A DNA stretch of 43,264 bases from [Limnothrix rosea] IAM M-220 (GTDB lineage: Bacteria; Cyanobacteriota; Cyanobacteriia; Cyanobacteriales; MRBY01), in assembly GCF_001904615.1 (NCBI RefSeq), contig NZ_MRBY01000036.1:1-43264 (forward strand), read 5' to 3'. Position numbers and translations under genes: made by a program. Under the pieces are notes generated by a model. That model did not search any database and was not told the DNA's origin. It worked only from the letters and a program-made list of their open reading frames with translations. This document shows, one piece after another, positions 1 to 43,264 of the stretch. The stretch's first letter is position 1; the number at the start of each line of letters is the position of its first letter.

Positions 1-64
1 GCTTCAAAGCTCCTTCTTTAAACCTTTACAGCGACTTTTGCGTAATGGATAGCTTAATAAGAGA

Positions 65-150
65 GGTGCCGAAGGCGGAGGGAGCCTCAGTAGGTTTCGC
101 ATCCTAACGAGAGATCCCCCTAAATCCCCCTTTGTAAAGGGGACTTCAAG
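65..150. repeat. Dispersed intergenic repeat block
   Basis: Positions 65-79 are the reverse complement of 21120-21134 (15 of 15 bases). Immediately after, 112-150 holds a C-rich/G-rich fold-back (ccccctaaatccccc ... aagggg) of a kind widespread between cyanobacterial genes. It lies just upstream of the toxin-antitoxin pair. A 64-codon minus-strand frame across it looks like a by-product of the repeat, not a gene. Confidence 0.6.
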
Positions 151-169
151 ATAAATTGGCGAATGTTTT

Positions 170-442
170 ATGAAAATTACAATTACTCGCAACGGCAAAA
201 TTCTTGATACTTTCTACGAGGGCGATCGCCATGATGGTCTAGAAAAAGTCTATGAAATCCCTGATGCTTCTAAGCTAGATGAAGCCACACGCCGGAAGAG
301 TTTGGAGCGTCTGCTGGCAATACCGATGGAAGAAAAGCAAGATTTAATCGATACGCTAGAAATGCTCGAAGCAGAAAAACGACAGGCTTTTGAGGAGCTA
401 CAGGCTTCGTGGGGTGATGACGTGATGGAACAGTCTGCTTAA
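170..442 (+). CDS. VapB-like antitoxin of a PIN toxin pair
   Basis: This 90-residue acidic protein precedes a PIN-domain toxin gene; its stop codon TAA shares one base with the toxin ATG (TAATG at 440-444), so translation is probably coupled. The N-terminal 40 residues look like a small beta-rich segment (MKITITRNGKILDTFYEG). Residues 42-82 are charged and probably helical, as in antitoxins that wrap around their toxin. I do not recognise a standard AbrB, RHH or Phd fold, so the antitoxin assignment rests on size, acidity, order and overlap. It would neutralise the ribonuclease and probably repress the operon. No good Shine-Dalgarno is visible before the ATG. Confidence 0.7.
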   Translation: MKITITRNGKILDTFYEGDRHDGLEKVYEIPDASKLDEATRRKSLERLLAIPMEEKQDLIDTLEMLEAEKRQAFEELQASWGDDVMEQSA

Positions 443-837
443 TGTACTTGCTGGATACCAACATCTATGTGGCTTTTACGAAGGGTAACGCTAGCGTCAT
501 GAAGTTGGTAAATCGCCATTTTTTAGAATGTTATTTGTCTACTGTGGTTTTGGCGGAGATTTATGCCGGGGTTTATTGTTCGCAACAACGTCAGAGAAAT
601 TTAGAGATTTTAGAGACTTTTTTACAGTTAGTGCCAGTGATTGATTTTGATGAAGCGGCAGCACTAGAGTTTGGCAAGATTCAAGGGCAATTACGACGTA
701 TTGGTAAACCGAGTCAGCCCAATGATGTGTTGATTGCGGCGGTGGCAAAGGCGCGGGGTGATGTTTTGGTGACGGCGAACACGCGACATTTTGAAAATAT
801 TGAAGGGTTGCTGCTGGGGGATTGGACAAATGGTTAG
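442..837 (+). CDS. vapC: PIN-domain ribonuclease toxin (VapC family)
   Basis: A 131-residue single PIN domain, the usual VapC length. The acidic metal site is recognisable: D5 in LLDTNIYV, E39 in VVLAEIYAG, D95 in PNDVLIAA, and N113 in VTANTRHF, the position often Asn or Asp in this family. VapC proteins are Mg2+-dependent endoribonucleases that cleave tRNA or rRNA and arrest growth until bound by the antitoxin. All motifs and the C-terminus are intact, so it should be functional. The start overlaps the antitoxin stop by one base. Such pairs are commonly mobile, which fits the repeat-rich accessory setting. The RNA target cannot be predicted. Confidence 0.88.
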   Translation: MYLLDTNIYVAFTKGNASVMKLVNRHFLECYLSTVVLAEIYAGVYCSQQRQRNLEILETFLQLVPVIDFDEAAALEFGKIQGQLRRIGKPSQPNDVLIAAVAKARGDVLVTANTRHFENIEGLLLGDWTNG

Positions 838-891
838 TCTGTGGTCAATATTCCCCTCTTGGGATGGGCTAGGGGTGGGTTCCTCGTGGGT

Positions 892-946
892 GGCGCAACC
901 TATCGAAAAACCCCTTCCTCATACGAAAAGCTTCCCCAAGGAAGGA
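892..946 (+). repeat. Dispersed repeat with CTTCC-CCAA-GGAAG hairpin
   Basis: The 9-mer ggcgcaacc (892-900) and the 16-mer cttccccaaggaagga (931-946) both recur at 21099-21107 and 21134-21149, in the same order and with similar spacing. The 16-mer can fold into a small hairpin. It lies between vapC and the NTPase gene and may end vapC transcription, though no T-run follows. Confidence 0.6.
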
Positions 947-960
947 CGGGAGGATAACTG

Positions 961-3624
961 ATGACTGACAACTCTCCTGTCCCAAAGCTAGACCTTGCCC
1001 CAAAGCTTAACCGTCCCCTACAACTCTGGAACCCACTGGACTACCTTCGGCTGCTGTACTGGGTATTTTACTTTCCGCAGGCGCTAATTTTATACTCTCA
1101 AAAATTTCCTTCTCCAATATCAAAAAAAAGACTTTTTAGCCAAGGTCTAACACTCGGATTAGTATTGGCATTGATAACATTCTTAGCCCTGAGATTAATA
1201 GGCTTTCAAAACAATGAGTATAACGCCTTATTTTGTGTGTTTTTTTCAATATTAATAGGATATCTTTTTTATACAAGAAAATCGGTAGAGTCAGGAACTA
1301 TTATATGTATTGTAGTTAGCATTTCTTCTAGTGCAGTAGGAGGCTTTATAGACGCAAAAATAGATGAACAGGTTATATTAAAACTTTCATTGATTCTTGG
1401 AGGTATTTTGGGTGTAACTCTTGGTATTGCCCGAGGGGTATTCAATAGGTATCAAGGTGTTTTGATTGATTCGTTAAGAAGTTTATCTGGCGCATTTATT
1501 ATTGGGTCTACAGTTGGCTTTTCTATTGGTCTTCAACATGGCTTTAGAGTAGCTTTTTTTTGTGGTGTATCAAGTGGAATATTATCCGTATTAGCGAGAT
1601 GTCGATTTGATAGTTGGCTTCTTACAAATTTAGAAATATTACAGAAGAAGCAATTCAGTAAATCTTACGTAAATACTTCGTTTATACCAATTCTAACTCT
1701 TCAAAAAATAATTCAATATTGGCTGGAAAAAGATTTCACGACAGGAATTGACAATATAAACCAACTACTGACCTTCTCATATCAGTTTATTCCATGTGTC
1801 GAAGCTCTAAATGAAACTCTTAAAAAAGTCCATAAAGATCAAATTATAAAGAAAATATCTTATCTGTCAGATAATATCAAGTATTTTGATGTTCTTGAAT
1901 TCTGCTTTTTTGATCTATACCCTGCACTTTTAACTCAGATTTTTGCAGGGTTTATTCTCTTTTTTGAAATTCAAACTGACAGTCTAATTCAAAATTCTAA
2001 TGTTTTGAAACTGAAAGTTTACCGTGAGGATTCTCTGCATAGTTTTGTGGCATTGGGATTTGTTTATCTCCATGAGAAAAAAGCGGCTTGTGCAGCTGAA
2101 ATATTTAAAACTCTCCGTTCGATTGCCCATGGTGAGGAAATGTATCAACTTGCTTATAATATTTCGCTCTGTCAACAAGCGAATATAGCTGAAGATATTG
2201 AACAAGTAAAATTACAGTCTTTCCAAATAAAAACTTGTTTTCGACCGATCACTTGGCAAGCAATTTCAGGCTTTGAACGAGTCATTCAAGATACTCAATC
2301 TTTCCTCCACAGCATTGCCAAGCAAACCCGCTCCCTTGCTCTAAACCGTGCAATCGGTGAACTCACCAAAATCATTCAAACCCAAGATCAACTCCCCACA
2401 GCAGAACGAGGCTTAATCGTTGACATTGCCCAAACATGGAAAGCTGCCATCGAACCCCTCGCCCTAGAAATCGGTAGCGCAGAAATCACCCAACCCGTCG
2501 AAAATCCCTATGTCATTGGCGATCCCGTGATTGGTCAGAACTTTGCCGGACGTGATGACATTATGCGTCAACTCGAAGAACTGTGGATTACCAATAAAAC
2601 TCGCCAATCCATTGTTTTGTACGGACACCGCCGCATGGGTAAAACCTCCATCCTCCGTAACGCCACCAGCCATATCGGTTCCACAGGGAAAGTCATCTAC
2701 ATCAACCTGCAACGCCTCGGCGAAGTTGAGGAAGGAGTGGGCGAAGTGCTCATTGCCCTCAGCGATGAAATTGCGATCGCCACAGATATCGAACCTCCCA
2801 GCGATGACGATTTACTCAAACTCCCTAAACGCAACTTTGAAAGATACCTAAAAAAAGTGCTGGCAGAAATGGAGGGTGATCGCCTGATTATTGCCCTTGA
2901 TGAATTTGAAATCCTCGAAGACCTCATTGAGAAAGGCCAAATCTCCAAAGAATTTCTGGGATACTTGCGTGGACTGGTGCAGATGAGTCCAAAACTTGCC
3001 TTTGCCTTTGCCGGACTGCATACCCTAGAGGAAATGACCGCTGATTATTTCCAGCCTTTCTTCGCCAGCGTCATCCCGATTCGTGTGAGTTTCCTGAATC
3101 GTGAGGCAACCTTCCAACTGCTTGTTAGCCCCACCGAAGACTTTCCCCTCGACTATGAACCCGCCGCCCTCCAACGCATTTATGACCTCACCTTTGGGCA
3201 ACCCTATCTTGTGCAGCTCATTGGTTTCCAGCTTGTGCGCCGCTATAACGATTATGTCTTTGAGCAAGGTAGACAGCGCGATAACCTCCTAACCACCGAA
3301 GATGTTGAAGCCATTATCACCGAGGACTTTTTCCGGAAAGGACGCTACTACTTTGATGGTGTTTGGCGACAAGCTTCTCAAGATACTGCCGGACAACAAC
3401 AGATTATTAAAACCCTTGCTGTTTACACCGATGGCTTAAGCACCGCCGAACTTTTAGAGTTGCTTCCTTTAGATGCAGACATCCTCAAACCTGCCCTAAA
3501 AATGCTGGCGAAACATGATGTCATCCACGACATTTCTAGTGATGACGAAGAACCCCGCTGGCAAATCACAGTTGAGCTGTTGCGTATCTGGCTCGAAAAC
3601 TATGCCCCAGCGATTAGTGAATGA
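961..3624 (+). CDS. Membrane-anchored P-loop (AAA/STAND-like) NTPase
   Basis: An 887-residue protein with two unlike halves. About residues 55-215 form several hydrophobic glycine-rich segments, probably transmembrane; 240-430 is probably helical with no recognised domain; about 500-880 is an AAA_16/STAND-type ATPase. Walker A is GHRRMGKTS at 555-563 and Walker B is LIIALDEFE at 642-650 (D647, E648). A winged-helix-like end follows. Such ATPases switch between ADP and ATP states in signalling or defence, but the output here is unknown. The ATG has a good ribosome site (gggagg, 7 bases upstream). The DNA for roughly residues 40-430 is conspicuously AT-rich and lacks GCGATCGC, while the ATPase half looks like the host genome. 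Upstream vapBC and downstream Uma2 genes suggest an accessory island. Confidence 0.75.
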   Translation: MTDNSPVPKLDLAPKLNRPLQLWNPLDYLRLLYWVFYFPQALILYSQKFPSPISKKRLFSQGLTLGLVLALITFLALRLIGFQNNEYNALFCVFFSILIGYLFYTRKSVESGTIICIVVSISSSAVGGFIDAKIDEQVILKLSLILGGILGVTLGIARGVFNRYQGVLIDSLRSLSGAFIIGSTVGFSIGLQHGFRVAFFCGVSSGILSVLARCRFDSWLLTNLEILQKKQFSKSYVNTSFIPILTLQKIIQYWLEKDFTTGIDNINQLLTFSYQFIPCVEALNETLKKVHKDQIIKKISYLSDNIKYFDVLEFCFFDLYPALLTQIFAGFILFFEIQTDSLIQNSNVLKLKVYREDSLHSFVALGFVYLHEKKAACAAEIFKTLRSIAHGEEMYQLAYNISLCQQANIAEDIEQVKLQSFQIKTCFRPITWQAISGFERVIQDTQSFLHSIAKQTRSLALNRAIGELTKIIQTQDQLPTAERGLIVDIAQTWKAAIEPLALEIGSAEITQPVENPYVIGDPVIGQNFAGRDDIMRQLEELWITNKTRQSIVLYGHRRMGKTSILRNATSHIGSTGKVIYINLQRLGEVEEGVGEVLIALSDEIAIATDIEPPSDDDLLKLPKRNFERYLKKVLAEMEGDRLIIALDEFEILEDLIEKGQISKEFLGYLRGLVQMSPKLAFAFAGLHTLEEMTADYFQPFFASVIPIRVSFLNREATFQLLVSPTEDFPLDYEPAALQRIYDLTFGQPYLVQLIGFQLVRRYNDYVFEQGRQRDNLLTTEDVEAIITEDFFRKGRYYFDGVWRQASQDTAGQQQIIKTLAVYTDGLSTAELLELLPLDADILKPALKMLAKHDVIHDISSDDEEPRWQITVELLRIWLENYAPAISE

Positions 3625-3645
3625 GATTCCCAACTCAACGAATAG

Positions 3646-3669
3646 AGGGCGCATCGCGATAACGCCCCT
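3646..3669. repeat. Small palindromic intergenic element
   Basis: agggcg (3646-3651) and cgcccct (3663-3669) form a hairpin around catcgcgata, just after the NTPase stop. No T-run follows, so it is more likely a dispersed palindromic repeat than a classical terminator. Confidence 0.45.
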
Positions 3670-3712
3670 ACGAGAATGATTACAATGGTTGCGTGGTTGA
3701 TGGAAAAATCTG

Positions 3713-4282
3713 ATGGCAACAGTCGCCGTAACATCCCAGCAGTATTCCTTATCTGAGTTTTTGGCATTGCCTGAAACAAAACCCGCTAGCGAATATATCA
3801 ACGGGAATGTTTATCAAAAGCCGATGCCCCAAGGAAAACACAGCACATTACAAGGTCGTCTCGTCACCGAGATTAATCGCATAGGACAACCCGAAAAATT
3901 AGCCTATGCATTCCCTGAACTTCGTTGCACCTTTAGCGAAAGATCTCTTGTGCCAGATATCGCTGTATTCGAGTGGGCAAATATTCCTGTAGACAACAAT
4001 GGCGAAATCCAAAATCGCTTCACTGTTGCCCCCGATTGGGTTATTGAAATTTTGTCTCCAGAACAAAGTCCACCGCGCGTCATCGAGAAAATCCTTTTTT
4101 CCATACAACAAGGTTCAAAACTAGGCTGGTTAATCGCCCCTGATGACTATTCCGTGACAGTGTTTCATTCTGACAAACTTGCTGAGTTCAAAGAACAAGA
4201 CGCTACATTGCCCACACTATCTATCCTCGAGAATTGGCAACTGACAGCGACAGAACTATTTAGTTGGCTACGCCTAATCTGA
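3713..4282 (+). CDS. Uma2 family (DUF820) PD-(D/E)XK nuclease-fold protein
   Basis: A 189-residue Uma2 protein of typical length. The likely nuclease-core residues are D82 in LVPDIAVFEW, E112 in WVIEILSPEQ and K126 in VIEKILFSIQQG, followed by the LGWLIAPDD strand. Uma2 proteins are expanded in cyanobacteria and have a restriction-endonuclease-like fold; their biological role is unclear and some are carried by mobile elements. It converges on a second, divergent Uma2 gene with only 15 bases between the stop codons, so the two are not one operon. The ATG at 3713 gives a normal N-terminus (SLSEFLALPET). Confidence 0.85.
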   Translation: MATVAVTSQQYSLSEFLALPETKPASEYINGNVYQKPMPQGKHSTLQGRLVTEINRIGQPEKLAYAFPELRCTFSERSLVPDIAVFEWANIPVDNNGEIQNRFTVAPDWVIEILSPEQSPPRVIEKILFSIQQGSKLGWLIAPDDYSVTVFHSDKLAEFKEQDATLPTLSILENWQLTATELFSWLRLI

Positions 4283-4297
4283 AAATAAAAAGTGATT

Positions 4298-4861
4298 TTA
4301 AGGAAGCTCAAATAATTCTTGAGGCGAAATATCCAATCCCGGAAATTGAGGTGAGATGATTTTTTCTATCCCGCTAAAAACAGTTTCATCGTAAAGACCT
4401 TCATTAAAAATCAAGACTGTTACTTTCTCTTCTTGTGGGTCAACAATCCAATATTCTGGGACGGCGATCGCCGCATATTCCGACCGCTTGTAACGGTAAT
4501 CCCGTGTGGCCGATTCTGGACTAACAATTTCAACAGCAACGAGAGGTGACTTTTCGAAAATTAAAGCTTCATCTAACAACTCCATAAAGTATTTTTCCTC
4601 AATTACCATCAAATCTGGCATCCGGGATTTTCGTTCTGTTGTTCTTAAACCAGCTTCCTTCAAGCAGACCCAAGATTCCTCGCGCTGCTGGAGTTGTGCC
4701 GTAAAAAGACGTTCTAAACGTTGCGCAATCAAAAAATGCAGCCCTTTCGGTGGTGTCATTGCAATTAGTTGTCCATGTTCGAGTTCGTAGCGGGTATTTG
4801 TGCCATCGTCGTATTGGCAATATTCTTCAAAGCTGTAGCGTTTTGCTGAAGTTGCAACCAT
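4298..4861 (-). CDS. Uma2 family (DUF820) PD-(D/E)XK nuclease-fold protein
   Basis: A 187-residue Uma2 protein, more canonical than its convergent neighbour. Motifs: YELEHGQL near residue 25, D83 in RMPDLMVIE, E111 in VAVEIVSPES, K125 in YRYKRSEYA and PEYWIVDPQ at 135-143. The full nuclease triad is present, so activity is possible, although no substrate is established for the family. I chose the ATG at 4861; a GTG directly before it (4864) would add one residue. AGGAG lies about 9 bases upstream of the ATG. It is quite different in sequence from the 3713-4282 protein, so the two are separate family members rather than a recent duplication. Confidence 0.87.
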   Translation of the reverse strand: MVATSAKRYSFEEYCQYDDGTNTRYELEHGQLIAMTPPKGLHFLIAQRLERLFTAQLQQREESWVCLKEAGLRTTERKSRMPDLMVIEEKYFMELLDEALIFEKSPLVAVEIVSPESATRDYRYKRSEYAAIAVPEYWIVDPQEEKVTVLIFNEGLYDETVFSGIEKIISPQFPGLDISPQELFELP

Positions 4862-5044
4862 CACACACGGCTCCTGCGCTGAAAGAATTCGTCTCGTCTA
4901 TTCTATCTAGCCAGCAAAAGATAGCGGCGATCGCCCCCCAATAACCCAAATATATCGATATCGAGTATTTCTAAAGTTTTGGTTAAGGGTTCACGCTAAA
5001 ATAATGAACTTAGCTTGCTTTGTTCCAGTCCCTCGAAACAATCT

Positions 5045-8000
5045 ATGAAAAGTGCTTTTCTCGATCGCCTCAATAGTCCCGAACGTCCCGTCCTCGTATT
5101 TGATGGTGCAATGGGAACAAATCTTCAAGTGCAGAATCTCACTGCCGAGGATTTTGGTGGCGCGGAGTATGAAGGCTGTAACGAATATCTTGTCGAAACG
5201 AAGCCCGAAGCCGTGGCGATCGTCCATCGCGGTTTCCTCGAAGCCGGGGCAGATGTCATTGAGACCGATACCTTTGGTGGTACATCTATCGTTCTTGCAG
5301 AATATGATCTCGCCGATCAAGCCTACGAACTCAACAAAAAAGCCGCAGAGCTAGCAAAATCCGTCACAGCAGAATTTTCCACCCCTGAAAAGCCTCGTTT
5401 TGTAGCAGGCTCCATTGGCCCCGGCACAAAGTTGCCCAGCTTGGGACATATCGATTACGATTCCCTCGAAAATGCCTTTGCAGAACAGGCAGAGGGTCTT
5501 TACGATGGCGGCGTTGATCTGATGCTCGTCGAAACTTGCCAAGATGTGTTGCAAATTAAAGCGGCTCTAAATGGTATTGAAAAGACTTTTGAGAAAAAAG
5601 GCGATCGCCTGCCGATAATGGTCTCAGTGACAATGGAAACCATGGGCACAATGCTTGTCGGTACAGAGATATCAGCAGCAGTGGCGATCCTCGAACCCTA
5701 CAAAATCGACATTTTGGGTCTGAACTGTGCCACCGGCCCCGACCTGATGAAAGAGCACATCAAATATTTATCAGAACATTCCCCTTTCATTGTTTCCTGC
5801 ATTCCCAATGCCGGTTTGCCGGAAAACATTGGCGGCCAAGCCCACTACAAACTGACGGCCCTCGAAATGAAAATGGCGATGATGCACTTCATCGAAGACC
5901 TTGGAGTACAGGTGATTGGTGGTTGTTGCGGCACTCGTCCCGACCACATTAAAGCCCTAACCGAACTGGCCTCTGAACTCAAACCCAAAGAACGCCAGTC
6001 AACCTACGAACCATCAGCAGCATCCATTTATAGCACCCAGCCCTATATCCAAGACAATTCTTTCTTGATTGTTGGTGAGCGGTTAAATGCCAGCGGTTCC
6101 AAAAAATGCCGCACGCTACTCAATGAAGAAAACTGGGATAGCCTCATTTCCCTTGCCAAATCCCAAGTGAAAGAAGGAGCCCATGTCCTTGATGTGAACG
6201 TTGACTATGTGGGTCGCGATGGTGTGCGGGATATGCACGAGCTAACTTCGCGACTGGTTAATAACATCACATTACCCTTGATGCTCGACTCCACCGAGTG
6301 GGAAAAAATGGAGGCCGGCCTCAAGGTGGCAGGGGGAAAATGTATCCTCAACTCCACTAACTATGAAGATGGCGAAGAACGTTTTTATAAGGTGCTTTCC
6401 CTCGCCAAAAAATATGGTGCGGGTGTGGTGATTGGCACCATTGATGAAGAGGGTATGGCGCGGACAGCGGCGAAAAAATTTGAAATTGCCAAACGTGCCT
6501 ATGATGCTTGTTTGGAGTATGGCATTCCTGCCCATGAAATCTTTTTTGATCCCCTAGCATTGCCTATTTCCACCGGTATTGAAGAAGATCGCCTGAATGG
6601 TAAAGCAACCGTTGATGCCATCAAACAGATCCGCGATGAGTTGCCCGATTGTCATATCATTTTGGGTGTTTCTAATATTTCCTTTGGTCTAAACGCCGCT
6701 TCCCGTCAAGTGCTCAATTCGGTCTTTCTCCATGAATGTATGCAAGTGGGCATGGATGCGGCCATTGTTAGTGCCAGCAAGATTCTTCCCCTATCAAAGA
6801 TCAGTGAAGAGCACCAAAAAGTTTGTCGTGATCTGATCGGCGATCACCGGGAATTTGACGGTGATATTTGCATCTACGATCCCCTGACCAAACTAACAGA
6901 ATTATTTGCAGGAAAAAAGGCCAAGAAATCCGAAGCCATCGATAAAAATCTCCCCATTAATGAGCGTTTAAAACAACACATTATTGATGGCGAAAGATTA
7001 GGTTTAGAAGATGCCCTAAAAGAAGCATTAGAAAATCATCCGCCCCTCGACATCATTAATATTTTCCTACTTGATGGCATGAAAGTTGTCGGCGAACTAT
7101 TTGGATCTGGGCAAATGCAATTACCCTTCGTGCTCCAGTCTGCCCAAACCATGAAAGCCGCAGTGGCATTCCTCGAACCCTTTATGGACAAAGAAGAAGG
7201 CGATGATCGCGGCAAAGGAACATTTGTCATTGCAACCGTAAAAGGTGATGTCCATGACATCGGTAAAAACCTAGTCGACATCATTCTTTCTAATAATGGC
7301 TACAACGTCGTAAACCTTGGCATCAAACAACCCGTTGAAAATATCATTCAAGCCTACGAAGAACATCAGCCAGACTGCATTGCCATGAGTGGTTTGTTAG
7401 TGAAATCGACCGCTTTCATGAAAGATAATTTAGCTACTTTTAACGAGCGTGGCATTACCGTGCCTGTGATTCTTGGTGGTGCGGCGTTAACCCCAAAATT
7501 TGTCAATCAAGACTGTCAAAATACCTACAAAGGCCAAGTAATCTATGGCCGCGATGCCTTTGCCGATTTGCACTTTATGGATAAGCTCATGCCCGCCAAA
7601 TCTGCGGAAAATTGGGACGATCTCAAAGGCTTCCTCGATGAGTACGACGAAAATGCTAGCAATGGCCATGCCGAAACCAATGGGTCTGTTGCCGTCGCCG
7701 CAGTTGAGGCAAAACCAGAAGAACCAGAGATTATTGATACCCGCCGTTCCGAAGCTGTCGATCCAGATATTGAGCGTCCCACGCCACCATTCTGGGGCAC
7801 AAAGGTTTTAACTTCGGCAGATCTCGATTTGAAAGAGTTGTTTTGGTATTTAGACTTACAAGCTTTAATTGTCGGTCAGTGGCAATTCCGTAAGAAGAAA
7901 AACCAAACGAAGGAAGAGTATGACAAATTTATTGCTGATGAAATCTATCCTCTCTTAGAACAATGGAAGCAACGGGCGATCGCCGAAAACCTCCTCCACC

Positions 8001-8593
8001 CAACCCTTATTTATGGTTATTTTCCCTGTCAGTCCCAAGAAAATAGTTTGATTATTTACGATGCCGATAAATATGCAGCGGACGGAACCCTAGAGCAGGT
8101 GGCGAAATTTGATTTTCCCCGCCAAAAATCCGGCAGACGACTATGTATTGCCGACTTTTTTGCCGGCGTAGATTCCGGTCATGTGGATGTCTTTCCGATG
8201 CAGGCCGTGACCGTTGGTGAAATTGCCACCGAATATGCCAAGAAACTCTTTGATAATGACGAATACACCGATTACCTTTACTACCATGGATTAGCCGTCC
8301 AAACTGCCGAAGCCCTAGCAGAATGGGGTCATGCCAAAGTCCGTCGAGAGTTAGGCTATGGCGATCTAGAACCAGACAATATCAAAGATATGTTGCGCCA
8401 AAGATACCAAGGGTCTCGCTATAGTTTTGGCTATCCCGCTTGTCCCAATATCCAAGACCAATACACCCAGTTAGAGCTACTAAAGGTTGACCGCATTAAT
8501 ATGTACATGGACGAAAGCGAGCAGATTTATCCCGAACAATCCACGTCTGCCATTATCACTTACCATCCCGTTGCTAAATACTTCAACACTTAA
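5045..8593 (+). CDS. metH: Cobalamin-dependent methionine synthase
   Basis: MetH transfers the methyl group of 5-methyltetrahydrofolate through methylcobalamin to homocysteine, giving methionine in the cytoplasm. All four modules are visible in 1182 residues: homocysteine/zinc domain (about 1-320, with C228 in GLNCATGPD and C294-C295 in [10 protein letters not shown]); pterin domain (about 345-610); B12 cap and Rossmann domains (about 640-880, with DVHDIGKN at 735-742, H737 being the cobalt ligand); and the AdoMet reactivation domain from about 935. I chose the ATG at 5045; an upstream TTG at 5015 would add ten unsupported residues. About 180 bases separate it from the divergent Uma2 gene, and I see no cobalamin riboswitch box there. 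The cell must make or import B12; the TonB system 10 kb downstream could in principle contribute. Confidence 0.97.
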
Positions 8594-8851
8594 GGTCAGT
8601 ACGCTCTAAAAGCCTAAGAACAGTGATGGGTTAGACAGAGAATACATAGGTTGATGCAACGACTTCTAGACCACACAACAAGCGAAATTAGGAGGTGGAA
8701 TATTTGTGCAAAATCACCTCGAAAAGTCGGCACTATCACTATATTTTTCAGAAACGATTGTCGTGGTTAGTAAGACTGACCAAGATTGACATTGATGGCA
8801 CATCTTTGATCACAAATCTTTAGGATAGTGCCCATGGCTCTGCTCTGAGTC

Positions 8852-9463
8852 CTATTCGAGCAGGCTGTAGCTCTGTTCCCAGCGATCGCCGAACACGATG
8901 TCGGATAAAGGTTTACGAACCCGTGGTGACGCTTCCCGCTCCCGTAAAGCTTCATTATCAAGACTGCCAAGCTCACCAGGATAACCGATGGCCACAGCAG
9001 CAGCAGGCTCAAACCCAACAGGGATTCCATAAACCTCGCGAGCTTTATCTTTGTCGAAGCCACCCATCTGATGAACCCGTAGTCCCATGGCCTCCGCTTG
9101 GAGGGTTAGGTTCGCTAGGGCTTGACCCACATCGTACATTCCATAGGGATTCGGGTTATCATTGCGAGTAAATCGCTGTTTTCCGACGGAAATCATTAGG
9201 ATATCGGCATTTTTTGCCCAGACTTGATTCCCCTCAACGATGCAATTTAGCAATTTCTGGTAGGCCGCAGCATGACGCTTGGTTGCCACAATAAATCGCC
9301 AAGGTTGTTCGTTAAAGCACGAGGCAGCCCAACGTGCCGCTTCGAGGAGACTCCCAAGTTTGTCAGCTTCTACAGGGCGATCGCCATCAAAAGCAAGCGT
9401 ACTGTAGCGTTGACGGAGCAAATCATGGATCGGATAGTCCGTTTGGGCTGGTTTTTCCATCAT
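8852..9463 (-). CDS. Nitroreductase-family FMN oxidoreductase
   Basis: A 203-residue protein with the nitroreductase pattern: RQRYSTLAFDGDRPV near residues 17-31 (FMN phosphate contacts), ARWAASCFNEQPWRF at about 43-57 with the SxNxQPW-type signature, and a late AMGLRVHQMGGFD segment. The family binds FMN as dimers and uses NAD(P)H to reduce nitroaromatics, quinones or flavins; this subgroup is often annotated as oxidoreductase of unknown substrate. It is convergent with metH, 258 bases away, and no terminator is obvious in that gap. The first two codons are both ATG (MMEK); either could be used. Function beyond family level cannot be assigned. Confidence 0.9.
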   Translation of the reverse strand: MMEKPAQTDYPIHDLLRQRYSTLAFDGDRPVEADKLGSLLEAARWAASCFNEQPWRFIVATKRHAAAYQKLLNCIVEGNQVWAKNADILMISVGKQRFTRNDNPNPYGMYDVGQALANLTLQAEAMGLRVHQMGGFDKDKAREVYGIPVGFEPAAAVAIGYPGELGSLDNEALREREASPRVRKPLSDIVFGDRWEQSYSLLE

Positions 9464-9572
9464 AGATTAGGTGCAAGATAATAATTTAGGTATGGGGAGT
9501 AATCCCTGTCCTATGATACAAACTTCTTCCACTCAGACGAGCGCAGCACACCAATTCACGACAGGCTAATGT

Positions 9573-10235
9573 ATGGTTGCCTTCTCCAGTAAAGCGGGAC
9601 AAAATGTGCGCCAAATGGCAAAGCGACGGCGCTGGCAATCTTGGCGTGCGTTTTTTGGGGCATTGATGTTGCCGCTGCTAGTCGTGTTTATGTTTCCGAT
9701 TTTGGCACTACAACTAGGTTTTGTGATTGCCATTTCCCTTGTGGCGATCGCCGTTTTTGGAGCCATTGCCTTTGTCTTCCGGGGGCTCGATCTATGGGAA
9801 GCCGCCGACCGTGCCGATCTAGGCGCGAGGGCAGAAGAACAAGTGGCCGAAGTTTTACAGACCCTAGAACCAAAAGGCTGGGAATTTCAGTACGGCATGA
9901 GATTAGACCAGGGCTTGGGAGATGCCGATGTCATCTGTGTTTCACCGCGGAAAAAGACCTACGTGATTGATGTCAAATCCCACAAAGGAACCGTTATTTT
10001 TCAAGATCACCGTCTCCACCGTCGCATGGGGCGAACCATCTATCCCTTTAAGAAAGATTTTTTGCAGATTGTGATGAAGCAAGCCCTCCAGGTGCGAGAC
10101 AAAAAACAGTGGGATTTTGTCACCCCAATTCTCGTTTTTACCCGGGCACAATTAGCCGTTTCCCAGAAAAAGATTCGTGGTGTTTATGTCATTGCTCAAG
10201 ATGATCTGGTTAATAAATTACAAGAGCTGGGCTAG
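9573..10235 (+). CDS. Membrane protein with NERD (nuclease-related) domain
   Basis: A 220-residue protein. A basic N-terminus (KRRRW) leads into two transmembrane helices (about 26-45 and 49-69). A NERD domain follows at about 84-200: GARAEEQVAEVL supplies the family glutamate (E88/E89), GDADVICV the aspartate (D117 or D119) and YVIDVKSHKG the D133-x-K135 pair, matching a PD-(D/E)XK-like core. NERD proteins are thought to act on nucleic acids, but activity is poorly documented. By the positive-inside rule both termini should face the cytoplasm. It is divergent from the nitroreductase gene. The ATG at 9573 follows closely on other possible ATGs, so the start could shift slightly. Confidence 0.85.
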   Translation: MVAFSSKAGQNVRQMAKRRRWQSWRAFFGALMLPLLVVFMFPILALQLGFVIAISLVAIAVFGAIAFVFRGLDLWEAADRADLGARAEEQVAEVLQTLEPKGWEFQYGMRLDQGLGDADVICVSPRKKTYVIDVKSHKGTVIFQDHRLHRRMGRTIYPFKKDFLQIVMKQALQVRDKKQWDFVTPILVFTRAQLAVSQKKIRGVYVIAQDDLVNKLQELG

Positions 10236-11000
10236 GGACTATGGGTTTCATGATTTATCGATTTAGGCAGACAATTTTTAAAGATTATTTAGATACAAAA
10301 AACCGTCTAAAGCAATGAATTCGCGTGACTTTTCGCCTTTTTCCTGTAGACTTTTGGTTGTCTTACCACTGCACTGTCGTGTTTTTTCACTGACGGTCGG
10401 TGTTTCAAGAATTTCTTGATCAAAGGGAAAAAGGAAATGTCTAAAAGCTTCTAAAAGTTGCATAGATTTAAGTCTCCAAAAAAAGAATCATTGTCGCAGT
10501 GTGTTGATATTTTTTTCAGTATCACTTTTAAGCGGTTAGCTTTTAGTGACTGAATTAAAGGTGAAAGATGTTCCCTATCAGGTGAAAAATTGCGCGTAGA
10601 AATCTGCTTTTTTTTGTGATGTTTATTACAGTAGGCTTTAGGATTTTACGGGTCACTAATTTGGCAATGCAGGTCGTAATTTTGACACTGCAACAAGTTC
10701 TTCCAATGGAACACATGAAGTCCGGATATTTTATGGTTGAGCATTGTGAGGGTTTGATAAAGATCAAAAGGCCTGTGGCGATCGCCTTTAGTGATCGCTT
10801 TCAATTAGATTCAGTTTGCCTATCCGGATCATTTGTGTGTGATTTCTGTTTAGATTTGAGCATTTTTTGGGGGACAATATTAAAGACTCTGTAAAGACTG
10901 AGGTTTGGGGATTAAGTGTAGCGACAAGAGTGGAAACATTTTTCCGACAAGTGTTATCAATAGGTGTGAGGTGTTCGCACAGTTAAACCCGTAAGCCAGC
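10236..11000. other. Intergenic region, 765 bases
   Basis: No well-supported gene is present apart from the weak small ORF at 10278-10463. The stretch is AT-rich and has one GCGATCGC (near 10,778). A 92-codon plus-strand frame (10616-10894) and an overlapping minus frame have no ribosome site or recognisable features. The right end presumably holds the promoter of the CHAT gene at 11001. Confidence 0.5.
10278..10463 (-). CDS. Possible small hypothetical protein (61 aa)
   Basis: An ATG-initiated 61-codon frame with ggag about 10 bases before the ATG. The product is a soluble-looking polar protein (MQLLEAFRHFLFPFDQEILE at the start) with one central Lys/Ser/Thr-rich segment. I recognise no family. 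Support is the ribosome site, the ATG and a protein-like composition inside an otherwise empty region. It could equally be chance. Confidence 0.3.
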   Translation of the reverse strand: MQLLEAFRHFLFPFDQEILETPTVSEKTRQCSGKTTKSLQEKGEKSREFIALDGFLYLNNL

Positions 11001-13313
11001 ATGTTCCAAGACTTCCAACTTTCAATTACACATCTGGGAGAGGATCGTTATCTACTCCGCACAGAAAATATGGCGGCTGGTGTTCCCGTAGCAGAGGAAC
11101 AGGTGCAATGGGATGTCGAACATTGGCTTACCACTGCTCAAAATTTGATGAGCGATCCCCTATCGCGCCTATTACAGGGGACGGGTCGCCTCAGTGCACA
11201 AAATCGTTTAGTAACACCGGATACGGATTTGGCTTCGCTAAGTATGACGGAAGTGCCAGCGGTGGCGACTACGTTAATGGAGTTTGGGCAGCAGCTCCAC
11301 CAAGCGTTATTTTTTGGTAGTTTGCGTGATAGTTGGAGTAAGGCACAGGCGATCGCCCACAATCAAAACCGCATTTTACGGCTGCGACTAGGGTTTAAAG
11401 AAACCCGTCTGTTTAGTTTGCCTTGGGAAGTGATTAATAGTATCGACACCACCGATGGTGAAATTGAAAGTTTAACGACGGGCATTGAAACGAGCTTTTC
11501 TCGCTACAACAGCAAAATCCAAGGCTTGCCAGACTCACCGTCCATGGATGATGTGGCAGAACAAACCCTGAAAATTTTAATGGTGCTCGCTAGCCCGGCC
11601 GATCAAGATCGTTTGGAATTGCGCCAAGAGGCAGCCCATTTACAAAGTGAACTGGATAAAGAAACAGTACCCGGCACGCCACCTTTAGAAGTGACGATTC
11701 TGGATAATCCGGGCCGACAAGAACTGACAGAAATTCTTGAGCAAGGGCAGTATCAGGTTTTCCACTATGCAGGCCATAGTAATTTAGGGAATTCCGGTGG
11801 CGATATTTATTTGGTTAATCGCGAAACGGGTCTGACTGAATCCGTCGCCGGGGACGATCTAGCTGGGCTACTGGCGAATAATGGTGTGCAATTTGCATTA
11901 TTTAATTCCTGCCATGGGGCAGATGGCATCGCCAACTATCAAGCTGAAAGCACCACAGAAAATAATTTAGCTCAGGCACTGGTACGACGAGGCATCCCGG
12001 CTGTGTTGGCCATGTCTGCCCAAATTCCAGATCAAGTGGCTCTCACCTTTACGCGGTTGCTTTATCGTAATTTGCACCAAGGGTATCCCATCGATTTTAG
12101 TTTGGGGCGGGTGCGGCAGGGTCTCATTTCGGCCTATGGTTCCCACCAGTTGTACTGGGCCTTGCCTGTGCTTTATATGAATCCGACTTTCCATGGTCTG
12201 TTGCAACATCGTCCTCTAAATCGTGAGGGGTTGGCGGAGTTGATGCACATTTCGGATTTTGAGCTGGCGACTTTGTCCCCGGAAGATGAGGCACGCTTGG
12301 CGATCGCCGACTTGACAGTCTCCGATAGTGATTTCCTTGCGGATGAATCCGATGAGTCCCTCTTTGCGCCTCCCAATCAGCTACCCTCGGACACCGGGGA
12401 AGAAACCGCCTTTATAAAAAATATTTTGGCGGAAATTAGTTCTGATATCCAAGACATCAAAGAAGATAAACAACCCCAGCCCCACACTCCAAATCAACCT
12501 AAAGGCTTAGTCATCGCTCCCCGTGGCCAGGCCACACAGTTTGTCCGGCGCTATCCTTGGCAAGTAGCCCTGGGTCTCACGGCGGCGATCGCCCTAGGTG
12601 GCAGTCTGTTGTGGCAAAATCTCCAGCAGCGCTCCCTACAAGTGCCCCTCCAAACAACCTCGATTCCCAGATCAGAAAATGTCGAACTCGCAAATTTCAG
12701 TAACGAGACACTACTAGAACTGGCACGCCAACGACAGGGTGACTGGTCGCTGCTTTATCGCATTACAACCCACCTTCTCGATCAACAGGCATTACCCCAA
12801 GCCCGGTCAGTACTCTACGAAATTGCCAATACCGACAGCGTTGACTTTGCCCAATACAATTTTTTGAGGGGTCGCTACGCTTGGCAGCTTATTTTGAAAG
12901 ACTCACTAGATAATGCCGACGGTGCCAGCCTTGACGATGTGCGACGCTTTTGGTCAACAGCCTACGACAATGATCCACAACAACCCTACTACCTCCATGC
13001 AGCCGGTTTTGCCGACTATGCCGCGGCAAAATATGACGCAGCCGCCCAAACCTGGACAGAGGTCATCAACCAATCCACATCCGATCCGCCACTCCTAGCA
13101 CAGGCCTATGCAGGCTTAGCCTTAACCCTTTATCAAAATGCCCAAACCCAGTCTGGGGAAGCCCAGCAAAATTTAGAGGGTAAAGCGGTGAAACTACGAG
13201 ATAGCGCCTATAGTACGGACCCCGAAGGTGTGAGTATCGAAGCCCTCAGTCAAAACTGGCTCTGGTCAGAAACGGCGATCGCCACCTGGCAGGATTTAGG
13301 AAAACTCGACTAA
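11001..13313 (+). CDS. CHAT-domain (caspase-like) protease with one membrane helix
   Basis: A 770-residue protein. Residues about 185-390 form a CHAT domain, a caspase-like cysteine peptidase: the catalytic pair is H259 in HYAGHSN and C304 in LFNSCHGAD. The N-terminal 180 residues resemble the helical or effector-like region usually preceding CHAT in cyanobacteria. A hydrophobic helix (about 516-536, VALGLTAAIALGGSLLW) preceded by two arginines indicates N-in, C-out topology, placing the protease in the cytoplasm. About residues 560-770 are helical and tetratricopeptide-like (LPQARSVLYEIA; AAAQTWTEVI) on the outer side. The next gene, 201 bases downstream, is a CHASE2 sensor cyclase; CHAT and CHASE2 are often linked or fused in cyanobacteria. 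The substrate is unknown. Confidence 0.88.
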   Translation: MFQDFQLSITHLGEDRYLLRTENMAAGVPVAEEQVQWDVEHWLTTAQNLMSDPLSRLLQGTGRLSAQNRLVTPDTDLASLSMTEVPAVATTLMEFGQQLHQALFFGSLRDSWSKAQAIAHNQNRILRLRLGFKETRLFSLPWEVINSIDTTDGEIESLTTGIETSFSRYNSKIQGLPDSPSMDDVAEQTLKILMVLASPADQDRLELRQEAAHLQSELDKETVPGTPPLEVTILDNPGRQELTEILEQGQYQVFHYAGHSNLGNSGGDIYLVNRETGLTESVAGDDLAGLLANNGVQFALFNSCHGADGIANYQAESTTENNLAQALVRRGIPAVLAMSAQIPDQVALTFTRLLYRNLHQGYPIDFSLGRVRQGLISAYGSHQLYWALPVLYMNPTFHGLLQHRPLNREGLAELMHISDFELATLSPEDEARLAIADLTVSDSDFLADESDESLFAPPNQLPSDTGEETAFIKNILAEISSDIQDIKEDKQPQPHTPNQPKGLVIAPRGQATQFVRRYPWQVALGLTAAIALGGSLLWQNLQQRSLQVPLQTTSIPRSENVELANFSNETLLELARQRQGDWSLLYRITTHLLDQQALPQARSVLYEIANTDSVDFAQYNFLRGRYAWQLILKDSLDNADGASLDDVRRFWSTAYDNDPQQPYYLHAAGFADYAAAKYDAAAQTWTEVINQSTSDPPLLAQAYAGLALTLYQNAQTQSGEAQQNLEGKAVKLRDSAYSTDPEGVSIEALSQNWLWSETAIATWQDLGKLD

Positions 13314-13514
13314 TTGTTTAGTGCCGAGATCAAAGCCAAAAAAAGTCACGTACTGAAATAACCACGAATTACCTTGACCCCGATACAATTGAGGTCATCT
13401 TATCCATCCCTTGCGGATCTAGAAACAGAGATTGACCTTTAACAATCCTGATTTTGTCCAGCGATTCAGGGAAACAACAGCAGCATCTATTTCTTTCACA
13501 TTGAGTAATTTCCT

Positions 13515-15761
13515 GTGTGGCAACGCCTTAAAGAATTTAGTTGGAATTGGCGCGGTGTTCTCGTAACAACGCCAACCATTGCCACATTAGTTTGGTTACT
13601 GCGCCTGAGTGGTTTCCTCGAATTTGTTGAGCTAGCAGCCTACGATCAGTTTGTGCGCTGGCAGCCTCCCGAACCTCCCGATGAGCGTATCGTCATTGTC
13701 GGTATTGAAGCCGGTAACACCACCCAATCCGACGCAGTTTTTGCCGAATTATTAGCAAAGTTGCAGACGATGGAACCGCGCCTCATTGGTCTAGATATTT
13801 ATCGTGATGTGCCTGTGGATCCGGGTCACGACGACCTTGTGGCAATTTTTCAGAAATATGACAATATCTATGGCATTGAAAAAATGGTCGGCGAAACCCC
13901 TGCCGAAACTGTGCCGCCCCCCGAAGCCCTTGCTGAGAAAAATCAAATTGGGTTTAATGATTTAGTCACCGATTCTGATGCCCGCATCCGGCGTTCTCTT
14001 CTCGCCATTGATGATGATACGGGACAAGACCATTATGCCCTCAGTCTCCTGTTGGCCGGTCTATATTTAGAGCAGGACGGGGTGTCCATCGGTGCGGCGG
14101 CAGGGACAGGTTGGTATCAGTTTGGCGATGTTATTTTAGAGCCTTTATACCCCAATAGTGGTGCCTATATCGGTATTGATAATGGTGGCTATCAGATTTT
14201 AATTAATTACCGTGGTGCAACTAATGCGTTTGACCAGGTTTCCATGGCGGATGTGTTGTCTGATAAAGTTGACCCCCATTTATTCAGCGATCGCATCGTT
14301 CTCATTGGTGATGTCACGGAGGTGAACAAAGATCTATTTCCTGTACCCTACACGCTGTCTGCTAAGGAGCGCATGCCGGGGGTGGAAATTCATGCCCATA
14401 TGACGAGCCAAATTTTAAGTGCGGTGTTGGATGGTCGCCCATTGATGCGCAGTTGGTCTGAGTGGCAAGAAAATCTCTGGATTTTATTTTGGACTGGGGT
14501 CGGAGCCTCGCTGGCATGGGGTCTGCGGAATACGGGACAGGGTAAGGCTTGGTCATGGGAACGGCTCGTGGGTTTGGGGATAATGGTTGTTATTTTGGTG
14601 GGCAGTACCTATGGCGCAATTGTGTCGGGTTTGTGGCTCCCTGTGATTGCGCCGGGTCTTGGTTTGTCTCTATCGGCGATCGCCATTACGGCCTATATTG
14701 CGCGCTCTGCGGGGGAAATTCGCAATACTTTTGGGCGTTATCTCAGTAATGAAATTGTTGCCACACTGCTTGAAAGTCCAGAGGGTTTAAGGCTGGGGGG
14801 CGAGCGCAGAACGATTACTATTCTCACGTCGGATCTACGGGGTTTTACGGGAATTTCCGAGCGTCTCGATCCGGAAGAAGTGGTGAAACTGCTCAATTTA
14901 TATTTGAGTGATATGGCCGATGTGATCACAGATTATCTGGGCACAATCGATGAGTTTATGGGGGACGGTATTTTAGTTCTCTTTGGTGCGCCGTTACCCC
15001 GTCCCGACGATCCTGAACGGGCGATCGCCTGTGCCATTGCCATGCAACTAGCCTTAGGTTCGGTGAATGAAAAAATTGCAGCCTTTGGTTTAGCGCCCTT
15101 TGAAATGGGTATCGGGGTCAATACGGGGGAAGTGGTCGTTGGCAATATCGGCTCAGAAAAGCGGGCGAAATATGGCGTTGTCGGCAGCCAAGTGAATCTC
15201 ACCTATCGCATCGAATCCTATACAACGGGAGGACAAATTTTAATTTCTGAGCATACCTATGAATTGTTGAAAGATGTCCTTGAAATCCGTGGTACGCAGC
15301 AAGTTTCTCCCAAGGGCGTAAAGACAGCCATTACGATCTATGAGGTAGCCGGAATTCGGGGTAAATATAATCTACGGTTGCCGGAAATTATTGAAGAGTT
15401 TTACGAGCTACCAGAGGCGATCGCCGTCGAATTTTCGGTGCTGAAGGGCAAAGATATTGTCGAAACTAGACAAACAGCCCACATCACTCGCTTAGCAAAA
15501 CGAGAAGCAGTATTGCAGTTAGCAAGCGACCATGGGTCAGCCAGACCCGAAATTTTGTGGAATTTAAAGTTGAACTTTTTACAGCCAGAGACTGAAGAAT
15601 TGGGTGATGATTTCTACGCCAAAGTCGTGGAAAATTCTGACTTGGCTGCGCCCTATTTTCAGATTCGCTTTACGATGCGTCCGCCCCTGATTCACGCTAA
15701 ATTTTCGCGGATTTATCAAGCGGCTCAGAAGTCGGCAGAAATGGCAACTACATCACAGTAG
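13515..15761 (+). CDS. CHASE2-sensor class III adenylate/guanylate cyclase
   Basis: A 748-residue receptor cyclase. A membrane helix at about 17-36 is followed by an extracytoplasmic CHASE2 domain (about 38-315, including DERIVIVGIE and LIGLDIYRD). Three helices follow at about 320-340, 350-372 and 375-397, then a cytoplasmic cyclase domain at about 430-610. Metal-binding aspartates are D440 (LTSDLRGFT) and D484 (FMGDGILVLFG); SEKRAKYGVVG and VNLTYRIES carry the substrate-side and transition-state positions. It should make cAMP or cGMP from NTP; the nucleotide is not certain. About 135 C-terminal residues form an additional beta-rich domain I do not recognise, possibly PilZ-like. The start is GTG (13515); no in-frame ATG lies near. 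It is probably functionally linked to the upstream CHAT protease. Confidence 0.9.
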   Translation: MWQRLKEFSWNWRGVLVTTPTIATLVWLLRLSGFLEFVELAAYDQFVRWQPPEPPDERIVIVGIEAGNTTQSDAVFAELLAKLQTMEPRLIGLDIYRDVPVDPGHDDLVAIFQKYDNIYGIEKMVGETPAETVPPPEALAEKNQIGFNDLVTDSDARIRRSLLAIDDDTGQDHYALSLLLAGLYLEQDGVSIGAAAGTGWYQFGDVILEPLYPNSGAYIGIDNGGYQILINYRGATNAFDQVSMADVLSDKVDPHLFSDRIVLIGDVTEVNKDLFPVPYTLSAKERMPGVEIHAHMTSQILSAVLDGRPLMRSWSEWQENLWILFWTGVGASLAWGLRNTGQGKAWSWERLVGLGIMVVILVGSTYGAIVSGLWLPVIAPGLGLSLSAIAITAYIARSAGEIRNTFGRYLSNEIVATLLESPEGLRLGGERRTITILTSDLRGFTGISERLDPEEVVKLLNLYLSDMADVITDYLGTIDEFMGDGILVLFGAPLPRPDDPERAIACAIAMQLALGSVNEKIAAFGLAPFEMGIGVNTGEVVVGNIGSEKRAKYGVVGSQVNLTYRIESYTTGGQILISEHTYELLKDVLEIRGTQQVSPKGVKTAITIYEVAGIRGKYNLRLPEIIEEFYELPEAIAVEFSVLKGKDIVETRQTAHITRLAKREAVLQLASDHGSARPEILWNLKLNFLQPETEELGDDFYAKVVENSDLAAPYFQIRFTMRPPLIHAKFSRIYQAAQKSAEMATTSQ

Positions 15762-15781
15762 AGACGAGGTTAGTCGGGAAA

Positions 15782-15960
15782 TGACACGGGGAGAAGGGGG
15801 CAGGGTGACGCGGTGAATGGGTGAGAAGTGGGAGGAATGAACTGTGCAATTTCAATTGTTAGATTTGGATGTTTTTTGCTCAGTTTTTATTTTTTTATCG
15901 CCATGTCCCTCAATCTCCGTGTCACTCAATCTCCGTGTCCCTTACTCTCCGTGTCCCTCT
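15782..15960. repeat. Fold-back repeat element with 16-bp tandem units
   Basis: The left part (15782-15821) is purine-rich (gacacggggagaaggg..., gacgcggtgaatggg). The right part (15907-15954) has three tandem 16-bp units ending in ctccgtgt, complementary in pattern to the left part. The 15-mer gacgcggtgaatggg (15807-15821) recurs at 26725-26739 and near the right window edge, so this is one member of a dispersed family. It fills most of the gap between the cyclase and the next gene. Confidence 0.65.
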
Positions 15961-16001
15961 TTAACGGACAAAAAGTGAAAATATCCCAATCTATTCCTCG
16001 G

Positions 16002-16547
16002 CTAGGCGATCGCCTCTAGAGCTGCCTGCATCGCTTGGCGTTGTTCCGTGTCATAGCCCCATTTTTGGTGGAAGGTAGCGTACTTGCCTTTTTCTGTTTG
16101 GATGGCTGTAATAAGTGCCTGCCTCTCTTGCTCAAAGGGATTGTCGTCTGTGCCGTCGAGTAATGTATTTAATAAGTTAATGGAGCGCCGCTGGACTTGT
16201 TCGGAACCCGCCTGTTGTTCAAGATTATTATTCCGTCCGTGGGCGATCGCCATTGCCGTGGACATGGCTAAATTTTTCACGACAATTTCACTAATCTCTG
16301 ATGCTGTGGCGCGAAACGCCTCAAAAAAAGTATCGGGAACCTGATCAGCAAGGGGGCTATTGCCTGTGAGATAGGCCACAAAAAAACCCCGCACACCATT
16401 ACGGCTCGTCAGCAGACTTTGCAGATCTGCCAAGATGCGTTTCTCTGGCAAGGTTTGTGCTTCCACCTGTTGCAACCATTGTTGGGTAAAGGTGATGGCC
16501 TCTTGAAAGGATAATTGCTGAAGGTCTGGTGATGTATTCGTCGTCAT
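16002..16547 (-). CDS. Hypothetical cyanobacterial helical protein
   Basis: A predicted soluble all-helical protein of 181 residues, rich in Gln, Ala and Glu, with no signal peptide or membrane segment. Recognisable landmarks are LLTSRNGVRGFFVAYLTG in the middle and YATFHQKWGYDTEQRQAM near the end. I do not recognise a characterised family; the composition and host-like use of GCGATCGC codons suggest a genuine, vertically held gene. I chose the ATG at 16547; a TTG at 16553 would add two residues. It is the most downstream gene of the minus-strand run that contains the metal-uptake genes, but there is no evidence that it shares their role. Confidence 0.7.
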   Translation of the reverse strand: MTTNTSPDLQQLSFQEAITFTQQWLQQVEAQTLPEKRILADLQSLLTSRNGVRGFFVAYLTGNSPLADQVPDTFFEAFRATASEISEIVVKNLAMSTAMAIAHGRNNNLEQQAGSEQVQRRSINLLNTLLDGTDDNPFEQERQALITAIQTEKGKYATFHQKWGYDTEQRQAMQAALEAIA

Positions 16548-16603
16548 AATCAAATAAAAAAGATGAGTGCTAAATAAATTGTAAGTTTTAAAATTTGAGA
16601 GGT

Positions 16604-16930
16604 TTAGCTTGCGCCAAGACGTAAACGGTTACCGTCAGGATCAGTGAGGTGGACTTCTCTCCCCCAAGGTTGCTCGATGATTGCCACCCCAAATTCGGTG
16701 GCGATCGCCTCAAGATTTTCGACATAGCCATAAACGAGGGTATTGGGTCGAGCATCTCCCTGATGTTCTGACAAATGCAGTCCAATCGCGCCACACCGCA
16801 AAAACATATAAAGCGGAAAACCCGGCTCAAACTGATGTTCCCCTTCTACGACAAATCCTAAACGGGCATACCACTTTGCCGATTCGCGGGCATTGGAAAC
16901 CAAAAAGATGGGGATGAGGGTTTTCACCAT
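16604..16930 (-). CDS. VOC/glyoxalase-bleomycin resistance-like protein
   Basis: A 108-residue single-unit vicinal-oxygen-chelate protein. The N-terminal beta-alpha-beta unit reads IPIFLVSNARESAKWYARLG, the middle has IGLHLSEHQ, and the end has the family pattern VHLTDPDGNRLRLG. VOC proteins form metal-binding dimers that act as glyoxalases, dioxygenases, fosfomycin- or bleomycin-resistance proteins; this short subgroup resembles the bleomycin-binding type, but ligand and reaction cannot be named. It starts 44 bases after the stop of the binding-lipoprotein gene on the same strand and could be cotranscribed with it. The ATG is clear. Confidence 0.85.
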   Translation of the reverse strand: MVKTLIPIFLVSNARESAKWYARLGFVVEGEHQFEPGFPLYMFLRCGAIGLHLSEHQGDARPNTLVYGYVENLEAIATEFGVAIIEQPWGREVHLTDPDGNRLRLGAS

Positions 16931-16974
16931 GCCTTAATAGCTCCACAACTGATTGTTTACAGAGGACTAACAGC

Positions 16975-17877
16975 TTAATTAACAGCGGTGCTCAGCTCCT
17001 GCAATTTTTGACTTGCTGTTTGAATCGCTGCGATACTGCCGGGATTAACCAAGCCGTAGTAATCGAAAGTATAAACACGGTCATTTTTTACCGCATCTAG
17101 CTCACTCCAAAAAGGCGCAGATTTTAGCTGTTCGAGGGAATCATCGCCCACATCAACGAGCAATAGCATTTCAGGATTTGCCTCAAGGATTTTTTCCGGG
17201 GACAACGTGATATAACCCTGCTGAGGACTGTTACCTTGCAACTCAGCAACGAGATTATTCACCGCAAACTGTTGCAGTAGATCACCCGCCCAACTATCGC
17301 GATTGGGAGCCATAATCGGCTGATTACTCACAAGCACGATCGCCGAATCAGTAGCCTGAGGCTCAGCGGGTAAGAAACTGGCATATTCCGTGAGTAAAGG
17401 CTCTGGATCTGCGCCAATTTTTTCAGCTAATGTTCGGGTCAACTCTTCCAGCGATCGCCAATCAGGCACTGCTACCGCCATCGTTTCAATGCCCACTTCA
17501 TCGAGCTTTTCGAGGATCTGGTCATGGAAGCCCACTGCGCCGATTACCAAGTCTGGTTGGAGGGCAACAATCTTTTCGAGATTGGGTGGCGTGCGTCCCT
17601 CGCTGACCTTAGGCAGATCACTAAACTTTGGATCTTGGGCAAGCAAACGACTGCCAGAAACGCCGACTAAAGAGTCTTCATCTAGGCGGTGGAGAATATC
17701 GGCTGAAAGGGAAGTTAAGGCTACAACTTTAGTTTTGGTAGCCGGGTTTTCAGCAGTAGCCGTTGTTTCAGCAGTTTCATTGGTCACAGGAATATTGGCA
17801 TTGGGTGCTTGGGCGCAGCCGACGGTTAGGGCAAACAGTAGAAAACCAATGGTGAGTTTTGATTTTAGGGGCAACAT
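16975..17877 (-). CDS. Metallophore/cobalamin ABC transporter binding lipoprotein
   Basis: A 300-residue type III periplasmic binding protein (FecB/FhuD/BtuF group). A lipoprotein signal ends in LTVGC, with C21 the lipidation site, followed by a Thr/Ala-rich linker. The fold shows KVVALTSLSADILHRLDED, then LEKIVALQPDLVIG, the hallmark of this group, a long backbone helix and a second lobe (ILEANPEMLLLVDVG). It would capture an Fe-siderophore or B12 in the periplasm and hand it to the FecCD-type permease encoded at 22065-23087. Context (TonB receptor, ExbB-ExbD-TonB and a Fur-box-like site) favours iron-siderophore; B12 cannot be excluded because metH needs it. Confidence 0.88.
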   Translation of the reverse strand: MLPLKSKLTIGFLLFALTVGCAQAPNANIPVTNETAETTATAENPATKTKVVALTSLSADILHRLDEDSLVGVSGSRLLAQDPKFSDLPKVSEGRTPPNLEKIVALQPDLVIGAVGFHDQILEKLDEVGIETMAVAVPDWRSLEELTRTLAEKIGADPEPLLTEYASFLPAEPQATDSAIVLVSNQPIMAPNRDSWAGDLLQQFAVNNLVAELQGNSPQQGYITLSPEKILEANPEMLLLVDVGDDSLEQLKSAPFWSELDAVKNDRVYTFDYYGLVNPGSIAAIQTASQKLQELSTAVN

Positions 17878-17900
17878 AATTTTTCTAAATTTAGTTTTTG

Positions 17901-17928
17901 GTAGGGGTTTAGCATGCTAAACCCCTAC
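17901..17928. repeat. Perfect 28-bp palindrome
   Basis: gtaggggtttagca/tgctaaacccctac is perfectly self-complementary. It sits between the VOC gene (stop 17974) and the lipoprotein gene (start 17877), so it could form a processing or attenuation hairpin in a shared transcript. A relative (gggtttaac-ac-gttaaaccc, 27148-27167) lies elsewhere, suggesting a dispersed palindrome family. Confidence 0.75.
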
Positions 17929-17973
17929 AGAGAATGTGTTTCAGTCGTTATATTCAGCTAGCAAAATCAATAA

Positions 17974-18333
17974 TTATTCGGCAGCTTTAGGGGTGGGTTC
18001 GAGCAAACTCACCAAATGTCCTTGGGGACTGCGCACTGCTGCAACTTTCCCGAAAGAGGGTTCCCGCACTCGCCCTTCGAGGTTGCCACCAAGAGCTTCT
18101 AGATCGGCGATCGCCTGATGCACATCATCAACCGTAAAACTCAAGATGGGCGAACTACCCGTTTCTGGAGCTTCATTCGCACCATGAAAGGCGATCGTTG
18201 CCCCATCTGCCTCGATTTCTGCCCAGCCCGGCGTTTCGACCTTGACGGGTAAACCGAGACCTTCTTTGTAAAATTTCACAGCTCCGGCAACATCCTTAAC
18301 CATGAGCATAATGTGACGAAATTGAGTAGCCAT
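17974..18333 (-). CDS. VOC/glyoxalase family protein
   Basis: A 119-residue VOC protein with two beta-alpha-beta-beta units: FRHIMLMVKDVAGAVKFYKE at the start, LSFTVDDVHQAIADLEALG in the middle and VAAVRSPQGHLVSLLEP at the end. Candidate metal ligands are the N-terminal His, a central residue and the terminal Glu, as in glyoxalase I-like enzymes, but the activity is not predictable. It lies between the TonB-dependent receptor (61 bases upstream) and the binding-lipoprotein gene, on the same strand. It differs strongly from the other VOC gene at 16604-16930, so they are not a recent tandem duplication. Start ATG at 18333, with a tccta-type weak ribosome site. Confidence 0.87.
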   Translation of the reverse strand: MATQFRHIMLMVKDVAGAVKFYKEGLGLPVKVETPGWAEIEADGATIAFHGANEAPETGSSPILSFTVDDVHQAIADLEALGGNLEGRVREPSFGKVAAVRSPQGHLVSLLEPTPKAAE

Positions 18334-18394
18334 TAAAAATATCTCCTAAGCAAATCAATGGGTGAAAAAGTAAATAATTTAAAATCGCGAAATC

Positions 18395-21001
18395 CTAAAA
18401 CTGCCAGCTCAACCCTGCCCGTAAACTGATGCCGGGCTGCGCAAAACGACTAATGTCTTCCGGTTCTGGGGAATTCAATAGCGGTTGCACATCGGAATAT
18501 TGGAAATACTCCGTATTAAACAAATTAAAAATACCGAGATTTAGCTTTAGGTCTTCCGTGATGTTGTAATAGCCTAATAAATCCACCACAGTATAGGCAT
18601 CAGGACTATAGGAACCCACCGGGCGATCATCGCGCAGACGAGGTTTGCCCACAAAAGTAGTGACCAGCTCTGTCCCCCAACGATCATCTTTACCGCGATA
18701 GCGCAACCCAAGCACCGCCTTAATCGGATCGACACTTTCAAGGGGTTGATCTGCATCTAGATCATCCCCCACAGTCCAGCCCAAACTACCTAAAACACTG
18801 AACCCATGGTCTTCATCACTAAAGCGATATTCTCCCGCCAGCTCTAAGCCGTAGGTACGGGCATCATTGATATTTTGTGACTGGAATAAAAAGACTGGAG
18901 CACCACCGATAAATCTTGTGCCAGCGCTCGCAAAGGTTTCAATGAAATCATTGTATTTACTATAAAAACCCGTCAGACTAAAGTTTCCCCGCTCAAATGC
19001 ACTGCGAATACCGAGCTCAAAGGTGTCGCTCGTTTCTGGCTTGAGATTAGGGTTTGAGAGGGTTTGATACCGGAAAAAGGGACTTGTTAAGTTGGTAAAA
19101 CCCGCATTGATTTCACTATAGAGCGGCGATCTAAAACCTCGCGCATAACGACCGACAAGGGCAACATTGGGCGTTGCTTCCCACAGAAAACCGAGATTCG
19201 GTGAGAGAGACGAATCGTTAAAATCAGCGGCTTGTGCCTCAGGGCTATTGTTTTCAAATAGCTCGTCGGAGGTGACATCAAGGTTGTAACTGTCGTAGCG
19301 AATCCCCGGCAACAGTGTAAAAGTATCGGATAGTGCTAACTCGTTTTGAAGAAAAATTCCAAACCGTAGGGTCTCTGCGTCGGGAAAATCCTTAACGGGA
19401 AAATTATCGGCTCCCACTCGGTTGGAGCTGCTAGTTAGATTACCGGCGGCATCAAATATCTGTTCTACACCGTCTCGCACTCGTTCGTTCCGGGTATTTG
19501 AGATATCAAAGCCGTAGGTCAAAATATTCGCAGCGCTACCGATGTTAAAGCTACTTTGCAGTTGTACATCGGCTCCTAAAATTTCATCGGTAAAACGATT
19601 GTCTAAGTTTCGGGTGCGGCGATCGCCAGTCAGAGGACTGACGAAATCTTGAAAGCGAAACTCATCGGTACCGGAGTCTTGGTAATACACCTGAAGCTGG
19701 GCTGCATCAAGAAAACCCTCTGTCGTTTCGCTGTTATAGCGATAAGCAAGGCTATAGCGATTACGGGAAAATTGCGTTTCTGTGCGTTCGTCATTGCCCA
19801 CAAAGCCCCGTGGTCCAATTAAGTTTGCGGCAATAATGGGCGCGACTTGGTAGTTAGTATCGCTATCAAAAATTTCGGTGGTAAAGGCTAGGGTTGAGGT
19901 TTCATTAATGTTGAAATTGATTTTGCCAAGGAAATTATTGGTATTGGTATAAAGATCATCGACAAAATCATTATCTCCCGGAACCCTTGCTTCAAAGGCA
20001 TCGCGGCGGGTATAGCCCAATAAAAACTCAACGTTATCGGCTCGGAAAGCCGTAACTCCGGCATTGAGCCACCCTTTATCAACGCTGTCAATATTGGTGG
20101 TGAGACGTGTGACCCAGTCTTGATCGGGTTTATCGTTCAGCAGATCCCTTGGTTCAATTGTCCGAAAATTCACGACACCGCCGAGGGCATCACTACCAAA
20201 TAAGGAAGAGGCGGGGCCACGACCGATTTCTACTTGTTGCAGACTTTCAATATCGACGTAGTTTCGACCGAGGGAGGGTGTCCCAAATTCAAATTGGGTC
20301 GGTAGGCGGATACCGTCGGTGAGCAGCAGCACACGGTTACCGCCGAGGCCTCGAATGCGGACATCTTGGAGGCCGTAGCGGCGATCGTTACCGATGGAAA
20401 CATTCGGTTCATAGCGGGTCAAATCTCGTAAATCTTGGCTTAAGGTGCGGTCGATATCATCGCGATCAATAACGGTAACGGAGTTGGGTGTGAGGGAAAC
20501 GGGACGGGGCGATCGCGTGCCGAGAATGGTGATCTCTTGGTCGGCAATGATCAAATCACTGGGATTTAGCACATAGGCTAAAAAGCTAGACCGGATGGAC
20601 ACTTCAGTGGTGGGGGGCGCATCGATACCCATGACGCGCACTTGGAGGCTATCGTTGGTAAGCTGGATAACGCTCACTTCGGCAATATCTGGGGTGGGAT
20701 TAGCGGCGACGAAACTATCTGTGGTTTCTAAGGCAAGGGTGGCATTTTCGATCGTGGTAATGAAATCATTGCCGTCCCGCTGAAATTTGCTGGCATCGAT
20801 ATTCAGGGGTTCGCCGTCGCTGGTCTCTAGGACAATTTCATAGCCGCCGTCCCAAGGTTCAAAGCTAACGGCAGTAACGGTTTGTCGTTTTTCTGCTTGG
20901 GCAATCAGAGAGGTGGGAGAGGCGATCGCCCCATTAACCGTAGCAACAATGGGTACACCACAAAGGAGGCTCAAGGAGAGTCGAGAGTAAAAAGATTTCA
21001 T
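18395..21001 (-). CDS. TonB-dependent outer-membrane receptor with AMIN domain
   Basis: An 868-residue siderophore-type receptor. A signal peptide (MKSFYSRLSLSLLCGVPIVA, cut near residue 30) is followed by an AMIN domain (about 38-140, VTAVSFEPWDGGYEIVLET), a cyanobacterial addition found on many of these receptors. A TonB-box-like EITILGTR precedes the plug domain (about 165-280: LTPNSVTVIDRDDIDR, IRGLGGNRVLLLTDGIRLP, GPASSLFGSDALGGVVNF). A long 22-strand-type barrel ends in aromatic LRAGLSWQF, as outer-membrane proteins need. It imports a chelated metal or B12 using energy from ExbB-ExbD-TonB. I chose ATG 21001 because it yields a proper signal peptide; a start at 21043 adds 14 hydrophilic residues. 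Confidence 0.93.
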   Translation of the reverse strand: MKSFYSRLSLSLLCGVPIVATVNGAIASPTSLIAQAEKRQTVTAVSFEPWDGGYEIVLETSDGEPLNIDASKFQRDGNDFITTIENATLALETTDSFVAANPTPDIAEVSVIQLTNDSLQVRVMGIDAPPTTEVSIRSSFLAYVLNPSDLIIADQEITILGTRSPRPVSLTPNSVTVIDRDDIDRTLSQDLRDLTRYEPNVSIGNDRRYGLQDVRIRGLGGNRVLLLTDGIRLPTQFEFGTPSLGRNYVDIESLQQVEIGRGPASSLFGSDALGGVVNFRTIEPRDLLNDKPDQDWVTRLTTNIDSVDKGWLNAGVTAFRADNVEFLLGYTRRDAFEARVPGDNDFVDDLYTNTNNFLGKINFNINETSTLAFTTEIFDSDTNYQVAPIIAANLIGPRGFVGNDERTETQFSRNRYSLAYRYNSETTEGFLDAAQLQVYYQDSGTDEFRFQDFVSPLTGDRRTRNLDNRFTDEILGADVQLQSSFNIGSAANILTYGFDISNTRNERVRDGVEQIFDAAGNLTSSSNRVGADNFPVKDFPDAETLRFGIFLQNELALSDTFTLLPGIRYDSYNLDVTSDELFENNSPEAQAADFNDSSLSPNLGFLWEATPNVALVGRYARGFRSPLYSEINAGFTNLTSPFFRYQTLSNPNLKPETSDTFELGIRSAFERGNFSLTGFYSKYNDFIETFASAGTRFIGGAPVFLFQSQNINDARTYGLELAGEYRFSDEDHGFSVLGSLGWTVGDDLDADQPLESVDPIKAVLGLRYRGKDDRWGTELVTTFVGKPRLRDDRPVGSYSPDAYTVVDLLGYYNITEDLKLNLGIFNLFNTEYFQYSDVQPLLNSPEPEDISRFAQPGISLRAGLSWQF

Positions 21002-21098
21002 GATTTTGTAAATGTGAATGTCGAATGAACTAGTCCTTTGCACCAGTCTTTCAAGCTCCTTTTAGGAGAGGTTCGGGGCGAGTTTTCGGCGGCTGATT

Positions 21099-21149
21099 GG
21101 CGCAACCGCAAGAATCCCTTCCGCCTTCGGCACCTTCCCCAAGGAAGGA
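21099..21149 (+). repeat. Dispersed repeat, second copy
   Basis: It contains ggcgcaacc (21099-21107), tccgccttcggcacc (21120-21134, inverted at 65-79) and cttccccaaggaagga (21134-21149), shared with 892-946. It lies between the receptor and ABC ATPase genes. Confidence 0.6.
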
Positions 21150-21231
21150 GATTGATTTAGCGTTTAGTGACTTTTTGCAAGAACTCTGTTGAATGGAAAA
21201 CGAAAATAAATCAGATTAGTTGGCGCTAATC

Positions 21232-22068
21232 CTAGGCGGGGGAGAGAATACAGACCTGCAAACCCACAGGGGTATTGATGGGCACTGCTTCTACACCGAA
21301 GCCGAGACGGAGATTTTCGGGCGTGACCACGGCGGCAGGTGCACCGAGGGCAAAAAGTTTTCCTTGCCGAATCATGGCGATGCGATCGCTATAACGGGTG
21401 GCAAGATTTAGCTCGTGGAGCACGGTAATGACAGTGAGGTTTTGGTCATGGTTTAACGTTTTGAGAAGTTCTAAAAGTTCTAGCTGATAGTGCACATCAA
21501 GGAATGTGGTCGGCTCGTCCAATACCAAAATCTTCGGATCTTGGGCGAGGGCTAAGGCGAGAAAAGCCCGTTGCCGTTCGCCGCCCGATAGCTCAGTGAT
21601 GGGGCGATCGCCGTAGTCAGACAAATTGGTTTGTTCTAATGCCCAGCTAATTTGTGCTTGATCGGCTGAGTTTAGCTCCCATTGCCACCAATCTTGGTGG
21701 GGCGATCGCCCTAAACCGACCAACTGACGCACGGTTAATCCCGTAGGAACTGCTGACTGTTGGGGCAAAATGGCGAGCTCTTTGGCAACTTCGCGTGGCG
21801 ATCGCCGGTGAATCGCTTTCCCATCAAGATGAATGACTCCTGATTGGGGTTGCAAAATACGGCACAACAAGCGCAATAATGTCGATTTGCCGGAACCATT
21901 TGCTCCCACTAAAGTGAGCCATTCCCCCTGCTGCACGGTGAGATTAATGTCCTGCACAATGGGCTTTTTGTTGTAGCCACCCGTGAGATTTCTCGCCGCG
22001 AGTATGGGACGTTGCTGGGGGTCGGACAAGGGGGCGATCGCCTCCGGTGAAGTTTTTGAAGTGCTCAT
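21232..22068 (-). CDS. Metallophore ABC transporter ATPase (FecE/FhuC type)
   Basis: A 278-residue ATP-binding subunit. Walker A is GANGSGKST at 55-63, the signature LSGGERQRA starts at 160, Walker B is ILVLDEPTTFLD with D184-E185, and a switch histidine occurs in TVLHELN. It energises the FecCD permease, whose stop codon overlaps this ATG in the arrangement ATGA (22065-22068), a sign of coupled translation. I use this ATG rather than the much longer open frame upstream, which only reads through the permease gene in another phase. The substrate is an iron chelate or B12, decided by receptor and binding protein. Confidence 0.95.
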   Translation of the reverse strand: MSTSKTSPEAIAPLSDPQQRPILAARNLTGGYNKKPIVQDINLTVQQGEWLTLVGANGSGKSTLLRLLCRILQPQSGVIHLDGKAIHRRSPREVAKELAILPQQSAVPTGLTVRQLVGLGRSPHQDWWQWELNSADQAQISWALEQTNLSDYGDRPITELSGGERQRAFLALALAQDPKILVLDEPTTFLDVHYQLELLELLKTLNHDQNLTVITVLHELNLATRYSDRIAMIRQGKLFALGAPAAVVTPENLRLGFGVEAVPINTPVGLQVCILSPA

Positions 22069-23087
22069 AGACGACCTCCCAAACCCCGACGATAAAGCAA
22101 AAAGATAAACAAAGGCGAGCCGAGTAAAGCCGTCACCGCCCCGACAGGCAACTCCACCGTGCCAGACCGCGACAGCAAATCCGCCAACACCAACATCCAA
22201 GCCCCCGCCAGGGTCGATAGGGGCAACACCCAACGATAATCCGAGCCGACCAACAACCGAATGCCGTGGGGAACCACTAATCCGACGAAACCGATTAGCC
22301 CCGCAATACTGACCGCACTAGCCGCCAGCAAACTGGCCGTCATGCCGATAATGATGCGGGAGCGGGTCAGGGAAATCCCTAAACCGACTGCCATATCATC
22401 ACCGAGATTGAGCAAATTTAAAGGGCGACCTAACAAGCAACCCACCAGCAGCGCAACTCCGACATAGGGGGCAACCATCTGAATATCGCTCCAGCCGCGA
22501 CCATTTAAACTGCCGACAAGCCAATTTAAAGCAGCCTGAATGCGCCCATCATCCGCCATGAGTAATAAGGTGGTTTGAATCGCGCCAAACAGCGAACTCA
22601 CCGCAACACCCGCTAAGACCAGACGATCTACGGCTAAGCTGCCGCCGACATAACCCAAGCAGTAGACCACCACCGCTGTCATTAGAGCGCCCAGCCATGC
22701 TCCCAGCGGGATCCAAGCGGCAAAAACATTGAGGGTAATAAAGGCGATCGCCACCAAACCCGCCCCAGCCGAAATGCCGAGAATAAACGGATCAGCGAGA
22801 CCATTACGCAGAAGCCCCTGAAGCAAAGCCCCCGATAGACCCAGCGCCGCACCGACAACTAAGGCAACGACAATGCGCGGCAACCGTAAATCCCAAATAA
22901 TCGTTTGGTATAGGGGATCCCCCTGATGTTGCAAAGCCTGCCAGAGCTGCCCAGTACTGAGTGGAACAGCCCCTTGGCATAAAGCCAATATGCTAGAGAA
23001 AAAGACCAAACCGAGCATCAAACACAACACCGTAACACTACGATTTTGCGAAAAACGCTGGGAAAAGCCCCGAAGACTAATCACCAT
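22065..23087 (-). CDS. FecCD/BtuC-family metallophore permease
   Basis: A 340-residue inner-membrane permease with about ten transmembrane helices. Family features include LPRIVVALVVGAALGLSGALLQ, NGLADPFILGISAGAGL, GLIGFVGLVVPHGIRLLVGSDYRW (the conserved ATPase-coupling loop) and the terminal GAVTALLGSPLFIFLLYRR. It would form a homodimer, since only one permease gene is present. It takes substrate from the lipoprotein at 16975-17877 and partners with the ATPase whose ATG overlaps its TGA. It is the first gene after a 348-base leader that contains a TATCGA-N8-TCGATA inverted repeat. Substrate as for the ATPase. Confidence 0.95.
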   Translation of the reverse strand: MVISLRGFSQRFSQNRSVTVLCLMLGLVFFSSILALCQGAVPLSTGQLWQALQHQGDPLYQTIIWDLRLPRIVVALVVGAALGLSGALLQGLLRNGLADPFILGISAGAGLVAIAFITLNVFAAWIPLGAWLGALMTAVVVYCLGYVGGSLAVDRLVLAGVAVSSLFGAIQTTLLLMADDGRIQAALNWLVGSLNGRGWSDIQMVAPYVGVALLVGCLLGRPLNLLNLGDDMAVGLGISLTRSRIIIGMTASLLAASAVSIAGLIGFVGLVVPHGIRLLVGSDYRWVLPLSTLAGAWMLVLADLLSRSGTVELPVGAVTALLGSPLFIFLLYRRGLGGRL

Positions 23088-23435
23088 AGGAATAAAAAAT
23101 AGCTATAAAAAAAGAAATAAATGTCTCGATAATTTTTATGGCCATCGCTATGTCTGAAATCCAAGGGCGATCGCCTCGAAAAACAATTTAATTTGCACCG
23201 ACCTCTGGCGAATCATCAAAAAAAATTGCGAGGGATTGTCAAGATTCAAAATCGCTACGTAACATAAAAACTATCGATGTGAATGTCGATATAGGAGGGC
23301 AAGTTGGCGCTTGTCCTTTTTCTTTGCCAATGTTCTTGACCAAGGAATGGCAGTATTGGCAGCAAAAAAAATGATAAAAACTAGAATTTTACGAACTGGT
23401 AGGATCGCCCCGGGCAAAATAGGTTTTTAACATGA
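23088..23435. other. Intergenic leader of the permease operon, 348 bases
   Basis: It lies between the tonB stop and the permease start, both minus strand. It holds one GCGATCGC, the inverted repeat at 23272-23291 and AT-rich runs. I looked for cobalamin-riboswitch boxes on the minus strand and saw none, nor an intrinsic terminator for tonB with a clear T-run. Confidence 0.5.
23272..23291. promoter_or_regulatory. Candidate operator TATCGA-N8-TCGATA
   Basis: Perfect 6-base inverted arms flank tgtgaatg, 185 bases upstream of the permease ATG. The central 13-mer atgtgaatgtcga (23277-23289) occurs again at 21012-21024, directly before the TonB-receptor ATG. Sharing by two uptake genes suggests a common regulator, for example an AraC-type siderophore regulator or Fur, but neither consensus is matched. 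Confidence 0.4.
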
Positions 23436-24830
23436 TTAATTCTCCGGTGATGTAGAAACAGGTGCTGGTGCAGCTGCTGGTGCTGGCGCTGGCGCAGGTG
23501 TAGGGGCAGCCACAGGGGCAGGTTTTGGCGCTGGCGCAGGCGTGGGGGCAGCCACAGGGGCGGGTTTTGGCGCTGGTGCAGGCGTGGGGGCAGCCACAGG
23601 TGACGGGGTTGGTGCTGTGACTTGAGGTGCTGGAGTTGGCATGGGCGCTGGCGCTGGTGCTGTTGCCGGTATGGGTTGTGTGGCTGGGGCTACGACATTC
23701 TGAGGGGGAGTTTCCGGTGGCTTGGCTGGCTGGGATGGTGGTGTCGATGACGGCGATCGCCCAGAAATCTCAGGCGTTGATGGGGGAGCAGCAGTCGTTG
23801 CCCCAGTCGTATTTATGCTCGGCGGCTCAGTAACAACGGGTTTTGCAACGGGGGCCGGCTTGGGCGCGACTGGCGGATTATTTTGCTGTTGTTGTCGGCG
23901 AATTTCATTTTGCCGCTGAAATTTTGAACCTTGCTCTTCATAGGTCACCTGCACATTGCGCCGCACACCATTATCCGGCACAGTATCTGGAGCAAAACGC
24001 CATTGGCTCAACGTTTTTAAGGTTTGTCGATCTACCGCTGGATCACCGCTAGACTGGCGCAGCCGCACTTCCACCGTGCCGTCAGGACGAATGTTCATAT
24101 CCACTTTTGCAGCGGTTTCTGTGCCTTGGTAATCAGGTTTTGGACAGCTCAGGCAGGTCAATTCCGGAGCTTTTTTCGGATTCGGCTTCGCTGCTGGTGC
24201 AGTTGTTGTTGAAGTATTGCCGGGTTTGGTTTCCCCCTCGATACCACTGCCAATGCCATCGGTTGTGCCGCTCGGATCGCCGTCGGTTTGATCATTTCCG
24301 GAGGTTGCTTGACCGAAGCCCATACCGTCATCTTCACCGGCTTGACCCATTACACCAAAGGCCATTTGCCCTGATGTTTGTCCGGCTTCTAAATCTCCAT
24401 TTTCATCGCCAGTTGTTGTGGCAGCGGCGGGATCAACTGCTTCGTCATTATCGAAGTCAGACGCTTTTGATTGCGGCGTTGGGGCATATTTAGGTGTGAG
24501 ATTTTTTTCTGGTATCGCGGCGATCGCCGTGGTTTGGGGGATGACATCGGACGGGGAATTTTGGACAACCGCTTGGGATTCTGGCTCGAAACGATCTTCC
24601 TCTGGCGCAATTTCTTCCTCTGGTACATCGGTAATGACAAACTCCAACTCTTCTATTTCTGAAGTTTTTGGAGTCCTGTCAACGGTGAGTATATTGCGGA
24701 AAAACGAGACGGGCGAACTCATCACCCAACCATGCAACACAGTGGAGGCGATCGCACTATTAATCAGTAAAATTTTGAGCAGCTTAATATCCCGTTGTCG
24801 CTGCTGTTCGAGGAGATCGGATGTGTTCAT
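23436..24830 (-). CDS. tonB: TonB-family energy transducer with C-terminal Pro/Ala tail
   Basis: TonB couples the ExbB-ExbD proton motor to outer-membrane receptors. The 464-residue protein has one N-terminal anchor helix (about 15-38), an acidic, Gly/Asp/Ser-rich linker, and a TonB C-terminal-type domain at about 222-305 with a CLSC motif, VDMNIRPDGTVEVRLRQSSG and the family TLSQWRFAP. After it, unusually, comes a further 160 residues rich in Pro, Ala and Lys, including the 14-residue repeat PTPAPAPKPAPVAA. In enterobacterial TonB the proline-rich spacer precedes the C-terminal domain; here it follows. I chose ATG 24830; another ATG 21 bases upstream is possible. It lies 57 bases after exbD, same strand. 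Confidence 0.85.
   Translation of the reverse strand: MNTSDLLEQQRQRDIKLLKILLINSAIASTVLHGWVMSSPVSFFRNILTVDRTPKTSEIEELEFVITDVPEEEIAPEEDRFEPESQAVVQNSPSDVIPQTTAIAAIPEKNLTPKYAPTPQSKASDFDNDEAVDPAAATTTGDENGDLEAGQTSGQMAFGVMGQAGEDDGMGFGQATSGNDQTDGDPSGTTDGIGSGIEGETKPGNTSTTTAPAAKPNPKKAPELTCLSCPKPDYQGTETAAKVDMNIRPDGTVEVRLRQSSGDPAVDRQTLKTLSQWRFAPDTVPDNGVRRNVQVTYEEQGSKFQRQNEIRRQQQQNNPPVAPKPAPVAKPVVTEPPSINTTGATTAAPPSTPEISGRSPSSTPPSQPAKPPETPPQNVVAPATQPIPATAPAPAPMPTPAPQVTAPTPSPVAAPTPAPAPKPAPVAAPTPAPAPKPAPVAAPTPAPAPAPAAAPAPVSTSPEN
23503..23602. repeat. 42-bp tandem repeat inside tonB
   Basis: Two full 42-bp units (23503-23544 and 23545-23586, three visible differences) and a partial third encode PTPAPAPKPAPVAA repeats in the TonB tail. 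The period is a multiple of three, so copy-number change would keep the frame. Confidence 0.9.
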
Positions 24831-24887
24831 GGCTGCTGAATAGATACTCAAAAATAGTTGACTTTAAACCGAAAAACGAGACATGAC

Positions 24888-25295
24888 CTACTGGCGCTTA
24901 GTGGCGATCGCCAACCTTGCCCCTTCCACCTGACGCACTTGGTCGATGATGGCAATCACTTTGTCATGGGTCACCTGTCCATCAGCATTAAGCACCACAA
25001 CCAAATTGGGATGCACTTCAGCAAGGGCAACAATTTCATCCTGAAACCCATCCATCGCCACTAATTCTTTGTTGAGATACACCTGACCCGCCGCATCCAG
25101 CGTGACCGTCGCCTTTACAGACTCCTGGGGTTGGGACGTTTGCGCCTTAGGAAGATTGACACTCAATGCCTCAAATCTGCCCAAAAATAGCGTTGACATA
25201 ATAAAAAAAGTCAAAATCGCAAAAATAATATCGATCATCGGCACAATATTAATTTGGGGAGGCAAATCCGGCTCATTAATGGTGTAACGTCGCAT
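24888..25295 (-). CDS. exbD: ExbD/TolR-family proton channel subunit
   Basis: A 135-residue biopolymer transporter. One membrane helix (about 15-37) contains the essential aspartate in INIVPMIDIIFAILTFFIM; a periplasmic domain follows, with the family pattern VTLDAAGQVYLN and VVVLNADGQVTHDKVIAIID. With ExbB it forms the proton-driven motor for TonB. I chose the ATG at 25295, preceded by ggggg, which overlaps the end of exbB by 20 bases. An ATG at 25325 would add ten residues and overlap by 50 bases but lacks a well-spaced ribosome site. Order exbB-exbD-tonB indicates a single operon. Confidence 0.92.
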   Translation of the reverse strand: MRRYTINEPDLPPQINIVPMIDIIFAILTFFIMSTLFLGRFEALSVNLPKAQTSQPQESVKATVTLDAAGQVYLNKELVAMDGFQDEIVALAEVHPNLVVVLNADGQVTHDKVIAIIDQVRQVEGARLAIATKRQ

Positions 25296-25959
25296 AGTCT
25301 GCCCCCACTTGATCTGGCTCGACATCCCTTAATGTGCGGCGATGATAACGGCGATGGACTAGCTCCAACTCCGCTGTGTATTCCTGAAAGAGAGCAATCT
25401 GCCGCACATAAAACCCCCGACAAATATTCGCAAAAAATAAAGTAAATACAGCCACAACCAACCCAAAGGCCGTCGAAGTTAACGCCTCACTGATACCCGA
25501 TGTCACCCCTGCACTTTCAGCACCGCCAATGCTGCCGAGATCAATGGAGCCAAAGGATTGAATCAAACCCAAGACGGTTCCCAATAGACCCAATAGCGGC
25601 GCTAGGGCAATAATCGTATCGAAAATATTACTAAATCTTTTAATGACGGGGATTTCTGCTTGAATTGCACCACTAATGGCTAATTCCAACTCATCGGGTT
25701 CCGCATCATCTAGGGCGATCGCCGCCAAAAAAATGCGCGCTAAGGGCAGATGAAGATAACGCTTGAGTCGCTGTTTTGCTAACCCCGGATCATGGCGATA
25801 ATCCCTTAAAACATCCTTCGCGACCTTCGTTTGCCGTTTATTAACGCGATACCAAAAAATCATGCGCTCGATCACCAGGGCGATCGCCACTACCGAAAAA
25901 ACCAATAGCGGCACAGCCACTATTCCCGCCGTTGCCACAAGTTCACCAAGCCTTTGCAT
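25276..25959 (-). CDS. exbB: ExbB/TolQ/MotA-family proton channel subunit
   Basis: A 227-residue inner-membrane protein with three helices (about 10-30, 110-135, 150-180). Family hallmarks are LVIERMIFWYRVNK after the first helix, IALAPLLGLLGTVLGLIQSF in the second and ISEALTSTAFGLVVAVFTLFFAN in the third. It forms the pentameric stator holding ExbD. First gene of exbB-exbD-tonB; the 3' end overlaps exbD. I prefer the ATG at 25959, which gives MQRLGELVATAG; a GTG at 25983 is the alternative. A Fur-box-like sequence lies 38-56 bases upstream. Confidence 0.94.
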   Translation of the reverse strand: MQRLGELVATAGIVAVPLLVFSVVAIALVIERMIFWYRVNKRQTKVAKDVLRDYRHDPGLAKQRLKRYLHLPLARIFLAAIALDDAEPDELELAISGAIQAEIPVIKRFSNIFDTIIALAPLLGLLGTVLGLIQSFGSIDLGSIGGAESAGVTSGISEALTSTAFGLVVAVFTLFFANICRGFYVRQIALFQEYTAELELVHRRYHRRTLRDVEPDQVGADYATLHH

Positions 25960-25996
25960 AATACAGACCCCTAGGGCAGACACCCTATACGACTTT

Positions 25997-26015
25997 AATA
26001 ATGAGAATCTTTCCT
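25997..26015. promoter_or_regulatory. Fur-box-like site before exbB
   Basis: aataatgagaatctttcct matches the 19-base Fur consensus GATAATGATAATCATTATC at 13 positions by hand alignment. It lies 38 bases upstream of the chosen exbB ATG, where a repressor would block transcription under iron sufficiency. Matches of this quality also occur by chance in AT-rich DNA. Confidence 0.45.
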
Positions 26016-26685
26016 ATTACTAGACAAGGAAGAATATACTCTTCTTGCTAATATAAGTCAATAAAGAAGCCCGTATTTTTACTTACTCTAGCGAAAAATT
26101 TTCCTAAAGCCTAGTGAGGCGGTCCTCCGGGGCAGGCGATCGCCACCAAACAAATCAATCAAAAGCTTTGACCTAGACCATTTTGGAGGATTATCCCAGA
26201 CCAAAACAACAGTAAACCAGCAAAACAAAATCGCACCCGATTAATATTCCCCTTTTCCCTGATTTGCCCTAAATGCCAATAGTTTTAAATTAAAAAACTG
26301 CGAATACTTGTCAGATCACTGCCCCAAACTTGACCCAGAGTCCCAAAGACGCTCCGCTACCCCATTCCGTGCAGGGGACATTGATTGGACATGCACACCT
26401 TGTTCCCCTACCCATAGATCAGCGACCAGCCCTTACCCTAGCCCGCCTATGCCGAACACCCCAACCAGCCGGAGTTCAGGATATAGATATTTCCCATAAG
26501 CAATTAGACAGTTTCTCCTTTGGCAGGTGCTGAGGGTGAGTTATCACGAAACGGCGCAACCGATTGAAATCCCTGCGGATACCTTTTCTAGGGAAAAAAT
26601 ATAGTCAAAGCCCATAAATTTAGGACGACACAGTCAGAGATTTGTAAAATTCTCACGAAGTAAACGAAACCTATTGAAACATCCC

Positions 26686-26855
26686 TAATTAACGTGAGTT
26701 TTGCTTAAGCATGCTCGGAAGTACGACGCGGTGAATGGGAGAGCGAGAGATCGGGAGATGTTTCTATGCAAACAATCCTACTAGCTTTCAAAAAATGCAA
26801 ATTTTCGTTGCTTCCCCGTGTCTCTCCCTCTCCATGTCTCCTTTTCTCTAAAGAA
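26686..26855 (+). repeat. Fold-back repeat; first 62 bp repeated at window end
   Basis: Positions 26686-26747 are identical to 43203-43264 except one base (c at 26693, t at 43210). The element continues with a purine-rich left arm (gggagagcgagagatcgggagatg) and a complementary-type right arm (cccgtgtctctccctctccatgtctcc, about 26815-26842). It shares gacgcggtgaatggg with the element at 15.8 kb. No open reading frame of note: a non-autonomous, MITE-like candidate. Confidence 0.8.
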
Positions 26856-27147
26856 TTTTGGCTACATTCTTATCCATAACTGACGTTAATTATTGAATCC
26901 CAAGACTTTTGTACTAATCTTGCTAGCCTTGGCTATGGAGCACTCTAAAATTTATGCGAAACGACTATCAATAACCCTTGAAATGTTGAGAGGCCAAAGG
27001 GAAAAAGCTGGCGACACAGAGATATTGCCCAAAACAGATAGTTTTGATGGAAACAAGGTTAATGTCCCTTGTTCCTAAAGGTTTTTTTCTATATTTCAAA
27101 TCATCAAAGCTAGGACATCTAATAGACCTTAAAGCTTTATTCTGTCA

Positions 27148-27167
27148 GGGTTTAACACGTTAAACCC
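27148..27167. repeat. 20-bp palindrome
   Basis: gggtttaac-ac-gttaaaccc, 9-base arms with a 2-base centre, 49 bases after the HxlR stop in the direction of its transcription. It resembles the 28-bp palindrome at 17901. It might terminate the regulator transcript, although no T-run follows. Confidence 0.6.
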
Positions 27168-27215
27168 CAACTAATTTTGCTGATGATGACTATTCATTGT
27201 CAACCCAAGCTCACA

Positions 27216-27629
27216 TTAACCCGCGCCCGTATTGGGCGGTGTTTGCCCATCCATGTCGAGGGGACATACGCAGGGCTTTTGGTCGAGCCATTGGGTTCCC
27301 AGTTCGTGCATTGCCATCAGAGCCGGACGAAACTCTAAACCTTTAGGCGTGAGGGAATATTCAACCCGTGGCGGAATTTCAGGAAACACGACCCGTTTCA
27401 CTAAACCATGGGCTTCGAGAGCCCGCAGTCGAACGGTCAAGGTTTTGGTGCTAATGCCGGGGAGCGCCTTAAGGAATTCGTTGGTACGGCGTGGGCCTTT
27501 AAATAATTCCCGTAGGACTAAAATTGACCATTTATTGCCGAGTAAATCCACAACAAATTGGATAGGACAGCGATAGGACGGATCAAAACAAACTTCGTTA
27601 TCAGTCATAAAAAATAGCTTTTCCCCCAT
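27216..27629 (-). CDS. HxlR/MarR-like regulator with four cysteines (ChlR-like)
   Basis: A 137-residue winged-helix protein of the HxlR type: PIQFVVDLLGNKWSILVLREL near 22-42, the recognition region TNEFLKALPGISTKTLTVRLRALEAHG and the wing VEYSLTPKGLEFRPAL. Two cysteines sit at each end of the fold: C14 and C21 (VCFDPSYRCP), and C120 and C122 (CVCPLD), enough to ligate an Fe-S cluster or form disulfides. It is divergent from acsF. In Synechocystis and Synechococcus 7002 an oxygen-sensitive 4Fe-4S MarR-type activator, ChlR, controls the acsF-II/ho2/hemN genes; this is a strong candidate for the same role, but orthology is my inference. A second ATG at 27608 would remove seven residues. Confidence 0.85.
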   Translation of the reverse strand: MGEKLFFMTDNEVCFDPSYRCPIQFVVDLLGNKWSILVLRELFKGPRRTNEFLKALPGISTKTLTVRLRALEAHGLVKRVVFPEIPPRVEYSLTPKGLEFRPALMAMHELGTQWLDQKPCVCPLDMDGQTPPNTGAG

Positions 27630-27665
27630 TATTTTTAAACCTTTAGCATTTCTTTATAGCAAGCT

Positions 27666-27677
27666 AGACCCTAGTCT
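27666..27677. promoter_or_regulatory. Candidate operator between regulator and acsF
   Basis: agac-ccta-gtct is a small inverted repeat in the divergent intergenic region, close to a TATAAA that could be the regulator's own -10 box on the minus strand. Location fits an autoregulatory site; the motif is short and unverified. Confidence 0.25.
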
Positions 27678-27808
27678 GCGCCCTATTTTTTCCTTTGCGG
27701 TAACTATGGGGCGGCTCTAGAAACCATCTTGTCAGTCCCGTGGATATTGGGAATGATGGGCTTTACGAAATGCAATTTTTTCATACTTTTTTACGGGCTT
27801 TTATCGAT

Positions 27809-28885
27809 ATGGTTACAGCATTTTCTCCCTCGGATACGCCGATGTTACGGCCGGGTATTAAAGCGCCTGTCCAAGAAACGCTCCTAACGCCTCGTTTCTA
27901 CACGACGGATTTTGAGGCGATCGCCAATATGGTATTGGATCTGCAGGATAACGAAATTGCTGCGGCTTTAGATGAGCTGCGTGCAGATTATAATCGCCAT
28001 CATTTTGTGCGGGATGAGAATTTTGATGGCTCCATTGAGCACCTTGACGACAAAACGCGTGCTGCTTTTATTGATTTTTTAGAGCGGTCTTGCACCTCAG
28101 AATTTTCCGGCTTTTTATTGTTTAAAGAACTATCCCGTAAATTAAAAGGTCGGAGTCCAGTGTTAGCCGAAGCCTTTGGCTTACTAGCTCGTGACGAAGC
28201 CCGCCACGCCGGATTTATTAATAAAGCCATGGTGGATTTTGGGTTGTCCCTTGATTTGGGTTATCTCACTAAAAAACGTACCTATACTTTCTTTCCGCCG
28301 GAGTGGGTGATTTATTCCGTTTATCTCTCAGAAAAAATCGGCTATTGGCGCTACATTCTCGTTTTTCGTCACCTCGAAAAGCACCCTGAACACAATCTTT
28401 ATCCTTTGTTCAATTACTTTGAAAATTGGTGTCAAGACGAAAATCGCCATGGTGACTTTTTTAAGGCGTTGCTGCGATCGCAGCCGAAAATGTGGGACAC
28501 CTGGCAAGGGCGGCTATGGGGACGTTTTTTCCTGCTGACCGTTTTTGCAACCCATACGATGACGGTGTTTGAGCGGGCTGATTTTTATGAAGCGATTGGT
28601 CTGGATGCCCAGCAATACAACATTGACGTGATTCGCAATACCAATGAAACCTCTGCGCGAGCTTTTGCTGAAATTATGGATACTGACAACCCAAAATTCT
28701 TCCCCCTCCTCGAACAGTGCTCGGAAGCTAATGAAAAAATTGCTGAGATCATGATGGGCGATCGCCCGCCGCTGATGAAATTCATCCTAAAAATCCCATC
28801 GATTGTGACCATTATTGTTTGCTTATTGCGCCTCTATTTCTTGAAGCCGATTGATGCGGAAGCGACCCGTGGCGAAGTCCATTAA
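27809..28885 (+). CDS. acsF: Mg-protoporphyrin IX monomethyl ester oxidative cyclase, low-oxygen type
   Basis: AcsF (ChlA) is the di-iron subunit that forms the fifth ring of chlorophyll using O2. The 358-residue protein has the canonical start MLRPGIKAPVQETLLTPRFYT, a ferritin-like bundle with E98 and E107, DEARH (E130, H133) and a second CQDENRHGDFF motif. Being next to ho2 and hemN identifies it as the second, microaerobically induced copy (ChlA-II/AcsF-II); a normal-oxygen copy should exist elsewhere. I chose ATG 27809 because it matches the family length; a GTG at 27740 would add 23 residues with no better ribosome site. A long gap of 180 bases to the divergent regulator holds the promoter. 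Confidence 0.93.
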   Translation: MVTAFSPSDTPMLRPGIKAPVQETLLTPRFYTTDFEAIANMVLDLQDNEIAAALDELRADYNRHHFVRDENFDGSIEHLDDKTRAAFIDFLERSCTSEFSGFLLFKELSRKLKGRSPVLAEAFGLLARDEARHAGFINKAMVDFGLSLDLGYLTKKRTYTFFPPEWVIYSVYLSEKIGYWRYILVFRHLEKHPEHNLYPLFNYFENWCQDENRHGDFFKALLRSQPKMWDTWQGRLWGRFFLLTVFATHTMTVFERADFYEAIGLDAQQYNIDVIRNTNETSARAFAEIMDTDNPKFFPLLEQCSEANEKIAEIMMGDRPPLMKFILKIPSIVTIIVCLLRLYFLKPIDAEATRGEVH

Positions 28886-28957
28886 CGTCGGGTCATAGGA
28901 CTTTTTTTTGCGGTTAATTCTCTGTTGAATACTTTATTGAGCTAGGACTTTATAAAA

Positions 28958-29710
28958 ATGAACACTTTATCCCAAGAACTGCGCGAAGGAACCAAGCAAT
29001 CTCACACCCTTGCCGAAAATACAGCCTATATGAAATGTTTTTTAAAAGGCATTGTTGAGCGTGTGCCATTTCGTAAACTATTGGCAAATCTTTATTTTAT
29101 TTACGGCACGTTAGAGGATGCTTTATTAACGTATCAAGCTGATCCGGTACTGGGAAAAATTTATTGTCCTGAGTTGAATCGCACTGCAAAAATTGCTGCT
29201 GATTTAGAGTTTTTCTATGGTAAAAATTGGGATGAAAAGATTAAACCCACCCGCAGTGCTCTGACCTATGTTTTACGGTTGCAAGAGCTTGCCACAAATG
29301 ATCCTATTTTGCTCATTGCCCATGCTTATACCCGCTATCTGGGGGATCTCTCTGGTGGACAAGCGCTTAAATCGATTGTGCGTGGTGCTTTGAGATTGCC
29401 TGAGGATTTGGGTACTGCCATGTTCACTTTTGATAGTTTGCCGACACCGGGCGATCGCCGCCAATTTAAAACCAATTACCGTGAAACCTTAGATTCTTTG
29501 CCCTTAGATGCTGCCACCATTGAGCGTATCGTTGCCGAAGCCAACCATGCCTTTGCCCTCAACCGCGCGGTGATGCATGACCTAGAGCCAGAGGTGAAAG
29601 CGGCCATTGGGGAGCATACCTTTGATCTATTGACTCGCCAAGATCGTCCCGGCAGTACCGAAGCCCGCTGTCCCCATGCCCAAACGGTTGCCCTCGCTAC
29701 TGCGGAATAA
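28958..29710 (+). CDS. ho2: Heme oxygenase (HO2 type)
   Basis: A 250-residue biliverdin-forming heme oxygenase. The proximal heme ligand is H16 in TKQSHTLAENT; the distal helix glycine motif is YLGDLSGGQALKSI at about 128-141. It opens heme to biliverdin IX-alpha, the precursor of phycocyanobilin, consuming O2 and reduced ferredoxin. Its place between acsF and hemN marks it as the low-oxygen isozyme. It starts 72 bases after acsF, in the same direction, probably cotranscribed. No membrane anchor, as expected for cyanobacterial enzymes. Confidence 0.95.
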   Translation: MNTLSQELREGTKQSHTLAENTAYMKCFLKGIVERVPFRKLLANLYFIYGTLEDALLTYQADPVLGKIYCPELNRTAKIAADLEFFYGKNWDEKIKPTRSALTYVLRLQELATNDPILLIAHAYTRYLGDLSGGQALKSIVRGALRLPEDLGTAMFTFDSLPTPGDRRQFKTNYRETLDSLPLDAATIERIVAEANHAFALNRAVMHDLEPEVKAAIGEHTFDLLTRQDRPGSTEARCPHAQTVALATAE

Positions 29711-29758
29711 TCCCTAAAACATTCTAAAAAATTTCTTGTAAATTGTCCTTTTTGGAGT

Positions 29759-29779
29759 GGAGGCTCCTAGGTGGCCTCC
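29759..29779 (+). promoter_or_regulatory. Hairpin in the ho2-hemN gap
   Basis: ggaggc (29759-29764) pairs with gcctcc (29774-29779) 14 bases before the hemN ATG. The left arm is an anti-Shine-Dalgarno match, so it could mask ribosome entry, or it may mark an mRNA processing site. Confidence 0.35.
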
Positions 29780-29792
29780 GCCCTGTTTTGCC

Positions 29793-31196
29793 ATGAAACA
29801 TTTATCTCAATCGGTCAAGTTTGATCGGGATTTAATCCAAAAATATAACCAAGCTGTACCACGCTATACAAGTTATCCGCCGGCGACTGAGCTGACTGCT
29901 GATTTTGATCTTGATGCTTTTCGGGCGGCGATCGCCATCGGTAACCACAAACAAACGCCCCTATCGCTGTATTGCCACATTCCCTTTTGCGAAACACCCT
30001 GTTATTTCTGCGGTTGCAATACCATCATTACCCAGAATAAAAGTTTTGTTCCCCGCTATTTAGAGGCCCTAACCCGCAATATTGAGCAAATCGCAGCACT
30101 GGTACATCCTGATCGCCACGTCAAACAATTCCATTGGGGAGGCGGCACACCAAATTATCTAAATTTAGAGCAAGTTGAATATCTTTGGAATACCCTAAAT
30201 CAACATTTTAAGCTGGCGGATAATGCTGAGGTTTCCATTGAAGTAAATCCCTGTTATGTAGATCGGGAATATATTTTATTTCTGAGAAAATTAGGCTTTA
30301 ATCGCATTAGCTTTGGTATTCAGGATTTTAATCCGAAAGTTCAAGCAGCCATTAACCGTATTCAACCGGAAAAAATGCTTTTTGACGTGATGGGTTGGAT
30401 TCGCGAAGCGGGTTTTGAAAGTGTAAATGTGGACTTGATTTACGGTTTACCTTTCCAAACTTTGGAGACATTTAAAGAAACGATTCAAAAAACAATTGAA
30501 CTCGATCCAGATCGCGTTGCTGTTTTCAATTTTGCCTATGTGCCTTGGATTAAACCTGTGCAAAAACAGATGCCCCAAGCGGCCATGCCCAGCACTGCGG
30601 AAAAACTCGATATCTTCAAAATGACCATCGAGCAATTGACCCAGAATGGCTATGGGTTTATCGGCATGGATCACTTTGCAAAACCGGATGACGAATTGGC
30701 GATCGCCCAACAAGCAGGGACATTACACCGTAATTTTCAGGGCTATACAACCCAACCAGAATCAGATTTGCTCAGTTTTGGTATGACCTCCATCAGTATG
30801 GTGCAGGACGTTTATCTACAAAATCACAAGCGTCTCAAGGATTTTTATCAGGCAATAGATGCCGACCAATTACCCATTGCCAAAGGCTTTCAACTCAGCC
30901 GAGATGATCTGATTCGCCGGACAGTAATTATGGAATTAATGTGTGAGTTTCAACTATCGGCATCGGATTTAGAGGAAAAATACCATTTGGGTTTTGACCT
31001 TGATTTTAATGATTATTTTGCTGATGTTTTACCCATTCTTGATAGTCTTGAAGCTGATGGTTTGATTTGTCGCTGGGGTGATGGGATTGAGGTGACTCCC
31101 CGTGGACGTTTGTTAATTCGTAATATTGCGGCGGCCTTTGATCCCTATCTCCAAGGCAAAGGCGATCGCCAACAAACCTTTTCGAAAGCAATCTAA
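29793..31196 (+). CDS. hemN: Oxygen-independent coproporphyrinogen III oxidase
   Basis: HemN is a radical-SAM enzyme converting coproporphyrinogen III to protoporphyrinogen IX without O2. The 467-residue protein has the cluster motif C66-x3-C70-x2-C73, with the extra C75, in CHIPFCETPCYFCGC, preceded by Y60; GGGTPNYL binds SAM; VDLIYGLPFQT and YGFIGMDHFAKPDDEL are further HemN signatures that separate it from HemW. It supplies heme and chlorophyll when oxygen is too low for HemF. I chose ATG 29793; a GTG at 29757 would add 12 residues, translated across a hairpin. Third gene of the acsF-ho2-hemN unit. Confidence 0.95.
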   Translation: MKHLSQSVKFDRDLIQKYNQAVPRYTSYPPATELTADFDLDAFRAAIAIGNHKQTPLSLYCHIPFCETPCYFCGCNTIITQNKSFVPRYLEALTRNIEQIAALVHPDRHVKQFHWGGGTPNYLNLEQVEYLWNTLNQHFKLADNAEVSIEVNPCYVDREYILFLRKLGFNRISFGIQDFNPKVQAAINRIQPEKMLFDVMGWIREAGFESVNVDLIYGLPFQTLETFKETIQKTIELDPDRVAVFNFAYVPWIKPVQKQMPQAAMPSTAEKLDIFKMTIEQLTQNGYGFIGMDHFAKPDDELAIAQQAGTLHRNFQGYTTQPESDLLSFGMTSISMVQDVYLQNHKRLKDFYQAIDADQLPIAKGFQLSRDDLIRRTVIMELMCEFQLSASDLEEKYHLGFDLDFNDYFADVLPILDSLEADGLICRWGDGIEVTPRGRLLIRNIAAAFDPYLQGKGDRQQTFSKAI

Positions 31197-31277
31197 AATA
31201 GCCCCATCGATACCTAGGGAATTACTGATTTCTTACTAATTCCTTGCTAATTTTTTGATGATAAAATTTGTAATTTA

Positions 31278-32108
31278 ATGACCAATATTTCACCTCAAAT
31301 CACCACAAAAGCCCGATTAGATTGGGTCTCCGCATTATTCTTTGCCGTAGTCCATGGCATTGCCTTATTAGCCCCATGGTTTTTTTCTTGGTCTGGCCTT
31401 GGTGTCGCCATTTTTCTACATTGGTTATTTGGCAGTATTGGCATTTGCCTCGGCTACCATCGTCTTCTTAGTCACCGCAGTTTACAAGTGCCCAAATGGC
31501 TTGAATATATTATTGCTTTTATTGGCACTTTAGCCTTACAAGGAGGGCCTATTTTCTGGGTTGCGGGACATCGTTTGCACCATGCCCATACAGAAGATGA
31601 AACCCAAGATCCCTATTCGGCAAAACGAGGTTTTTGGTGGAGCCATATGCTTTGGATGCTATACCCAAATCCTGATTTCTTTGAGTACGAACGTTACAAA
31701 AAATACGCTCCAGATCTCGTGCGTCAAGGCTATTATCGCTGGCTAAATCGCAATTTTCTCTTACTACAAATTCCCCTAGGATTATTGCTCTATTTTCTCG
31801 GCGGTTGGTCTTGGGTAATCTATGGTATTTTCGTGCGAGCCGTACTGCTTTGGCATAGTACATGGCTGATTAATTCGGCTACCCATGTGTGGGGCGATCG
31901 CCGTTTTGAGGTCGCCGACAATTCCCGTAACCTCTGGTGGGCAGCTATTTTCACCTATGGCGAAGGTTGGCACAATAATCACCACGCCCATCCCCATGTC
32001 GCCAAAGCAGGCTGGCGTTGGTACGAAATCGACATGACATGGTGGTCCATTTGGTTATTGCGTCGCCTCGGTCTTGCGAAAAAAGTCGTGATGCCGCCGA
32101 CGAGCTAA
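31278..32108 (+). CDS. Acyl-lipid delta-9-type fatty acid desaturase
   Basis: A 276-residue integral membrane di-iron desaturase. Three histidine boxes are complete: H61-x4-H66 (HRLLSH), H98-x2-HH (HRLHHAHTE) and H232-x2-HH (HNNHHAHPH). About four hydrophobic segments flank them. Cyanobacterial enzymes of this type introduce the first double bond at delta-9 of glycerolipid-bound acyl chains. A desaturase (desF) also accompanies the low-oxygen tetrapyrrole genes in Synechococcus 7002, so this is probably the equivalent; its regioselectivity is inferred. It starts 81 bases after hemN, and a strong terminator follows at 32164. Confidence 0.92.
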   Translation: MTNISPQITTKARLDWVSALFFAVVHGIALLAPWFFSWSGLGVAIFLHWLFGSIGICLGYHRLLSHRSLQVPKWLEYIIAFIGTLALQGGPIFWVAGHRLHHAHTEDETQDPYSAKRGFWWSHMLWMLYPNPDFFEYERYKKYAPDLVRQGYYRWLNRNFLLLQIPLGLLLYFLGGWSWVIYGIFVRAVLLWHSTWLINSATHVWGDRRFEVADNSRNLWWAAIFTYGEGWHNNHHAHPHVAKAGWRWYEIDMTWWSIWLLRRLGLAKKVVMPPTS

Positions 32109-32163
32109 CCCTTTACCAATTTTAATTACAAGTTTTCCTCTCAACTCTCATAGACAACTCCAC

Positions 32164-32201
32164 TCTCACCTAGCTTTTTAAGTTTGGGTGAGATTTTTTT
32201 T
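32164..32201 (+). terminator. Intrinsic terminator after the desaturase gene
   Basis: tctcacc (32164-32170) pairs with ggtgaga (32187-32193), followed by eight T. It ends the acsF-ho2-hemN-desaturase transcript and separates it from psbA. Confidence 0.8.
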
Positions 32202-32630
32202 AGGCGATCGCCAGATCAACCCATCCAGCCTGATTCCACGGGGCGATCGCCCCGCCAAATATCTTGATAAAAACCATCGTCAACCCTGAAGAAATAGAGA
32301 TTTTAACCTCCCAAATATCAAGGCAATTAAGTCGTTTTTTATTGCCTCTAGATATGCTGAGAAAACCAACTTTTTTGGACAAGAAAAAAATTTAACGAAA
32401 AAAAATGTTCGATGTAAAAAAACACAAATAAAAACTTTCCTCTAGTGCCAGTAAGTTACCCCAAGTAAAATAATTAAAACCTCAAATAATTCATTAAAAA
32501 AAGACAAAATAATCACTAAAAAGTCCCAGAAAAGTTGTCAATTATAGAAAATATTGTTTATAGTAAAAAAGTGATTAAGCTTACATGAAAACAGCTTGAT
32601 CCCAGTACTTGAAACTGGACAATAGTAATT
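32202..32630. other. AT-rich upstream region of the D1' psbA
   Basis: About 430 bases without a gene. Two GCGATCGC sites lie near 32206 and 32246; the rest is very A-rich. The only feature I can support is the promoter at 32535-32564. Confidence 0.5.
32535..32564 (+). promoter_or_regulatory. Sigma70-type promoter of the D1' psbA
   Basis: TTGTCA (32535-32540), an 18-base spacer and TATAGT (32559-32564). The start point would be near 32571, leaving a leader of about 60 bases before the ATG at 32631. Both hexamers are close to consensus. Confidence 0.6.
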
Positions 32631-33713
32631 ATGACTACAGTTCTAAATTCAGGAACAAATATCTCTCTTTGGGAGAAATTTTGCCGTTGGGTAACTAGTA
32701 CCAAAAATCGCTTTTACCTTGGCTGGTTCGGCGTACTAATGATTCCAACTCTATTGACCGCAACGACTTGTTTTATCCTTGCATTTATTGCGGCTCCCCC
32801 CGTTGATATTGACGGAATTCGAGAGCCAGTCTCCGGTTCTCTGCTCTATGGCAACAACATCATTTCAGCCTCAGTTGTACCTAGCTCCAATGCCATTGGC
32901 CTACATTTTTATCCTATCTGGGATGCCACATCTCTAGCCGAATGGCTCTATAATGGCGGCCCTTACCAACTGATTATTTTCCACTTCATTATCGGCATTT
33001 TTTGCTACATGGGTCGTGAATGGGAATTGTCCTATCGCCTTGGTATGCGCCCTTGGATTGCTGTGGCTTTTTCGGCTCCTGTCGCTGCTGCAACCGCGGT
33101 TTTAATGGTGTATTCCATTGGTCAAGGTTCTTTCTCTGACGGTATGCCTTTAGGCATTTCGGGAACCTTTAATTTCATGCTTGTATTGCAGGCAGAACAT
33201 AATGTTCTAATGCATCCTTTTCATATGATTGGCGTTATTGGCGTATTTGGTGGAGCGCTATTCTCGGCAATGCATGGTTCCCTTGTTACGTCATCTTTGA
33301 TCCGTGAAACGACAGAGATTGAATCTCAAAATTATGGCTATAAGTTTGGTCAAGAAGAAGAAACTTATAATATTGTTGCTGCCCATGGTTATTTTGGTCG
33401 ATTGATCTTCCAATATGCCTCATTTAATAATAGTCGTGCTTTACACTTTTTTCTTGCGGCTTGGCCAGTGATTGGTATTTGGTTTGCGTCTTTAGCGGTG
33501 GCTTGTTTTGCCTTTAATCTAAATGGTTTTAACTTCAATCAATCGCTGCTAGATTCCCAAGGAAAAGTCATTCATACTTGGGCTGATATTATTAACCGAG
33601 CGAATCTTGGCATTGAAAGTATGCATGAACGAAATGTGCATAATTTCCCTCTTGATTTAGCGGCTGGTGAATCAATTCCGGTTGCTTTCCAAGCACCGAG
33701 TATTAGCGGCTAA
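32631..33713 (+). CDS. psbA: Photosystem II D1 protein, D1' (low-oxygen) isoform
   Basis: A 360-residue D1. It carries the three substitutions that define D1' isoforms: A80 instead of Gly ([11 protein letters not shown]), L158 instead of Phe, and A286 instead of Thr (GIWFASLAV). It also has E130 (MGREWEL), the high-light-type residue beside pheophytin, and A144 instead of Cys. Key ligands are intact: Y161, D170, E189, H198, H215, H272, H332, E333, D342 and A344, so it should support oxygen evolution. D1' genes are induced by low oxygen in other cyanobacteria, matching the neighbouring acsF-ho2-hemN cluster. Codons are less optimised (AAT, TTT, TTA common) than in the psbA at 41898, as expected for conditional expression. 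Confidence 0.97.
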
Positions 33714-33752
33714 TATCTATCTATTTTTCTCTCGTTGACAATCTCACAATTG

Positions 33753-33785
33753 AAAATCCCTATGGCACGGTAGGGATTTTTTTTT
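33753..33785 (+). terminator. Intrinsic terminator after the D1' psbA
   Basis: A perfect 10-base stem, aaaatcccta (33753-33762) with tagggatttt (33771-33780), loop tggcacgg, ending in a run of nine T. The cytochrome gene downstream must therefore have its own promoter or rely on read-through. Confidence 0.9.
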
Positions 33786-33848
33786 CCTTTGATCGCTGTG
33801 ATTTGGTGACGCAGAGATGTGCTGCAAAATAATTAGGAGAATCTAAAT

Positions 33849-34433
33849 ATGTGTTATGGGAAATTATGGAGGGGGTTTTGTGCTGGTTTTGTGGCGATCG
33901 CCCTGATTTTGATCAAACCTGATATCGTTTTAGCGGCGGTTAATCCACCAGAGTTTGGCTATGCGGTGCAGGCGATTGAGGAGTTGGATGCCATGCGTTC
34001 GGGTTTGGCTAGTACCCTTGAACCGGGTAGCGACATTACGCCAGAAACGATGCGAGAGGTCTGTAAACCTGTGGGAATGCAGGCAAAAAAACTCGGTGTG
34101 GATAATGGTTGGCAAGTAAAGCAAGTTGCTAAAAAATATCGTAATTTAGACCATGCTCCTCAAACTTTGCGAGAGACGATGGCGATCGCCAAATTTGAAC
34201 AAGACCCCGAACTTTTAAGTTTCAGCCAAACCGCTCAGGATGGCTTACATTACTACCGACGCATTAATGTTGAAAGTAGCTGTCTAGCTTGCCACGGAGC
34301 TAAAAATGATCGTCCTAATTTTATCAAAGCAAAATATCTCGACGATCTTGCCTATGACTTTAAAGTTGGGGATTTGCGTGGTATGTATTCCGTTTTAATG
34401 CCCACCTTAGAAAGTATCAGTAGTGAGTTATAA
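33849..34433 (+). CDS. DUF3365, Tll0287-like c-type cytochrome
   Basis: A 194-residue exported c-type cytochrome. A signal peptide (hydrophobic 10-29, ending IVLAAV) puts it in the lumen or periplasm. One heme site, C145-L-A-C148-H149 (SSCLACHGAK), and a conserved cysteine C72 in MREVCKPVGMQ. Thermosynechococcus Tll0287, a DUF3365 protein of similar size, has unusual His/Cys axial heme ligation; C72 is the equivalent candidate here. The domain is also used as a sensor. Location just after the D1' psbA suggests a photosystem II-related or redox-sensing role in low oxygen, which remains inference. The ATG at 33849 follows taggaga, a good ribosome site. Confidence 0.88.
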   Translation: MCYGKLWRGFCAGFVAIALILIKPDIVLAAVNPPEFGYAVQAIEELDAMRSGLASTLEPGSDITPETMREVCKPVGMQAKKLGVDNGWQVKQVAKKYRNLDHAPQTLRETMAIAKFEQDPELLSFSQTAQDGLHYYRRINVESSCLACHGAKNDRPNFIKAKYLDDLAYDFKVGDLRGMYSVLMPTLESISSEL

Positions 34434-34436
34434 ACA

Positions 34437-34931
34437 ATGAAATGCTCGTTATTTTTTAAAAGAGTTTTATTGAATTTAAGTCTAATTATTTTACTTTTTT
34501 GTAGTAGTTTAGTTTGGGCTGCACCGAGCTATGGAAGTATTCGGCAACAGGAAGAAAAGCCGGGGCAAATGTTGTACCAATCGCGTCAATCTATTCGGGA
34601 TGATCAGGGGCAAACTTGGCAGGTAATTTTGTTTAAGCGCGTCAAAGATGGTGTGGTGGAGCAGGTGGATTTACGGCTATCTGGCTATCCTGAGCAGGCG
34701 GTATTTCGACATCCTGCGGAGTTGAAAATCATGGAGGGCGATCGCCTCCTTACAGCACCAGATCAGTTTGCCGCAGAGGCTCCGGCAAAGAATATTGGAC
34801 AATTTGACCTGAGCGAAATTTTGCCACTTTTACCAACAAGCGACTCGGTTCAGCTAAACTTACCCCTCGACAATCCTGTCACTATCGATATTCCCGTTGC
34901 GGTTCTACTGGAATGGCAGTTGATCATGTAA
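34437..34931 (+). CDS. Exported DUF3122-like cyanobacterial protein
   Basis: A 164-residue protein with a clear signal peptide (KRVLLNLSLIILLFCSSLVWA, cleaved near residue 29). The mature part is a small predicted beta domain: EEKPGQMLYQSRQSIRDDQG, then WQVILFKR, and a C-terminal DNPVTIDIPVAVLLEWQ. It resembles the cyanobacteria-specific DUF3122 family, whose function I do not know. The ATG lies three bases after the cytochrome stop codon, so the two form an operon and probably work in the same lumenal or periplasmic compartment. No cysteines remain after processing, so it does not bind heme covalently. Confidence 0.78.
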   Translation: MKCSLFFKRVLLNLSLIILLFCSSLVWAAPSYGSIRQQEEKPGQMLYQSRQSIRDDQGQTWQVILFKRVKDGVVEQVDLRLSGYPEQAVFRHPAELKIMEGDRLLTAPDQFAAEAPAKNIGQFDLSEILPLLPTSDSVQLNLPLDNPVTIDIPVAVLLEWQLIM

Positions 34932-34991
34932 TGACAAGTTGCGTATCTAAATGTTGTCACGCAGCAAATTTAGATCACACATATCCAAAGA

Positions 34992-35034
34992 AAAACGCCT
35001 AGGTGTCTGTCCTTGTTTCGACCCTAAGCGTTTT
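34992..35034. terminator. Bidirectional intrinsic terminator
   Basis: aaaacgcctagg (34992-35003) pairs with cctaagcgtttt (35023-35034) with one mismatch; T or A runs flank both sides, so it can end the cytochrome operon (+) and mutT (-). A second hairpin, gtgggaa/ttcccac (35069-35093), sits nearer mutT. Confidence 0.75.
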
Positions 35035-35110
35035 CCGGTGATTCCTCACACCAGATATCCATTTTGACGTGGGAATTTAGCCGGAGTTCCCACAGGTTTT
35101 AGAAAAAAAA

Positions 35111-35506
35111 TTAGCTTTTATGAATCAGATCAATAATGGCTTGATTAGCCTCAGGAAATTCATAGGCTCCCAGATTTTGCGGCTTGACCCATTTAATCTC
35201 TTGGCACTCGATGGCCTTGGGTTCGCCACCAAGATAGTCGCACCAATGGACATGGAGCGATACTTTAAATTTGGGATATTCATGCTCAATCAAAATCAGG
35301 CGATCGCCGACTTTCACATCTAGGGCTATTTCTTCTTTAATCTCACGGGCAATACAAGCTTCAACCGTTTCATCCGCTTCGATTTTGCCGCCGGGAAACT
35401 CCCACAAACCAGCCATGTCGCCTCGATCTAACCGACGATCAATTAAAATTTCCCCCGCTGCATTCCGAATAACCGCAACGCCGATCTGCTTGTGGGGCAA
35501 GGACAT
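35111..35506 (-). CDS. mutT: MutT-type Nudix hydrolase
   Basis: A 131-residue Nudix enzyme of MutT size. The Nudix box is GGKIEADETVEACIAREIKEE (about 36-56), with the catalytic REIKEE intact. KQIGVAVIRNAAGEILIDRR and GLWEFPGGK are typical of 8-oxo-dGTP diphosphatases that clean the nucleotide pool. The start I prefer is the ATG at 35506, preceded by ggagag six bases upstream; a longer frame to 35659 has an unrelated N-terminus and crosses repeats. Single gene, convergent with the cytochrome operon. Substrate preference is not proven from sequence. Confidence 0.88.
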   Translation of the reverse strand: MSLPHKQIGVAVIRNAAGEILIDRRLDRGDMAGLWEFPGGKIEADETVEACIAREIKEEIALDVKVGDRLILIEHEYPKFKVSLHVHWCDYLGGEPKAIECQEIKWVKPQNLGAYEFPEANQAIIDLIHKS

Positions 35507-35635
35507 ATTTTTCTCTCCAATCTCAACAAACCCGCCCATTATAGAAGATGTTACAAGGCATAAACGGATTAGCAAACCGTAATTTTTCGGTGCTATTGTC
35601 AAGGAACTTTGCCCGATAATGGCAGCCTCCAAACC

Positions 35636-35677
35636 GGGGCGATCGCCATACCACACCACAAAAATGGCGATCGCCCC
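35636..35677. repeat. Inverted repeat built from two HIP1 sites
   Basis: ggggcgatcgcca (35636-35648) and tggcgatcgcccc (35665-35677) are exact inverted copies, 16 bases apart, each containing GCGATCGC. It lies between mutT and the small gene at 35713. Confidence 0.85.
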
Positions 35678-35712
35678 AACCTTTTACCATAACCATTGAC
35701 TTTTTCTAAACT

Positions 35713-35919
35713 GTGACTTGGATTACAATTAGAACCACAAAAGCCCGTTGGGAAGCCGAATTTATGGGTCAACTGCTAGAGTCCCATAGCATCCCAAATC
35801 GTGTCCTTAGCATCGGACTAGGAATCTACTGCGGACAAGGTAGCCAAGCAGCGCTGCAAGTGCGATCGCAAGATCAATGGACAGCCCGTTTGCTCCTCAG
35901 CCCCCCAGAAGACGACTAA
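35713..35919 (+). CDS. Small conserved-looking protein upstream of accD
   Basis: A 68-residue soluble protein starting with GTG at 35713. The layout KARWEAEFMGQLLESHSIPNRV followed by short strands and a terminal WTARLLLSPPE resembles the small DUF2007-type fold (an amino-terminal helix facing a few strands). I am unsure of that family match. It precedes accD by 36 bases in the same direction, so they are probably cotranscribed. No ribosome site is obvious; an internal ATG at 35764 would give a 51-residue product lacking the first strand and helix start, which is less likely. Confidence 0.6.
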   Translation: MTWITIRTTKARWEAEFMGQLLESHSIPNRVLSIGLGIYCGQGSQAALQVRSQDQWTARLLLSPPEDD

Positions 35920-35955
35920 CAGGTTTAATTCTTTAACGTTCCGTCACTATCGCTT

Positions 35956-36921
35956 ATGTCTCTTTTTGATTGGTTTGCGGCAAATCGCCAGAACAATGAA
36001 ACAGCCCTCCACCCCCAGCAAGAGCGCGAAATTGCGGATGGGCTCTGGACGAAATGCAAAGCCTGTGACGTGCTCACCTACACGAAAGACCTGATTAACA
36101 ATCAAATGGTCTGTAAAGAATGTGGGTTTCACAACCGTGTCAGTAGCCGTGATCGTATCCATCAGCTCATCGACAGTGACACATGGCAAGAACTGAACGC
36201 CAATGTCGTGCCCACTGATCCCTTAAAGTTTCGCGATAAAAAAGCCTACAGCGATCGCCTCAAAGACTACCAAGAAAAAACAGGCCTTAGCGATGCCGTT
36301 GTCACAGGCACAGGTCTCATCGACGGTTTACCCCTTGCCCTCGCCATTATGGATTTTGGCTTTATGGGCGGCAGCATGGGATCCGTTGTCGGCGAAAAAA
36401 TCTGTCGCCTTGTCGAACATGGCACAGCCGAAGGTGTACCCGTTGTTATTCTGTGTGCTTCCGGTGGGGCACGAATGCAAGAAGGGATGCTCAGCCTGAT
36501 GCAGATGGCAAAAATCTCTGGCGCACTAGAACGCCATCGCGCGCAGAAATTACTTTATATTCCCATTCTCACTCACCCAACCATGGGCGGAGTCACCGCA
36601 AGTTTTGCGATGTTGGGCGACTTAATTTTGGCAGAACCTCAGGCGGCGATCGGTTTTGCCGGAAGACGTGTGATTGAGCAGACCCTCCGCGAAAAACTTC
36701 CCGATAATTTCCAAACCTCAGAATATTTACTAGAACATGGTTTCGTAGATGCCATTGTGTCCCGCACAGACCTGAAAAAGACCTTGGCACAAATGATTAG
36801 TCTACATCAGCCGTTTTCACCTATTTTGCCGGAACTACAGCTCCAGCACCATGTTGAGACGCATCAAATCAAAGAAAAAATTTATGAAACTGTTCCTTCC
36901 CACGGCGACTTTTATAAGTAA
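35956..36921 (+). CDS. accD: Acetyl-CoA carboxylase carboxyltransferase beta subunit
   Basis: AccD pairs with AccA to transfer carboxyl from biotin to acetyl-CoA, the first step of fatty acid synthesis. The 321-residue protein has the N-terminal zinc ribbon C34-x2-C37 ... C53-x2-C56 (CKACD, CKECGF), then the crotonase-like domain with [36 protein letters not shown] and [17 protein letters not shown], and [11 protein letters not shown]. Complete and of standard length. It follows a small gene and ends in a terminator at 37001. Confidence 0.97.
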
Positions 36922-37000
36922 AAAATTCTATAAGTAGAAAAATTCGATTGTCATTTTCCATGGTTTTTGCCAAATAAAGAGACAACCGAATATTCTTTTC

Positions 37001-37047
37001 AGCTCAGCATATGATCGGCTTTTTCCGTGACGCTGAGCTTATTTTTT
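37001..37047 (+). terminator. Intrinsic terminator after accD
   Basis: agctcagc (37001-37008) pairs with gctgagct (37032-37039), followed by six T. The gene beyond (pyrC) is convergent. Confidence 0.75.
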
Positions 37048-37064
37048 GGCTAATGTTCAACCAA

Positions 37065-38096
37065 TCAAACCATTTGCCAAGTCATTTCTTCCCCAGCTCG
37101 GAGAGGCACTAATGCCGAGTCGGGAAAGGGCAACTCGTCAGGGATACGCCAAGTTTTTTTAGTTAAGGTGATTTTCTCAGTATTACGCGGCAATTGATAA
37201 AAGTCTGCGCCATGGAAACTGGCAAAGGCTTCTAGTTTATCGAGGGCATTTACACTTTCAAAGGCCTCCGCATAAAGTTCGAGGGCATGCAGCGCCGAGT
37301 AGCAACCGGCACAGCCACAGGAGGTTTCTTTGCGATCGCGGGCATGGGGAGCACTGTCGGTGCCGAGGAAAAATTTAGGATTACCAGAAGTTGCCGCTTC
37401 GATGAGTGCTTGGCGGTGGGTTTCTCGTTTGAGGATAGGCAAACAGTAATAGTGAGGTCGAATTCCCCCTTGAAAAATACTGTTGCGGTTTAGGAGTAGG
37501 TGCTGGGGAGTGATGGTGGCGGCGACCTTCTCGTCGGTAGATAAAACAAATTTCACGGCATCTTCGGTCGTGATGTGTTCCAGCACGATGCGTAGTTTTG
37601 GAAATCGTTCCTTGAGGGGCATCAAATATCTTTGAATAAAAACTTTTTCGCGGTCGAAAACATCTATTTCTTGGTGGGTCACTTCGCCATGGAGCAATAG
37701 GGGTAAATCGACTGCTTCCATGGCGGCAAACACGCGATCGCCGTTCCGGATATCCGTGAGACCTGAGTCGGAGTTGGTCGTTGCGCCGGCTGGGTAATAT
37801 TTAACGGCTTTAACAAATTGGGAATCCTTCGCCGCAATAATGTCTGCAGGTGTCGTGTTGTCTGTGAGGTAGAGGGTCATTAATGGCTCAAATTTTTCCC
37901 CTACTGGAATGGCAGCGAGGATGCGATCGCGGTAGGCCGCTGCTTCGGCCACGGTGCGGACGGGTGGCTTGAGGTTTGGCATCACAATCGCCCTAGCGAA
38001 CTGTTTCGCGGTGTGGGGTAAAACTGCTTTTAGTGCGTCGCCGTCTCGTAAATGCAGGTGCCAGTCGTCCGGTCTAGTAATAGTCAAATTTTCCAT
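37065..38096 (-). CDS. pyrC: Dihydroorotase (PyrC type)
   Basis: Dihydroorotase closes carbamoyl-aspartate to dihydroorotate in pyrimidine synthesis. The 343-residue protein is the homodimeric PyrC class. Zinc ligands are H13 and H15 (DWHLHLRD), the carbamylated lysine K99 ([13 protein letters not shown]), H136 (LLHGEV), H174 (LEHITTEDA) and D247 (LGTDSAPH). Full length. Lone gene, convergent with accD and 91 bases upstream-side from the TspO gene, same strand. Confidence 0.96.
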
Positions 38097-38187
38097 TGGG
38101 AAATTATAGATCAGCCTACAACGGGATAAAACGGATGAAATATTTGCTCACAATGGGGCGATCGCCCGTTCTTGTAGCCGCTCAACA

Positions 38188-38661
38188 TTAGCGCTTACCG
38201 GGGTTGAGCCACATCATTTCCAAAGTGATATAAGTGCCAAAGGGACTCCACAGCAAATAGGGCACAAGTAAAGCAAAACTCAGACGTGACACTGGAAATA
38301 CAAAAAGCGACAAAATTAAACCGATGACAAACCCCACACCGCCGATGACAACGCCAACGGTAACGCTTTGCATTTTGCTCATGACTTGGGTGTAGGAAAT
38401 AATCGAAATTTCGAGGATGGCGTAACCCGCGAGGAGTAGCCATGTCCGAAAGCCATGGGGATCTGCGGCCCACACATAGGTGGCGGAAATGATGCCGCAA
38501 ATAAAAATCGAAATCCAGACAATCGGGATAATTTGCTCGAAGGTTAGCCAGTCCGGACGGCGTAGTTTAAAAAACCAACTCTGGTCTGCGGCAATGATGC
38601 GATTTATGGCGATTCCAATGGCGATCGCCACTGCCGTAATAATGAGACCTGTAACAATCAT
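38188..38661 (-). CDS. tspO: TspO/MBR family (tryptophan-rich sensory) protein
   Basis: A 157-residue five-helix membrane protein. RRPDWLTFEQIIPIVW in the first loop is the family's proline-rich segment, and the last helix LWSPFGTYITLEMMWLNP corresponds to the conserved WxxFxxxLN-type end. Family members bind porphyrins and other tetrapyrroles and modulate tetrapyrrole or stress responses; the sequence here departs from the most canonical members, with fewer tryptophans. It lies within a few kb of tetrapyrrole genes but there is no direct operon link. Start ATG 38661 (MIVTGLIITAVAIA). Confidence 0.82.
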   Translation of the reverse strand: MIVTGLIITAVAIAIGIAINRIIAADQSWFFKLRRPDWLTFEQIIPIVWISIFICGIISATYVWAADPHGFRTWLLLAGYAILEISIISYTQVMSKMQSVTVGVVIGGVGFVIGLILSLFVFPVSRLSFALLVPYLLWSPFGTYITLEMMWLNPGKR

Positions 38662-38743
38662 GGCAAAATTCCCCAGAACCTAACTCAAATTTTATACTGG
38701 AGATAAGACCAGTTCGGTATTTCGTGACAAAAGACGAGAATTT

Positions 38744-40057
38744 ATGAGCTTTTCACCCCAATTAATGAAAGCAGTTGAAAAACTGCAATATCGCGCCACA
38801 GTCGGGGAAGTTGCCAGTCAGGCTGGACTCAGCGTACAGCTTGCCCAAAATCAACTAGCAGGCCTTGCTTCTGAAGCTGGCGGCACACTCCAAGTGGCGG
38901 AAACAGGCGACATTGTCTACGAGTTTCCGTCAAATTTTCGGTCAATTCTCACGAGCAAATCCGCCAAACTCCGCCTCAAAGCTTGGCTCGATAAAACTTG
39001 GCAAGTTGTTTTTTATCTCATTCGCATTTCCTTTGGCGTGGCGTTAGTCGCATCGATCGCCCTGATAACGATCGCCATATTAGTGCTCATTTTTGCAGCC
39101 AACAATCGTGACGATAACAACAACTCCCGCTCCCGTGGCGGTGGCATTCCCACAACCTGGCTCATTTGGTGGGGGCCTGATTTATTCCGCATGTTTACCC
39201 CCGGCTATTACCGTCGTGGCTATGGGCGATCGCCGCAATATTCCGTAGGCACAGTGGGAAATAGTAGCCAAAGCTCGGACATGAACTTTTTGGAGTCAGT
39301 CTTTTCGTTCCTCTTTGGCGACGGCAATCCGAACCCCAACCTCGAAGAACGTCGCTGGCAAAATATTGGCCAAATTATCCAAAACAACGATGGTGCAGTC
39401 GTTGCCGAGCAAATTGCCCCCTATTTCGATGACCTCGATGCCATTGCCGAAGAAAACCACATGATGGCGGTAATGGCACGCTTTAACGGCTACCCCGAAG
39501 TCTCTCCCGAAGGTGAACTGATTTATTATTTCCCAGAGCTACAGGTCAAAGCCCAAGAACGTCGTAAACAATTTGTGCCAGACTATCTCGAAGAAAACCG
39601 TTGGACATTTACCCTTGCCCCCGTCAACCAAAAATTCTTGGCGATGGGTTTAGGCGGCATTAATTTTGTCCTCGCCCTAGTCTTGGGTTCCATGCTCCAA
39701 GATTCGGTCATGGTGGCACAAATGGGTGGTTTTATCGGTTTAGTCAGTGCCCTTTATCCGGCTTTGATCGTTTATGCGATCGCCTTTTTGACGATTCCCC
39801 TAGTGCGTTATTTTTGGATTCAACGCCGCAATAGCAAACTCGACGCTCGCAATAGCCAACGTAAAGCAACCGCCGCTGTCCTCGCTGAAGGCTATCCACC
39901 AATCCAAAAGAAACTCAAATATGCCCAGCAATTTGCCAGCCAAAAAATCATCGGTGAAGCAGACATCGCCTACGGCACAGACCGCGATCTACTCGACCAA
40001 ACCTTAGACAAACAAGCCGCCATTGATGCCGACTGGCAAAAACGTTTAGAAAGCTAA
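38744..40057 (+). CDS. Conserved cyanobacterial/plastid-type membrane protein
   Basis: A 437-residue protein. Residues about 1-65 look like a small winged-helix (TVGEVASQAGLSVQLAQNQLAGLA ... GDIVYEFP). Two hydrophobic regions follow: about 83-117, and a pair at about 296-318 and 325-350. In between is a glycine/arginine-rich segment with GYYRRGYGRSPQY and a second winged-helix-like unit, MARFNGYPEVSPEGELIYYFPEL. I recall similar proteins across cyanobacteria and chloroplasts with no settled function, but cannot name it. It would sit in the thylakoid or plasma membrane with the repeated helical unit in the cytoplasm. Divergent from tspO; complete. Confidence 0.8.
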   Translation: MSFSPQLMKAVEKLQYRATVGEVASQAGLSVQLAQNQLAGLASEAGGTLQVAETGDIVYEFPSNFRSILTSKSAKLRLKAWLDKTWQVVFYLIRISFGVALVASIALITIAILVLIFAANNRDDNNNSRSRGGGIPTTWLIWWGPDLFRMFTPGYYRRGYGRSPQYSVGTVGNSSQSSDMNFLESVFSFLFGDGNPNPNLEERRWQNIGQIIQNNDGAVVAEQIAPYFDDLDAIAEENHMMAVMARFNGYPEVSPEGELIYYFPELQVKAQERRKQFVPDYLEENRWTFTLAPVNQKFLAMGLGGINFVLALVLGSMLQDSVMVAQMGGFIGLVSALYPALIVYAIAFLTIPLVRYFWIQRRNSKLDARNSQRKATAAVLAEGYPPIQKKLKYAQQFASQKIIGEADIAYGTDRDLLDQTLDKQAAIDADWQKRLES

Positions 40058-40071
40058 ATTTAGCTAAACTA

Positions 40072-41094
40072 TCAGCTCGCCTCAGCAACCTGTTTTGTCA
40101 AGATAAGCATCAATTCGTAAATTTGTTGTTTGTACTTAAAGTCGTATTGATTTAATACCTCCAGCCACAGGCGATCGCCAAGCCCAGAAAAGTCGACCAA
40201 CCCCAAACAAATCGAAATGGCTTGATCAATTTGCCCCGCAATAAAATACCCATCCACCGCACCGAAACATTGCCAATAGCGACTTTTCCGAGAAATTCTT
40301 TGCTCTACTGGTGAAAAATATTTCTGTGATAATTTAAGCACTTGCCAAACAGCTTTATCCGAAACATTGATTGTTGCAAGCGGGGATTTTAACATCGGCT
40401 CCTGACGGTAAGCACCAATATATTGCGGCAAATAATACCAGTTCAATCCACGAATTTTCGTCACACGGCGGTAGAATTCCCAGTCTGCCAGCTTGCCTAA
40501 ATCTAAATTAAAATAGCCAATTTTTTTAAAGAGACGTTTATGATAAATCGTTGCGATAGATTGTAATGGATTTTCGGCAAGAAATCGGTTTAAAAACCCT
40601 TGATCGACCAAGCCACTATTAGCCAAAAACTCGGATTTTTCAAGAATTTCATCGGTTTTATTAATCGTATAAAAAGCACCACTAATCAAATCTAGACTGG
40701 GTTGTTTTTCAATAATTTCTTCAAACCATAGTAAGGTGTTTTCGAGCAATAGATTATCATCACATACAAAATATATCCAAGGACTATTAGCACACTTTAA
40801 ACCCCAATTAAGGTTGGCATATTCCCCCAAACATTGGGGATGACGAATATAGTGAATCGTATATTTTTCTGGGTTTAAATAGACGCTATATTGCTCAAAA
40901 ATAAGCTCTAGATCTTGGAGATTAAAAGTCTGACTAGCATCATCTAACAATAAAATCTCTGTTTGTCCTTGGTGTTGCTGTTGGCAGATCGAGGCGATGC
41001 ATTTTTCTAAATCGGTGAGGCGATCGCCCAGCGGTATCACAATGGAAAACTGAAATTGATCTTGATCCGAATAATTTTGAAGGAGAGGAGACAT
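40072..41094 (-). CDS. Glycosyltransferase family 2
   Basis: A 340-residue GT-A fold protein. The nucleotide-sugar part has FSIVIPLGDRLTDLEKCIAS (16-35), LLLDDAS with D51-D52 and the DxD-like CDDN (D112-D113). The second half, CLGEYANLNWGLKCANSP to IGYFNLDLGKLADWEFYRRV, contains the acceptor-side W-E pair. No membrane segments, so it works at the cytoplasmic face, probably adding sugars to a polysaccharide, glycolipid or glycoprotein. Donor and acceptor are unknown. It ends 14 bases from the convergent gene; no other glycan gene is nearby. Confidence 0.88.
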   Translation of the reverse strand: MSPLLQNYSDQDQFQFSIVIPLGDRLTDLEKCIASICQQQHQGQTEILLLDDASQTFNLQDLELIFEQYSVYLNPEKYTIHYIRHPQCLGEYANLNWGLKCANSPWIYFVCDDNLLLENTLLWFEEIIEKQPSLDLISGAFYTINKTDEILEKSEFLANSGLVDQGFLNRFLAENPLQSIATIYHKRLFKKIGYFNLDLGKLADWEFYRRVTKIRGLNWYYLPQYIGAYRQEPMLKSPLATINVSDKAVWQVLKLSQKYFSPVEQRISRKSRYWQCFGAVDGYFIAGQIDQAISICLGLVDFSGLGDRLWLEVLNQYDFKYKQQIYELMLILTKQVAEAS

Positions 41095-41897
41095 TAGCCG
41101 GCTTGTTCGCTAAAAAATAGGAAAAATTATGGAGATTTGTGTTGTCGCATGGAAAACTTTTTTACTCTGTTTTCTTACAAACCCAAGGCGATCGCCTCCG
41201 CACAGATTGGCGAAAAAAATTCAAGCTACAGGCAAGCCAGTAGGAAAAAGAACACAATCTTAAACATGACAGTTATCCCAGCAACCGCAAATCCATCTCG
41301 ATTCGAGAATATTTTTTGGCAAGTCGGACCCTATCCACCCCGGAAGAACACTCTCTCGCGGCGATCGCCCCACACAGCCATTACATCCATAACGAACTAG
41401 CCATTACCTCCCTCACAATCCCATCCTAATCCTTATTTTTATCAGCCTACTAAGCTTACTTCTCTTCACCCTTGATTGCACCATTACATATCAAATGCTG
41501 CGCGACTAGAAACCAAACTCTAGCCATCTTTCCAATCGAAAATAAGCCCTTACTTTTTCCAGCAAATCGCCACTTTAGTATCAAAACAAAAGCCAGCTTA
41601 ATATTAACTTAATATTCTTAAATACCTTCCAAAATCATAAATTAGCCTCCCCGCCATCTAATTTGCAAAACTTCACAATCATAAAAGTGAAAAGATTTTT
41701 ATTTTTTAGATATTTTGCGAAAACGCCTCTAAACTAAGCAATTCAAGGATTTTTAGTAAAGAAAAGAAAAACTTCAGCAAGAAAAGTAAAGATGCTTTTT
41801 AAGTCCTAGAAACAGTACATAAGATGTTGCGTAAATACAAAAAAGTTCTGGCTTACTAGAACGACCCTTAGAAACCTTATTGAAATCATAAGTAACC
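41095..41897. other. Intergenic region upstream of the standard psbA, 803 bases
   Basis: No intact gene is supported. Between about 41239 and 41513 two consecutive frames read like protein but lack any ATG, GTG or TTG in a useful place: about 41242-41430 (with in-frame GCGATCGC giving LAAIAPH), and about 41420-41513 (hydrophobic ILIFISLLSLLLFTLDCTI, stop at 41511). They could be a decayed gene joined by a frameshift. From 41560 the sequence is AT-rich and should hold the psbA promoter and leader; I could not place its -35/-10 boxes with confidence. Confidence 0.5.
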
Positions 41898-42980
41898 ATG
41901 ACTACTACTCTAAATAAGCGCGGTAATGCGTCTTTATGGGAGAAGTTTTGTCAATGGATCACTAGCACTGACAACCGCATTTATGTGGGTTGGTTTGGTG
42001 TCTTAATGATTCCTTGCCTTCTCTCCGCAACTATCTGCTTCATCATTGCATTTATCGCAGCTCCAGCTGTTGATATTGACGGCATCCGCGAGCCTGTGGC
42101 AGGTTCTTTGCTTTCTGGCAACAACATCATCTCCGGTGCAGTTGTGCCTTCTTCCAATGCCATTGGTCTTCACTTTTACCCTATCTGGGAAGCAGCATCC
42201 CTAGATGAGTGGTTGTACAACGGTGGTCCTTACCAACTCGTTATTTTCCACTTCCTCATCGGTGTCTATTGCTGGATGGGTCGTCAGTGGGAATTGTCTT
42301 TCCGTTTAGGCATGCGCCCTTGGATCTGTGTGGCCTACAGTGCCCCTGTCATTGCTGCAACTTCCGTATTTTTGATCTACCCCATCGGTCAGGGTTCTTT
42401 CTCTGACGGTATGCCCTTGGGTATCTCTGGTACGTTCAACTTCATGATCGTATTCCAAGCTGAGCACAACATCTTGATGCACCCCTTCCACATGTTGGGA
42501 GTAGCTGGTGTATTTGGTGGTTCTTTGTTCTCCGCAATGCACGGTTCTCTAGTAACATCTTCTCTCGTTCGTGAAACCACTGAGACTGAGTCTCAGAACT
42601 ATGGTTACAAGTTCGGTCAAGAAGAAGAGACTTACAACATCGTTGCAGCGCACGGCTACTTCGGTCGTTTGATCTTCCAATATGCATCTTTCAACAACAG
42701 CCGCTCCTTGCACTTCTTGCTCGGCGCATGGCCTGTCGTTGGTATTTGGTTTACAGCGCTTGGTATTTCCACCATGGCGTTCAACCTCAATGGTTTCAAC
42801 TTCAATCAATCTGTTTTGGATAGTCAAGGTCGTGTAATCAACACTTGGGCTGACATCCTAAACCGTGCAAACCTCGGTTTTGAAGTAATGCACGAGCGTA
42901 ACGCTCACAACTTCCCGCTTGATTTGGCTGCTGGTACTGAGGCTCCTGTGGCGCTTCAGGCTCCTGCCATCAACGGTTAA
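41898..42980 (+). CDS. psbA: Photosystem II D1 protein, standard (low-light D1:1) isoform
   Basis: A 360-residue D1 with Q130 (MGRQWEL), G80, F158, C144 and T286, i.e. the usual low-light form. All cofactor ligands are present: Y161, D170, E189, H198, H215, H272, H332, E333, D342, A344; the last 16 residues are the cleaved C-terminal extension. Codon choice is strongly biased to AAC, TTC, GGT, CGT and CTC, typical for one of the most expressed cyanobacterial proteins. It is about 9.3 kb downstream of the D1' gene in the same direction. A strong terminator follows. Confidence 0.98.
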
Positions 42981-43045
42981 TTTTTTGGGCTAACTCAAGT
43001 CGAAAGGCTTGTTGCAATAAAAAATAGTTGTAATTAAAAAACTTG

Positions 43046-43072
43046 ACCCCTGCCATCTCGGTAGGGGTTTTT
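43046..43072 (+). terminator. Intrinsic terminator after psbA
   Basis: acccctgcc (43046-43054) pairs with ggtaggggt (43060-43068) with one G-U pair; loop atctc, then a T5 run. Confidence 0.9.
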
Positions 43073-43202
43073 GTTCGGATTAGTAATCGTCATTTTTGTG
43101 GTGTCAGTATAAATCGGCTTATCTCGGACAATCATCACATCTGGATAGGTATATTTCCTTGTTTTAGGAATCCAGAGCCGTACATCACTGATATAAACTT
43201 CA

Positions 43203-43264
43203 TAATTAATGTGAGTTTTGCTTAAGCATGCTCGGAAGTACGACGCGGTGAATGGGAGAGCGAG
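43203..43264 (+). repeat. Fold-back repeat copy cut by the window edge
   Basis: It is identical to 26686-26747 except at one base, and presumably continues past the window. Same orientation as the 26.7-kb copy. Confidence 0.88.

Follow-up and report, generated by a model that had tools for sequence, protein, structure and literature searches.

A D1' psbA gene and an exported Tll0287–DUF3122 pair beside a ChlR-type operon in [Limnothrix rosea] IAM M-220: two low-oxygen blocks and a possible tie to sulfide

Introduction

In [Limnothrix rosea] IAM M-220, a psbA gene of the D1' type and two genes for exported proteins, a Tll0287-like c-heme protein and a DUF3122 protein, lie directly behind a low-oxygen operon, which raises the question of whether the locus is a single module and whether the exported pair serves the D1'-containing photosystem II. 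The purpose of this photosystem II is termed "still unclear" in the accessible text of PMC4582080. The whole 43,264-nt stretch of contig NZ_MRBY01000036.1 (assembly GCF_001904615.1), here called the window, was analysed together with sets of other genomes.

Results

All genes named in an earlier sequence-only reading of the window were recovered intact between positions 27,216 and 34,931 by gene calls and profile matches (Table 1). The chlR-like regulator was 72% identical to the acsF2-divergent regulator of two congeners, and acsF2 was 72 and 71% identical to the congeners' operon copies and 56% identical to the second acsF of its own genome (G000:C45:3627); since the congener match begins at residue 24, the real start of acsF2 may lie further downstream. 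The ho2 product was nearest to HO-2 (PDB 1wov, E=5.7e-108, 363 bits, versus HO-1 1we1, 2.9e-69, 237 bits). A Cyano-1 RNA was found immediately behind the DUF3122 gene, on the opposite strand.

Table 1. Features of the locus, in window coordinates.
Feature	Position	Strand	Evidence
chlR-like regulator (HxlR/MarR)	27216..27629	-	PF01638 109 bits; Cys 14, 21, 120, 122
Candidate ChlR-like box upstream of acsF2	27690..27703	+	one mismatch to TTMCC-N4-GGWAA; weak, such sites common
acsF2/chlAII, oxidative cyclase isoform	27740..28885	+	TIGR02029 489 bits
ho2, HO-2-type heme oxygenase	28958..29710	+	PF01126; PDB comparison
hemN, oxygen-independent coproporphyrinogen oxidase	29757..31196	+	TIGR00538 717 bits
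desF-like fatty acid desaturase	31278..32108	+	PF00487; 73-74% to desF at equivalent operon position in congeners
Terminator-like hairpin + T-run after desF	32164..32193	+	-14.3 kcal/mol, z -3.5
psbA for D1'	32631..33713	+	TIGR01151 741 bits; A80, E130, L158, A286
Terminator-like hairpin + T-run, psbA/tll0287 interval	33752..33781	+	-14.6 kcal/mol, z -3.3
tll0287-like exported c-heme protein gene	33849..34433	+	PF11845 101.6 bits
DUF3122 exported protein	34437..34931	+	PF11320 144.9 bits vs cut-off 25
Cyano-1 RNA (RF01701)	34987..35055	-	48.8 bits vs gathering score 41; fold z -5.3
Second psbA, standard	41898..42980		G80, F158, T286

With a four-Cys HxlR/MarR protein of ChlR type encoded divergently from acsF2-ho2-hemN-desF, the first operon is the ChlR operon known from Synechococcus PCC 7002, and the earlier assignment of these genes to a known low-oxygen operon was confirmed. 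ChlR carries a [4Fe-4S] cluster and is activated at low oxygen in PCC 7002 and PCC 6803 (excerpts of PMC4500134 and PMC13421787), its palindromic box is given as TTMCC-N3/4-GGWAA (PMC13421787, excerpt), and its PCC 7002 targets are, in the available part of a review (PMC4500134), the four operon genes only. Sites with at most one mismatch to TTMCC/GGWAA (spacings 3–5) numbered 29 in the window against a shuffle mean of 16, and congener L239 has an exact ChlR-type box within the same regulator–acsF2 gap as the candidate box in Table 1. A possible ChlR box upstream of the D1' gene (32456, one mismatch) was rejected, showing no excess over chance, and comparison of the acsF2 and psbA upstream regions gave no common 9-mer.

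D1' had been read as a tight addition to one contiguous module, a description that did not survive. The desF–psbA interval is 522 bp, and the terminator-like hairpins after desF (in one of two hairpin listings) and after psbA (in both) split the locus into chlR, acsF2-ho2-hemN-desF, D1' psbA and tll0287-DUF3122, with D1' psbA apparently a separate transcription unit. In two congeners, chlR-acsF2-ho2-hemN-desF (L239, L240) lies ~154 kb and ~470 kb from D1'-tll0287-DUF3122 (L013, L014). A single low-oxygen operon was rejected on account of the interval, the hairpins and these distinct loci; genus-level conservation is of two blocks rather than one, and the window is two known low-oxygen blocks side by side.

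The psbA gene of the second block carries A80, L158 and A286, the triad that we take to be the D1' mark; each of the seven Mn-ligand positions checked is intact, and identity to congener D1' is 88%. Judged on these residues, the D1' assignment, also made in the sequence-only reading, is sound. The same triad is present in psbA2 and absent from psbA1 of T. elongatus.

The Tll0287-like protein has CXXCH at 145–149 and Cys 72 at the axial position, both aligned with PDB 5b82 (E=2.7e-57), and Cys 72 is nearly invariant. Lacking a signalling domain and carrying PF11845, CXXCH and the axial Cys, the protein fits the stand-alone Tll0287/sCache_heme type. Tll0287 of T. elongatus reportedly has Cys/His heme ligation and a low potential, and its gene lies in the order SQR, tll0287, DUF3122 (intergenic distances 44 and 12 bp), with psbA2 >0.9 Mb away. 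Since Tll0287 copurifies with PsbA2 (D1') photosystem II in T. elongatus (Boussac 2013, cited in the accessible text of PMC4582080), an association of the two is not new; in the published text available, photosystem II, not SQR, is the sole physical association of Tll0287. Stand-alone Tll0287-type proteins act redox-like rather than gas-sensing and bind neither O2 nor NO strongly, according to an excerpt of PMC12889525. Long PF11845 sensor fusions are frequent in cyanobacteria among the matches listed, and one is encoded in the own genome (G000:C36).

DUF3122 starts 3 bp behind tll0287 in the window; among 58 pairs <1 kb apart across genomes (repeats counted), 56 have it downstream of tll0287 and co-oriented, with a median gap of 15 bp. 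Its model is a predicted beta-sandwich (pLDDT 92) with no evident cofactor site; a cofactor protein was rejected, no Cys or Met column reaching 12 of 18 rows, with one His column at 15 of 18. Foldseek with this model returned zero matches at E ≤ 0.001, and no function was taken from the top row of VIA-align (IalB-like 3dtd, Z 7.9, 121 aligned, rmsd 3.6), because 3dtd was not clear of lower-ranked rows; a literature search for DUF3122 found no paper. Among the 150 DUF3122 places listed, 107 were near none of tll0287, SQR-I and HoxH and at least 22 were near HoxH, and DUF3122 sometimes adjoins SQR without tll0287. A single clade of linked DUF3122 copies was rejected (12 label changes, at least 8 forced). 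In the Lyngbya majuscula hox operon, as described in an excerpt of PMC2674450, hcp lies inside, rather than DUF3122.

Across genomes, the suggested linkage of the pair to D1' held in part. D1' was found in 22 of 28 assessable stand-alone-tll0287 genomes (31 minus G205, G110 and G379) and in 5 of 24 assessable controls (31 minus seven; p=6e-5), with controls hand-picked from tll0287-free genomes, genomes related, and psbA copies read in part in both sets, most of the remainder scoring the same number of bits as one that was read in that genome. After dropping six genomes with adjacent D1' and tll0287, 16 of 22 still had D1' (p=9e-4). Long sensor fusions were excluded by frame length, and genome counts exclude L047–L051 (5 of the 40 fetched loci, another PF11845 subfamily); tll0287 is partial in G048 and G314, as is one control gene (G060), G145 and G021 are fragments, and G231 and G262 are not in the sample.

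SQR of type I or II was found in 32 of 35 stand-alone-tll0287 genomes (the 35 comprise the 31 of the D1' count plus G000, G004, G010 and G018) against 7 of 31 controls (type II searched in 16 tll0287-side genomes and the 31 controls, out of 386), and by genus in 23/24 against 6/24, so that stand-alone tll0287 tracks SQR more closely than D1'. All 6 D1'-negative tll0287 genomes (of 28 assessable) have SQR, and among controls SQR was present in 4/5 with D1' versus 2/19 without. Searches for both SQR types found none in the own draft genome, which is fragmented (psbD only as two 26-residue ends), and none in G125 and G379. In two congeners, SQR sits on a small or secondary contig.

Within the fetched loci, psbA was linked in 8 of 40 and an SQR-family gene in 18. 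In 80 named tll0287 loci, some duplicating first-set genomes (L153=G052, L162=G288, L186=G274, others), psbA was matched in 21 (2 of them, L158 and L216, weak and absent at E ≤ 1e-20), SQR type I in 42 (≤3 kb away in 36), arsR in 33 and a petC2-like Rieske gene in 28, and desF, ho2, hemN and acsF2 were present in some; the SQR-(arsR)-tll0287-DUF3122 cluster was recurrent. The 18 fully readable psbA genes in these loci were all D1'-like or Mn-ligand-less (9, hence not D1'), and none was standard. Adjacency of D1', tll0287 and DUF3122 recurs within the genus (L013, L014), and that of D1' and tll0287 in f25 genomes (L033, L035, L040, L044). While tll0287 and SQR are linked in 13 of 36 places, SQR is present in 32 of the 35 genomes, so unlinked genes co-occur too.

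Discussion

The reading preferred here, at a probability of about 0.45 including its sulfur-exchange mechanism, is that tll0287-DUF3122 encodes an exported low-potential heme protein and a beta-sandwich partner for low-oxygen or sulfidic photosynthesis, with SQR-(arsR)-tll0287-DUF3122 as the commonest core, which D1' or Mn-ligand-less D1, petC2, ho2 and hemN would join in many genomes. Block 1 (ChlR-type acsF2-ho2-hemN-desF) would sustain pigment and lipid synthesis at scarce oxygen, and block 2 would supply D1' and, as a two-gene unit, Tll0287 with a putatively Cys/His-ligated c-heme and DUF3122. In a reduced cell with sulfide, D1' would take the place of D1 in photosystem II. From gene content, order, co-occurrence and motif conservation we infer that Tll0287, whose potential is presumably low, may trade electrons with lumenal or periplasmic reduced sulfur, docking on membrane complexes with the aid of DUF3122; it could then act as a sink or safety valve, protecting the donor side of photosystem II and passing electrons on. 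The pair would have been retained here alongside D1', though no SQR was found in the own draft. Against a sulfide role stand this draft, G125 and G379, where SQR was not found, and DUF3122 itself, mostly near none of tll0287, SQR-I and HoxH among the matches listed. SQR-dependent anoxygenic photosynthesis is described for Synechococcus PCC 7002 in an excerpt of PMC12466478.

The proposal of the sequence-only reading, that both proteins are accessories specifically serving or sensing D1'-photosystem II, keeps the genome-wide co-occurrence (22/28 vs 5/24), the adjacency to D1' in the genus and in f25, the lack of standard psbA among the readable copies nearby and the published copurification (cited in PMC4582080, seen in excerpt). 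Dedication to that complex is nevertheless rather doubtful, because SQR linkage is about twice as common as psbA linkage, 6/28 assessable genomes show no D1', psbA2 is remote in T. elongatus, and DUF3122 is widespread without tll0287 (among the matches listed), also beside SQR or hoxH alone; half of the readable psbA neighbours (9/18), moreover, lack Mn ligands. A broader low-oxygen/sulfide role fits the pair better. Clustering might instead reflect shared anoxic induction only, regulatory or transfer-driven and without a common biochemical step, in which case DUF3122 would be a protein of the envelope or lumen with a general role in reduced cells. The occurrence of exported DUF3122 within the hox operon (for a cytoplasmic hydrogenase), linked copies that do not form one clade (at least 8 forced changes), and the desF, ho2, hemN and acsF2 genes at some tll0287 loci argue for this, but the very constant tll0287-DUF3122 spacing and direction and the co-occurrence of unlinked tll0287 and SQR (13/36 places, 32/35 genomes) argue against, and we hold it unlikely. 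That Tll0287 is an NO or redox-state sensor is very improbable: kinship to sCache_heme sensor domains and the frequent long fusions favour it, whereas the protein encoded here lacks a signalling domain and its stand-alone type, in the excerpt of PMC12889525, binds neither gas strongly.

A bolder form of the low-oxygen/sulfide reading, which we regard as quite a long shot, would make Tll0287-DUF3122 the extracytoplasmic electron carrier for sulfur oxidation or buffering that is missing in cyanobacteria, perhaps the sulfide oxidase that PMC5776472 postulates in Leptolyngbya hensonii. It would link D1'-photosystem II or the cytochrome b6f pool to reduced sulfur, and DUF3122 would be a docking protein recruited at scarce oxygen by low-potential redox systems, namely SQR, Tll0287 and the hox hydrogenase. 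The recurring SQR-tll0287-DUF3122 cluster, with SQR in 32/35 genomes, aims the question of D1'-photosystem II at sulfide, not oxygen alone, and gives DUF3122 a first functional setting.

Compared with the sqr loci carrying low-oxygen psbA (Grim and Dick 2016, PMC5061849), the likeness is a low-oxygen, sulfidic setting in which Group 2/3 psbA has sqr and arsR close by; tll0287 and DUF3122 are absent from the available part of their description, whereas D1' and the pair are present in the window, with no SQR found. T. elongatus Tll0287 (PDB 5b82) is likewise exported and stand-alone, a c-heme protein that carries CXXCH and an axial-position Cys, with DUF3122 next in both genomes, but its upstream neighbour is SQR, where here it is the D1' gene in a genome with no SQR found. 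With the PCC 7002 ChlR regulon (chlR / acsFII-ho2-hemN-desF), the locus shares gene set, order, divergent regulator and four regulator cysteines, and it differs in that D1'-tll0287-DUF3122 follows directly after the operon, a block that two congeners have elsewhere.

Low-oxygen genes in the window

All eight low-oxygen genes claimed by the sequence-only reading were found intact in the window where it had placed them (see the table). D1', the low-oxygen form of D1, was assigned from the A80/L158/A286 triad, which we take to be its mark; in T. elongatus, psbA2 has the triad and psbA1 does not. The regulator is 72% identical to the acsF2-divergent regulator of two congeners, and the nearest match of the operon's heme oxygenase is Synechocystis HO-2. 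The Tll0287-like protein (a small exported c-heme protein, PF11845) matched PDB 5b82 (E=2.7e-57) in an alignment that pairs both the CXXCH motif and the axial-position Cys, and the gene for its exported partner, DUF3122 (PF11320), starts 3 bp after tll0287. Upstream (5') of the D1' gene in the window, the search for a ChlR box gave only a one-mismatch site, not above chance.

Features of the window and of other contigs of its genome
Feature	Position	Strand	Remarks
Iron- or heme-uptake-like locus	16975-25983	-	Upstream of the low-oxygen genes; TonB-dependent receptor, FecCD permease, periplasmic binding protein, ExbB/ExbD- and TonB-like ORFs (last three components assigned by eye)
chlR-like regulator	27216-27629	-	Four cysteines (14, 21, 120, 122)
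acsF2, heme oxygenase, hemN, desaturase operon	27740-32108
psbA for D1'	starts 32631		A80, E130, L158, A286 and seven checked Mn-ligand residues
Cyano-1 RNA (RF01701)	34987-35055	-	Opposite strand, just behind DUF3122, before a convergent NUDIX-family gene
Second psbA	41898-42980		Standard type
Second DUF3122 copy	C16:71485-71874		271-aa ORF, away from tll0287 and SQR
Second PF11845 protein	C36:25196-25690		Long frame

The proposal that these genes form one tight module was not upheld: two hairpins with T-runs split them, one after desF (-14.3 kcal/mol, z -3.5), followed by >400 bp up to psbA, and one between psbA and tll0287 (-14.6 kcal/mol, z -3.3), and in two congeners the acsF2 operon lies far from the D1'-tll0287-DUF3122 block (~154 kb in G052, ~470 kb in G077). 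Two separate blocks are kept in these congeners, and their contact in the window is a trait of its own genome. Composite loci elsewhere combine several of these genes, so the juxtaposition has parallels; SQR (sulfide:quinone oxidoreductase) is present in every parallel named here.

Gene neighbourhoods of tll0287

PF11845 was found in 97 of the 386 genomes of the phylum set, in many as long sensor fusions, and DUF3122 in 157. Forty stretches of at most 20 kb each were fetched around short-frame PF11845 matches, five of them representing another subfamily; of the 40, 18 had an SQR-family gene, 15 (ORF clustering) or 16 (tblastn) had DUF3122, and 8 had psbA; a partial psbA also sits at one edge of L039. 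The eight psbA genes all carried A80/L158/A286, the L027 copy without Mn ligands. SQR identity was taken from PDB matches (type I, 3sz0 and 3hyv; type II, the mitochondrial enzyme 6oi5). In T. elongatus (L022, whose Tll0287 was judged by eye to agree with the 5b82 chain), SQR, tll0287, and DUF3122 are separated by 44 and 12 bp, and psbA2 lies >0.9 Mb from tll0287, either way round.

A scan of named genomes' contigs gave 80 loci, many cut by contig ends. Type I SQR was present in 42 (within 3 kb in 36), type II in 5, DUF3122 in 59 (49 of them with it within 1 kb), and psbA in 21, of which 19 reached E <= 1e-20. An arsR-like gene was present in 33 and a petC2-like Rieske gene in 28; heme oxygenase (4), hemN (5), acsF2 (2), and desaturase (3) also occurred, chlR was found in none of the 80, and 29 had neither SQR nor psbA. 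In the 29 loci that span 20 kb or more, SQR was present in 20, psbA in 13, either in 23, and DUF3122 in 24. All 18 psbA genes readable at the three marker sites were A80/L158/A286, with the full Mn-ligand set in 8, one ligand changed in 1 (L230), and the set absent in 9 (L159, L160, L183, L186, L191, L196, L198, L210, L213), so the neighbourhood is common to D1' and a ligand-less D1.

Composite loci contain psbA, petC2, SQR, arsR, tll0287, DUF3122, second psbA (split in L191), desaturase (L191, L213); SQR, arsR, tll0287, DUF3122, acsF2, heme oxygenase, hemN (L158); SQR, tll0287, heme oxygenase, hemN, with DUF3122 (L183, L204) or lacking it (L179); and psbA, tll0287, type II SQR, acsF2, hemN (L226). 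In family f25 and related genomes (L033, L040, L226), D1'-tll0287 has a type II SQR gene and an additional PetC-type Rieske gene as neighbours; hemN lies close by, as does acsF in L040 and L226.

Genome-wide co-occurrence

The suggestion that the pair tracks D1' held in part: tll0287 does co-occur with D1' genome-wide, but SQR is its closer companion. D1' was present in 22/28 assessable stand-alone-tll0287 genomes vs 5/24 assessable controls (partial genes included, two and one, respectively; p=6e-5, this and later p-values being guides only, because controls were hand-picked from tll0287-free genomes and the genomes are related). Excluding six genomes with D1' and tll0287 side by side left 16/22 (p=9e-4), and counting by genus gave 15/20 vs 4/20 (p=0.001). 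SQR of either type was present in 32/35 tll0287 genomes vs 7/31 controls (p=8e-9; by genus, 23/24 vs 6/24), and none was found in G000 (the window's own draft), G125, and G379; type I alone was present in 22/35 vs 13 of the 351 remaining genomes. All six assessable tll0287 genomes lacking D1' had SQR, and among controls SQR was present in 4/5 D1' genomes vs 2/19 others (p=0.006). By these counts D1', SQR, and tll0287 form one co-occurring set, with SQR nearer to tll0287.

In G000, psbD was represented only by two 26-residue ends (contigs C56, C65), one at a contig start; the draft seems broken or collapsed there, so the absence of a gene from it is weak evidence.

Settings and fold of DUF3122

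Among pairs <1 kb apart (repeated genomes counted), tll0287 and DUF3122 were co-directional in 56/58, with a median gap of 15 bp to a downstream DUF3122. DUF3122 also lies within 5 kb of type I SQR with no stand-alone tll0287 that near (G112, G385, G166, G278, G274), and, among the places listed, within 5 kb of HoxH in at least 22 genomes, all of family f6. In L252, by profile scan, the exported DUF3122 sits inside the hox bidirectional hydrogenase cluster (hoxF, hoxU, DUF3122, hoxY, a CBS-like ORF assigned by eye, hoxH); L247 and L248 have the same gene families. Among the 150 DUF3122 places listed, 43 were near tll0287, type I SQR, or HoxH and 107 near none. Some other copies adjoin a rhodanese (L246, L256, and L258 by scan, L251 by family), in L256 together with a gene whose product has the metallo-beta-lactamase fold and resembles persulfide dioxygenase/glyoxalase II, or precede a ribD-family gene (L253, L254, L259, L260).

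The structure model (pLDDT 92) has an N-terminal helix, a strand set, and a C-terminal helix, and Foldseek and VIA-align gave no convincing structural relative; the 18-row alignment contained no conserved Cys or Met column and one His column (15/18 rows). In the tree, linked copies were not one clade and at least 8 label changes were forced, so the association arose or disappeared repeatedly.

Proposed role of the pair

The Tll0287 potential was reportedly placed near -255 mV by Motomura in 2017, and that of the sulfide/sulfur couple is close to this value. Together with the SQR linkage and a redox-like Tll0287, this potential suggests that Tll0287 could act as a carrier or buffer for reduced-sulfur electrons at the lumenal or periplasmic face; DUF3122 would be its docking partner. 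Beyond gene content, order, and co-occurrence, we infer every step of this mechanism. Our best reading, to which we give a probability of about 0.45, is that the pair serves low-oxygen/sulfidic photosynthesis; we go no higher because we found no SQR in G000 and because DUF3122 also occurs in other settings. Given that no SQR turned up in G000, the pair may contribute there to tolerance rather than to sulfide-driven photosynthesis. In the portions available of the papers concerned, Tll0287-type proteins of the stand-alone kind are described as redox-like, and their Cys/His ligation as stable (PMC12889525); the donor side of photosystem II is said to be inhibited by sulfide, and D1' is suggested for sulfide-rich anoxia (PMC4500134); and in a mat that was low in oxygen and at times sulfidic, the microaerobic type dominated among psbA transcripts, and SQR was transcribed as well (PMC8651085).

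Comparison with known systems

D1' and the ChlR operon are already known, and Motomura reportedly discussed in 2017 a role of Tll0287 in an H2S-oxidising system. A literature search that covered few subscription papers found no paper on DUF3122 and, within the accessible parts of the Tll0287 papers, no tll0287-SQR neighbourhood. From partial texts, Tll0287 was found with PsbA2-photosystem II (Boussac 2013, cited in PMC4582080), psbA groups 2 and 3 occur near sqr (PMC5061849), and PCC 7002 performs SQR-dependent anoxygenic photosynthesis (PMC12466478). In the available part of PMC4500134, ChlR of Synechococcus PCC 7002 targets only the four operon genes, and a ChlR variant of Synechocystis 6803 binds the D1' promoter. 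The PCC 7002 order given there, chlR / acsFII-ho2-hemN-desF, is identical to that of the window operon.
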